Of a stretch of DNA of 64,000 nt, positions 1-64,000 are shown piece after piece. Position 1 is the first letter of the stretch, and every line of letters starts with the position of its first letter. The stretch comes from Polytrichum commune (lineage: Eukaryota; Streptophyta; Polytrichopsida; Polytrichales; Polytrichaceae). The stretch covers positions 40,535,501 through 40,599,500 of the forward strand of contig OX485805.1 of the NCBI GenBank assembly GCA_950295325.1, read 5' to 3'. The position numbers were made by a program, and so were the translations under genes. The notes below the pieces were generated by a model. That model searched no databases. It worked only from the letters and a program-made list of their open reading frames with translations, and was not told the origin of the DNA.

Positions 1-589
1 TTTATACGAATACAAATGGTACTGAAATAATGTCTTATTTCTATGAGATTGAATCCATAATTAGCACAACCTATTGAAAAGAGGAAGAGAAACTAAAGTC
101 ATATGTGGCAATGATGATTAGATTTACATGGTATAAACTTAAATCTAGGTCATTCATACAACTCAAATCCCCCTATATCCAATTTACAAATAGGTAGTCC
201 CTGAATGGAATGATGCATATATGAGGGTAACATTTGATCCTTTAACAATAAAAGAAAAATAATCTTCAACCCCTCCATATGACACCTTGAATCCCAGAAT
301 GGGCCTCTCAGACCTTTAAGGGCTAAAGTTCCCCAAGGTATCAATTCCACGAGAAAAAGGAACTTCTCACCACCTGTTAGAGTTGCTCATGAAGACTTCC
401 TGATGGTAGCTTTTAAGGGTAGGAGCTATTACAAGGAAAACAAGAACAGGTCTTGTGCATCCCAAACCTACCCATGAACACCATGGATATTAAAGATAGC
501 CAAATCTTCAACATAAAAACAGTGACCCAAAACTTCAAAGGGGTTGAGCTCCATGAATATACACAACTGGTGACCTCTTCAATGAGAAA
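1..589. other. 3' flank of SPT6L, no further gene seen
   Basis: AT-rich sequence downstream of the SPT6L stop. It probably holds the 3' UTR and polyadenylation region of that gene. The short reading frames here have no recognisable content. Confidence 0.5.
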
Positions 590-2000
590 TCAGAATTCAA
601 CAAAGCTCCTACCTGGAGCTGCTTCTGGTTGATCCCACCCACCACCAGCAGTACTTCCACTACCTCCAGCACCCCACCCCTCTGCTGATGGGGATATTGC
701 ACCCCAATCAGGTCCACCTTCTGGTACACTTTCCTTCTCTTCTGTTGTATCCCAACCAGATTTTTCCGTAGACTCTGAATCTTTATGTCTGGGTTCAGCC
801 CATGGATCACTGTTTGAAGGCACTGGATCCTCTTTCCAGCCAGCAGCAGTTTTAGGAACTGTATCATCTTTGGCATCACTCCAGCCGCTTGATTTTCTCC
901 CCCCATTGTTCTCACCTGAAGGGCTTGGTCCAGGAACCCCTCTGGAGCTCTTCTCACTGCTCCAACCACCACCACTGGTATCCTCTGCTCTAAACTCACT
1001 ACCTGGCGCAGCAGGTTCAGCAGATGCATCCCAGTCACCTCCTGAGGGGGTGATTTCTCCTGCACAATTTGACAATGTTAGGAGTTGATATATCCCAACT
1101 TCACACATCATAATGAAGGAAGACAAAACACTAAAGTTGAAGAGTCTACTGTGATATCTGATTCATCACACATCCACCTGCAGGAGGTGCTCGTGCAGGA
1201 GTCCCAGCCTGGGTACTTTGCCCAAGAGAAGACGCCTCCCAATTGTTAACTCCATTGCCACTTCGTGAGGGGGTACTGCCACCCTCCTTCCAACCACCAG
1301 GAGCAGGCTTCCTTGCTGGTGAAGCTGATATATCAGAACTCCAACCATTTGACTTTACACCCCCACGTCCACCTCCACCTTGGTCCCAACCCCCTCTATC
1401 ACGACCTCCTCCGCCTCGTCCACCTTGATTCCAACCACTGTCTCGAGCCCCACCTCGTCCACTGAACCCACCTTGGCCTCCTGCTTGAGCAGGATCCCAT
1501 CCACTTGAAGCTGGCATGCTAGCCCACCCATCCCCTGTTCCCCCCTCCACATTCGTCCCGCTATCCCAACCAATATTGCCGGCTGTTCCACTCCTTGCAT
1601 TTCCACTTTTGTCCCCCCAGTTACTACCTCCTGCAACGCTGCTATCCCAAGCTCCTCCACCACCACTTCCTGTGACTGTGCCTTTGTCCCAAACCCCTTC
1701 TCGAGAGGATCCGCCCGAATTCTCCCAGCCCCCCCGACCAGAACCTCCACTCTTATCCCAGCCACTTCTGGAAGAAGGATCAGTGTCCCACCCACTGCTG
1801 GTGCCTCCATTATCTGCACCTGAGCGACCACTTCCTTTATCCCAACCAGAGTTTCCACTTCCCCGACCACCCCAAGCCCCCCTTCCCCAACCACCACCGC
1901 TGCCCCTGGAGTTCCCACCCCGATCTCCCCAGCTCATTCTTGAATCGTAACCAGAACCACCTGAATCAGACGGCTTCCGAGAGCCTGCACTGTATCCATA
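590..2000 (-). other. WG/GW-rich C-terminal tail of SPT6L (possible Argonaute hook)
   Basis: The last two SPT6L exons encode a long Gly/Ser-rich tail. I count 27 tryptophans, 22 of them next to a glycine (GW or WG), usually as SGWD, GGWD or NWGD, spaced about every 10-20 residues. Such repeats in plant SPT6L and KTF1/SPT5L, and in the largest subunit of Pol V, are known or proposed Argonaute-binding platforms. The tail is repetitive at DNA level, so long false reading frames appear on both strands here. The binding role is inferred from the motif; the repeats themselves are directly visible. Confidence 0.85.
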
Positions 2001-5000
2001 ACTACCTGCACTATAGCTGCTTGGGCTCCGTGGAGGCACCATGGCAGCCACTGCCCTCCTGCTAGGAATAGGAGCCTCAGGTATAGGGTCGTTGAAATGT
2101 TTCTGGAAGTAGCCGACGAGTTTGTCAATGCTATCAAAATTCTTCTTCCGATAACGAAATCCATTTGGAGACAAGGAAATGTACTCATGATGAGGATTCA
2201 CAGCCCGGATGTACGAGAGCATAAAGGCTCCAGGATGTTCATGTGCTATGGACAAGTAGTACGGAATACGCTTGGGATTTTCGGCCTTGTCTGACCGTAG
2301 TGCATCATCAATTTCCAGCTTGGTTCCTTGCTTGTACTTCCGGTAACGCATCATCTCACGCAAATAGCCCACCAGTGGATCAACATACCTTGCAATCACC
2401 TACATTGTCAAAGCAGAAGGATCAGCAAACAGATAAATAGGAAAGAGAAGAACACAAATGCTATTTTCATTGATATAAGGACAAATAAAGCCCAGATCTC
2501 CAGGTATTTAATCCTCACAACATTCCTCTTAAGTCATCCTTAAAATCAACTATCTCCTTGGATGGACCTTTGAAGGTGCCTTCACAATAAAACAAGAAGT
2601 GGCTGGGAGAAAAGTGAGAGATATCTGTGAGGATGATTTTTGAGTAACCAGGACAAGGAGGAAGGAATGCACTCTTGAACCTCAAAATAGTCACAGATAT
2701 CCGGAATCAAAAACTGGGTCACAGATAACCAAAATAATCCAGCCAAAGAGAAAGAAAAAAAAGAGAAAAAGGGAATACCACTGCCCCCGGTGACAATATA
2801 AAACTACAATTGAGAAGTAATTGCATCAAAGAGGAACAAAAGAAGAACAAGAAACCAATGGGAATAATCTATCAACTTGTACAATTTTGAATACCAAGAT
2901 CTCACTACCAACTAAAGAGTAATGAGCTTTTGGTCACATAAAAAGGAGGTAATACAAACTGTACTTTTGAAGACATAGCTGTAGCTCATAGCTCTTACTC
3001 AACTTCAAAATGTTGAGTGAATTTTATCACTGAACTTGCAGACACTTGAAAGGTGGAACTTTAAACCAAAAGCCATTAGCTGTACCTCATCAAGATCCTC
3101 ATAAGATTCCTCTCCAATAGTAAGAGTCTTGCCAAGGCTCAAGAAACTCGTCAGATCCCGACTTTCTTTGCCCCCTTCTGCTATGTCTATGTGTGTATAT
3201 ACATTGTCATGAATCTTCAATGTCATTGACAAGTGTGTAGGGCCTTTGCTGCTAGGACGGATTATAACATCACCGATTTCCTTTTCTTCCAGTGCCTGCA
3301 CCCCACCATAAAACATATCCCGACCTTCAATACACACCTGTATTACCCAGATATCAAATCAACTCGTTTATAAATATAACTTGGTTATCAGATGAATTCC
3401 ACAAACTAAAATGTTCTTTTAAGTGAGTATATTTGCAGTTTGCCTAAACATATAGTGTAGTCCAGACATATAGCAAGAGCGTAAAAATTTCAGAAATATA
3501 TGTTGCACGTGTCCTGCACTAGTGAGCCCCTAGGACCACAAGACACCCATAAGCCAGACTGGAAGTGATAGTCAGGACCAACCTTCACTGCATCATCCAA
3601 AGCTACATTTTGGAAAGAAGGATGAACAATCATGCGTGGTTTGAAGGACTTCTTTTTCTCCTCCTCTCTCCTTTTGCGAGCCTTATCCTGTTCATTCCGC
3701 AAGAATGTGGGATCTGGCCTATAATAAGGATCCCGTGACTGCTGGTTGCCCCAGAAGTCCCCCCTCAAATCACTTCCCCTGTAAAGACAGGTTGTCAAGG
3801 GTACATTGAGTCAATTAACTTACAAATATCATCACACTTGTATTTAAAACAAGACTACCCAGACATTTACATTTTAAAGACATCTCACATGCTGCAAAAC
3901 TGAAGAATGTACATGACAACATTCTGTGTTCAAAGGCCTGATGGTCCTAAATATTTTGCAAAATAGATGGGATCCCTTACTTGCAGGTCAATTCCACTGT
4001 GAATTTGGCTCTTTTCACATCCTTCACTCGGCAAGTCACAATGCTGCCTTCTGCAACCTTGTCGCTAGGTTCAACATTACGGTCATCTGAAAGGTCTTCC
4101 CTTTGAATAAAACCTAGTAACCCTGATTCCAGCGCACACATAACCCGGTTCTGTTGCACTTTCCTCACTGTTGCATGCACAATCCGACCTGGGGACAATG
4201 TGTCTTCACTCTCTCCAGTCAACATGAAGAAAATTTCATCAGGCGTGTGTACAGTGTATGGCCTGCGCCAGTCTCGAAATCCATGCTGAAGCTCAGATTT
4301 TATTAACTCCAAAGTTTGGAGTCTTTTTGGTTGACCTTTAGGTTGAATATCTAAAGCAAATTCCTCAATAACCAAGCTGTCTAAATACTCAGAATTCGCC
4401 ATCACATGCTCAACAGCCATTTCCATCATGTCCTCGTCAACTTCATCATCATTCTGGTGTGCCTCCTCTTTGAAAGCAGCTTCAGCCATGTTTTTGGCAA
4501 TCTAGAGCAGCAGGAATGAAACCACAAATGAGCAAAAAGCTAGCTCCATAGATCAACTGTTTGAAAAGATAAAAATTGCAATTGATCTAAGAATTAGGTC
4601 TAGACTACAGAAAGACTGAACAAAGAGACGACTTCAAAGCAAATGCATGTGCAGTGGGAAAAGAACATATGGAATGATAAATCCTAGGAAAACATATCAC
4701 AGAAACAAAAGACACAGCAACAAAGGAAGGAATGACAAAAACAAACATCTGAACAGGAAAGGTATCCTGCAGACGTATATAGATTAAAAGGTCAAGAGAC
4801 TCTACCATGTGCAAAAATGAAAGCCCAGATAGATTACTTTCCTGACAAGTATTTGGATTGAATTTCTGCTGAGAAAAAATATGCTCACCTGATATGACTC
4901 TGGATGAATGCGAGTATCATCCAGAGGATCCAGATGCTGTATTCCAGAAGCCGCTTGTCCACTGCCACGAACACGGATAAAGCCTGCAGAATTGATGAAG

Positions 5001-8000
5001 ACTTTTTTGTCCATAACCCGTATACTTGAATAAAGATCTTTTCGTGTTCCTACACGCCCAGCACTTTGAATAGCTCTCTGAATGGCCCCTGCTTTACGAG
5101 GCCCAAGACCAGCAATAAACTGAAGGGGTGCAAAAATCCATTCATGTGAAGCTGCTAGATTTATGTCAATGCCAACCTGAACAATCAAAAATTAATCTTT
5201 CAGCCCAAAGAATAAGTGTTATTTCAACAACTAAAATCACTCCACTCAGTTGTCTGCATCCAATTTTAAGGCACAGATGCAATTCTACTACCCCAAGATA
5301 GATCATCAATTTAAAAACTAGAAAAAAAATTCAGACATCATTAAAGAAAGTAAATCCAACCTGTTTTGCATGAAAGACGACAGTAGAGAAAACAAACAAA
5401 AACTATCAGACAAAGAAAATAAATTTCAGGGGCCCACAAAAGAAAGCTTTAACAGTGCTCACCTGATTTGTTACAGTAACCATGACACGCTCTATAGCTT
5501 CATAAATTTCCTCTTCAGTAAGAAAGCTTTGGTGAGGATGGAGCCTTAGTGAAAGAACCTCCTTTGTTGGCCCACATAAAGAAGCGACCATTGCTAGAGG
5601 ATTTTGTATGAAACGACCCAATGCAACTGCTCGCCTTACTATGCCTGCAAACATCCAACAAAAAAATAATGAAATTTGATTCAAGAACCATCAGTGAGAG
5701 AGGATTGTTCAGAAATGAGTAGAATATATCTTGACTTTTACTATAGATGAGAAGGTTTTTTGAGTAACAGCAATAACAAGTGCATTCTACAGAGCTAAAA
5801 ACTTTTGACACTTGCTGAGCAAAAACATTGTGACTCCAAATCAGTAAAGTGTTTCATGTGTGTGCTTCTCTAGCATATATTTGAAAATTCAACATCAAAT
5901 TTATAAAAAAAATGAGCATAAAATTATGTTCATAGGACCACCCACCAGGCTGCCCTGGAAGCTGCTCTTGAGATATCCTTGAATTTTCGTACAATGCAGG
6001 AATTGTTTCATCTCCATATATAACCTTTATCATGTCCAATCCATCTGCCAAATCGCGAGGATGCTGCTCAACTAGCTTAAATATAACCTGAATGACAAGA
6101 GTAATTTTACCTATAGTCAGGATATAATAGATCCAGTCCAGTCCAATACCAGTCATCAATTACCAATCCACTAATCAGATGTTAGTCAAAGCATCCACTT
6201 GTTATGGAAAAACTAGCAGAATTTTCTGGAGGATTGAACCAAGTATCCAAGACCACAAACAAGGCCATATACTAATTTGAGGAAAATGACATGATATTAA
6301 CATCAGTGGATGGATGTGGAAAACTGTTACCATAATGGATGGATGGAATAACCTAAATTGCCAGGATTCAGTTCTTGTCACAAGACTATCCATATGTAGA
6401 GACAAACATATCACTCTGTGATCTTCCCCATGATAACTTCACAAAATTAAATACAAAGAGGACAAATACTTGGTTCCTTGAGACAAGACACAAAATAATC
6501 AAGTTTTATCTCCTAATGCTCACACACAGAAACATGACATGTAACTCACCTCAAAGATATCTTTCTCTAACCGCTGGCACTGAAGATTGGCTGCGCCCAA
6601 CACACAAACATGAGGTTGATATTCTCTCATAAACTGGAGCAAGCGAACCTGATCGTTTTCCTTCCTCTGTTTCTGTTCAGGACTGTTAACCTTCAGATTC
6701 AAATACCCAGTGTGCAAAACATTCATGACCTCGCCAGCGGCATCAAGCATCACAAACGTTGTTGCTGGGTTGCCTGGCCCCCAGCAGCATGCTAGCACAC
6801 GAAGTGAAGGGCCATCATCAATCCTGTCATCAGGTAGGTGACTCCACAATCAGAATGGGGAAAAGAAGACCGACGAAGCTATAAGCTGGAAGTCACAACC
6901 AAGCTTCACTGCCCAGACCACACAAATCCTCTTCCTATAGTACACACTTACTTTGAGAAGGCTACAATAGAGGATGAAAAGATGGGAGCGTGAACAATGA
7001 TGCTATTTTTGACAATAACTTTATCAAAAAGGGCCAACAAGAATAACACTATTTAATCCTACCATATAAGTGCATCCCGTGACCAAATACAAGGATGATA
7101 AGACCTGAATACACAACAAGAAAGTGGACAACCCTATCGGTAGAGAACGAACAGACCTGTCATCCCGGTCATTCGGCTTTGCTGGAACATATGGAGTAAC
7201 AGAAACTTTGTTCCATAATTGCATACCACATTTTGCTGCCAGCCACTGTTTAGCTCTTGTGGACAATATCATGCGGGTCTCCTTCTCCATTGATGGGAGT
7301 AAGTGCAAATCTACAGCATCCCGCAATATCTCTTTACGTTCTTTATTCCACTGCTGAGCAGTGAGGCTCACACCTTCACTCAAATATAGATTCTCACAAT
7401 CTCCCATTAGGGCTGCACGTGCTTCCTTTGGTAATCCCACAGTGACCTCGAGAAGCTTCTCCTCTCCAGCTTTTTGTATGAGAAGCCACTGTGCATCATC
7501 AAATGCATTGATTGGCTTATCCAAGAGCCACTTGATACCTGCATATTGATGAAAGGCATCAATAGCATCATTGCCTTCGGAGGTAGGCCTCGTGTTAACC
7601 ACAGCTCTTTCTGCATAGAAAACTCGAACATACTCCCGCACAGTAGGCTCTGTGCTTATCTCTACAGCCACCTGTAGAACATGAACCTAAGCTGTTACAA
7701 AGATATGCAAAGTTGTTCAAAGATTGTCAATCAGTGTTCTTCACTCTCTAACTAACAGAAACGTCTTCACATCTTCAGGTCAAGGCATTCAACAGAAATG
7801 AAATATTGAGAAAGCCAAGCTAACAGTAAATAACAATAACAGTAGGTGACAGTAGTAAGGTGTAGTCTAACAGGTATATTAGGTATATTAGGTATATTAG
7901 GAATATTAGGAATATTAGGTATATTAGGTATATTAGGTATATTAGGAATATTAGGTATATTAGGTATATTAGGTATATTAGGTATATTAGGAATATTAGG

Positions 8001-11000
8001 AATATTAGGTATATTAGTATATTAGGTGTAGTCTCTAACAGTAGGTGACGACAGAGTAAGGGAACAAACTCTTGAAAATGTTCATTTCAGTCCCACTTTG
8101 CTAGCCAATCATTGAGCAGCTAGTCAGAACAACAAAAGACCTAGTCAGACAAATCTAGGGTTTTGAATAGTTTGGATATTCTAACAGCCAGCTATCAAGG
8201 GTGCCATCAAAGCAAACAAGGACATAAAACAGCATGATTTGAGATATCGGTACAAGAAAGTGACAGTGCATTTGAAACAAGAGAAATACAAAAGAAAGCA
8301 CACCTGCTTCTAACAAGTCAATACTAAGATATAACAATCATGAAATTTTAGCCTACAAAGGCAGAACCATGTGTTTAGGGTCAAGGATGACTAGGCTAAG
8401 TTGCAGTATGAAACAACACCTACCATATGCCTGGCACCTTTAATCACAGAGTTAGTATCTCTGAACTCATTGGCCGACCTATTCGCTGCACAAAACCTCG
8501 CAGCAAGCTCCTCTGGTGAAAAAGTCTCATCTTCAACATCATGCCTCTGCAGAAAAATTACTGCTGTTCAGGTGGTGCTTTCAGAAATTACAAGCACCCA
8601 TTCCTGTACAAGGGAATACTATTGATGTTGACAAGCCAAATTAAGCTTATACATACTCCAATGAGCTCAGCGAGAGCACTTCTACAATAACAAAGCATGA
8701 AACTTCAAAAAAAAAAAAAAGTGAATCTGTGCCCTCCATAGGTGAAATATGAGTCCGTTCTCTGGTCAGTATCATTGGACTTACTTTGTAAGTAGCTTGA
8801 AGATTCTCTCCAAAGCAATCAGGGGCCAACCCAAAATTCTTAGCTACAGTTCCAAGACCTGCTTTGCGGCAGATACTATAATGTGACCTTCTCTTTGGTC
8901 GCTTAAATCCACCTTCAACAACCTCTGCTTCATCTGGAGGGAAGTGGAGGTTAAATTTGGCATCACAATCGTCTACAGCTTGTTCTGATTGAGCATCTGC
9001 CAAAGAACGAAACAATTTGTCTACAAGGTCTTCTTTTTCAGGATCATCCCTGATGTCAATAGGAAGCCGCTTTTCATATGCAGTCTGAAGAGCAGTTTTC
9101 CGACGCTGCAAAAGTAGCCATTTCTTGTCCCATTGTTGAATTGCCCAAAGTGCCTGTCATATACTGGACACATAAGTGCAAAGGAAAACACACACAAAGA
9201 AGGCATCACTCATGTTGATCCAACCAAGCATATGCGTAGCTTACATGTAATACACGCACTTCTCACTAGCTATGACAGGAGAAATCTCTCAGAAGTTGAA
9301 GCTGCTGATCTCATGCACTACAGAAATGGGCTAACCAAAAATGACTACAAACATCACAAAAATAAAGTTGCTCACACCACAAATACTTCAAAGACATAGC
9401 AGACAGTATATTTCCCACACCAATACATAGAATCAAAAACAAATAAACAAGGCACACCTCATGGTGTTGAAGACTTGGGTTCCTGAGCCAATCTTTGTCA
9501 TCATACTCGCTTGAAGGTTCTCGTAGAAGATCTAAGCACTCTTCTCGTCGATACATCCCGATGAAAGGGACCTGATTCCACAAGCACAAACTGTAAATAA
9601 ACGTAGGCAAATAAACACAGTGATCCATCTCAATCCTCAATTCATGACATAAAACTACATGAGCAAAATTGGTATCAACATCTTCCTCTATGCATCTCTC
9701 ACGAATCATCCCATCAAGGCAGAAAGCTGCAGCATACCTCCAACTTCTCATCATGTATCAATTTAAGAAAAGCCGAGATCTGTTTCACTATGTCACTCTT
9801 TTCTACTTTTGCAAGATGTCGAAACTCCTGGCGAATTGAACCCCCAGAATGGTCAAAGGCTCTGTCAAAGATCCAGCTAGCCGCCTGTCTTATAGCTAAA
9901 TCTGATGAGGGCAAAGTACCTGCAGCTTCTTCCAGAATCTGAAAGTGCAATAAACATGTGAGTTTAGAAAGATAACCAGACCCACCATGTGGGCGGGAAA
10001 GTTCATCAAACTACACAGACAAGGAATGATATCAGAGACAAATGAAGGAGGTCAATCACTACACACCAAACAAATCAGAAATGCAGGCACATACTTGAAG
10101 CCTCTCAGGAACATCTACTTCTCTCAGCCGATCATCCCTCTCTGTCAAGAATTTCTCTTCAAGCAAGCTTGGCTCAAACTGTTTTTCCAGAAGTTTTTGT
10201 GGTGGAGGTTTACGCCCTCGACCATAGTCATCATCTTCATCATTGTCCTCTCTCTCTTCATCATCCAGACCAGCTAATGTATCCCTTTCTCGCCTTCTCC
10301 TCTCTTCCAGCAAGGAAGTGACATCTCCAAAAATCTCCTGAGCCTCTTGGAGAGCTATGGAATTAATTCCTGGAGCTTGCCTGAAACCTTTCTTCTTCAC
10401 CCTCTTTCTCTTCCTGCTTTCAAAGTTCAGCAATGTCAGTGGAACAGACAACCCTCCATTCAGAAAGTTCAACAATTCTGTAGAGTCAAGTTGCTACTTG
10501 CATCTAAAACTACCCTCATGCCTTTAGTCATGGAATGCTACCTCAATAACCCATGCAATAATCCAGGGCAATCAAAAGAATCAAAAAGTATTTAAAATAC
10601 TGAAATGCAGTGTACCTGGAAGGCTGTCCATGTTCATCGACTTCTTCTTCATCCACAATAAAGTCTGCCATCTCATCTTCTTCCCCCATTTCTTCTTCAT
10701 CTTCTTCCTCCATCTCTTCCTCTTCAGCAACATCTTCAGGTGCTGCCCCTGCCAATCACCACACAAGGAGTACCTTCAAAACACTTTCAATAGAAGCAAA
10801 TACTTCAAAGAAGAAGAAGAAACTGGTAGAAATTTGTGAATCAGAGGATAGTTCCATGACCAATCATCACAGTCTGTAAACATTTGACAAAAATCCTAAA
10901 CAAAGGCACCAAAGATAGGGAAGATGAGTAACAGTACAAAAAACGACATCTACCTCACCGACTACAGAAGAAAGATAAAAACAACTCAGTGACTACAAGC

Positions 11001-12834
11001 ATTTTCAAGAAGAAACTCAAACTCTATGTTTAAACTTTGACCAAGATGTAAATTTGAAATGCTCCAAAATTTTCAGAAAACTTCAATTGGTCACTTCAAC
11101 AATATGATATTTGGTGTACTGGAGGGCCCACCTTCATCATCTCCAAACAGAGATCTCTTAATCTCCTCTTCAGCTGTGCGTCCCCTCCTACCATCACCAT
11201 CATCTTCCTCTTCATCATCTGAGAGACCAATAGTACCACTCCCTTTTAAACCAGTAACTCCACCAGCTTTCTTCAGCCGCTTAAATTTTTTCTTGTCATC
11301 CTGCTAGAAGGACACACCTGTGTGAGTAAATACAACACCACAATACCAGTGACAATGTGGCTACCTTAATGTCTGATGTATGCAACAGTAAGTTAGAAGC
11401 TAGGCATATAGTTACCACATTCTCTAATTCCCTGCCAGCTTGTGGGACTTGTAAGACAAACTCCATTCTCGTTAAGAATACCCTGATGATCAACCCAATA
11501 TGGAAACTCACTGTTCTCGGAGGACAATGAAATCCAGTGACATTATATCCAATGACCCTGTCTGATGTATGCAACAGTAAGTTAAGAAGATCGGCATAAA
11601 ATTCCCAGGCTTTGTAATACCCTGGCAACATTTGGAAGTTCTCAGATAACCTGCACTCTTGTTAAGAATACCCAGATGATCAATCCAATATGGAAAACTC
11701 ATTGCTTTTGAAGGACAATGAAATCCAGTGACAATAACATCCAACGACCCTCTCTGATGTATGTAACAGTAAGTTTAAGAAGCTCAGCGTACAATTCCCA
11801 ATCCTTTCAATACCCTGCTCACTTTTGGTAGTTCTCAGATAGCCAGCACTCTTGTCAAGAGTATCTTGATGATCAACCCTCCCAATATGGAGAATACTCA
11901 CTGCTTTCGGAGAACAATGAAGTCCAGTGCCATTACATCCAATGACCTGGTCTGATGTATGTAACAGTAAGTTAAGAGCTCAGCATACACTTCCCACACT
12001 TCCTACTATCCTGCCAACTTTCGGGACATGTCACATTAACCTGCACTCTTGTTGAGAATATCCTGAAGATCAACCCAATATGGAATAAAAACTCACTGCC
12101 TTGGGAGGACGGTGAAATCCAGTGACATTCGCTTCTTGAAGCAGATCATAATCATCCTCATCAAGCTCATAGTGTTCGTCCCCCCTGCAAGGAAACTCCA
12201 CACATTAAATCATCAGAAGCGAACAAGGAAAAAATCATCAGAAGGCAGTGGTAGCGGATAACAGCCGACCACACTGGGTAAAAATCAGTAGAAAGCAATC
12301 AAACGTAGCTCCCGTCCATGTATCATTCATTCATAATTCAGCCAAGAAATATCATCGAGTGGCTTCACCTCTTCTTCCGTTTCTTTTTCTTCGCCTTGAC
12401 CTCCTCGTCGCTATCTTCAGCTTCCTCCGGCTCTTCTTCCTCCTCTTCGTCTACTATAAACCCATCCTTCTCATATTCATCCTGTCCTTCCTCTGTAACG
12501 TAACAATCGTATTCGAGCAACCTCCGTCAGAATCATCCCGACACCAATTTTTAATCGTCACAAGAAACCCTAGGAAATCATCCACCAACTCATTTTTTGC
12601 CAATTCCTGCTCCCAACTTCAATCGACAAGACCGAAACCACGCACAGATACATGACAAGAGCTAGACCGAGAAAACAAGGATGCAAAAACGAACCCAACA
12701 GGGCACCACATTCGGTCATTCTCCTTACCTTCTTCCTCCTCCTCGTCCTCTTCTTCGTCGTCAATCGTATTGGCCTCGTTATCCCTCGTGTCTTCCTGCT
12801 CCTCGTACTCTTCTTCATCGCCGGAATCCGCCAT
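590..12834 (-). CDS. SPT6L: SPT6-like transcription elongation factor / histone chaperone (plant SPT6L), 20 exons
   Basis: Nuclear elongation factor of the Spt6 family: it binds elongating RNA polymerase II and handles histones. Exons, read 5' to 3' on the minus strand: 12729-12834, 12369-12492, 12097-12184, 11132-11300, 10616-10742, 10095-10413, 9738-9938, 9458-9571, 8785-9153, 8424-8546, 7157-7671, 6550-6823, 5946-6087, 5463-5644, 4889-5176, 3981-4501, 3583-3778, 3086-3337, 1178-2399, 590-1059. Each junction is GT-AG and the phases add up, giving about 1,930 aa. Visible order: acidic N-terminus (1-205), RQAPG segment and helix-turn-helix region (from about 205), YqgF-like domain (about 755-860), helix-hairpin-helix (GLGPRKA, about 975), S1 domain (about 1150-1220), tandem SH2 (about 1270-1480), then a WG/GW tail. 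The start follows the acidic reading MADSGDEEEYEEQ. A GT at 598-599 could allow an extra 3' exon, so the last residues are the least certain part. Confidence 0.95.
7872..8030. repeat. 9-bp minisatellite in SPT6L intron 10
   Basis: About 17 copies of AGGTATATT, with AGGAATATT variants, run head to tail. The array is flanked by near-identical stretches (GGTGTAGTCT with CTAACAG), as if it expanded inside a short direct repeat. It lies between exons 10 and 11. Confidence 0.9.
11340..12150 (-). repeat. Tandem array in SPT6L intron 3 duplicating the exon 3 end and its splice donor
   Basis: Exon 3 ends near 12097 with the codons for VTGFHRPPKA followed by GTGAGT. Downstream in the intron the same stretch (end of the exon, donor-like site and about 150 bp of intron) recurs at about 11,900, 11,700 and 11,510, with a partial copy near 11,350-11,400. 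The period is about 190-200 bp. Copies read as variants such as VTGFHCPPR and keep a CAGTGAG or CAATGAG at the junction. Divergence between copies is modest, so they look like local tandem duplications rather than old exons. Confidence 0.85.
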
Positions 12835-13030
12835 TGCAACGAGCGCGGGTTTCGGTCGAAGTGTGAGAATCTCCAAAGAGTGGCAGACGCAACAATCAAG
12901 CTGGGGCGCGGACGAAACCCTAGACCATGGCCAGGTCCGCCATAGCCAAACGCAAACGCAGTCCCAAGTGCCGGTAAGCTTACCACTCGTGCTTGAACGC
13001 CTACAGGATACACTAGTGAGGAAGTTACTC
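12835..13030 (-). promoter_or_regulatory. 5' leader/promoter region of SPT6L with a telo-box-like motif
   Basis: Directly upstream of the SPT6L start, at 12915-12923, the plus strand reads AAACCCTAG, matching the plant telo-box core often found near the 5' ends of housekeeping genes. No clear TATA box was seen. Assignment as a regulatory site is inference from motif and position. Confidence 0.35.
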
Positions 13031-13536
13031 TAGTTTGCACTTCGCCTTAAGGGTTCCCATCATTTAATTTTGTAAATAATCCTTATTATTACCCTTAATA
13101 TTACCCTTCAAACCCCCCCCCCCCCCACCAATTGTATTGGGCCTTGACCTTTAAAGGATGTGAGTCTAAATATACGGCCATATACACAACTTATACGGGC
13201 TTCACAAGTTCATAAAACGTAATTTTTATGTGATTATGTGTTTGAAATACTATTATATATATATATGTGTATAGTCTTGTGTCCAGGAAAAAATAAATGT
13301 ATATTTATTTTGGACATTGACGATTGAACTACATCATATGTATTTGCATCCTGCAAGGGCACCCACGTTACGATCTTCGATAATTTCAAAGTCTTTCAAC
13401 TTATTCAAACAATGCATTTGGAGGATAAATTGGTTTTAAATAGGGTCACTTTTGACATGACTAGCTAAACATGAAAGTGCTAGTATTTAGATGATCTCAA
13501 CATTCTATTATATTTCTCTTTTATTTTCATGTATAG
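13031..13536. other. Intergenic sequence, AT-rich, with a poly-C run
   Basis: No gene or clear element. A homopolymer of about 15 C lies near 13,112-13,127, and a short TA repeat near 13,255. Confidence 0.5.
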
Positions 13537-14115
13537 AGAAAAATATTCTCAACAACTCTTCTTTGGAGATAAACACCATTTGAGGATTGAAATTCGGTTC
13601 TTTTCACGAATATAGAGATTATGTTGGGAAAAATGTTTCGTGGTTGGGAGGTCGGCTATGAACTCAATGAAGAAGCATAAATAATATGATGAACCCAAAT
13701 CCACTTTCCAAAACATTATTTTGAAGTACACCTTGTGCACTCCCCTCAAAAGAAAACTTCCTTTATGCAAAAAGGACCTCTAACCAATGCTAGGGGGAGT
13801 TGAAGAACTGATGTCGCAACCACAATGTGGTCTCCATGGACATTAAGGTTAATCCCTTCTTTTAAACCTTGACACATAGTTGGAGGTCCTTTTTAAGAAG
13901 AGATTTCCAAAGGGGGGGGGGGGGGGAGGGAGTTCACTAGGTTTGCTTTTAAATGATGTTCTAAAAAGTGGGTTTGGGTTTGCCATATTATTTATGGTTC
14001 TTCATTCAACTCATAGCCAACTTCGAACCGATGAATGGTTTTCCCAACATAATCAATGCATCCATGAAAACTATTGACTCTCGATTCTTTAATGTTGTTT
14101 ATTGAGAGGAAAAAT
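13537..14115. mobile_element. Long foldback (inverted-repeat) element
   Basis: The left arm (about 13,537-13,815) and right arm (about 13,870-14,115) are inverted copies of each other over some 200-270 bp. Shared blocks include TTATGTTGGGAAAA, GGCTATGA followed by a run ending CATAAATAATATG, and AAAAAGGACCTC. Only a short loop separates the arms. A G homopolymer at about 13,913-13,926 lies in the right arm. Long inverted repeats suggest a Mutator-like or Foldback-type non-autonomous element, but I could not fix a target duplication. Confidence 0.6.
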
Positions 14116-14299
14116 ATTTTTTTTAATTCAAAAAAATCGGCAAATTTTCTTTATTCATGCAAATATGAAATACAATAAAAGGTTAAAACTCCTTAAATAA
14201 ATATAAAAGAATTAAATCGAATGAATCACTTATTTCAAATTTGGTAACTATATCACCAAGATGATCATGTACACATGATACAATGTTTGAAACAAAAGC

Positions 14300-14698
14300 C
14301 ACGGGGAGGTCACTCCATTGTCAAGTTGAAAACCACATGCGAACAAAAAAAATATACTTTTTCTAAGTTGCATCAACAAAATAAGTCAAAATTTTATCAA
14401 AAAAAATTATGAGTACATATACATGGTATCTATTACATAGTAAAAATTGATAACCAAATTTGATAAGTTGTTTTTTCTAGAAAACATACCGTTTCTAACT
14501 AGAATGAGGCAGAATTGAACTAAAACAATTACTAGAAAAAATGGAGATGACTAAAAATATTTAAAAAAATTTATCAATGGATATGTATATATAGAAAAAA
14601 TATCATAATTTTAAATTTTATCTATGGCATATAATATAGGGGTAGCAAACTTTGTTCACACGTGGTTTTCAACTTGACAATGGAGTGACCTCCTCGTG
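14300..14698. mobile_element. hAT-like MITE with exact 8-bp target duplication
   Basis: A 399-bp element with terminal inverted repeats of about 50 bp, starting CACGGGGAGGTCACTCC on the left and ending in its near-exact inverse. It is flanked on both sides by ACAAAAGC, an 8-bp direct repeat as made by hAT transposases. The interior is AT-rich and non-coding. Its ends resemble those of the element nested in the LINE at 20,339-21,374. Confidence 0.75.
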
Positions 14699-14706
14699 AC
14701 AAAAGC

Positions 14707-15912
14707 TCATCTTTGATAAATTGAATGACATGTTTCAATCTCATTAATGAATGTTGTTCACACTCTATTTGTATTCTTTTATGCATTTCAATATATGTCA
14801 TAAGTCCTCATAAGATGAACATATCCACCAAATATCCATGCAAGCTAATGTCATCTCCATTTTATGAAGATTTTCTTAAGTTTTGGCTTTGGAAAATGCT
14901 TAATATGAAGCTCATTACTAAAAGGTCTAGTTGTTGAGATGTGTTATTTGACTTAATAGCAACAAGTTCCCTTTGTGAATGTTTTGTAAAGCAAACTTGC
15001 AAAATTGACTTTGTGATTGATCTTAGAAATACAAACTAAAAACATTGGGGATGATAAGGGTTAAAGGACATGGGGCATATCTACACAATACACGTGACGA
15101 TTTACATGAATCCCAAAGTATTTTTAAAATTCATATATTATTTGGTACATGGTAGTGGGGTATATTTAAAATGTTTTCTCAAGAAAAATATGATAATACA
15201 ATCATATGTGACAATGTTGATTAAGTATATATGATTAGAGTTTGAATCCATGACATATATTCGAACTTAAGTCTTTTAATAGTTCATTCTACATGTATTG
15301 TTGTCCCAATAGGCATAATGTACATGATAGATCGGACAACTTCATTCAAGCTTACTTTTGATATTTTTTTGGTTTAAAATATCATTATGTAATCTTAAAC
15401 CCTTTTGAATGATATCAAGAAGCCGACATTGGGCCTCTTGAATGTTTAAGAGTTAACCCCTAAATGCATGGAGGTCAAATCTAGCTCAAATCAATAATTT
15501 GAATAAGAAATTTTATTTTTTAATAAAAATAGAATGAATATATTCACATATAATACTTGCAAAATGGATGAAAATTGAATGACTATGTTATGATGTGTAC
15601 ACGCTTCTTTCACCAATATATAACAACGTGAATATACGCCATGCCATATTGGAGTCTTAAGTTTGCCTTCGTACAGAACAAGTAAATCAAAAATTTATAA
15701 GTAAGTTAGCATCATTTGAAATAGTCTGGATTTTATTTTATAATTACCTATAGGGTGCTAAATATTTGGTGAAGTTGCTTTTTTTCTACTTAAAGGGTTC
15801 CCTAAAATCCAAATAAAGAGGTAAATACCCCCCATAAAAATACCCTTTGTACGCACGTTGTTACATAACACAAGAGGGAGGGACCCCCCCAAGACATGAT
15901 CTATATTACATT
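14707..15912. other. AT-rich intergenic sequence, no gene seen
   Basis: No convincing reading frame, RNA gene or terminal repeat was found. It probably consists of decayed repeats. Confidence 0.45.
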
Positions 15913-16540
15913 GGTTTGTGGTTCAGTAAGGATCAAAGAACAAACACCATAAAGGCACATGCTTAAAAGAGACTGGACTATGTCTCCAAATAATATCAAC
16001 TACTCCACACTCAACAATTAACACAATTGGGAGGACCTATGTACTTAGTTAAGGAACCAACAAACATGGACTTGAAACAAGCCTATCTAAACTACACTAA
16101 ATATGATATTTAGTGTTAGATACACTAAATACAAACGCATACACTAAATATCACTAACCCTATGAAAGTAAGTAACATTAAATGTAAACTCAAACACTAA
16201 ATATCATCTATGGTAATATGTGAAAGTTACATGCACGAATTTAGTGTTTAGTGGGAAAGAGGTGGCAACAAGGAAGGCGGCGGCGGCGCATTTATGTCTA
16301 ACACTAATTATCAAAGAATTGAAAATTAGTGTTGAGCAGAGTAGGGTGGTAAAACACTAAATCTAATCAAACACTAAATATCATATTTAGTGTAGTGCGG
16401 GTCCGATTTTTAACCCGGCTTTTGATGATGCTTCGTCATCGTAGATTTTGCTAATGCAACACATGCTGCTTCGTTGTGTAAATCTAAACAGTAGAAGTTG
16501 GAGAGCTTGGAAAACAAGCTGAACTACACCCACGTTGTTA
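15913..16540 (+). repeat. Copy of an unclassified dispersed repeat, split by a MITE
   Basis: The blocks GGATCAAAGAACAAACACC, TACTCCACACTCAA, CAATTGGGAGGACCTATGTA and, after the MITE, AATGCAACACA with GTAGAAGTTGGAGA recur in the same order at 27.3 kb, 29.0/29.9 kb and 40.2-40.9 kb, and inverted at 30.3 and 44.3 kb. I do not recognise the family. The 27.3-kb copy lacks the MITE and shows the uninterrupted structure. Confidence 0.65.
16095..16392. mobile_element. CACTAAA-ended MITE with TA target duplication
   Basis: A 298-bp element flanked by TA. Each end is itself palindromic (CACTAAATAT followed, after one base, by ATATTTAGTG), and the two ends are inverse to each other. The interior contains ACCCTATGAAAGTAAGTAAC, shared with the copy at 61.1 kb. 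A TA duplication suggests a Tc1/mariner-type mobiliser. It sits inside the dispersed repeat of 15,913-16,540. Confidence 0.7.
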
Positions 16541-16679
16541 GGATTCCTGCAACATAGTGGAAGAAGAAGACATGGATAGATGAAACAAGAGCTTTACCAT
16601 TCATCCACTACTGCCCACATGGATGAAATCCACATCATCGGCCCCTTCTAGAAATCGTTAGTGAGCTTAATTCTACATA

Positions 16680-17690
16680 AGTAAGATGCTTGTCCAAGAG
16701 AAGGAAACCATTAATTCTCTCGCTCTCGTGCTCTGTCTATGTTGCCAAATGAACTTGGAGAGCAAAGAAAGCTCCCATTTGCAAAGCAAAATTCCATGCG
16801 ATTTGTAATTAGCGTGCATATAGTGAGAGTGTGCACTTGAATCATAATCTGTATATAAGAAAGCAGAAACCGACATTAATTAATGAAGCCATAGGAACCC
16901 CAAGTGCATAACACTATTCATATCCATAACATTGTTATGTGGGATTGACAATATTTTACATAATATTCCCCACATTCAGTTTGAATCCTAATAATGTTGT
17001 TGTAGTTCAATATGAATGTGGGGAATATTCTGTAAAATATTGTCAGTCCCACAAAACAATGTTATGAATATGAATAATGTTATGTGCTTATCATGAGAAG
17101 GAAGACAGGGTGGTAGCTACTTGCTTCCATATACGGTAAGTAAGATGCTTGTCCAAGAGAGAGAAGCCATTAATTCTCTCACTCTCGTCCGTGTCCGTGG
17201 AGATTTTTGGGCATAATCGGTCGAGATTATGTGAGTTCCAATATAAACCGGTTACATGTTGGCATCTTTTGGTTTTTCTTTATCAGGAGGAGGAATATTC
17301 TGTAAATTCCTCTGGATCAATCAGTAATTTTCTCAAAGTCTTGCTTATGAACCGGCTATCACTCATACTCAACAGGTGTTTCTGTAACTAGATGTTGGTC
17401 ATCTCCATTCATGTGAGTTCCAATATATAAACCGGTTACATGTTGACATCTTTTGGTTTTTCTTTATCAAAAGAAGGAATATTCTGTAAATTCCTCTAGA
17501 TCAATCAGCAATTTTCTCAAACTCAACAGGTGTTTCTGTAACTAGATGTCAGTTATCCCCATTCATAGGTTCCCGTGCTTTCGTTATGTTTGTTTTTAAA
17601 TGAACTCAGAGAGCAGGTAAATCCCCATCAGCAAAGCAAATTTCCATGCGACTTGTATTAGTGCGTGTGTACTGTGAATTTGCACTTGAG
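16680..17690. repeat. Cluster of direct and inverted duplications
   Basis: The block GTAAGATGCTTGTCCAAGAG with the following ATTAATTCTCTC occurs near 16,680 and again near 17,138. A second block (AAATGAACT, GAGAGCA, AGCAAAGCAAA, TTCCATGCGA) occurs near 16,750 and 17,605. A unit of about 180 bp beginning ATGTGAGTTCCAATAT is tandemly duplicated at 17,229 and 17,411. No coding potential was seen; this looks like a locally duplicated non-coding repeat. Confidence 0.7.
16902..17089. mobile_element. 188-bp foldback (hairpin) element
   Basis: Two arms of about 83 bp, near-perfect inverses of each other, meet around 16,996. The outer ends read GTGCATAACA on the left and TGTTATGTGC on the right; the inner part includes GAATATTCCCCACATTC. 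The shape fits a small MITE or a precursor of small interfering RNAs. No clear target duplication. Confidence 0.65.
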
Positions 17691-18130
17691 TCGTGTATAT
17701 AAATTGTACATCAATCAAGTGGAACGAGAATGGGGAAGGTGGGCAGCACCCGGCCCTGTCGATACTAATATGAGCAAATTAGAGTTGTATGAGCTAAGTT
17801 CATGCTATATATATACTACGCATCAAGCATATCTATTGAATCATGGGTAATTATACTTCCAAGATTAGAGAGAGAGAAGAAACGTTGACCCTTGATAGGA
17901 TCAGCGTGATTGAAATGCCCGTTCGACCCACCCTTGATATTATGTCCAGTGGGCATAATATCAGTGGTGCAGGACTACTAACCCCTCTCGGGGTGGACAC
18001 TATAGGAGCTGGGGTGGCCAAGTTGGCCATGTGTGGGTGTTTGTAGGGCAAAGGTTATAACTTTGTGGAGTGGATGTTGAGTGGTCTCCCATTGGTTGAT
18101 TGTGGTGCCTTTTATTTATTGGTTGGCAGG

Positions 18131-18152
18131 TGTGTGTGTGTGTGTGTGTGTG
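18131..18152. repeat. GT microsatellite
   Basis: About eleven GT dinucleotides, followed by a T-rich tract. It lies in otherwise featureless sequence between 17.7 and 18.28 kb. Confidence 0.9.
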
Positions 18153-18279
18153 TTTTTTATTTTTTTATTTTTTTTAAAATAAAAAAATTGGGAGTACTTT
18201 CTTTTAGTTTGTATGTCGAGATGGATAGAAGCAACCAGTTAGTGTGAGTAGAGTAAAAGAGGGGTAGTGGTAAGTCCAC

Positions 18280-18515
18280 TAGTTTATTTATTTTTATTTT
18301 TTTTATTTTTAAAGATGTCACCGGTAGCTCAGGAGACGGGTAGCACCTGGTTGGTGGGTACAATTTTCCTGCCTGTGTTTTAACTCACTTGCAGTACCAA
18401 GTCATAGTGTATCACATTAAGCGCTCAGACGGGTTCACTGTGAATCGAACCCGGACCGTATTAGTGTAACACAATGTCGTGTAAACTAAGATCGTTAAAC
18501 ACAACAGATCGAGTG
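18280..18515 (-). mobile_element. tRNA-derived SINE-like element
   Basis: On the minus strand a box-B-like sequence, GGTTCGATTC, lies at about 18,450-18,459, with a plausible but weak box A about 35 bases upstream (CTTAGTTTACACGACA). It is followed by about 130 bp of body and an A-rich tail (T-rich on the plus strand, 18,280-18,314). This order, an internal Pol III promoter followed by body and tail, is that of a SINE. No target duplication was found and the rest of the head does not fold into a tRNA by eye. Confidence 0.4.
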
Positions 18516-19180
18516 TTGTTGTCAACATCAATTAGCAAAATAAAATAGCAAAATAAAATGCTAAACAACCACCTCTTCAAGCTTAAGGGTTTCTCTCTCC
18601 AAGCTTAAGAAACTAAAATGTCTCCTTACAAAGCTTAAGAAACTTTAAAATTCACACACAAGAGTCAAGCTATCTCTCACTCCACGAAGGGAGAATCCAA
18701 GAGTGCAAGTGGTGGAGAAAGAATGCAAAGGCTTTACTCATAATCTACTACACCATAGCCATGAGAAAGCAACAACAAGCTCTCTCTCTCTCTCAAAACA
18801 CACTCACAAGACTTGACTTGACAACAATGGCAAGTCAAGGGGCCTTCCTCTCCATACAACCCCAATCCTATGTGGAGTTCATCCATGGAGTGGATGAACA
18901 ACTAACTAGGACTCCCAATGGAGTCCATTACTCATCCCAACACACATGGACTCCTAATGGAGTCCATTTACTCCTAAATTGACGTAACTTAGCCCCCGAT
19001 GTCACCTCACGTGACAACAATCCATCTTACCCAACCAACCGTGGGACCATGACTTGGCGACCATTTACAGAATTGACCACACTTATACTTCAACCAAGGC
19101 GTTTGCTATTCACTAATGGTTATTGGTCTATTGATTACATGTTTATGGTTATTTGAGTGTCTATTCTCAAAGTGGGTAAG
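18516..19180. other. Intergenic sequence, no gene seen
   Basis: Contains a short repeated phrase (ACTCCCAATGGAGTCCATT and ACTCCTAATGGAGTCCATT, about 50 bp apart near 18,910-18,970), each an imperfect palindrome. Nothing else is supportable. Confidence 0.5.
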
Positions 19181-19202
19181 TTTTTTTTTTTAAATTAATA
19201 TT

Positions 19203-20330
19203 TTATCTATCTAGTTGTGTGTCTAGTGGTATTGACTCGTTATTTTCTATCCTTCTTTTGTGCAGAATTATGGACATAGCGTATTGTATGGCAATGACAT
19301 TGATTGCCTCAAATGTGTTTTTGATGCTCTGCTTAGGGGTTTTAAATGTTGTTTCAATGTTGTCCATAGAAGGGATGTGTGTGGTAGCCCTAGCGCCTGC
19401 AGTGATGACAATTAGTGGGTCTATCTTCCAGCCTTTGTTGGCAATATTGTCTATTAAAGGTTTATATTTTTCTATTTTTCGGTTTATAGTTTCATCCGGT
19501 ATTCTATCGTTGCAGTATGTAAATTCAATGAATTGTATTGTTAGGTTGTCATTGGGTTCTAGTGGGGGTGGGGACTGGTATGGTAGTCCTTTCACACATA
19601 GAAGGTCTGGTTTGAATCTGGCATTACAATGGCACCTTTGTTGACCACATTCACACGGTAATAACCATGAGGGGACCGTGTTTTCTGGGGGGTCATTATT
19701 GAATGTTCCTGCATTCATGAGAATAAAACATCTTGATTTTTTTGATGACACCAAAAGTTTTCTTAATTCCCATATTGCTTTATTGTGTCTTTTGGTGCGG
19801 AGGGCATGTATGTGGTGTTGTTTGCATTTTAGAAGTACATGTAGCCATGTATCCGGGTCTGTTGAGTCACATATGGGGCATGTAATTGATGGAAAAGCTT
19901 CTCTGCCAAAGAATAGTTGTTTCCTAGCATTTCCCATGTATTGACCGTGTTGCAGTTTTAGAAGGCATGTTTTTTGGGAGTCAGTTATGTTTTTGTTTGT
20001 CCAAAATTTATTGGATAACTCATTGTCTATTTTGTCGTTGGCTATCCATTTATCTATGTTGGGGTATAATATGGGGATTAATTATAAATTTATGTTCTTG
20101 TTGTACGTCACTAGGTGTTTTTCTAGGAATTTGATGGGCCCTTTGTCCGGGGTTGTTTCCATTGATGGCCATGTGTCTCTTTGGTAGTAGTATGGCGTTG
20201 AGTGGGCAAATTCGTGTAGTTGAGAGGCGTTGTAGTGTTCTTTTGATGTCCCTTCTTTGGCAAGTGCGTCGGCTTCTTCGTTACCTTTAATGTTTGCATA
20301 TGCTCTTACTTTGTATAATGTTGTGGGTTG
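19203..20330 (-). pseudogene. LINE: CCHC motif and restriction-like endonuclease (REL) domain
   Basis: After RNase H comes CPICDSTDPDTWLHVLLKC (near 19,850), a CCHC zinc motif, then KRHNKAIWELRKLL, matching the RHN block that follows this motif in R2, NeSL and Dualen elements. Next come RFKPDLLCV (near 19,605), IQFIEFTYCNDR (near 19,525), KIEKYKPLID (near 19,465) and PLIVITAGARA (near 19,400). These match the PD, (D/E)xT and KxxKY positions of the REL PD-(D/E)xK nuclease. One stop lies near 20,085; the 735-base stretch 19,203-19,937 is open to its natural end. Confidence 0.8.
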
Positions 20331-22748
20331 GGTTCTTTCTCGGGGAGTTCACTAGACATGTGTATATGTATACACGTGCGTGACAAGGGTATTTATTCAA
20401 GGGGTATTTAATTATCCATCCTTAATTTTTTGTACCGTATTATTATATAATTTGCTAATTTCTTGTTTTTTAAATGACCCTATAATTACTTTTAAATTTG
20501 ATGAAGCTTAAATTTTAAGCTAGGTATGTTCATTATAATTATTTGATTTTGCTCCAAAGGGTTTAAGAGCATTCAAAGTACTAAGTCACCAAAATCCAAG
20601 GCACAACAAGGTTTTACATTAAGAGTGTTCATAAGCAATTTCAAACAACAAAATCAGCCCATGTTCTTCAATCAAGTTACACGCACAATTAAACACAACG
20701 ATACTGAGTGTAAAAAAAAAACACTCAAAACACCAACAACAAGCGGAGGGCAACCGACGGTCTGGACTCAAGATTTGGGAGTGAAATGGGACCTACATGC
20801 AAGCACGAGTTCAAAAGTTGGACTTGTGTGGTCATTATGAAGATTCGATCTCCACTTAAAGTAGAGAGAGAGAGAATGACCTGCACAGGCCACCTGCAAA
20901 CCCCACCTCTCAGAAAATCAACAGCATCGAAGAAAAAACTCTCGCCAACACTAAACCGCAAACCCCACCTCTTAGAACGGTGAAAAAAAACTCCCAAAAC
21001 CTAATCCTACAGCAAAGTTCTCCCCCAATGTTTCCTAAACCCTAATCCGTCAGCCGCCCTCATCAATCTTTCATCCCATTTTTTCAATTGAATCGACATA
21101 GTTTTTCATCCAAAATCTTCCCGCCTCTGAACACAAAGGACACCCTATTTTTTTTAAAACCTAGGATCCTTAAATCCTACAGTATATTTTTACAAATATT
21201 TTTAAAATATGCATTATTTGTATCAAGCCTATATTATTTATAATACAAATTTTATCATACATACTCACCTATATTACTTCTAAGAAAATTCTAAGTTTTT
21301 CCTTTTGTGAATATAAATTACCCTATATTTTCCCGCACGTTGTTTTCTAATATTATCGCAGTGAACTCCCCGAGGGTTCTTTGTGTAAGAAAGTTCACTA
21401 TTTCTTCTAATATTGTTTTATCGGGGTGATTATTGTGTAGTGTGGAGTGTTTGATTTGGTTTTTGATTACATATAGGCCGTTAAGACAGTCTGTGAAAAT
21501 ATGTGCTGGTTCATTTGGGAAGTCGTTTTTTATTATTGTGAGGGTGTGGTGGATGGCCATTAGTTCTGCTCGAAATATGTTTTGTAGGCCTGGTAGTCGT
21601 AGTGCGAGTTTGATATTTTTTTCTTGGTTATATATACCATATCCGGCTTCTTCTCTCCGCCAAATGTCTCCCATTTTTTTGGGGGGATTAAAGGATCCAT
21701 CTGTGTAGAAGCAATACTTGGGGGGGAATTTGAGTGGTGTTTCTTTTTCATAGTTGGGGATTTGTGGAATTGTATTGTGTAGTTGTGTGTTTGGAGTGGG
21801 GTAGGTGAGGGTGTTCCATGTTTTACATTTGTTGACTTCTAGATTTTGTGGGGTAGGGGGAGCAATTTGGGTGGTTATACGGGTTATGTTCAGGTTGTTG
21901 CATATATTTCTTATTGTGTTCATTTGTTCTGTAGTACCGATACTATTATTTTGGTGATGGACGTATAGGATTCTTATGGTGAGTGGTTCTATGCGTGTTT
22001 CATTGGATTCTTGTGGTCTTGTAGGCTCTTCATATTTGGTGGTGTCTGCTGGTATTTGCGTGATTACATGTGTGTCTGGGAAGGGGCCTAAATGTGGTGT
22101 AAAATTTTGGTACCAATTTGAGTCTGGGATGATAAGTATAGTGGTGGTATATGGATCTTGCTTTGCTGCTAGTCTGGCCCAATGGATGGCTTTTTGGGCT
22201 TCAATTTCATTGTGTGGGTGGGCGTATCCTATTCCTTGCCACTTATGTGAGAATGCGTTACCGATGGATCCAAAGATTTTATCTCTAGGAAATGGTGAAA
22301 AGAATTTGGTTAGATGGGTTGAGCATGTGACTGGTGATGAGAAATAAGAATGTGTGATTTCAAAGGATGTCGTGATATAATCTAATAGTGTTTTGGGCAA
22401 GGAATGATGTGCGTTTTTAAGTGGGTCATTTTTCGGTATTCTGTGTTTGTACCTTTGGTAAAGCCACGTTATTTTGATTTCAAATGGTTGAGTAGGGGGT
22501 ATTAAGTCATGTGGTTGATGTAGTGTGCGGTTGTATTGGTTCCATAACCAAGTCAGCCTATTGTATGGAATGGTGATAATGTGTTTGCCTGTTTCATCAT
22601 AGATATACGCGGAGTCATTTTGTATTTGGATTTTGTTTGTGTTAGTGTTAATGTCTTTTTCAGGGTTGCATTCTTGTATTGAGATTTTCACGAGTGGGGT
22701 GTTCAGGGGAGGGGAAATGTGTCTGGGATCTTTGTTTTGTGCAAACAT
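20240..22748 (-). pseudogene. LINE: RNase H domain, interrupted by a nested DNA element
   Basis: Motifs FYTDGSFNPPKK (near 21,700), FRAELMAIHHTL (near 21,560) and IFTDCLNGLYVIKN (near 21,480) give the D, E, D triad of RNase H. The C-terminal block KGNEEADALAKEG (20,240-20,300) lies beyond the nested element of 20,339-21,374. The usual His of the last block is a Tyr (RAYANIKGNE). The 22,748-21,600 part includes about 300 residues of linker without recognised domain. Confidence 0.85.
20339..21374. mobile_element. hAT-like element nested in the LINE, 8-bp target duplication
   Basis: A 1,036-bp element with perfect 14-bp terminal inverted repeats (CTCGGGGAGTTCAC and its inverse) flanked by GGTTCTTT on both sides. 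Removing the element and one copy of the 8-bp repeat restores the LINE RNase H reading frame, so the boundaries are exact. No transposase is encoded. The centre (about 20,700-21,120) is less AT-rich than the flanks, with AACCCTAATCC phrases like a plant gene's 5' region, so it may carry captured gene sequence. A 9-bp duplication (Mutator-like) with a one-base asymmetric end is an alternative reading. Confidence 0.85.
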
Positions 22749-22950
22749 GTCATTTTCTTTTATGATATTTTCATATTTTTTATGCTGTATTTTGGTGTAG
22801 TATGTGAGTATTAAGTTTGTGTTATGTTGTATGACTCTTGGGAGATTGTAGGGGAATAATTCTCTTTGTGGGAGGTTTTTGGTGTATATCGTTCCATTGG
22901 ATAATATCCATTGGCATAGGTATGTGTGTTGGTTTTTTATAATTTTGTAT

Positions 22951-23375
22951 TTATCTGTAGTTGATTTTATGCAGTGGTCTATTATTGACTGTATAGGGTA
23001 TTTTATTGGGTTGTTTTTTTATGTGTACTGGAGTGGTCGGGTGTGTTGGGTGTGGTGGGGTTAGTGGGTGTATACGGGTTTCGTTATTTGTTATATTATG
23101 TTCCCTTATGACGTATGCTCTTTTTAGTGTACGTGGTGGGTAATGTTCTTGGCATGTTTCTAGGCATTCTTCATTACAACATGGGTAACAAAATAATTTT
23201 TCTATTATTTTCAAAGCTTGTTTTATCGGGTGGGTGGGTTTTTTATAGTATTTTGAGCATTCGATGTATGACATTAAGTGTGTGCAGTTTGGAAGGGTGA
23301 GTTGTTTTATGTCATATATGTTTTCCAGAAGTAATTTGTGTATATATTTTAACTCTCGGGAAGACAATTTCTGAG
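22951..23375 (-). pseudogene. LINE: Cys-rich segment between RT and RNase H
   Basis: Encodes LFCYPCCNEECLETC near 23,150-23,195, a compact cluster of cysteines (C-x2-CC-x3-C-x3-C) that could bind zinc. It is offset in frame from the RT upstream by a shift in a G-run near 23,380. I do not know a named domain for it. Confidence 0.55.
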
Positions 23376-25445
23376 GGGGGGTGTAGTGGATAACTTATGC
23401 CATTCTCTTTCAAGTGGTGTGGCTTTTAAGGGGAATTTTTCTATCTTACTTATGAGGTGGGCTCCACCTGCTGTTTTGATAAGGTATATTGTTCTGGTAG
23501 TGGGGGATCTATTGCAATCATGGTGCCTGATTCTGGGTATGTTCTCTGCACCCCCGTATTTGGCTAGTATGTAATGTGTAAGACCTCTATATATTGTTCC
23601 AAGTTTACCTTTGTCATTTAATGCATTTCTTAGTTGTTCCCCTATGCATCTGAGGTAGGCATTTTTTAATGAGAAGGCTTCTATTCCAAACAATTCGTGG
23701 GGTAGTTGAGTGACCATGTTTGGTGTACATTTGGGGAGTCCACATATTTTCTTTTGGATGGCTATTATTTTTTTATCTAGTTTTATGATCCCAGGCAGTG
23801 AGAACGGTACTGCGTAGAAGCTGTATGCAATTCCTGCTCTAATTACTGTGTCTACCATGCTGATTTTTTGTTTCATTGTAGCAGGGCAATTTGCTAGTTG
23901 ACTACATTGGCTGATAACCTTAGTGGTGGTAACGTGTATTTGTATTTTCCATTTGAGAGATGGGACTAGTTGAATACCTAGGTATACGTAGGGTTCATTT
24001 TGGTGGAGTGTTGGAATGGTTTGGTTTCTATATGTGATGTTGGCGGTTTCTATATGTGTTTTGAATATTTCTTGGTTCATTTTGGATTTATTTGGACAAC
24101 CAGTGACTGCACATTTTGATATTCCGAGATCCATTCCGGCCCATTCGCAGTATCGGTCTAATTTGTTTAATTGTGCCTGTAATGATGAGAGCTTGTTGGT
24201 GCTTGCTGCTAGGTCATCTGCATATGCTACCGAGCTAATTATGGCTTTGGATGTTCCAAAAGTATATCCATAGTTACCTTGTTTTAACCATCTTAATAGG
24301 GGTTCCAAAAATATGATGAAGAGATATGGGCTAAGGGTGTCTCCTTGTATAGTGCCTCTTTGTATTGGGATTTCTTTTGTTCTGCCGAAATATTCTCCAG
24401 AGAAGGTGGTGTTGGAGTGTGAATATATATTACCAATTATTTGAACTGCGTCTTCTGGGTATCATAAATCTTTCATAATGGCTAAAAGTCTTGCATGGTC
24501 TATTGATCCGAATGCATTTTTGAAATCAATGTAGAGTAAATAAATATCTTGGTTGGTGAATTGGGCATCTTCTAGTGCTGCTATTAGTGTTTATATTTGT
24601 CTTGATGTGTACCGTTCTGCTCTGAATCCCTCTTGGCTGTCTTGTAATATTTGATGTTTCTCACCATATGCTGAGAGTATGAATGTTAGGGTGCTTGTAA
24701 AGAATTTATATATGGTGTTAGCGAGTGCTATTGGTCTGTGATTAGATAGTAAGGAGGGGTCTCCTTTTTTGTATAGCAGTATTGTGAGGCTGGTTTTCCA
24801 AGAGGTCGGGATTTGTTTTTGTTTGTAACAATGTGTGAAAAACAAGAATAGTATGTGCTAGAATTTTTGAGGCATATTTTTTAATATGGAATTGGGAATT
24901 TTGTCTGGGCCTGGAGTTTTGTTGTTTGCTAGATTTTTGAGGCAAAGGTTATATGTTTCTAAGTCTAGGTATGTATATAAGGGTGTGTGTGGGTCTCCTC
25001 GTTTTTCTAGGACCAATCCTTCTAGGTCGTGCCATGGATATTGCCTAACTGCGCACGTGCATTTAGGGGGGTGTTTTGATAAGTAGTAGCATGTGGGTAC
25101 GGCGGGTTTGTTACTAAGGGTTTGTTGTATGTGTATTTCATTTGCAATGTCCTCTGGATTTGTGAGTATATTGTTGTTACGATCCGTGATGCAATCTAGT
25201 GGTGGGGACTCAAGATTTTTAAATACTTTTCTGTTTATTTTTTTTGGGTTGGTTTCGTACAATTTTCTATATTTGGATATGGCCTTCTTAATGCATTCTT
25301 TAGTGTATTTAGTAGTAATTTTTCTAGCTTGTAAATTTGCTGTTTTGGCTATTACTGCTATTTCTTTGATCCATATATTTATTAGGGCTTCGTCTTCAAG
25401 TGGGGACGGGATGTGTATTCGGCTATATTGTCCTAATGTGTTCAT
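23349..25445 (-). pseudogene. LINE: reverse transcriptase domain
   Basis: RT motifs appear in order: NKTPGPDKIPNSILK (near 24,900), LYIDFKNAFGSIDH (near 24,520), RGTIQGDTLSPYLF (near 24,345) and the catalytic AYADDLAAS (near 24,220), followed by KCAVTGCPNKSK and YLGIQLVPSLKW. The YADD box and the GDTLSPYLF stretch differ from the FADD typical of plant L1 elements. Several in-frame stops lie between 24,860 and 24,460; the part from 24,308 to 23,349 is open. Confidence 0.9.
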
Positions 25446-25620
25446 GATTGGGTGTGTACGCCAATTTGGTAGGTTTTTTGTGATGTATATAGTTTTCCTA
25501 ATTAGATGGTAGGTTGTTATGTGTTGTTTCCATATTTTTTGGGTTTTTCTGGGTAAGTAGCCACCTTGTTAACTGGCTCTATTGGTTAAGGTGGGTATAG
25601 GTGTGGCACTACATGTTTCT

Positions 25621-26395
25621 TCAATTGTTTTGAGAGATTATTTGGGTGATATTATTCATTTGAGTACATGCTTGTTGCCATTGGTCTGGTGTTAGGTGCT
25701 CTTTAGATAGCAGGGTGGTTATTTCATTAAGTTGGATTGCATTTTCTTCGAAAAACTTGGTATTAAAATTATCTATTTTGTCTTGTGGAATGGGATTTAG
25801 AATTCTAGTTGATGTAGGGATTGTGGGTTGTGTTGCTCGGGCTATCAGGGTGTTAGGTGGTATTTCTAAACTGATTGGTAGGTGGTCAGAATTTAGATTT
25901 TGTTCTTGTAATGTTCTTGATGTATATGTTGTTGCATGTTGTGTGTTGGTGTAGAAACCGTCAATTAGACTAGTATGCGTGTAATTATTTCCTCCTTGTC
26001 TAGAATATGTGGTGTTAGTAGGGATATAAGCGAGGGCTAGACTATCTATAAAGGTTCTCCATCTAATGTCTTCTTCTTGTGGGGGGGTGGTACCATGTTC
26101 ATTTTGTCGACTTATTAGTGCAATGCCTCGATTAAAGTCTCCGCATAAGGTATGTGTATGATTTGGGTGTGCATTTATTTGTGTTTTTATAGTGTGTATT
26201 ATGTCTGGGATTAATCTGATGTCTCCTTCGTGTGATGGCATATAAATATGAAGTAGTAACCATGGTTTTAGTGGGTTGTTTTTAATATGGATAATTTGTA
26301 GATATGGTGATATGTTGGCAGGGGAAGGTATTTTGGAAATGTTTCCTTGGAATGCATATTTTTTGTTTACGAGTGTAAGGAGGCCCCCTCTGGTT
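25621..26395 (-). pseudogene. LINE: APE-like endonuclease domain (N-terminally truncated)
   Basis: The reading begins VTRGGLLTLVNKKYAF at the truncated 5' end and continues through IYMPSHEGD, LCGDFNRG (near 26,140) and NSDHLPISLEI (near 25,880). The last two are the GDFN and SDH motifs of apurinic/apyrimidinic-type endonucleases of LINEs, which nick target DNA. The N-terminal strands with the first catalytic Asn and Glu are missing because of the 5' truncation. Confidence 0.85.
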
Positions 26396-27329
26396 ACTTA
26401 CTATACATTCACATGAATTGGAGTTGAGATGCAAATCTAAGGAGGGTTCATAGTGATGATTAGATGAGATTATGCATGAATTACGGTTTCATGATTTATG
26501 ATCTATATTGATTCATTGGATATTTAACTATTTTCATACTATTCATGAGTTAATTATAACATTTTTATTTATTGATTTCTATTAACATTTTTATTAGCTT
26601 CAAATTTCTAAACAATAGCATTACGTTTTGTGTATTTCTTCGATTGTAATTTCTCGTTATTGATGCTGACCAATAATATATAGTAGTTGCAAAGAACCAC
26701 TTTGAACCAAATCATATGAGTAGGGCAGCAGAACAACATACAATTGAACCCTCATAGAAACGAGAGTCTAAGTCTCACCTCTCATGAGTTTGTATTGTCA
26801 AAACAATGACGTTGTTCCAAAAAAATCATACTTTGAATCTCTACAAAACAGTCATTGCCAATTTTCACATTTGCAAAAATGTAGGCAATAAAACAGCACT
26901 CGATTTTCTATGATAGGGTTCATGTAAACTCCATGCAAAAGAACGTCCAAAGGAAAGTCTTCCGTCCAGCAAAAGCAGTGCACAGCTTCAACTTAAAAAG
27001 TCCACACAAAGGTTCCGAAAAACTGGTCCCAGACCCATCATCTTCCATTTAGCCTTCATACTCATTGTCTGTCCACCAAGAAGGGTTTGTAAAGATTCCA
27101 TTGCACCGAATCTTACAAAAATCCAGCAAGTAGCACCAAACATGGAAGGAATTGTCTGCAAAGGAACCATTAGAATACCTTTAGAAAACTGACTTCCAAC
27201 CAAGACTGAGTTTGAGTATAAAGGATGTGGTTGCAAAACTGGATTTATCAGAAACAAATATATGTATACAATCCAGCAGCTTCAGCTACCTACTCACATC
27301 AAGAGAGAGACTGCAAAGTGCAAAGAAGA
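26396..27329. other. Sequence upstream of the truncated LINE, no gene recognised
   Basis: AT-rich. A minus-strand open stretch of 89 codons (26,988-27,257) exists, but I see no known motif and no splice context that would make it an exon. Confidence 0.4.
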
Positions 27330-27625
27330 AACACCATAAGGACACATGTTTAAAAGAGGTTGGACTACTGTGTGTCTTCAATATTCATTAACTATTCCAC
27401 ACTCAATTGGGGAGGATCTATGTATTTAGTTAAGGAATCAACAAACATACACTTGCAATAACCATGACTAAATTAAGGGAGGTCTAATTTTCAATCCGAT
27501 TTTTGTTGATGCTACATCGTAGATTTGTTAATGCAACACAAATTTCATTGTGTAAATCTAATCAGCAGAAGTTGGAGAACGTGAGAAACGAATTGAATAA
27601 CACCCACATACCTTACACGGCTTAG
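27330..27625 (+). repeat. Uninterrupted copy of the dispersed repeat
   Basis: Carries the ordered blocks GGACACATGTTTAAAAGAG, CCACACTCAATTGG, GGAATCAACAAACAT, CAATCCGATTTTTGTTGATG, AATGCAACACA and GCAGAAGTTGGAGAA. It serves as the empty-site reference for the MITE at 16,095-16,392. Confidence 0.65.
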
Positions 27626-28914
27626 ATAGGTCGATCGAGTTGGCAAACATCATATCTCTGGACAACGCCTTCGATTGTCTTCTTCACATGACCTACCTCA
27701 ACGACCAATATGAACCACCACTGGAGCAAAATTCAACCCATCACACTCAACTTAAGGAGACATGTCCTCTTCTCTCACCTATCTTATTCAACACCTACTT
27801 TCGGGTGCAAAATAGTTCAATATTATACTGAAACGAACACGTAGAGTATTACTATTCCAAGCATTAGTACGACGGCTCATTGGATTGGGATAGTCATTGC
27901 CCAACATCTACTCAACACTAACCACTTAAGACACGCCTATATAACCACTTAAGAAGATTGCAGATATGCTCTTTGCACCTTCGTCACAAATTGAAGCACC
28001 ATGTCTCCTTCTTGCCTCGTGATAGCCTTGGGGATGGCCGTCATCCAAGTTTTATCACCGCATTCTCAATGGTGGTGTCACGAAACTTTACCAAGTCTTT
28101 TCCCTGGATTTATTGCACATCACAAGACTAGGCCAAAACCCATGGAAGTAGGCTCGTCTACCCTATTCCTGGTTGACTCGTGGCACCCTCTTCACCTGAA
28201 GAAAACAACTCCACCTACAGCAATCTACTTACAACATAAGTTCAAAGTGCTCAAAATCTCGCACAAAGCAGGTGCAGAAATCTCATCGAACGCACCAGCC
28301 AAGATCTCCACAGGTCTTTTGGCTCCCTGAAGTGAAAACAGAGCTCCATATTCGTCTGGTCAATTTTATCAGTTTCTTTAAACATCGGAAGTATCGCATA
28401 CGAGCATACCTGTCATTCATCCAACATAAAAGCCGTAAATAGGTGGGACCTCTTTACATGCATTGGTGTATGTAGCTTCTTGGCTGAATTTTTTAAAGTT
28501 CATTTGACACTGGAACAAGCGAAAAATTCTCTGAATTAAGTCTAGTACGGACAACCAGCAGCTGACACTTGCAACTCGGCAACTGTAATTCATATGTCTC
28601 TTGTTTCCCTCTGAAATTTCACTCAAGGAGGTGAAAGAAATCCTCTCGCCCTCTTACTTCATAGTACTTCGTGTCTGTGCTTCACTCAAACAGAGAACCT
28701 TGAAGCGAGTCACACAAGCTTCTGTTCTACTTGAAATGTGCAGTGAACCAGCCCTACAAGGGAATATATGTATTGTGAGGCCTGCCAACAACATGATAAA
28801 TACAATCTTGTCGCCTCGCCACATGGAGACACTTCATAACAAAGCTGTCTAAGTTACCAAGAAAAATGTAGAGCACAAAACACTAAGCTCCCAAGAAACT
28901 TCAAAATACAACAC
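27626..28914. other. No gene recognised
   Basis: Moderately GC-balanced sequence with a 109-codon open frame on the plus strand (28,001-28,330) lacking any motif I know. A phrase at about 28,395-28,435 (ATACGAGCATACC then TCATCCAACATAAAAGC) matches the ends of the MITE family at 42.5-43.3 kb. Confidence 0.4.
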
Positions 28915-30950
28915 ATTGTAGCCATAAACAACTTTGCGTTGAGGTGGTATCGCAGAGACCCTTATGAACATTCATATACGTTGATGGGTTGGCATGACCA
29001 TCAATTTGCAGAGGTGTTCCATCATTTTTAATGGTGTGTGGTTCGGTGACAATCAAAGAACAAACATCACAAAGACACATGCCGAAAAGAAAATGTACTA
29101 CGTCTTCAAGTTTTACTAACTACTCCACACTCAATAGTGAACACAATTGGGAGGACCTATGTATTCAACTAAGGAATCAACAAACATGCACTTTCGATAC
29201 AATCCACCCTTGATATTTGTTAACAATTCAGAGCAAAGAAACTTGTAACATTCATGTGGTGTTAATACTCATCACGGGTAGCATCGACAATTTCTAACAC
29301 TTATGTGACTTTAGAAAAAAAATTAAATAACACTTATATAAATAAAAGATGAAAATACATAGGATATACATGTCATCATACATCTAAGCATAATGGAAGA
29401 ACGGATCTATAATGGTTTGATGAGATTCTTGTGCACACCAAAATCCTATTTCCTTTTAAAGTTGTTCAAATGCTCTGAATGAAAGGTATAACTTCAGTAG
29501 GTCTTTGTTCCAAAAATTGTTCAAGGTCACTAATGCACCTTTAGCATCCTTGAATCCTACTCTATCTACCACCACATCACTAATTTGCACATTGTCAACT
29601 TCTTCAATGGGTTCATACTCAGCTACATCACCTCCTCCATCAAGCATACCTATATCATCAGGTATGTAGGGATTGTTCAGATCAAATTCCAATTCATAAT
29701 TGATGAACTCATGTGCATTCATAGCAGGTCCACTTTCACTCTCTTCACATATCAATGCTAGTTGTTCCAATAAGGTAGTAATTTCTTCCAACTCTTTCTC
29801 ATGTATTGCTTCCTAAGCTTCTCTATCTCTCATGGTTGTCTCTTCTGCTTCCATATTGCAACACAAGGTTTGTTGTGTGAATCTAATCAGTAGAAGATGG
29901 AGAACAAACCACATAACAAACACCCCACATACCACTTTTGTGCCACCAAGCAACCTGGTAAATCATGTCTGCAGTCTCAACTCTTTACAGATTGCATAGC
30001 CTGAATACCAACTCAATTCCTGCAATCTGCACGACTTAATCAATCAATGGTAGATCGAAGACAGCTGCAAAGTGAGGCAAGGTGTCACTTACAAGAAAAC
30101 ACACCGGCCTGTTGCCATTGAAAAACATCCCCAACATGTGCAGGTGATACTTATTTCGTTCTCTTGTTCTCCATCTTTATTGATCATATTCACATCTTTG
30201 AATTTGAATTGCATTAGCAAATCTATGAAACATCAACAAACATCAGACTGAAAGTCAGACATCCCCTGATTTAGCTATGGTTATCAGAAGTGAATGATTG
30301 TTAATTTCTTAACTGAAATACACAGGTCCAGTGCTCCCAATTGTGTTTGCTATTAAGTGTACAACTTGAGGACATACTCCAATCTGTTTTAAACAACATC
30401 ATGTGTTGTTATAGTGCTTGTTCTTTGATCCTCACCTAACCACACACGAATCCGACATTGGTGTCTTATTAAGAAAAGCGACTGAATAACAAATGCCCGC
30501 ATACCTCACGCAATTGTGACAGAAATATAGAACATCCACAGAGCAAACGGACAATAAGTTTTGTGTTGAGAAGGAGTCACAGGGACGGTCCTCTCTGTTT
30601 ATGTAAATAAGTAAATGGGTTGGCAGGCATGACCACCACTTTGATTGCAAGGGTGTTCCATCACTTTGATGGACTATGCCTGTCTGCCTGCTCGCTCTAC
30701 TTTTGTACCACCAAACAAACCTGTTCAACTCCTGTCTGCAGTCTCAACTCTCTGTACAGATTGCACAACATGGTTTACAAACTAAATTCCTTCTTGCGAA
30801 GAAGATGTGAAATAATGTCACCCGGCCCATTCAAGAGCACTATGATGATCATCCGTCTCCTATGACCTCGTAACTCCAGATGCAAATCCACACCTAAAAG
30901 CACAGGGACTTGTACATGAACACCTGCCGGCAGCAGGGAGGAACCGAATC
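28915..30950. repeat. Low-copy duplicated tract with dispersed-repeat copies
   Basis: Three stretches are related. About 28,930-29,030 and 30,560-30,680 share GGGTTGGCA, CATGACCA and GGTGTTCCATCA in order. About 29,935-30,010 and 30,700-30,775 share TTTTGT-CCACCAA and GTCTGCAGTCTCAACTCT. Dispersed-repeat copies lie at 29,030-29,215 and 29,858-29,935 (plus) and 30,310-30,445 (minus). The base sequence could be decayed gene or element DNA; I cannot name it. Confidence 0.5.
29456..29860 (-). pseudogene. Fragment resembling a pogo/Tigger transposase C-terminus
   Basis: An open stretch reading about 130 residues with one stop includes MNAHEFINYELEFD, an acidic middle, and VGFKDAKGALVTLNNFW. The layout parallels the C-terminus of the pogo-like transposase at 56.8 kb (LSPLEYINMEGED, acidic run, LSDAQKYAKDVLNFM). 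No DDE catalytic core lies upstream. It separates the two halves of a dispersed-repeat copy, suggesting an insertion. The family call is by resemblance only. Confidence 0.4.
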
Positions 30951-31229
30951 AATGTAGCCCTAAGCTCTTAGAAGAAAGAAAGCTCCGAAGTAAGGCATCA
31001 ACAAGGTGTGCAAAAAAACACGCTGTTGGCCACCATTTGTGGTTGCCGGGTATCTCCAAGGAAAAGAAAGCACCTCCCTGTGTAAATCAATTGCGCCAGA
31101 AGGATTCTGAACAATGTGCAGAGATTGCGTACACTTGGATTTCGCCAGGCATATTAAGTTGAGGACGTTGTAGGATTGGGGGAATGCGATGATGATGATG
31201 TTTTTGCGCATGATGTTGATGTTGTCCCT

Positions 31230-33413
31230 TCAATAGGCCCACTTCCTGTACTCATCCCTCGCCGGGCTGCCGGGGGGTGTAACCCTGATGCCAGCGCGAG
31301 GAGGAGGACTCCTGTTCAACTTGCGAGCAGCTTCCAAAGGTCGTCTTGTCCCGCGTCCGAGCGGCCGGTGATGCGACTTATCCCTCGTGGAGAGAACGAT
31401 GAAGAAGCACGATGTGGCCACGATGGCAGGGAACTTGCCCACAATGAGGAACAACAATGTCACAAGCAAACCTACCATCGGCCATACCTCCACATTCTTT
31501 TCCTTCGCCTCCTCAGCTGTACCTGGCTGCAAACTGCTCCTCAATTCGGGTCCTGCAGGTGCCTGGCTTGTTGTTGGCACATAATCAATTGAGTCTCCAG
31601 ATGCCATCCTGCACAACACCGATTTCCGGCACCCATTGCTACCGCCCCTCCCATGTCCATGGTCGACAGAACTCTTGTCCCTCCGCAAGATACATCTCTT
31701 GTTTCCACTGGATCTCCTCTCAAGCGCTTTCGGATGATTTTGTTCGGTGGTATGATTTTGTTCACCACCATCTGCAGATGAGGATGCATCGTTGTTGTTG
31801 TTATTCGCTAACAGGGATTTCCCCTTGGCCTTGCGTGAGAATGGGAACTTCCTGTGGTGCCGCTCCGGGCTCGAAACCCTAGAGGGTGAGGGCGAGGGTG
31901 AAGGGGAAAACAGAGGGCTACCTGGCTCCGAACCAGAGAAGGGTGTTGTTGCCCCAGATTGTAAAGACATCATAGGGCTCTCAGCCGTGCTGGACAACGC
32001 ATCATCTTCTCCTCTCGCAACATCAACGGATGACGAGGCTTTCGATGATTTCCTCGGCTTCAGTTTCAACAAGATCTTCCTTGCGAGCCGTCGGGTGGGA
32101 CTTGCACCTTCACGTTCCATAGAAGAGGCAGGGGAGAGAGGAAAACTTCTAAATCCAGGAGGGCTGGTAACCTCCACCTCCACCGCAGCAGGAATAATTT
32201 CATCTTCAGTGGTGGCAAGCAGGGATGCCAAGGTTGCAGGAGCAGAGATACTCGGGCCTAACATAGATGATGGAGCAGCCAACCTCATCGGCGAGGGAGG
32301 CATCGAACCTAGAGGTAACACTGGAAACACAAAGCTAGGGTTTCGCACGTGCGTAGTAGTAGCAACTTCATCAGTAGTCTCCGACTTCGGATGCAATTCA
32401 AAACCTCTTGATGATAATTGCGAATCCACATCTGCTGCCTCCTCCTTCTCCACATCCACCTCCACCCTCCTGACTGGGAGGATGGCCAGCACCCTTCGTG
32501 GCGAGTGCGCAGTAATGTAGGTTTGCAATGGGGTGAGGAAATACTGAAAAAACACAAACTTGGCATACATCTTTCCTTTGTGCCATCTCCTGATCACCAC
32601 ACTGAAGCTCATCGCAGCCGCTAAAGGGTTGACGAAATTCGCTGTGTGGGAGGCGATGTATGCACCCAATGCCACCAACACCGCCAATGCCCTCCATCCC
32701 TTCCCTTTCAACCCTCTCCCCTTCTTGTTAATGCAAATTGAGCCTTTCAAAGGCAAACTCGCAATTCCTACCACCCCTGATGATCCAGAGCATCCTACCT
32801 CCTGTGGATCCGACCTTCGCTCCGCCATGGCTGCAATCTCATCATCCGCCATCTCATCCCTTCCAAGCCCTACATCATCGTCATCTGCACTCAATTCGCC
32901 CACAATGGCTGCCTCGTCTGAGGAGGGGGCGAAGGAGAAGCTATGTGAGAAATCGATGAGCTCCGTGTTACCGACGGAGGATTGCGGGGAACACTGCAGG
33001 AGGAGAAGCTCTGAAGATCTGGAGAAGGATGGCGATGGTGATTGCGTTGTTGATGATAGCGATGGTGATGTTGATGTTTCCTTTGGTGTGTTGTTGCTAC
33101 GGCGTCCTCGGCTAGCGGTGCGGGCGAGAGTGGTAGCGGTCCACTCCTGTGCGGAGCGAGACAAGCTGCGTGCCGCGGCTACCGAATTTCCCGTGTGATC
33201 AACCAGCGAGGTTTTCTTGGCTTGAAGCTCCGCAACCACCACCGCAAGCTTGTCCAGCCCGTGTGTTGAGTAAGGGTTGGGCTGCTTGCTGCTCTTCTTC
33301 TTCTTGTTGGTGTTGGCGTTGCCGTAAATCCGATTCTTCTTCCCGCCCTCGCCACCCCCGCCCGGTGATAGCTTCTTCTTCAACTTCGGCCACAGTTGCC
33401 TCAGCTCCGCCAT
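31230..33413 (-). CDS. Uncharacterised Ser-rich, probably membrane-anchored protein, 727 aa, single exon
   Basis: One uninterrupted frame of 727 codons; I chose ATG 33,411-33,413 (MAELRQLWPKL) over an in-frame ATG 27 codons upstream because the upstream part looks like leader sequence. Visible parts: basic N-terminus; NPYSTHGLDK at 46-55, reminiscent of plant ZCF37-type proteins; long Ser/Asp-rich linker; hydrophobic region about 243-305 (RALAVLVALGAYIASH, then FVFFQYFLTPLQTYI); second Ser-rich linker; hydrophobic C-terminal pair about 641-675 (VEVWPMVGLLVTLLFLIVG); and a basic tail ending RDEYRKWAY. This suggests a membrane protein with long disordered loops. Base composition is clearly higher in GC than the flanks, which supports a real host gene. 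Function unknown. Confidence 0.8.
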   Translation of the reverse strand: MAELRQLWPKLKKKLSPGGGGEGGKKNRIYGNANTNKKKKSSKQPNPYSTHGLDKLAVVVAELQAKKTSLVDHTGNSVAAARSLSRSAQEWTATTLARTASRGRRSNNTPKETSTSPSLSSTTQSPSPSFSRSSELLLLQCSPQSSVGNTELIDFSHSFSFAPSSDEAAIVGELSADDDDVGLGRDEMADDEIAAMAERRSDPQEVGCSGSSGVVGIASLPLKGSICINKKGRGLKGKGWRALAVLVALGAYIASHTANFVNPLAAAMSFSVVIRRWHKGKMYAKFVFFQYFLTPLQTYITAHSPRRVLAILPVRRVEVDVEKEEAADVDSQLSSRGFELHPKSETTDEVATTTHVRNPSFVFPVLPLGSMPPSPMRLAAPSSMLGPSISAPATLASLLATTEDEIIPAAVEVEVTSPPGFRSFPLSPASSMEREGASPTRRLARKILLKLKPRKSSKASSSVDVARGEDDALSSTAESPMMSLQSGATTPFSGSEPGSPLFSPSPSPSPSRVSSPERHHRKFPFSRKAKGKSLLANNNNNDASSSADGGEQNHTTEQNHPKALERRSSGNKRCILRRDKSSVDHGHGRGGSNGCRKSVLCRMASGDSIDYVPTTSQAPAGPELRSSLQPGTAEEAKEKNVEVWPMVGLLVTLLFLIVGKFPAIVATSCFFIVLSTRDKSHHRPLGRGTRRPLEAARKLNRSPPPRAGIRVTPPGSPARDEYRKWAY

Positions 33414-33446
33414 AGCCTTCCCCTTTCCTTTCCTTTCCTTCCTCCC

Positions 33447-33926
33447 AAAAACTCCACAGATCACTCGAAATTGCTCAAAATTGCTCGAAATCACCTAACC
33501 CGAACCCAATTGCTTGCTTACCCTTGAAACCGAAACCAAAACCTCGTTCACGGGGCAGAAATCTGCGGAACCCAACTCCTAATCCTTTTCTACATCTGCA
33601 ATTCCAGTTTCGAAAACTCCACAGATCGCTCGAACTGGCCTAGTACCCCAAACCCAATCGCTTGCTTACTTGCCCCTAAACCGGAAACCTCGTACACGCG
33701 GCGAAATCCAAAACCTGTGAAACCCGACTCCTAATTTTTTATCTAAGTTTGTAATTGCAGCTGCGAAAACTCCATGGGTCGCTCGAACTCGACTAGTACC
33801 CCACACCTCAATTGCTGCTAGCTCTTCTTCTCGCCCCAAAAACCAAAGTCAAAACCAAACCTCGTACGGCGAAATCGGTTAAACCCAACACCCAATCCTT
33901 GATCTACATCTGGAATTGCAGCTTCA
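33447..33926. repeat. Three degenerate tandem repeats upstream of the 727-aa gene
   Basis: Units start at 33,447, 33,613 and 33,766 and run 166, 153 and about 161 bp. Each begins AAAACTCCA, continues with a TCGCTCGAA-like block and a CAATTGCTTGC-like block, and ends with CTACATCTG-like sequence plus CAGC/CAGTTTCG. They sit 30-510 bp upstream of the start codon, in the leader or promoter. Preceding them at 33,420-33,440 is a short CCTTT repeat. Confidence 0.75.
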
Positions 33927-34756
33927 GACAGCTTTTTCTAGCAAACTCCCAGCTAACTCATCACAATTCGGTCAAGAATCAATAGCAGCATTCTTTCCTC
34001 CACTTAATAAGAGCCGACACCCCATCGGCTCATCATCACATCACCCCGTGACCTTCACCTACATCCCCAATCATCCAACCGCCTCCAGAAAACCTCCCAA
34101 CCCAAAACTCACCGCCACTGCACGCACATCCGCCTGCAAACCTCCAAAAGTGGCGGTACAACAAAAATTCTCTGTGTTACGATTGCTTCCTTGCTTGCTG
34201 ACGCACTACCGCCCCGGCCATGTACCGATCACCGAACGACTCCACAAAATTCCCTGATGGTGATTCTTTCTGGTCCTGCTGTTTGTTGTAAGTGAGTACT
34301 GGTTGATTTGATTGTGAGGAGGGCTCACGACTCCGTTGGCTTTGAAGTGAAGAGAGACTTTTGTCTTGCATACCGTAATGCTATGTACGCACCTGCAGCT
34401 CGGCCTTCGTCGATGCAACCTTGAATCCACAGGTCAACACGTATTGATGGGCGACTCGCTCAGGCTCCAAAAATATGCAACGAAGTGCGGAGAACACACA
34501 CACCTTATTACTCACACGCTTATTATGATGTTTACCGTTGTTGAGATGGGTGGGGGAAAACAGCATTTTTACCCAAACCCACAAAAAGTAAGCTCCGAGT
34601 TTGGTAGGAGGAGGCTAGAGTTGGAATGTGCGTAAAATTCAGGCGAACATCCGGAGCCTCGCTCATGATTACAGGCTTTGTTGTCGTTGAGGGGGAGGAG
34701 TCAGTACCGACGACGTGGGTAAGTAATCTATTAGGTCAAACATCTCCATCCCACTT
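33927..34756. other. Upstream region of the 727-aa gene, no further gene supported
   Basis: Contains a 113-codon plus-strand frame (33,916-34,257) without known motifs, and a minus-strand frame of 73 codons (34,669-34,890). I see no convincing exon structure for either. Confidence 0.4.
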
Positions 34757-35190
34757 TTGAGGATTTTTGGTGAAATCCTGGCCAAGTCTTGTTGGGTAAA
34801 ACCACAAGTTTGTAGTTTTGTCATGTCGACTTTTGTTGGGTTTTGTTTCCATTTTGAGGGTTTTGTGGGTCTTGTAGGTCTTGTTTCCATCTTGTTGGGT
34901 TTTGTGGTTATTTCGTCATTATGTAGGTTTTATAGGTTTTGTGAGTTTTGTGGGGGTTTGTTTTCCATTTTGTGGGCTTTTGTGTGATTGGTTCGGTTTT
35001 ATGTGTTATGGGGTTACATGGGTTTTTGTGGGTTTTTGTGGGTTTTTGTGGGTTTTGTTTCCATTTTGTGGGTTTTTGTGGGGTTGGCTCAATCTTTGTA
35101 AGTTTTGTGGCTTTTATGAGCTTCTTTTCATTTTGCAGGTTTTTGAGTTTTGGGAAAGCCCTCCATCTTGTTGAGGTATGTGGGTTTTTT
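34757..35190 (+). repeat. G/T-rich minisatellite-like tract
   Basis: Degenerate repetition of TTTTGTGGG and TTTTGTTTCCATTTTG phrases over about 400 bp. Longer units (TTTCCATTTTGTGGG then TTTTGTG) recur several times. It is free of stops in several frames only because of its composition; a gene is unlikely. Confidence 0.7.
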
Positions 35191-36739
35191 TTATTGGTGA
35201 AGATCACAAGTTCCTTCATGTTTGTTTATAGATATAAATGTAGAGTATTTAGTATTTTAGGGGGCAATATTTTTCAAATTGTTGTTTTCTGGGATTTGGA
35301 CATGACATAGATGAGAACTTAAGTTTGTTTTGACGCTTTGGTTTTTATATGCTATAATATAATCTTTATTTCTAGTTTGCTTCATAAGAACAATATTGTA
35401 GTACTGACCATGCAACTTAGGTTTAATTTAACTTCTAACTTTAAAAGAAACCATCAATGGTATTTTACGATTTTGGTTCTATTAATTTTGTCGATCTCTT
35501 GATTTTTGGAGGATCGCATATGGCTCCGATTATGCATGGACGTATTTTGATCCACCATTATGGAATGAAATCAAAGTGGACAGTTGATATCCTTCGATCT
35601 TGTCAACTTCTTTGCCTCCATGGAATATTTGGGATGTCAAAATATTTTGTCAAGGCATAGAGGTTAGTAGTTTTCCCCCATATTTGTGCATTAATGTTCA
35701 TGTGTTTTTGGGACATTTCATTGCAAATGTGGTGTGTTTTATCGGAACGATAATGGTGGGAAGATTAAAAGTCAACAAGTCTTATATGTCGCTCAGGGGA
35801 ATGGAATTTTGGTGTAGCATCAAAAGTCCAACCACAAGTCAACTTGCTATCGGGTTCTCGCAAGTAACTTATGTTCAACTTTCTTTATGACCCAATGTTC
35901 TCAAGTGGACCCTCCTCCTAAAACCCACTAGATTTGAATGAACATGCAATTCAACAACTTACATTCCCTTGGGCTCCAAGGCGCTTGGCTACCGTGTCAT
36001 AATGTACAACCTTCTAGCCTAACTTAAATTCAAACTTTGGCACCAAGTAACATATTACAATGCACTCATTGCGTGATCGCTCGTCAACAAAAAAAAATTA
36101 CACATCCCATCCAATTTGCCTACACAATTATCCAATTGTTGTAGACCACGATGTGTTCAAAATCACCAACAATTACTCACTACCAAGAATTGGTGTCTAC
36201 CATACCGCTTGAACATACTTTGATATTTGAAATAATATGTACTCAAATCGATGATTAGAAGAGGGGAGGGGGGGGGGATGTCCATGTATGATGTAATGTC
36301 ACCATGGTCTTCGATGTGAATCATACGATCCAATTTGCCACGGTTGCTTCATGATGCAATCACAAATTGTGTCAAACCACACAAGTCACTAGATCACATG
36401 TCTAAGGAGCTATGTGATAACATCGTCGTAATACATCTTTCGAATAAAGAGCATGGTTGACATGTGCATATGAGTTATAAACCGGTCATAGACCATTACT
36501 TAGACCAATTCAACAAGTTTGTAGTGTTATTCCATGTGCATTGCCCTCACGTCATCTCTTAATAATCTCACGGCTTGGCCTTAGTAGGTATCATACGTGT
36601 TTCATAAGGAACCACTTCTAACAAGAGACAATAGCACTTGTCCCATAATCATGCTTTTAGAACTCGTTACAAGCTCACATATGAGCTCACAACTACAATC
36701 AAGGTGAAGCGACCCTCGTTCACACCATTGCTAGTGGTC
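35191..36739. other. Intergenic sequence, no gene seen
   Basis: AT-rich. Short frames at 35,457-35,890 lack motifs. A run of G occurs near 36,267-36,278. Confidence 0.4.
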
Positions 36740-37258
36740 GGTGTCCTCTATCTATCTATCTATGTCGTTCACCAGAGAACATACAATTGCATCAATTCTA
36801 CAATGAACGTTCGTTAATGTACTAAAGATACAATGTTAAGTGTGTTGCACTTTGACGATGATCGAAGTCCACGGTAGCTAGACACATCTCCAAGACCATG
36901 ATGCCGACTCATCTATCATCTAGGACATTCTAGAAAGTGGCAAATCATAAATCCATCCAAGTCACCTATAAGTCATAAGGTTTGGTGGATTTAGGTTTGG
37001 TGTCCTCTATCTATCTATCTATCTATGTCATTCACCATAGAACATACAATTTCATCAGTTCTACAATGAACGTTCATTAATGTACAAAAGATATAATGTT
37101 AAGTGTGTTGCACTTTGACAACGATCCAAGTCCACGGTAGCTAGACACATCTCCACGACCATGATGCCGACTCATTTATCATCTAGGACATTCTAGAAAG
37201 TGGCAAATCATAAATCCATCCAAGTCACCTATAAGTCATAAGGTTTGGTGGATTCGGG
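36740..37258. repeat. Tandem duplication of a 259-bp unit
   Basis: Two copies starting at about 36,741 (GTGTCCTCTATC) and 37,000, each opening with a TCTA microsatellite and ending TAAGGTTTGGTGGATT. They differ at only a few percent of positions by eye, so the duplication is recent. Non-coding. Confidence 0.9.
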
Positions 37259-37757
37259 TATGTGGTTCTAATTGACTATGTTATGATCCGTAGGCAAAGA
37301 AATTTGGCCAAGAGTGGCAAGAAAGACGAGCAATGTCATGTCCCCTTCACGGCGACCCAACCCAACCCAATGCCAAAAAGGGCGAGTGATGCAAGCCTAG
37401 TAGGCGAGTACGTAAGTACCTAATATACGGATCCTTTGTCCTTCACACTTTGCCACTATGTTGTTGCCATATTGCACATCATTTATGCCACGAGGTCAAG
37501 GATGGAAGGAAGAGTCCTTTTGTTTTTTTCTTCTTCCCTTTATTTGAAAGAAAACATCTACGTATGTTAAAAGGGGACCAATCGGATGGAAGGTATTGCC
37601 TTCATCCGTCCATTTCGGCATGGGAGCGGAATAATTAGCTTGGGGGCGGGGGGGGGGATAGGTAGGGTCAAAAGGAGCGCAAGGCGTTGTCACGAGTATC
37701 TTACTTGTTCTAAAAGTGTGACAATGACCTAAAAGTGGGTTGTCTTACATGACCTAA

Positions 37758-38256
37758 GGACCACTTCACATAAAAGCCAAGAGCCGTGACCATGAATTTG
37801 TGAGAGCCCAAAAGAAAATGTCCAAAGGTCATCCCAAGACACCTCCAAACTCATGTAGTGTGGTCACAAATCCTAAAGTGTAGTGTGAAGCCATATGTGA
37901 CTGGGCCCTCAACCAAATGCTATTTTGATGATTTTGTATTCATGCAGGTCTTCACACATGATAAAATAGAATAAACCAATGATTGTGAGTGTTTGGAGTG
38001 CCATGATCTCCTGGTTTTGTGTTAGGCCTACCTCCAAGAAATGGTTTTTTAAAATAGTCCGAGTGACCATGAAACATGATTCATTCGATGCCATGTAGAA
38101 ATCCACATAGACTTTACATCCATCTTGCATTCACATACTCCATTGGTCCCTCAAGTGTAGTGTGAAGCAAACTTAGACGGGCTCCACCTTTTCCACCAAT
38201 GAGAGTGATTGAAGTGTAATGGTCACGGGCTCTCAGTCTCGTGTGTGAAGTGGCCC
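37758..38256. mobile_element. Tourist-like (PIF/Harbinger) MITE, TAA target duplication
   Basis: A 499-bp element with ends GGACCACTTCACA and TGTGTGAAGTGGCCC, flanked by TAA on both sides. It is homologous, in reverse orientation, to the larger element at 61,953-62,921, sharing CATGAAACATGAT, ACTTTACATCCATCTTGCA and CTCAAGTGTAGTGTGAAGC-type blocks. It lacks the small 95-bp MITE found in that element and so shows the empty site (TTTCTTGGAGGTAGGCC on the minus strand). Confidence 0.8.
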
Positions 38257-39326
38257 TAAGTATGCTATGCCCCTCCCTCCTTTCATTTGAGAGGTTTGGT
38301 GTTGGTGTTAGGTTGAGTTACTTCAGTCTAGTAAGTAGAGAAAGAAAGTTTATACAAATTTATAACATTCTTCATGAATGCACGAGGTCATAACCTTACA
38401 TTTTGACTATTCCAAATCATGCCATCTTCAATATGAGTATGACAGGTGGATATATTGTATCAAACATTCATCCAATCAAGCCAATAGGAAGGCTATAGAA
38501 GTACATGATTTGGGAAAGAAGGAAAGTTGGGGAAAAAAATAGGGGATTGTTAAATCGACCGTACATTGGTTAAAACAACCATAACCGATATGTAAGGTGT
38601 CGACTAGGCTCTGACTTGTTATCCAAGTCGACCAAGTTTATTGATTATAACACGACGCTAATATCTTCCTCTTCGTCATGTGTGCAATTGGAAATCAGGT
38701 TTTGATTGGTTGTGTGATTGTGAGACACATCTCTATGGTTGTTTTAACGAAATACGTGGTTCATTTAACAATTCCCCAAAAAATATCAGTTATGGCTAAG
38801 TCAAGAAAGGGTGAGCTATGTTGAAGCTCTAACATGTTATGTTGTAAGGTAGATGGGTCTTTAATGGTTGCCTTTTTTACTACCCCACTTTCTTCTAGGA
38901 CATGATTAACACATGACTAGTATGAAATGGCAGCAAACCCCACTCAAGGTCGTAGCCACTTTTCTTCATAATTTCCAGAGCTCGTATGAATGAATGACAT
39001 CCATTATCAAACGAAGACTATCATGCTCACTAAATGGTCGTAAGGTTGTGCGGACATCATAGAAGTAAAAATTGAACTCATCAACAAGATGTTCCAAAAA
39101 GTAACACACATTGATGGGGATAATCAGTGTAGACTAGTACATGGTCTTTGATACCATTTTCAGAGTCAAACGATCTTAAAACTTATTTGTGGACTTTAAG
39201 AAAGAACTTCATTGCGTTCTCACCTTCCTCAATGGACGAGTTACGTAGACACCACGAGTCTCTAGCAAGCCCACCCATTGTTTCCGTATCCAAGTAAATA
39301 CTCGTGGACGGACAATAAGGATTTAG
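38257..39326. other. Intergenic sequence, no gene seen
   Basis: No motif-bearing frame, repeat boundary or RNA gene was recognised. Confidence 0.4.
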
Positions 39327-39421
39327 GGTTGGGGCGAACCAACCCGTACACTGGTTCCTTGGAGGCAAGGGTTTAAGCATCCAACAAGAAAACGAGTGTA
39401 TGGGTTAGTTTGCCCAAATCA
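39327..39421. mobile_element. Small MITE, 95 bp, 9-bp target duplication
   Basis: Inverted ends with GCGAACCAACCCGTACACT on the left and the inverse of GGGCAAACTAACCCATACAC on the right. It is flanked by AGGATTTAG and AGGGTTTAG, a 9-bp duplication with one mismatch, as made by Mutator-like transposases. The same element occurs at 62,178-62,271 and 62,552-62,641. Confidence 0.7.
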
Positions 39422-39542
39422 AGGGTTTAGCTAGTATTGTTTTTTATATACACTACCACCAACGACGCACTCTTGGTCATGAGGTTTCCGTGGGAGTTTC
39501 TTTGGATGCCCATGTAGCTTTACGGGCCACAAAGCACGCGAC

Positions 39543-39570
39543 GTTCCCAATTGGTTGGCCAATTGGGAAC
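39543..39570. repeat. Perfect short palindrome
   Basis: Arms GTTCCCAATTGG and CCAATTGGGAAC are separated by TTGG: a 12-bp perfect stem with a 4-base loop. It stands alone in non-coding sequence. Confidence 0.8.
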
Positions 39571-39727
39571 CTTTGGGTCCGGAACATGTTTCAAGGTGTT
39601 TTAAGTCAAAAACTGGTCAAATTTAAAGCCCATTGTGTTGAATTCTTTTAAACTGTTGATGCGTAATCAAGTAATGTTTAGCAAATTCTAATTGCATGGA
39701 TCGATGAACGGGGAGAATCGACCGCTA

Positions 39728-40081
39728 CATTAAACGTTGTATTTAATGTCATATGGTAACTTTTATAGTGATGTGGTTTATGGATGAGTTTACAAGCATT
39801 GTCATTACAACTTACTTTAGTTCATCCACGTGCCAATTATTCAAATAAAGCTTGGTATATTAAGCATCTTAACATTTATGTGATGAGATGTTGTCATGTG
39901 TGAATGAAGTTTTGATGAAATCAACTTAGTAAGTGATAGTAATTCCAAACATATTTTTTTTTAACAAGGAATATTAGATTATATTAGGTTTACGTTAGTG
40001 TTGGTGACACTACCGGGCAGTTTTACAATTGGTATAGAGTAAGACAAATAAAATTAGTGGCACTAAATACAATATTTAGTG
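39728..40081 (+). mobile_element. CACTAAA-ended MITE, longer family, TA target duplication
   Basis: A 354-bp element between TA dinucleotides. The left end is CATTAAACGTTG and the right end AATATTTAGTG. Interior blocks (GATGAGTTTACAAGCATTGTCAT, shortened here; TTAGTTCATCC; GGTATATTAAGCATCT; CTTAGTAAGTGA) are shared with copies at 51.34-51.68 (inverted) and 55.26-56.01 kb. It lacks the Tourist insertion of the last copy. Confidence 0.7.
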
Positions 40082-40229
40082 TAGTCACAAATGAAGTGGT
40101 TCGTGAATTATAGCTCAAAGAGCCCTCCTAGAAATCCAATAACTCTCCTCATCTCTCCTCCAACTTTCGCGACTACTTCTCCATCTTCGCTAGCTTCTCC
40201 TCCATTTCGTTACTTGGGTTGAACATCTA

Positions 40230-40950
40230 CATGGTTCAATGAGGATCAAAGCACAAACACCGTGAGGACACGTTTAAAGCGAGATTGGACTAACAAAATA
40301 CAACCAAGAGGATCTATGCATTCATTTCAGAAATCAACAAACTTGCACTTTCAATAACCACAATTATATAACGAACATCACAATTTTCAAATTTTGTCGA
40401 TTCCTTGTCACAAACTTGCTCATGCAACACAAATTTCATCGTCGCAAATCTAACATAACCGGTAGAATTTGGACAACACGCACAATGACTCAAAACAACA
40501 CCCATGTAGCCTTAACGTAAAGGTTGATGACAACGTGCCATCCACTTCATTCATTATGAATCTAGAAGAAGAAGAAGAATAAGGTGTATCATCCTACGTC
40601 ATTATCCACACTCAACAACGAATACAATCGGGAGGATCTATGTACTCATTTAAGAAATCAACGACCATGCACTTTCGGTAACCCACAATTATCTAACGGG
40701 AATCTTGAATTTCAATTTTCGTCGACACTTTGTCACAAACTTGCTCATGCAACACAAGCTTCGTCGTCCTAAACCCTAAACCCAATAGAACTTGGACAAC
40801 ACGTACAACGACTCCAAATAACACCCACGTACCCTTAACGTAAAGGTCGATGGCAACGTGTCATCCACTTCATTCATTACGAATCTAGAAGAAGAAGGAG
40901 AAGGAGGAGAAGAAGAAGAAGAAGAACTATCATCCTAAGCCATTATCCAA
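40230..40950 (+). repeat. Dispersed repeat, tandemly duplicated with a 324-bp period
   Basis: Two head-to-tail copies share GATCTATG, AAGAAATCAAC-like, CACAAACTTGCTCATGCAAC, TTGGACAACACG and CATCCACTTCATTCATTA blocks, each offset by about 324 bp. Each ends in a GAA-rich trinucleotide tract (AGAAGAAGAAGA), longer in the second copy. Same family as at 15.9 and 27.3 kb. Confidence 0.75.
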
Positions 40951-42524
40951 ACGCTTTGTCGATCTACACAACTAATAATACTCAACACCCCCTATTTACT
41001 AGAGCCGCATGCGCAAGTGGTTATAGATCACCATTTCCTCCTTCTATGGATGGGCCCACCACCTCATCCTCCTTCTAGTAGCCTCACTCATTTATACTAT
41101 GATATAGAGGTTGAGCTTATTAGACACCTATTAAAGAATTACAAAGGATACATAATTATAGGAGTCAACGCCCATAGGGTAGGGTGGATGGTGGGTCCCA
41201 CGTTTGGAGTGTGGGAATGGGCTTAAGGACGCCACGTTGACAAAGAATAAATGGCAATGCCAAAAGTGACTTGGCGAAGGCATTACTAGCATTTCTTTAA
41301 TCTTCTCCTATGGAGCCCCCCTCTAACCTACAATCATGAACATAGACCTAATTTTGGGAGGCAAGGGAGAAGGTGTATTGTGTCCTTCCTTGGAGGTAGA
41401 TACTCTTGGTTAATAGCTGTATTGCACTTTAATGTAGCCTTGTGTTTGTAGTATCTTTGACATCTAACCCCCTCTTCTTATTATTATTGTCTACTACGGT
41501 ATATTTTGTTACCGTTGATGTGTTGTTATTTGATGCTACATGAACCATGAATGGTGTGCAATTAGGTTGCCTCGAACCGCGAATAGGTCGCCTCTTTACG
41601 CCCATGCGAGTTATCTTGAGTCTACATCGGATCAAACCCCCAAAAAAAGACATGTGATTTTGTTTATTCATCCGTTATAGCAACCGTTGTGAAAAAATTG
41701 ATGAGTTGTTTTTTGTTGTTGTGGTTAATAGCGTTGAATGTCCATAAATTAGTGTGGGGCGACTGAATCGCACACATCAATGTAGATATTGAGTGGATCG
41801 TTTTAGTAGTAGTGTTTTTTTCTTTTCTTGTATCTACACTATTGTACTATGTGTTATTTTGGTTGACATAAGCAAACACATCGTCATTCCACTATTTTGA
41901 ATATGTATTACCATAGTAACTACATACATTTCTTTCACGGTTTCTATAGGGATGGATACATTTTGTTTGTGGTTGCTATACGGTTTTGATGATACGATAT
42001 GGAGGCAACTACAATTGTTATCAGCTACAGTTGCAACCATTGCCATAGTAACTACATACATACATACATTTTTTTGTCGTTGCTATACCCATCATGAAGT
42101 TTTGACATTTCAACCTCAATGATACATAGTAATCTAGTTCTAACCAACATGTGTCTTCTTGAAAATGAGAGAATGGCGGGTATAAAATATGACGATGAAC
42201 CTCATTTATGTCATCTCGTTCATTGTTGATGAATAATCTCTTAGTGTAAAATAATTCCCCTACACGTTGAGGACCGTTTCATTTCCACTACATCATGTTC
42301 GACCAATTTGAAGCCTTCTTGACAATTCCGGAGTCGAATAGCTTTGAAACAACCATTATGAAAACCATCATATTGTGCAATTTTATATGTGTTTCCAATG
42401 TACGATGCCAAATCAAGTTCATGCATGAGATAAATCTTCATCCTCATATTTGTAATTGCATTTGTGCCAATGAGTCATGGTGTTTGAATAAACTCATCCC
42501 CTAGGAAGGTGGAAAATTCAACAA
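40951..42524. other. Intergenic sequence, no gene seen
   Basis: AT-rich. A phrase with CCATAGTAACTACATACAT occurs twice (near 41,910 and 42,040), pointing to a local duplication. No coding evidence. Confidence 0.4.
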
Positions 42525-42742
42525 TGTATGTATATATGAATGTATCTCTCATCCATCCCACATAAAAGCGTTACCCCTTGTAGATTTATTGTTTATTCAT
42601 TTCAAACGACCTCCAATACACTAGTTTGGGGTCTTTGAACCTACTTCCGGTGCTAGATCAACTTCAAAAAGTAACGTCCATGATGCACACTATTTAAAGG
42701 CTTTTATGTTGGATGAATGAACGGTACACTCGTATACGACAA
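42525..42742. mobile_element. MITE, about 218 bp, copy 1 of a spaced pair
   Basis: Left end carries CTCTCATCCATCCCACATAA; the right end is its inverse (TTTATGTTGGATGAATGA then GTACACTCGTATACGAC). The interior has CACTAGTTTGGGGTCTTTGAA, matching copy 2 (GTGTTGATTCGGGGTCTATAA). The exact outer bases and the target duplication are not certain. Confidence 0.6.
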
Positions 42743-43109
42743 TTTTTTCCTCTCTCCAATGACGGTTGCCACTCATTTACTTTGCTTGTGAGAATGTCCC
42801 CTTCACGTGATATACATTCATGCCTCTAGCCTACTACTCCACTTCCCAAAGTTACCAAATCCCACAAATGGAGTCCGGGGTTCCAAGTGTGGTAATCTCA
42901 AGTCGTCTAGCTTTAGAACAATTTTCTTGGCTCCGGATCTATGATGAGAATTAGTTGTTGCCAATCTTGTGGTCCACCGCAAAAGCTTGGCCACTTGCTC
43001 TCTTTACTTAATTTTCATTCATCACCAAGAGAAAAAAGAATCGTCATGAAATGCCGAGTCGCACTACACAATGCAAGCAACATCACAAGATCACGGAGAG
43101 AGAGAGGGA

Positions 43110-43327
43110 ATTATATAGTTACAAGCGTACCTCTCATCCATCCAACTTAAAAAACTTGACTCCCTATAGGTTTGTTGCCAATTCATCTCTAATGACCCCT
43201 AGTGTGTTGATTCGGGGTCTATAAAGCTTAAGCTGGTGTCAAAACGACTAAAAAAAACTTCCAAGTTGCATACTATTTCAAGGCTTGACGTTGGATGAAT
43301 GGGAGATACATTTGTATACGATAATTC
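43110..43327. mobile_element. MITE, about 218 bp, copy 2 of a spaced pair
   Basis: Ends ACAAGCGTACCTCTCATCC and TTGGATGAATGG then TTTGTATACGATAAT, inverse to each other. Same orientation as copy 1, about 585 bp away. Partial relatives lie at 28.4, 53.8-54.0 and 54.15 kb. Confidence 0.6.
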
Positions 43328-45968
43328 CCTCTTTCCCAATATCACATCATTTTTGCAAGAGTGTTGTGTGTGTGTGTTGGAAATGTAACGTGTTTTTATG
43401 TTTCTTCTTTTTTGTCAAGACAGCCTTAAATGTAATTAATTATGTAAGTAGTTTGGTGTTGCTTGGGAGCTTGCTTGCAACCCCAGGCATTGTTTCTTTC
43501 TTCTTTAAATACATGTTGAAAGTTTCCATTTGTGACAAACCCATAGACCGACGATTTTTAATTTGGCTACGCACTACCGATTTGCGATTCTAAAAAAAAA
43601 ATTAAAAAAAATACTACGTAATTATTCCATGGATTAGGTGGATGAAATGGACAAAAGCATCCCTACCATTCATGAAAAAGTGGATGAGATCACAAACTTT
43701 TGAATGAACGTGTGTAAACTTGAATGAAAATGGGTACATTCTTCCATACGTCACGCCAATCATTGTGGCCAATGCTCCTCCTCTCTTCAAAACTTGAAAC
43801 AAAAAATCACTCCCATAGACTAGTCCGTCGTAGTAGGGCGAGGGGCATAAATCGGCTTCTTTATAAGAGAAGGTTCTACTTGGTTCTTTTTCTTTATAAA
43901 AAGTACCCATTGTCCTCCTCCTAGCCCTAGGGCACGCCCAAAAAGGCTATGTACTTCTTAAGAGCCACCCCCGGCCCCCCTCCTTTTCAGGAGTTCTGAA
44001 CAAATTATCTACACCCAAGGCCACCAAGAAAGCTGACATCATTGAAGAAACTTATTAGTATTGTTCTTGCATCCCAACCTTAATGCTCCGAATCGTAATT
44101 TGCCCACACCTTTTGTCCTCGCTTTCGGCCAAGAAGGTATGTGTGTGTGTGTGTTTGAACTTATTCGGTTCGTTTCTTTCATGTTCACTCCAACTTCTAC
44201 CGATTACATTCACACTACGAAACTTGTGGCGCATTAAACAAGTTTACGAAAATTTTCCATGATTGTAAGCTACAATTATGGGATGGCCATGTTTGTGGGT
44301 TCCTTGACTGAATGAATACATGTGTCTTTCCAATTTCATTTTACTGAGTTTGGAGAAGTTGATACAACTTGAAGGTGTAGTCCAATCTCTGTTGAACATG
44401 TGGCCTTCATGGTGTTTGGTTTTTTGATCGTCGTCGAATCACACACTGATTAAAGATTAGGGTCCAATAAAAGAGAAGTAATTAGAATAACATTTTGCGT
44501 ACCTTACATAAGCCACACCACGATCGTATACCGACACTAGTGCTGAGACAACTAAGGTGAGGGGCCCTTAGATGGACCTTTGTTTTTTTTAGCAAGAAAA
44601 ATTGTGCCCGTTACCTGTAGGATATCGAACACACAATTAGTGCGAGATGATTAGCAAATCCAATTTGTGTTTGTAGGCATTTTACTTCTTATTTTGTGAA
44701 GCTCATATGAATATCTCATTCGTTGTTAGATGAAGGTTCTTTTTTTCTCAATAATTGATCATAAGGGCCCTTCCAATTGTGTTGACAATTGGGTCTAGAA
44801 TGGTTCATGAATCTTGAACACGGAATCCATTGTATTTTAAACACATGTGATTTGGTGTCCATTCTTGAATATACACCTAACCACACACTGATAAAACATA
44901 GGTGTCCGTTTAAGATGAGTAATTAAATCAAGCTTGCTAACCTTACATAACAACTGATGTTAGTTCCTCTTTACACTCTAACCTCCCTTATATTATGCAT
45001 GTGGCAACCAAAGTGCACGTGATATTAAGGACATCTACGGTGTTAACATGAATGCATGTTAATATAGAATTAGTGTAACATATGACATTTTGGAATAACA
45101 CAAAGTCAACATTGTAATAATGACAATAATGACAACGAAGACAATGTGATTTGTGTGGGCGTGTGGTTTAAATTCTTTGGTGGATAATTTAAATGTCAAA
45201 CCCTCTAATATATGAAAGGGAAATGTGACAATAAGGAGGGAGATGTAAATTGAGCACGTTCGTTCCCTAGGGTTTTGAGAGATAAGAGAGGGGGTGACAT
45301 TACAAAGGGTGACATTACGGAGGTTTGGGTGTACTCACAAACCCCCAAATTGACAATACTAAGATCTACGAAATTGCAATGATGATCTAAGGTATGCGAG
45401 CCTACAATGGATATCAATGTATGACAATCTTAGATTCGAATTCTAAAACAAAGAGACGTATGCTACATTTTAAAAGGTATTAATAATAACTTCAAAATCA
45501 ATGTCCATTTTAGGCCCACGTACTACATTTTAACGCCTCGAGCACTCTCAAACATTGTGGGCCACATGCTTTTCAAGTAAGAGAAAGTGAGAGAGACTAT
45601 TCTCTTCCAACATCAACTTTCACTAGTTAACGACGAATGGGAGGGAATGTGTGATCCCTTCAAGAGAAAGGAGAATCTTCGCTTTGACACTTGACGGCGA
45701 TCTTCATGAGTCATAATTGCTAAGCGGATGAGATAATTTGCAATTTCATCCGATGAGTGGCCATGGTCGGAGTTGGAAGTTTTCAAAAGTGTACGTGTGC
45801 CCGCAAACCTTATGAAAACTACCTACCGCCAACACTTTACTTGCTACCAAAAGCAAAAATAGCGACGATATATATAACTACGCACTAGACTACCTTTGCC
45901 CATGGTTGCTCATGGGGGAGGAACTCATCACATGCAAATGTGCTTTTCACTTATCTTTAAAAACAAGC
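43328..45968. other. Repeat-rich intergenic sequence
   Basis: An inverted copy of the dispersed repeat is recognisable at about 44,275-44,450. The phrases CACACACTGATTAAAGATTAGG (shortened) at 44,440 and CACACACTGATAAAACATAGG-like at 44,880 are related to each other and to 30,440. A short GT microsatellite lies at 44,143-44,154. No gene recognised. Confidence 0.45.
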
Positions 45969-45970
45969 TA

Positions 45971-46253
45971 CTCCCTCCATCTCAGAATGATTGTCCGTGT
46001 TCTTAATTTTGGTGAGATTAAGGCCCGTTGACCATTGACTAAGTAGTTGTAAGTATGCTCTTCAAATAGAAAGCGACATCTACTCTGAAACGCTCCCTAA
46101 AATTGTGGTGTCGAAAGAGGTCTTGATGATGAAAGTTTGGCACGAAAATATTTGACTTTGAGCCTCAAATTTATAGTTGGGCAAATAACCTGGACAACCA
46201 TTATGGGACCAAAAAATCCAGGAGGTAGGACAATCATTTTGGGGTGGAGCGAG
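45971..46253. mobile_element. Stowaway MITE, TA target duplication
   Basis: A 283-bp element beginning CTCCCTCCATCTCAGAATGA and ending in the inverse (ATCATTTTGGGGTGGAGCGAG), flanked by TA. The CTCCCTCC end is the signature of Stowaway MITEs mobilised by plant mariner-like transposases. Interior non-coding. Confidence 0.9.
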
Positions 46254-46255
46254 TA

Positions 46256-48549
46256 TGACATAGTATGCGACCCAAAGTTACTTCTTCTAGTTGATTTGGC
46301 ACTGGAAATAGCTTCAAAGGCCACAATTTAGTCTAGTCAACCACATTTGAAACAAATTGGGAATTTTTTTGATAGAGGTCAAGTTTTATTTAACATGGAT
46401 GGATGATATGCAATAATTTCTCATCCCTGACTTCTCAAAGATTATGGCTAGCTTGCCTTCTCCAATTGACCCTCCCATGCTCCATCGTCACATTCTCCAA
46501 CAAATGAAAACATTTGAAGTCCATTGGTTGCACAAGTTACCATTGATGTCATGGTTAGAGAAGGTGGAATATCATGTTTTATACGATCTCAAGTTTTGGA
46601 ACAAAAAACAAAGAAGCTTCATTGCATAGAGTAAAATCAAAACAACATTAATTGGGTGATTCAATAAAATAAAATAAAATTCAAATACGGCCTATCCATC
46701 TTTCACACAAATTCTAAACCATGACGATTGCATAAAACATGTATACCACATCACATGCTATCAAATATGAGCAAAGAAATTGTGCCAAAGGTTATCCAAC
46801 ACTCGATGTAAGGCCTTGGTTGTGTTTATCCGATTGCACTTGAACGTGGTTGGAAAGGTAATTCCACATGATTTGATGGAGCATGTATGGTCATTTATTC
46901 ATGCACAAACCTCCTTTTATATATTTCAAGTAACCCAAGGAACTTATTGACAACAAGCCAAATAAATTTGAAAATGTTGAAGCCATGTGGCAACTTTTTA
47001 TTGAACAAATTCCACTCTCAAGAGACAAAAGATGCCATTGTGACATCCGCATGTATCATGTGTACAAGTTTTTAAGATGCATTACCGTATATATGCTAAA
47101 ATGCTTAATTGGTCAAGAGTAGGTTGGCTACCAAACTTATTCATTTCAACACATGCACAACCATCGGACAATAGTAAAATATTTATGATATTAGACCATT
47201 TGACATCCCCCATTCAACATTTAGAGCACCTTGTGTCAATCTTAGTTGAAATGCAATGTTCCCATTTGTTAATTGCAATGATAGTTATTGCAACTAATGT
47301 GAATGTAAAAAAGGGTATTATTCAGGGCATTAGCATACATAATATATGTAAGGAAGAGATATTCTTTTTCTCTAGTGTGTACATTTAAAAAATTATTTTG
47401 AAGTAAAGGTAGATGTACAAAGTGGGGCCTTAAGGTTTAAGGAAAATCGACAATCAATATGTTAGTTTCATCCAATTCATGTTCTCATTCATCGGTGTCG
47501 TATGGTAATAGTTCCAATGACTACCATGTCGATTATTGTTAGCGTTTGCATTTGGAATCTAGATTTTTGCAAATTGGAGGCTCTTGGAGCGCTCATTAGC
47601 TTTCTTGATATTTCCTCTCCAAAATGTGGCTAACATATTAAGCTCTTGTCTTTGTTAGTTCAATGCAATCTGGTGTTGCATCCTATATACGAGAAAATGT
47701 TCAATGACTTTCTCGTTGGAAAGTGAAAGTGGATTGTATGTGTTAAAAGGCCTATTGATCTCTTGATTTAAATGCTTGTATGTGCAATGGAGGCATTTAT
47801 CCTACTAATTTGAAAAGTGATGTAGAAATGCTTCTATCCAAATTTTTAGCCTACCATTAACACAAATACATGTTTTTTCCCCTATAAATCTACTAGAGTG
47901 TTCAAGTTTGAGTTTATTGGATAGTTATAGCGGCCCATAGGCGCAATATGTACTTTGCATGGTGGTTCCTTGGACATAGTCCATTCATACAATCTCTTGT
48001 ATATAAGGGGGTCAATTTCATAGTGACCCATCATCACAGTTGCACAACTATGCTCCAACTCTGCCACATCTACTCAAGCTGGCTATTGCTGGGATGTGAC
48101 CTACACATGTGGGACATCCTTAGCAATAAGGTTGCCCCCAAAACATCATGTGAAATTCGCAGAACATTGAGAGCACACACAACATTTAAATATGCAATGA
48201 AGAGTCCACCCTCAAGGTCAATGTGTATACGATCATCATCTTAGGGGTGGACAACATACATGCACTGACAAATATACTAACTACAAAAAAACCCAAAAAT
48301 CAACGACTTTCTATAATTTCATGAAAATAAAAATAAAATCCTAACTAGATGTGAACTACATGAAGGAAAACATGAAGCATATTAGACCATATAGACTAAG
48401 TCATCTTTAATATTCAAAAAATCTAAGTAAGAGTCCACCAATAAGAAGTGATGATAGCCTATGGGCAAATAAGCTCCTATTCATGCTTGCTTCCTATATG
48501 ACTTTCATTGGAGAAGTATGTCATGATTCAAAAGCAGATTACGAGATAC

Positions 48550-48551
<2 letters not shown>
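46256..48551. other. Intergenic sequence, no gene seen
   Basis: Several open frames of 60-103 codons exist (for example 47,077-47,388) without recognisable motifs; AT-rich composition makes them expected by chance. Confidence 0.4.

Positions 48552-48604
<53 letters not shown>
48552..48604. repeat. CT microsatellite
   Basis: An uninterrupted run of about 26 CT dinucleotides. Confidence 0.98.
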
Positions 48605-48608
<4 letters not shown>

Positions 48609-50481
48609 CTAACGGGCTGCAGCGAAAGATTTACAAGCCTGCCCGGGGGAAAAAAACGAGTACTATAAGCACCGTCCGTGTATGACTCAGACGGCACTTC
48701 CGACTCTCCCCTATCCGCGTGTAGACTCTAACACGGAGCCTTCTGCCTGATATACCTGCTCAGATAGGCTGCTGCAATACAGTGAAAGTAGTTCGAAGTG
48801 ACTTGTGGAAAGCGGGGATTACTACTACAGAGTACTACTGCAGTAGTGTTGCAAACTGTTCTTTACAGGAGAGTGGGTAATTGTAGTTAGCCGGCTCACA
48901 GGAGTTTCTAGTCTAAGAACTACGATTCATCCGGACTTGATTCCCAAAAAGTAACATCAGGATGACCAAGAAGTGCTCATCTCAAGAAGAGTTCAAGGTG
49001 TTGATACAGGATTTGTTATATGTAACCACACCCGAAGAAGGATATAACTACTTGGGATAATCTACTATCCACTTATATCATTTCTTGATTCAGGAGTGTG
49101 CATGACATTATTCTTTGCTTTGCAATTGAAAGATATAAAGTATATTGAATTGTACTTATTTCCGAGGAGGAAGTATCGCCTTGTTGACATCGATAACAAG
49201 TAAGAGGATCCGCCTACACATGTTGTACGCTCTACTAACTTATTTCTTGGTAATGTTGGGGAGCATGGGCACAGGTGAGGACCTCTTCTACGAGTGCGGT
49301 GCACCATCCGAAGAAATTTGTCCATCCTTCACAATTCTTTCTAGAAATTGTTCTAGAAATCTCTATGTGATACCCAGAAAATTGATGATGGGTACTATCT
49401 TTCTTGATAATCACACTCCACATAAACACTCTACAAATGTTTACCACCTGTTTTTGGGATTGATATAAGACTTTCAGGTGAAATAATCACAATATAATCA
49501 CTCAGTGACTGCGGAGAGTTTCTATTGTAGATTCTTGCTAATAATCTTCTTTCCAGACATCAGAGCTGCTTACTGTAAAAGTTCGGTCACTTGAAGACGA
49601 AGTCAATAAGTCTTTATAGATTGACAGAAACTATAAAGAGAAAGGAGATGAAGGAAAAACTGAATGGGTTATGTTGCTCAAAACTAAGTGTACCATGTTC
49701 TTACGTACTGAGCACTCACGAAATAATCTTCAGAATAAATTGTTGAAGACATTAAATATGTGATAAGTTTGCAAACGTCTTAAGGGCTACTGGACGTAAC
49801 AAATTATTACAACAAGCATTGTATCAGTATCTATATTCTCCTGGTTGAAGTGCTAACCATGTGAGAGATAATCAGATAGGGGAGATATGTTGGATTCGGT
49901 TAATCTTAACAGTTGCCTTTTCCTTTTTACTCTCTGAAAAAATCTGAAAAAATGTGTAAAGAAAAGGGTACATTATTTGTACTGATTGTACAAATAATAT
50001 GAGTATACCCAAGCACTGCTGATTGGATCAATCAACTGTGAACAAAACTGGCCAGACAGATTTGAATATAGAAGACTTTTTCACTAAGCAGACTTGAGAA
50101 CCACGTGAGGTTTCATTACTCTGTATGGCTTATTGCATATTAGCTATACACAGTATGGAGAAATATTTGCCTATGAATTGAAAAGCTCGTGGGATACTGG
50201 TAGCCTGGGGGTAATATCCTAAGACCTGAAACTGGTCACATACATGACTCAGTAGAAATTGTGAAATGACTTGTAGATGATGTTCTGAATACTGAACAGG
50301 AGTCACTACAAGTGTTTACTTAACAGAGGATATATATACACGATGACATACATAACATTACACTAAGAGATTATCAAGACCCTGGATAGGGATGTATGTT
50401 GTCATTTACTATACTTGACTTGACTCTACATTAGGTGTGACACTACCTATTGTGACAAGTCTAATCAAGACAAGATTAGTC

Positions 50482-50483
<2 letters not shown>
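48605..50483. other. 1.9-kb segment between two CT microsatellites, unidentified
   Basis: Bounded by CT/TC arrays at 48,552 and 50,484. Composition is somewhat more balanced than neighbouring DNA. No gene or terminal repeats could be fixed. A very short stretch near 50,060 is weakly reminiscent of a retroelement but is not enough for a call. Confidence 0.35.
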
Positions 50484-50529
<46 letters not shown>

Positions 50530-50530
50530 C
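50484..50530. repeat. CT then TA compound microsatellite
   Basis: About 17 CT units followed by about six TA units. Downstream, AGAGAGAAGAAACGCTGACCC resembles AGAGAGAGAAGAAACGTTGACCC (shortened) near 17,870, so the flank may belong to a repeat. Confidence 0.9.
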
Positions 50531-51339
50531 CATTTGTCAAAGAAGAGAGAAGAAACGCTGACCCTACGATCATAAACCCTATCCATTTGTCACATAAAAC
50601 TCAGGAGTTTAGCACATACAAGCGACATACATGACGATGTATATTGTGATGAAAACTTACCTCATAGAAGGTGTCGATTTAAAGTCACGTGTTGTAAATG
50701 AACGCCTTGATAGAATTGTGGAAATAGGTGGTTCTACCTCGTAAGTGAGCCCGACCACTATGAGCCGTGTCAACAAGAAGGAGCAATTATGATCGAGTCT
50801 TTTAATTTCAAGATACGCATCCCATGCGACACACAAAGGGAGGTGAGCTCATCCATCATCGTTGGGCATCACATACCGAGAGGCTTGAGAGTCACATGAA
50901 ATGCACGGAGTGGTGCCAAGTCTCATTCAACAACCACCTCGCCTAGCGGCAAAACCCTTGCTCGAAAAGACAATTTACCAAGAACATTAAAATCTACTTA
51001 AGGCCACTTTACCTTACACATAGACCAAGTGCCGGAACCATGCAAAAATATATTAAGGGCCCTTAAAAATCACCCAAAGTCCGTATCGGTGGGACACGTG
51101 GTCATCGAAGTGTTAGATTGTATGGATGCAATGTCTAAATTTCTTACATTGATTCTTTGTTTCAAGAACAATGTTACTTATTATTTTCTAGCAAGTAATA
51201 AACCAAGTGATGCTCTCTTACTGGTTCATGTAGCGTGATGACTAAAGATTATTGAACGGTTTTAGTCACCACGTTCCTAACTTAGTTCTATGGTTCCTAA
51301 GGGCTAGGTCACATGGGGTCCCAAGTCCTAAGTCCCAAG
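50531..51339. other. Intergenic sequence, no gene seen
   Basis: Includes a 69-codon open frame (51,029-51,238) without a known motif. Confidence 0.4.
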
Positions 51340-51680
51340 TCAAACCGCCATGTGGTATCACCAACACCTAATGTAAACCCAACATTATTTGTCATTCTTT
51401 GCAAAACAACATAAAACAACATAAAATAAAATAAAATAAATCATTGTAAATTCACAATGTTTCATTTATTGTCACTTATTGAATGATTTCTTGTCAAAAT
51501 TTCAACCATTCATGACAATAGTTCATTATATATATATGTTAATACACATAATATGAAAAGAAGGATGCACTAAAGTAAGTAAGGATGACAATATTTGTAA
51601 ACTTATTCGTAAGAAGTATCATAACAAAAGTTTCCATTGTGACATAAAATACCATATGACATAAAATATAATATTTAGTG
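51340..51680 (-). mobile_element. CACTAAA-ended MITE, longer family, inverted copy
   Basis: Read on the minus strand it starts CACTAAATATTATATTTTATG and proceeds through TTTACAAATATTGTCATCC, TTAGTGCATCC, ATTGTCATGAATGGTTGAAA and AATAAGTGACAATA, in the same order as at 39.7 and 55.3 kb. The TA at one flank has become TG. The far end is diffuse. It lacks the Tourist insertion found at 55,486. Confidence 0.65.
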
Positions 51681-51839
51681 TGGCTTGGGGTATGTAGGGT
51701 CTAGAGTAGAACCACTAATTCTCAATTAGGATCCCATCAGGAATCTATAAGGTGCCACAATTTCAATAAGGTTGGGATTGATTTTGGGAATTTATTTTTG
51801 TGGGTGATTTAATTAAGGTTCTACGTTTCATGGTTATAA

Positions 51840-51962
51840 GGGTTAGTTTCCATGTAGGCCGCTTGCCGACTAGATTCTAGTGCAAATGTAGATTCCACCT
51901 TGGTGGCATCTACATTTCCACTAGAATTTGATGGGCGAGCAACCTACATGGAAACTAAGCCC
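51840..51962. repeat. Compact 123-bp hairpin (tiny MITE or small-RNA precursor)
   Basis: The two halves fold back on each other over about 58 bp with a TTGG loop near 51,900. Outer stem GGTTAGTTTCCATGTAGG pairs with CCTACATGGAAACTAAGCC; inner stem AATGTAGATTCCACC pairs with TGGCATCTACATT with a few mismatches. The size and imperfect pairing are those of plant miRNA precursors, but a GGG-ended MITE would look the same. Confidence 0.6.
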
Positions 51963-52850
51963 AAGTCTTCAACTACGGTTATGATATCACTAGGGAATCG
52001 TTAGTGCCATGACACATGTCACCAATTTCGAGTGCTAACGTGAGGAGAAATTCGTCTCAAATTGAGTAGTTTTTGACCTACTCTAGACATTGGTGCTGTG
52101 TTCGGGCCAACTTTTGGCTTCAAATATTCACAGTAATTCCAACTTCATGAATGAAATCATTGAAAAAATTGCAACCCTCTTGATTCCATCTTCCTACACG
52201 GGGAAAAAAAATCACTCAGCCTTATAACTTCTCTAGATTTTGGCGTAAAATCTCTTAAGGTGATTGGTTATGGGTGCCTCTACTCATGGATGAAGGGACT
52301 TTAGTAAAAACAAATTCCCTTCAAGGTTGACAACCGACTCATTCCATACGAAATATGCTAGAGTAATACGGAGTCTCTTATGCCATTTCTAAAGTCAAAC
52401 TATCTATAAATAGCATTTAAAATCATAAAATGGTTCCTTGCGTTCACCTTATTGGCAAACGAGTTTACATAGACACCACGAATCCCTAGCCATTTAATAT
52501 AGTAATTATACATTACTTTGACCTAGATCTTACATGCATGTGGAGTAAAGTCAACCCTTGGTTAGTAAGGTGTGCAAAAACACATTAGCTAGCCACATTT
52601 CGAGAGTTGGCCGGGGGGGAATCTTATATACTTACGGGCCCACCACTTATCCCCTTTGGATGACCGTTTTGAGATCCCATGTCGAAATGATGGCTCAAGG
52701 CTGACCAATCGACAAGGCCGTAGAAAAACACGACTCCAATCATAAAATAAAACTACAAGTTAACAAAGTTGTGTTGTGAAATCAAAGTTTATAGATTGAT
52801 TCTTAGTGGCCCCTTCTTTCTTTCTCTCACTCACTCACTCACACACACAC

Positions 52851-52881
<31 letters not shown>

Positions 52882-53040
52882 TATAGTGAGCCAAGAACCT
52901 GGGTCTTTTGTAATGTTACTTAGAGCATTGATGATGGTATGTGGGATCATTAGGACTCCGTCATGGATTAATTGTACCTCCATTAATTTGGGGTTTGGTA
53001 TCATTTTTTGCACTATTCAACATGAGTATTGTAGTTTCGA
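51963..53040. other. Intergenic sequence, no gene seen
   Basis: Contains a TCAC repeat near 52,827 and an ATGT repeat at about 52,853-52,880. No coding evidence. Confidence 0.45.
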
Positions 53041-53266
53041 CCAATGATCGGGGAGAACCGGCAATTAGTTACAGATGAACCAGTTGAATTTGAGAAATAA
53101 CCGGTTGAAGTTCAAGAATGCATGAAAATTACCAATCATTTTAGAGGAGTTTATAGAATATATCCCAATTTAATGAAGGAAAACCGGAGGATGTCAACAT
53201 GTAACCGGTTGGACTTGCAAACACTAGGATGTCAACCGATTATGCCCAAATGTCTCCCCGATCATT
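53041..53266. mobile_element. Small inverted-repeat element, 226 bp
   Basis: Ends CCAATGATCGGGGAGA and its exact inverse TCTCCCCGATCATTGG, flanked on both sides by TTTCGA. Inside, an AACCGGTTG motif recurs (53,099 and 53,203, with variants). The 6-bp direct repeat does not match a standard superfamily; a degraded 8-bp duplication is possible. Confidence 0.65.
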
Positions 53267-55259
53267 GGTTTCGACAAAAAGGGGGGGAGGGTTGTATTGT
53301 GTGGGTTGTTGTCCTCGTGAGTTGAGGAAGTGACGAAGTCAAGTATACTCATATGTTAGATTGGAGGTGGTCACCACATCAATATGGGTTCTAACTAACA
53401 TTTGACATCTCCTTGGATAATGCACATGTTTGGCTAGACTTAGTTTGGACACCACGTGTGTGATTGGAACCCCCAATGCAGCTAGAGGACATATACTCCT
53501 TAACCTAAACCTTATGCCACAACACATACATTGAAACAACAATACAAAACAACCACATGAACTACGACCCCTTAATAGATGCAATGAGAAACAATGGTTG
53601 CAATGCCAACCCCCTCTTTCCAAACTTGGATGCCCCTAAAAGATAGTAGCACCCAACATAGCCCGCCTTCCAAAAGGAAGGCAATAAGCCCTATAATGAG
53701 CCCCCCCCCTTCAAACTCATGTACATTATAAAGCAAACATACTCAAATTTTCCTAATTTTTTTTTTACCCCTTTTTAGGATGTGCTCTTCCACATGTGGA
53801 GAAAAACCTCACATTCAAGAGTACCTCTCATCCATCTGACAGAAAAAAGAAAACTAAACCCCCTACAAGTTCATTACTGATCCATCTCAAGAAAACTTGG
53901 TTTAGACTAATTCCGTAACTTTGAAGCTAATTACGGTGTCAAACCAATTGATTTTTTAAATAAAATGTTTTTGGATGAATGTTGGGTGTGGTTGTATGTG
54001 AGCAGGTTTTCTTGTCTTTGCCCTCGGATTGGTAGGCTTTGCCTACACATGGGGAGTTTGTGATAGCATTTACATCCTCAAGGGCTTGGGCTTCTAATGT
54101 GAGGCCCTATATTCATATCAATGTTTTTTTGGCCAACGAAATGGGATTATCGCATACAAGCATACTCTCATCCATCCAACAATGAAACTTTGAACTAGTA
54201 TGCAGTTTAGAGGTTACTTTTCAAAATTTATTTGTAACTCTATTTAGTTCAATGGACCCGAATTAGTCTAGCCCAAGTTAGGGCACACTTTCATGTACTA
54301 GTTGTTCCAGCGAAACAAAATAGAGTTCTCTGACGTCAGCGAAGTTTTTGCCGGTATCTTCAAGCACCTTTTTGACTGAGCACTCCCATGTGGAGTGGCG
54401 GTGGTGGTGAGGGGGGGGGGTGATAGCAGATTTGGCTCATTGCCCAACACACAAGTTGGAACGTGGCCATCCTTGTACTGACGCACTTTAGTTGTTGATT
54501 GACTAGACCGATTGATTTTTAATCATGAGATGCTAGAAAAATGAAAAACAAAAATCTCCGTAAATTATGAAAACTCTGGGCAAGGTTTGAATAGCAAGAA
54601 CATGGCATCATGAACTCTCAACGTAAATACAACAAATTATGGTTCACACCAACATGTTTATATAAACCAAGGCTTCTCCGCTCAAATGAAAATCAATTTC
54701 TATGTGCTAGAATATAGAGTTGGTCAAGTTTCCCTCCTCAAACTACAACTATCAATGAGCCCCACATACCTTATTAGTTTGGGCATGTGCCAACCTAACC
54801 CATTGCACCGGTATGTATGAATCATTATGGGTTCATATCTTGCATGAACCCAACCCCATAAACCCATGCAAACCATATGCCCATGCCCATGTAAAACCTC
54901 CGTGTGCATGTACGCACATTGCCCCACTCATAAGCCCCCATGACCCGCTTTGGGAAAAAAATAAAAAAATAAAAAATCTTATATTTGTTAACTAAACTAT
55001 GTCACTTTATCCTATTGCCCATGCAATGTCGCCACCTGGGCTCCATGCCCGTCACCTCCCCCTAGTTTCCCCCACCATACCTACCTTTTGCATTTATAGT
55101 CCACCCCCCCCCCCCTCCCCCCTCCACATTTGTATTCTCATTCTTTTGTCACATGATTTTATGGGGAAAGAATCTTTGCCATGCGACCTTTTCCATTGGG
55201 CTTTTCTTTGTATTTTATGCAAGAACAGTGGAGTGATGGCCTCACCACCACCATCACTA
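53267..55259. other. Intergenic sequence with MITE remnants
   Basis: CTCTCATCCATCTGAC with a distant GGATGAATGTTGG (about 53,813-53,990) and CATACAAGCATACTCTCATCC (shortened; near 54,150) are remnants of the family at 42.5-43.3 kb. Homopolymer C near 55,103-55,118. No gene recognised. Confidence 0.45.
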
Positions 55260-56008
55260 CACTAAACATTATGTTTTGTGTCACATGGTATTTTATGCCA
55301 CTGTGGTAACACCTCTAATCATTTTTCTTTTGGATAAGTTTACAAATATTGTCATCCCAACTCCATTTTAGTTCATCCAAATGCCAACTATTGGAATAAA
55401 TTTTGGTATATTCCGCATCCTAAACATTAATGCAATGAATTATTGTCATGGATGATTGAAATTTGGAGAACAAATCACTTAGTAAGGGCCGGTTCACACT
55501 ATGGCCAAACTTCGAGAGGAGAAGCGTTTGGACGAATGAAAATGCAGAAATGTCCAAGGTCCATCCTCTCGGCCCTCACACTAGAGGCCCAAGTCCAAAG
55601 GACGTCGCCTCCAAAAGAGCCTAGCTGGCAATACTTTTAGGAAGTTATGGCGCCAAGAGTTCGGCCTCTCGAGCAAAATTTGGGTCGAGCAAAATGCTCG
55701 ACCCAAACTTCCGTCGAGAGGTTGAACTTTTTTTAATTAAAATATTCAAAATCTGACATCTAATTATTTTATTTTTTATTTTCAGCCCAAAGGCTTCTCT
55801 TCTCGACAAAGTTTGGTCCAGAAAAGTGACGCTTCTCCTCTCGACTTGGGCATAGTGTGAACCAGCCCTAAGTGACAATATTTGCAACATTGTAAATCTA
55901 TAATGCCATATTCTCTTACAAAGAAATGACAAATAACATGAGTTTATACGGATGATGCACAATTAGTATTGAGCAAGACTTAAAGAATTGGTGACATTGA
56001 ATACACAC
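55260..56008 (+). mobile_element. CACTAAA-ended MITE carrying a nested Tourist element
   Basis: The left end CACTAAACATTATG follows TA. Interior blocks match the copies at 39.7 and 51.4 kb, but the element is split at CACTTAGTAA by the 383-bp insertion at 55,486-55,868 and resumes with TAAGTGACAATA. The right end is degenerate. Confidence 0.65.
55486..55868. mobile_element. Tourist-like (PIF/Harbinger) MITE nested in another MITE
   Basis: 383 bp, with ends GGGCCGGTTCACACTATG and the inverse CATAGTGTGAACCAGCCC. The inverted match extends about 40 bp inward (CGAGAGGAGAAGCGT). TAA flanks both sides. The two other copies of the host MITE show a single TAA at the same point, confirming the 3-bp duplication. 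Confidence 0.9.
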
Positions 56009-56583
56009 CACCACCACGTCTTTCATTATCTATATAAAAGGTGTATGCATTTGAACATGTGAGAGTTGAGGGTCCGGTAGTCGACACAAGTGTCACGTGA
56101 TGGAATTAATGCCGCTCTTCTATAACCATGTCTTTTAATATGGGGACAAACATTTGTGTTCATAGAGCGACCTATTGCCACTCAACCTATTTGTGCAATG
56201 TACCGGTTTCTTACATTCTACAAAATTCTTTGAAATCTAGTAAACAAGGCTCATAATTAGTGGGGCTCAAAACTCCAAGTTGCTATTTCACATGTGGAAG
56301 TCGAGCCTTGCTTGATTGGGAATCTTGGGCTCCAATTTAAAGAACACTTTAAAAGCCGGAGGTGGGTACTAAGGTGCTTTACTTCCATGGATAGATTCTT
56401 CGGCTTCACTATTCCTCGGTATGCGTACATTCACTATGTGCCATGTGCTTCTAGGAAGGACTTTAGTGTTGTTATTCAATGACAATATTTTCATCCGACA
56501 TTCAATGAAAATGTTACGTATGCAAGTTGAAAACTAACACAACTAAGCTCCCGCGATTGGTGGTTGCATGGGGGAGAGTCATA
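56009..56583. other. Intergenic sequence, no gene seen
   Basis: No recognised feature. Confidence 0.4.
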
Positions 56584-58593
56584 CAGTCTAACCTTGATAA
56601 TATCACACCATCCGTTTCACCATAAAGTGTGATATAAACAAGGTGTGACATATTTGATAATGTCACATTTTGAAGATTTGTGCATAATGTGATATTATCA
56701 AAAAAAAAAGGGTAGAAAATCAAAATGAAATTACAATGTAAAAAATATATATAAAAAAATCAAACACAAGACTTCAATGTTTTTGAATGTAAAATATAAT
56801 TCAAAATTGTGAATAACAACATGAGCACATCACAATGTGTCATTGAGATCAGGTAAAGACCTCTCACTAGAGACAAAGAAGCTTCTAATGTCATATTGTT
56901 TTAGTGATGTTAAATGTCCAACACCAATTCTAATGAGTTTGTCATGGATGTTTTCCATTCCTAACAACTCATGAGTGTTGAAAATCTGAGAACCTTGGCT
57001 AGCCATAAAATTCAAAACATCTTTAGCATATTTTTGTGCATCGCTTAGCTTCACTACTTTAGACTCATCATCATTGCTATTAACAATCAATGGGTCTTCT
57101 TCCATGGAATCAAGTACATGTTCGCCATCTTGCACTAATTGCACAAGCTCCTCAGTAGAATATTCCACCTCAAAATCATCTTCACCTTCCATGTTTATGT
57201 ACTCTAAAGGACTAAGCTTTTCTTGCCTTCAACATCCAATGCGGCGATGAGATTGCCCAATTCCAAAGCTGCTTCCTCCATTTTGGACTTCATACGTTCA
57301 TCAGAATTGTTGATATCTGCATTCCACGCTGCAGGCAATATGGCAGACTTTCTCCAACAATTTCTAATGGTTTGATCATCTAATTCATGCCATGCCGCCA
57401 CACACCATAGCATTGCTTGAAATAGATCAACATTCAGTTTCCCCAAATCTTCATTTGAGTTATCAATTTGTTGCAAAGTCCAGGCAACAAGCTTGCGTTT
57501 ATAGCACATTTTGAATGCTGCAATCACTCCTTGATCCAAAGGCTGAACAACTGAAGTCACATTTGGTGGAAGAAACAATATAATGATATGGGAGAGTACA
57601 AAAGCATTAAATCCATCTATAACTTTTTTGACCTCACCATGAATATCATGGCTTCCTGCATTATCCATAATAATGCAAATTTTTCTATCTTGCAATGTCA
57701 TTCTTCGGTTCTCACTCTTCACCCAATGTGTAAAAGCATCACCATTCATCCAGGCTGAATTGTTAGAATAATAGTGTACTATACTATTTGGATCAAACTT
57801 CCGAGGAAAGCATCTGGGACGTGTTGATTTGTGAATGAAAACAAGCTTCAATCGCTCCTTCCCTGAGATATTAGTGCAAAGCCCCAATGTCACACGGTCC
57901 TTCTTCTTTTTATTTCCTTTTGCCTTCCCAATATTCAAAGTCTTGCAAGGAGAGGCTTTATAATACAAACATGTCTCATCAAAATTGAAGATGTCTTCAG
58001 GATCTTACTAGATTCTCCTATGCGACTATTGACTATAGAAACAGTGAAGACCGTGCCACATATCTTGAGATTTCTACATTGCAAACTAATTTAGCTTAAG
58101 TCGACACTACTCTGTACCAGCTCAGCTAAACCGTAGAACTTAACATCCTAAATTACTGCACACAAGCTGAAACCCTCAAAGACACATAGGTGAACACATG
58201 TGACGGAAGGTGGGGTGCATAGAGGCCAAGAAGTCTTGGCAGCGCCGTCAAAGACAACACCTTTGAGTGCCGTGTATACTAGTATAGACAGCACCGTTCA
58301 GGGTTGGTGCACAGAGGCGGCTCATGACCCTTTGAATAACATTGCATTTATCACAGGGGTGGCTCATGACCCTTTTGGCTACTACAATATGTCCATCCAA
58401 CCATCACATACAATCCATCCATATTTGATATTATCACATTTACACTACGGATTTTGGAAAAAAATAGTGACATTAACAAGGGTGATAGGGATAATAACGA
58501 GGGAGTTTTACACTAAGAAAATCGGTTTCAAACTTTTAGGTGACAGTATCAAGGTGTCCCATTAACAAGGGTGACATTATCAAGGTTAGACTG
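56584..58593 (-). mobile_element. pogo-like DNA transposon, both ends intact, internally deleted
   Basis: A 2,010-bp element flanked by TA, with terminal inverted repeats starting CAGTCTAACCTTGATAAT and matching for about 25 bp (one mismatch). CAGT ends and TA duplication fit the pogo branch of Tc1/mariner (plant Lemi/Emigrant group). Subterminal regions repeat TGACATTATCA-like motifs. The minus strand encodes the C-terminal part of a DDE transposase; the N-terminal DNA-binding part is replaced by about 400 bp of unrelated sequence (58,015-58,430). Confidence 0.85.
56830..58010 (-). pseudogene. pogo-like DDE transposase fragment
   Basis: The reading starts near 58,010 with IFNFDETCLYYKASP (first catalytic Asp in FDET), then IIMDNAGSHD (second Asp) and LFLPPNVTSVVQPLDQGVI with the third Asp region, and YKRKLV, all typical of the DDE_1 family shared by pogo, Tigger and CENP-B. 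A frameshift near 57,210 separates the core from the C-terminus (LSPLEYINMEGED to PDLNDTL, stop at 56,830). The N-terminal CENP-B-type helix-turn-helix is missing, so it cannot work as a complete transposase. Confidence 0.85.
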
Positions 58594-58729
58594 TACCTCC
58601 AACTTCGTCAATTAATAAACTTCGGAAGGAATTTTTTTTTAAATCCAATTTTAATCCAACTAGGATACCTCGTGATCCACACCAAGTGTAAAATTCCTCA
58701 CCACACTGTAACATTACTCTTGTTATCTA

Positions 58730-58985
58730 TGCAGTTCACATTTTGGGAAGATTTCCTTACTAGATTATCTCTGTAGATAACATTATGACAAATATGTCAT
58801 ACGATTCCTATACTAGATTATCTCTACATATAACATTTTGGGAAGATTTCCTTACTAGATTATCTTTGTAGATAACATTATGACAAATATGTCATATGAT
58901 TTTCTTACTAGATTATCTATGCATATAACATTTTTGGAAGACTTCCTTACTAGATTTCTCTTGTTATCTCTACATATAACATTTC
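58730..58985. repeat. Tandem repeats of about 108 bp
   Basis: Blocks GGGAAGATTTCCTTACTAGA, TTATCTCTGTAGATAACAT and GACAAATATGTCATA recur in order about two and a half times, with ACATATAACATTT between. Each unit contains short palindromes (ATGACAAATATGTCAT). Just outside the pogo-like element. Confidence 0.85.
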
Positions 58986-61105
58986 CTCTGCACTTTTTTC
59001 TAGAAGGGAAAGGTAAGGCGAATTGATATGGTCAAACCAATCTTCTATTATATACAAGTGCAGCCATCCAAGGCGCAATGGGATTGCCGGGTTTCTGAAG
59101 TGTCGATAATATTTCCAATTCTTTAGAGAGTCATTAGCTTAAATGTGAGATAGTAAACAACACTTGGACTAAATACGATTTATTTTGTAAGAGAAGGTTG
59201 TAATAAAAAGGGCATAATACCCGACACAATCCCAACTTCACAGTGCATCACCCTACATCTATGTAATGTTATGACGATTTTGTGTATTTCAGACGAATAC
59301 GCTTATTCTATAACATGATACTATGTATGTACTATATATTATAGTCCTTATGTTTGTATTACGGAATGAATTAAGCACATGCTACATTCTAAAAAATGGT
59401 TTTTGTATACATGCCAATCATGATAGGTGTTTCCCATCACACTATGACTAGGTAAGAGTGCCCAATTCCGTTAACAAACTAAAATCCTTGGACATCTATA
59501 TTTTACCTTGCAATGAACAACTACGTACTTCAAGATGGATATCACCCAAAATGAGTCCAAGAATAAAAACGCAAATCAATGATTGGGAAGAACCACTTTA
59601 GATTGCAAAATGAAACTTTGACTTTCATTGATCATATCTAAAAAACACAACTCCTTGATAAGCCTTATGGATTTGTTGATTTTTTAGAGAAAGAATGTGA
59701 GAACAATCACAAGCATGGTAAGAGTCTTGAATGCTCAAAGTGACTACTAGAATACTTTTCAGTTTGTCTTTTATGTTCAAAATAAGATATTAGGATTTAG
59801 TAGTAATTTCATAATAATAATAAACATTCACCCTTTGCGGTATTGTGGTACCTATTTGAATCTTACTCTTGTAATTCAAAGTTTGTGGTGTGCAATGTAA
59901 ACTCATTCATTGTGGATGAAGGGATTACAGTCACAATAAGTCCCTTAAATGTTAAGGGTTGTATCAATATGAATAATACTCTTTTAGACTAAGAAATGAA
60001 ATTTGAAAATTATGCTACAATTCACAACATTTTTACCTTCATAATAGATAAGTTTATGTAGACACCCCAAATCCTTAGCTCTACCCATATTTGAGAGATA
60101 ATTTCATAGTGATTGAGGAAATACTTTGTGTAAGTGCATATCAATACAACTGAAGGTAAGTACACCTTCTCTACATGTTACTGTGGCCACTCCAATCTAA
60201 ATGTCATACCATAACATTTCCAGTCAATGTAAGTATTCTTGTCCCACTTCATTTTAAAGCTGACAATATTATATATTCAAAACTAGGAATATGGAATCCT
60301 TATCACTTACACATACATGAATAAATTGCCGTGGGTTGAGAATTATAATATCAACGAAACATCAATATTATTCTATAATTTATGACTTTGTTGACATGTT
60401 TATCATTTTAGATTTCCATATTATTAATTTATTAATTTAGGAGCCAACCTAAATTTCAACCCACACATAAAATACAGACAACCACAACAATTTCAAGCTA
60501 CGGCAACTTTCAACCCCTAGTAATAGGTGTGAATGTTGTAGCTTGAGAAAGTTACCAAGAGCATATAACATTGCACAACTCCTTGATTGCGTTTTGTGGA
60601 ACAAGGTATCACGCGAGTATAATTATATTTTAATTCCGGGACACCTTGTTTATGGGGAGCATTCATGATGTGTATTGTGAACTTTTCAACAAACAAAACA
60701 ACTGTAAATTTATCAGACATTCATAATTGCAACGATTTTCTTTGGAAAAAGAGACCACATGTAGTTGCTCAATGATGTTATGTACAAAGTAAACACCATG
60801 AAGTGAGGAAACTATTAGTGTATAATACAAGACTATGTGCAAACATGAAACAATCACTTAAATTTCACAAAGGAAGATAACTTACTAATAGGTTGCTACA
60901 ATGATTATCCCAATTAGTGTGTGATACTATACAAAAGTTACACAATGCAATAATGTCTTAAATCAAGATCTTGGTTTTCACTAACGAATGTTCAATAGGT
61001 TATTCAATCGACATTATAGAACATAAATGACTTTGGATGCTAAAATATTACATTCTCATTAAAAAGTTGTAGCACTATAGTTAACATGATATTCAGAGTT
61101 TCATA
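58986..61105. other. AT-rich intergenic sequence, no gene seen
   Basis: A small inverted repeat (AACAAGGTATC with GACACCTTGTT, about 60,600-60,652) is present. No coding or RNA gene evidence. Confidence 0.4.
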
Positions 61106-61380
61106 CACCAAATATGAACACATTCACTAAATATCAATTACCCTATGAAAGTAAGTAACATTAAATTTCAACTCAAACATTGAATATCAACTATGGTAAT
61201 ATGTGGAAGTTACATGTTTGAATTTTGTGTTAGTAAGGATATGAAAAAATAGAACAAAAGAATGATAAAAGGAGAATTCTAGCATATCTTCTAGCATATC
61301 TCCTAACACTAATTGTCAAAGAATTGAAAATTAGTGTTGAGCACGGTACGGTGGTAACAACATTAAAAATAACCAAACAC
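61106..61380. mobile_element. Degenerate copy of the 298-bp CACTAAA-ended MITE
   Basis: Shares CACTAAATATCAATTACCC-like, CCTATGAAAGTAAGTAACAT, GGTAATATGTG, TAACACTAATTGTCAAAGAA and TTAGTGTTGAGCACGG-type blocks with 16,095-16,392 in the same order. The left end is CACCAAATATG after TA; the right terminal palindrome is lost. Confidence 0.65.
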
Positions 61381-61952
61381 ATAATTACAAATAGTAACAT
61401 GCACAAATTGGGATAAATAGTGTACCATTGGAAGGCCAAAAGATGAAGATTTTTAATAGAAACTCCCGAGTATAATATTGGACATTGAAGATGGGCCGGG
61501 TGTGGAGAAGTTACGTGGGTGCATTCATGGAGTCTCATGCCTTTCACCGAAATAGCTCGAGGGAGGGGCCATTTAATATAGTCGGCCCGGCCTTGCTCCC
61601 CAAGCCATGCATGCTTCTTACACATCCTCTCTAAACATAGGAACCCATTGCCTCGTTTCCTTAGCAATTTCCGGGATGGGTATGGTCAAGTGTAATATGA
61701 CAAGAATACGATAGAATACCATTATGTATGCTTTGAGCACAAAATAGGGTTCCAATGTTGGCATATAAATAGAATGTTATGAGGGGCCTATAGGAGAACC
61801 AATATGAATGGAAGGGGTGGATGCACCCTAGGATGCGGATAAGCTAGAGTTTGGGGACCCATCCACTCCGGGTGGATGTGAATGATGCGAGGGTTAGGAT
61901 AAGTTAGGGGTTCGGGGGTCACTTCATTTTGTCCCTTGGCCTCTATGTATAA
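61381..61952. other. Intergenic sequence, no gene seen
   Basis: A 145-codon minus-strand frame (61,230-61,667) overlaps the MITE and has no known motif. I do not accept it as a gene. Confidence 0.4.
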
Positions 61953-62177
61953 GGGCCACTTCACACACGAGACTGAGAGCCCGTGACTATTACACTTCAA
62001 GCACTCTCATTGGTGTAAAAAGCGGAGCCGGCTAAAGTTTGTTTCACACTACGCTTGAGGGACCAACGGAGTATGTGAATGTAGGATATGGATGTAAAGT
62101 CTACATGGATTCCTACGTGGCATCAAATGGATCATGTTTCATGGTCACTTGGACTATTTTTCAAAACCTCTTGGAGG

Positions 62178-62271
62178 GATTTGGTTGAACCAACCCATAC
62201 ATTCGTTCTTTGTTGGATGCCTAAAGCCTTGCCTCCAAGGAACCAATGTACGAGTTAGTTCGCCTTAGCCC
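62178..62271. mobile_element. Small MITE nested in the Tourist-like element, first unit
   Basis: 94 bp flanked by TCTTGGAGG on both sides (9 bp). The homologous site at about 38,030 has a single TCTTGGAGG and no insert. Same family as 39,327-39,421. Confidence 0.85.
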
Positions 62272-62551
62272 TCTTGGAGGTAGGCCTAACACAAAACCGG
62301 GAGACCATGGCAATCTGAACGTTCACAACCACTTCACACATGAGACTGAGAGCCTGTGACCATTACACTTCAAGCATTCTCATTAATGGAAAAAGCGGAG
62401 CCGGCCCAAGTTCGTTTCACACCACGCTTGAGGGACCAACGGAGTATGTGAATGCAAGATGGATGTAAAGTCTACATGGATTCCTTTGCGGCATCAAATG
62501 GATCATGTTTCATGGTCACTTGGATTATTTTCCAAAACCACCTCTTAGAGG

Positions 62552-62641
62552 GATTTGGTTGAACTAACCCATACACTTGTTCCTTGTTGGATGTCTAAAC
62601 CCTTGCCTCCAAGGAACTAGTGTGTTGATTTGCCCCAGCCC
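62552..62641. mobile_element. Small MITE nested in the Tourist-like element, second unit
   Basis: 90 bp flanked by TCTTAGAGG and TCTTGGAGG. It sits at the same position as in the first unit, so the insertion came before the tandem duplication. Confidence 0.85.
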
Positions 62642-62921
62642 TCTTGGAGGTAGGCTTAACACAAAACCGGAAGACCATGGCGATCCGAACGTTCACAACC
62701 GTTGGTTTATTCTATTTTATCATGTGTGAGGACCCGCATGAATAGATATTCATTGAAATAGCATTTGGTTGAGGGCCCAGTCACATATGACTTCACACTC
62801 TAGTTGAGGATCCGTGACCACACTAGATGATTTTGGAGGTGTGTTGGGATGGCCTTTGCATATTTTCTTTGGGCTCTACAATTTCCCGGTCACCACTATC
62901 AGCTCGTGTGTGAATTGGCCC

Positions 62922-64000
62922 TAAACCGGTTGAGGAATTTATGGCTTGCGTGTAATAAAATAAGCAAGCCTAATTTGGTTACTTGTCTTAAATGGATACC
63001 TATATTTGATTGGTGTATGGTTAGGTGTGGATATAAGAACATACATAAAAAAGACACGGATGAATAAGAGGTTGAACCGCGTGCTCAAAAGTTGTTGATA
63101 ATCATACATAGAATTATATATAGTTGGAGAGCATGTGTGTGTTTTTTTTGGGGGGGGGGGGTGGGGGAGCCTTTCAGAGAATATGACTTTCATAAGAAAT
63201 GAGATATTTATACGAGTGCCATTAGTTAAGAGGGAAATGGCTATAGCCACAATTAGGGTCTGCTAATTATTTCACACTAGTTTTGTGTTTCATATCCTAC
63301 GAGAAGCGCGCACAACTAGAGGTGTCCGTTTAACACCCACTTACCTTAAGTTGGAGGTGAAAATGTTGGAACCCCTTACAACTGAAAATAATAATAATAA
63401 TAATGTTTTGATTTTGATGAATCGATTTATAAAAACGATTTGACCCCCAAATCAACATAAGATACTAGCCTACAACCCCATGTGCTCTCTCTTAAAAGAC
63501 AAGCCACCGTGGAGCTACATCATGTCTTCCTTTAGGCACCACCTCGGCATGGAGATCTTAAATGCTTCAAGAATAGAATCAACATATTGGTGCAAGCTTT
63601 GTTCCACTTTGTTTAACTTGAAGGAGAACTATGCTCCAAATTTTTTTGGGGATATCATATAAGGTCATCATGAGTTGAAGGAGTAAGGGCTCGTAGGAAG
63701 GATCAATCATCTTCAATGATGTGGGCAACACCCCAACCAAACATGTTTTAATATTGGAATTCAAGCTCATTATAAGAGACACTCGTCGTCCAATCAATGA
63801 ACATTGACAACCTTTAGACTAGGCTATGAACTCTATGTTTTTTTGTAAGTGAATTCTCTCTCTCTCTCTATTAATGCCATGTTACATAAAAATTCAAGTT
63901 TAAACTCTTACATTAATAGACCTAGCAAAGGTCACCTATGTAAAACAAATGATATAAACTCTGATTATATTATATCTACACACATGGAAAGAAGTCATAC
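62922..64000. other. Intergenic sequence, no gene seen
   Basis: Includes a T/G homopolymer near 63,140-63,160 and an AAT repeat near 63,388. The stretch at 63,310-63,350 (GAGGTGTCCGTTTAACACCCA) recalls phrases at 44.9 and 30.4 kb. Short CT repeat near 63,855. Confidence 0.4.

Follow-up and report, generated by a model that had tools for sequence, protein, structure and literature searches.

Can a single LINE in a land plant carry both an APE and a REL endonuclease? The question is raised by a minus-strand element in the stretch of DNA analysed here (64,000 nucleotides, hereafter the window). Dualen elements, which carry both, have been described mainly from algae. REL LINEs and APE LINEs are regarded as belonging to a single history, each a stage of it and Dualen the link between them (available parts of PMC4640811), and plant LINEs are listed as L1 and RTE (PMC9033089). 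We put at roughly 85% the probability that the element is, by domain layout, a Dualen/RandI-type LINE, with a Pol combining an APE and an R2-like REL, and a member of a large, recently active family of a land plant, most likely a moss.

The copy in the window

Homology of the window copy to fuller sister copies begins at 26395 and stops near 17866. The earlier note had ended the element at 19181, where there is only an A-rich spacer past the stop codon; the copy reaches about 17866 by way of its 3' UTR. It is disabled by stops, frameshifts and two inserts, and comprises the following features (window coordinates, strand in brackets).

17866..26395 (-): whole LINE copy, 5'-truncated within the APE, dead; limits from homology to L039/L040, L010-L012 and L022
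25624..26395 (-): APE, C-terminal part (RGGLLTL ... LCGDFN ... NSDHLPI); Pfam Exo_endo_phos_2, 2.3e-7
24861..25568 (-): APE-RT linker and start of the RT (NKTPGPDKIP); stop-free frame, same stretch in intact copies, no Pfam match
23352..24857 (-): RT (QGDTLSP, YADD) and thumb; RVT_1 7.2e-14, PDB R2 1.2e-11, L1 1.2e-6
22954..23394 (-): Cys-rich linker (CYPCCNEECLETC) in a shifted frame; frame reading, no Pfam match
22125..22499 (-): PCIF1/CAPAM-like domain, AHPH at the catalytic NPPF position; PF12237 5e-10, alignments including PDB PCIF1
21375..21719 (-): RNase H, main part (YTDGS, RAELMAIH, FTDCLN); PF00075 5.8e-8
20340..21373 (no strand): 1,034-bp insert splitting the RNase H, probably a DNA transposon; 14-bp inverted repeats at its termini (TCGGGGAGTTCACT) and AAAGAACCC to either side
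20247..20321 (-): RNase H, C-terminal end (GNEEADALA); PF00075 0.029, below cut-off
19824..19880 (-): CCHC zinc motif CPICx9HVLLKC; signature scan and alignment of copies
19464..19880 (-): REL signature (CCHC, KRHN, RFKPDLL, IEFT, KIEKY); controlled signature scans, dN/dS among copies
17866..19202 (-): 3' UTR, interrupted; common to five copies with differing flanks
18475..19016 (no strand): 542-bp solo-LTR-like insert (TGTCACGTG...CACGACA) in the 3' UTR; 5-bp duplication ATTGT
17866..18011 (-): 3'-terminal structured RNA element with four helices, and (TTCTCT)n tail; copy alignment, covariation

Pfam bears out the minus-strand APE that had been noticed ahead of the RT: the Exo_endo_phos_2 match, which exceeds the Pfam cut-off, comes from the frame at 25624-26397(-), the RVT_1 match lies within 23352-24461(-) and the RNase H match within 21321-23018(-). 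The RT is interrupted by stops at about 24593 and 24462. The first APE motifs are missing from the window copy through its 5' truncation and are present in two intact copies. Between RT and RNase H lies a PCIF1_WW match (5e-10) that was absent from the earlier note. A gene with Spt6 S1 and SH2 domains is found about 10 kb from the copy.

An intact and recently active family

The same genome, of 408 Mb, also contains intact sister copies. Two of them have open frames of 2,919 and 2,924 codons, share 63% identity over 2,351 amino acids from the 2A motif onward, and display the order low-complexity leader, 2A/StopGo-like motif, APE, RT, PCIF1-like domain, RNase H, CCHC and, by motif, REL. N-terminal to the RT, the APE was matched by Exo_endo_phos_2 in the window copy and by Exo_endo_phos in protein P0002, with no Pfam match at E <= 1 for the APE of protein P0001; the RNase H of the intact copies matched PF00075 at 3.6e-12 and 1.5e-14. 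For this pair dN/dS was 0.14 in the APE, 0.07 in the RT, 0.13 in the PCIF1-like domain, 0.19 in the RNase H and 0.13 in the CCHC-REL region, values that are rough because dS is near saturation. APE and REL are both under purifying selection (about 0.14 and 0.13), and the central proposal of the earlier note, both endonuclease types in one LINE, stands for intact copies that carry the two, each under selection.

We scored 111 of 1,988 candidate RT matches, which were 67-100% identical and lay on contigs C1-C7 and C24, all seven large contigs (C1-C7) carrying copies; in a second RT search, 8 of 88 had an open frame of at least 2,000 codons and a stop-free match. Very recent activity of the family follows from two copies that sit on different chromosomes and are 99.65% identical over 3.7 kb; L043 differs from L066 by 8 mismatches in 3,728 bp. 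The recent activity suggested earlier therefore applies to the family, with its near-identical copies on different chromosomes, and not to the dead copy in the window.

The attribution to a land plant proved right, most likely to a moss: the plastid psaA on contig C8 is nearest to chains that we take to be of moss. Contamination or a mis-joined contig, which nothing favours except the unusual nature of the family, is hardly conceivable, given this psaA, the nested inserts of the window copy and its location about 10 kb from the Spt6-type gene; because RT copies are spread over C1-C7 and C24, the contaminant join that had been considered earlier does not apply. Relatives of the family were sought in viral contigs and none was found. 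A scan of genome contigs yielded ten eukaryote-like LINEs in prokaryote MAGs, which served as references only.

Evidence for the REL

With no library profile match and no hhalign signal, it is motifs, conservation and selection that make the case for the REL. A single place in the window, 19464-19880(-), has the ordered signature CCHC - [RK]H[ND] - [RK]PD - [DE]xT - KxxY. Six-frame scans found it in 8 of the 30 family loci retrieved through DNA similarity at the 3' end (many others are broken there), in six of seven larger family loci (L039-L044, L066), in all three R2-like loci (L060, L062, L065) and in none of 26 other loci (including five L1, six CR1-like and one other LINE), counts that are not a blind test because the pattern was composed after both groups had been seen. 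None of 60,000 shuffled C-termini matched. No Pfam model matched the REL of the window copy or of the intact copies, hmmsearch of the family alignment against PDB chains found no nuclease, and hhalign of the family REL against the three R2-like RELs, both profiles being thin, gave a probability of 0.1 and a score of 4.9, versus 10.9 for the best of 50 column shuffles (shuffle mean 2.3). AlphaFold, run on a single REL sequence, returned a pLDDT of 33. The REL that the earlier note had placed after the RNase H is thus upheld by the CCHC/REL motif signature with its controls and not by profiles, and the above-threshold profile score it had foreseen did not appear.

These profile results, together with the CxxC...HxxxxC motif found at the C-terminus of the host genome's own plant L1s as well (3/3 tested), would suit a conventional APE-type LINE, L1- or RTE-like, in which zinc knuckle and basic tail only mimic a REL. 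We consider this very unlikely, since the full five-part signature is found in family and R2-like loci and in 0/5 L1 loci, its residues do not vary among seven aligned copies (identity to the first is 64-67% for the other six), REL dN/dS is 0.08-0.20 over the informative pairs (five of the six that four copies give), and the RT falls outside L1 at 100/100. It is also unlikely, though less so, that the REL is a vestige being lost and that only the APE works; the 13- and 14-bp target duplications resemble APE-type insertion and the listed flanks show no common target site, but REL dN/dS (0.13) is on a par with that of the APE (0.14) in the same pair, and L043, L044 and L066 retain the signature.

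Placement of the RT

In RT trees the family stands apart as a clade (100/100) that takes in none of the L1, R2 and CR1-like rows. The references were L1, R2-like and CR1-like rows with L056 as the only other LINE, RandI not being among them; they covered four of five L1 loci (without L052), two of three R2-like loci (without L065), and five of six CR1-like loci (without L058, which closely resembles L059), and PDB L1 chains were left out. The row 'win' is sister L039 rather than the window copy, and the second tree also omits L056. Because both trees unite the L1 rows at 100/100 to the exclusion of the family RT, the family does not lie inside L1, an outcome that would have counted against the earlier note. 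The R2 rows likewise group without it (99/98 and 95/96); R2 as its sister is weak (83/87, then 57/29). In AU tests, neither a grouping of the RT with L1 (p 0.09 and 0.24) nor one with the CR1-like rows (p 0.53) was rejected. In a PDB search the family RT was closer to R2 (6.5e-31) than to L1 (5e-18).

The long branch of the family (1.8-1.9 changes per column) and its sister group without firm support speak for a separate origin, which we consider rather unlikely: an R2/NeSL-like LINE would have acquired an APE, or the other way round, quite apart from Dualen, the layout only being similar. To our knowledge no Dualen has a PCIF1-like domain or a 2A leader, which also points that way. Against such a separate origin, RandI too has an RNase H and non-A 3' repeats (available parts of PMC4640811 and PMC3747384), and RandI and the moss family both have green-lineage hosts.

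The PCIF1-like domain and the leader

In the intact copies the PCIF1-like domain matched PF12237 at 1e-10 to 3e-12, and in the PDB its top match was PCIF1, a weak one (0.041). The NPPF of PCIF1 is replaced by HPHN or HPPN in all five copies read (AHPH or AHPP at the site). Judged from its sequence, the domain without NPPF probably binds RNA instead of methylating it.

2A/StopGo non-LTR elements were reportedly described by Odon in 2013. In the moss family a D(V/I)ExNPGP motif lies inside the open frame of L039, L040 and L044, reading GDIELNPGP in L039/L040 and GDIETNPGP in L044, and L043 has GDIKPNPGP, which departs from the 2A consensus. The leader is stop-free over 544 and 505 codons (0/500 shuffles each). 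ORF1 had no Pfam match above the cut-off.

The 3' end and integration

The A-run past the stop codon was considered as a poly-A tail and rejected; it is an internal spacer, because five copies continue after it with the same 3' UTR and only then with differing flanks. Site-specific insertion, suspected from the sequence shared past the A-run, was rejected as well, that sequence being the 3' UTR, and no target site common to the copies was seen in the listed flanks. At the far end of the 3' UTR stand an RNA structure that shows covariation and a microsatellite tail, (CTAT)n in L043, L044 and L066 and (TTCTCT)n in the window group. Across 31 copies we counted 34 two-sided cells, versus 12.0 +- 2.6 in shuffled alignments (0/500 as high); on a second measure, the number of further pair types, 22/500 shuffles matched the alignment. 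This set, in which the window copy is row L009, omits two second fetches of included sites and L066 (a near-copy of L043); an earlier count used 26 of 33 copies, without the window copy and L066. Rfam searches at E 0.1 over window 17500-27500, L010, L043 and L044 returned nothing. Target duplications of 13 and 14 bp flank two of the four copies with both junctions in hand, which suggests that the APE shapes the cut; the window copy and L022 showed none.

As a LINE, the element would move by target-primed retrotransposition. Its RNA would encode ORF1 and then ORF2, translation restarting at a start that overlaps or adjoins, and the 2A motif may free the catalytic part from the low-complexity leader. 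The RT would bind the 3'-terminal RNA structure; one nuclease would nick the target and prime cDNA synthesis, which would start at the microsatellite tail, and its partner may act on the second strand or in target binding. A more specific proposal, which we hold to be doubtful, is that of a separate land-plant lineage of dual-endonuclease LINEs in which the NPPF-less cap-methyltransferase fold recognises the element's RNA by its cap or 5' end, and 2A release of the leader and the structured 3' UTR set up integration, APE and REL cutting one strand each.

The moss family extends the list of plant LINEs past L1 and RTE. Its intact, near-identical and recently moved copies make it a tractable system for the role of each nuclease, and selection on a PCIF1-like domain that lacks its catalytic motif offers a lead on RNA recognition that can be tested.

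Comparison with known systems

Dualen/RandI LINEs are known from Chlamydomonas and other green algae, and LINE/Dualen is annotated in cryptophytes too. The moss family resembles them in layout, combining APE and REL in one LINE with an RNase H, and differs in its land-plant host and, as far as Dualen is known, in the PCIF1-like domain between RT and RNase H and the 2A motif after a long leader. The two also share short non-A 3' repeats, (CTAT)n and (CT)n in the moss, (ATT)n and (CTATTT)n in RandI, all eight RandI families ending in non-A 3' terminal repeats (Table 3 in the available part of PMC3747384). The parts available of PMC4640811, PMC3636483, PMC3747384, PMC4438587, PMC12747079 and PMC8226300 yielded no land-plant Dualen element.

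R2-type elements share the REL signature with CCHC (R2-like L060, L062, L065), and the best PDB matches of the family RT are R2 chains; the moss family differs in having an APE, an RNase H and two ORFs, and in its 13-14-bp duplications (2/4 copies) with no common target seen. R2 LINEs have a structured 3' UTR, as does the moss family. Plant L1s of the same genome (L048-L052) likewise have an APE upstream of the RT and a zinc motif near the C-terminus, but lack the REL signature and belong to another RT clade.

In 2A/StopGo non-LTR elements a D(V/I)ExNPGP-like motif precedes the enzymes (Roulston 2016, available part of PMC4981915), as does the putative 2A motif of the moss family, whose host is a plant. 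The PF12237 match links the family to the PCIF1/CAPAM cap m6Am methyltransferase, from which the moss domain differs in the missing catalytic NPPF. Retrotransposons with acquired C5-cytosine DNMTs under purifying selection (available part of PMC5890265) offer a parallel, a methyltransferase-type domain under purifying selection in a retroelement, although the enzymes there are C5-cytosine DNMTs and the PCIF1-like domain of the moss is without its catalytic motif. The family joins a dual-nuclease design known mainly from algae to two parts unexpected there, the PCIF1-like domain and the 2A leader.

A multicopy LINE family and the disrupted copy in the window

Pfam searches of minus-strand stop-free pieces from window position 26397 down to 19206 detected APE, RT and RNase H domains of a single LINE. 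Stops and frame changes break up this copy, as do two inserts. Its nearest sisters in the genome, L039 and L040, are 97-99% identical to it across two long pieces. The earlier note had the element running from 19181 to 26395; comparison with the sisters bore out the latter position as the 5' junction, which falls within the APE domain, but moved the 3' end to near 17866. The features of the window are as follows.

20340-21373: insert 1, within RNase H; 1,034 bp, inverted ends of 14 bp
18475-19016: insert 2, within the LINE 3' UTR; solo-LTR-like, 542 bp, TG...CA termini, 5-bp duplication ATTGT
22125-22499, minus strand: PCIF1/CAPAM-like domain (PF12237) in the LINE
3980-4489, minus strand: Spt6 S1 domain
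1149-2399, minus strand: SH2_2 domain
57207-57968, minus strand: DDE_1 transposase frame (4.4e-36)
31233-33494, minus strand: 754-aa open frame, no Pfam match at E 0.01

The Spt6 S1 and SH2_2 domains bear out the neighbouring SPT6-type gene proposed from the sequence, and the 754-aa frame is perhaps a plant gene.

The genome comprises 408 Mb on 64 contigs, and the window occupies positions 40535501-40599500 of contig C3. Seven contigs are large, a number that might fit Polytrichales. The best PDB matches of the psaA product encoded on the plastid contig C8 were 8htu and 6l35/7ksq/7kux/7xqp (1724 and 1704 bits), both sets of which we take to be Physcomitrium patens, followed by 9lut (1698) and further entries at 1651 or less; the host is most likely a moss. 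Querying the genome with the 1.1 kb at the 3' end of the element yielded 42 DNA matches (the best 40 of 1,114 candidates being scored), comprising near-identical copies (98-99%) and groups at 91-94% and 81-84%. An RT protein search gave at least 111 matches at 67-100% identity (best 111 of 1,988 candidates) on the large contigs C1-C7 and on C24; both counts are lower bounds, since only the best candidates were scored. Open frames of at least 2,000 codons without a stop in the match were found in 8 of the 88 matches of a second RT search. Two of these eight, L043 and L044, were analysed whole, and a third, L066 (2,663-codon open frame), in its C-terminal part. L043 and L066 lie on different chromosomes; their alignment of 3,728 bases has 8 differences, and their 235 CCHC-REL codons are identical.

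Coding capacity of intact copies

The ORF2 proteins of two intact copies, P0001 (2,924 aa) and P0002 (2,919 aa), exceed the Pfam cut-offs for RVT_1, RNase_H and PCIF1_WW, and P0002 also does so for Exo_endo_phos. Their alignment (63% over 2,351 aa) begins at LL(K/R)xGDIxxNPGP, a 2A-like motif, with the variants GDIETNPGP in L044, GDIELNPGP in L039 and L040, and GDIKPNPGP in L043. The last deviates from the published form, D(V/I)ExNPGP (PMC4981915).

Upstream of this motif L043 has 544 stop-free codons in frame and L044 has 505, whereas dinucleotide-keeping shuffles averaged 26 and 23 stops, respectively, and none of 500 in either case had zero, which argues that this leader is, or until recently was, translated. 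It is poorly conserved in sequence. In L043 the upstream frame's stop and the first ATG of the leader frame overlap; L039 and L040 each have an ATG two bases past the ORF1 stop, and their leader frame differs from the 2A frame, the junction being a TA repeat. L044 has no in-frame ATG within 317 codons 5' of the motif. An ORF1 relative was detected in L044 (35% over 144 aa, 1e-21) and not in the portion of L043 examined.

A PCIF1-like domain

The window copy matches PF12237 at 5e-10, and the intact copies do so at 1.3e-10 and 2.9e-12. Such matches number at least 150 genome-wide (best 150 of 697 candidates scored), and none of 14 control genomes had one. The best PDB match of the domain profile was PCIF1 itself, albeit weak (0.041), with AHPH or AHPP aligned at the NPPF position. 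All five copies read have HPHN or HPPN in place of the catalytic NPPF, making a catalytic role unlikely; the domain is under purifying selection and may bind RNA.

The 3' end and insertion

Four helices were modelled in the final 140 bp of the element, partly from an RNAalifold consensus of the same sequences and partly by eye. Across 31 copies, 93.2% of cells were paired, with two-sided changes at 13 pairs (34 cells), against 12.0 ± 2.6 cells in shuffled controls (0 of 500 as high) and 3-11 with slid partners. The count of pair types was weaker (reached in 22 of 500 shuffles), and an earlier covariation count with 26 copies had the same outcome. Most copies of the window group end in (TTCTCT)n or (CT)n, and L043, L044 and L066 in (CTAT)n. 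Among four copies with both junctions, target duplications of 13 bp in L023 and 14 bp in L038 were seen, and none in the window copy or L022.

A block of ~130 bp in the 3' UTR (L044:9191-9320), with the tRNA B-box-like GGTTCGATTC, is reversed in orientation relative to L010, a member of another subfamily (79% identity, 8.6e-18), possibly reflecting a shared SINE or an inversion.

Affinity of the RT

Against solved structures, the RT matched R2 chains best (6.5e-31), followed by 8gh6 (1.7e-19) and 8c8j (5e-18), which we take to be Bombyx R2 and human L1. Besides the family, the RT tree included four L1 from the same genome, five rows of R2 or R2-like elements, five that we labelled CR1-like (two with APE by Pfam) and one other. 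The family formed its own clade (100/100), separate from L1. R2 was sister at 83/87 in the full tree, L1 as sister not being rejected by AU (p 0.09); removal of one long row lowered sister support to 57/29, with AU of 0.24 for L1 and 0.53 for CR1-like. These placements indicate that the family RT lies inside none of the R2, L1 or CR1-like clades compared.

The reference LINEs L056-L065 are eukaryote-like and come from contigs of MAGs assigned to bacteria or archaea (Thermoprotei, Thermocrinis and Poribacteria among them); contamination of these bins by host or other eukaryote DNA is the probable source.

A probable second endonuclease and comparison with Dualen/RandI

C-terminal to RNase H, the window copy, L039, L043, L044 and L066 carry CxxC-x9-HxxxxC, RHN, [RK]PD[IL]L, IEFT and KxxKY or similar. 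In a scan of 66 loci plus the window, this ordered REL signature, composed after the sequences were seen, occurred in family loci and three R2-like MAG-contig loci, and in 0 of 26 others; separately, 0 of 60,000 shuffles matched it. It lies within one open frame in 8 of 30 family loci obtained via the 3' match, many others being decayed there. Between P0001 and P0002, dN/dS was lowest in RT (0.07), with 0.13 in both CCHC-REL and the PCIF1-like region, 0.14 in APE and 0.19 in RNase H, at a dS close to saturation (1.3-2.0 in domains, up to 2.9 in linkers). REL values were 0.08-0.20 in five informative pairs among L039, L043, L044 and L066, in effect three lineages, as the sixth pair (L043/L066) shows no differences. 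Selection on these codons thus supports the putative REL identity. Regarding the proposal of two endonuclease types in one LINE, APE was recovered by Pfam; REL is backed by signature and dN/dS but was not confirmed by profile or fold methods.

We found no report of Dualen/RandI from land plants in the open-licence literature, and plant LINEs are given as L1 and RTE in a 2022 review (PMC9033089). Dualen/RandI encodes both nuclease types (PMC3636483, PMC4640811), was listed for green algae only in a 2015 survey (PMC4438587), occurs in relatives of Chlamydomonas (PMC8226300) and has had its label (Dualen) assigned in cryptophytes (PMC12747079).
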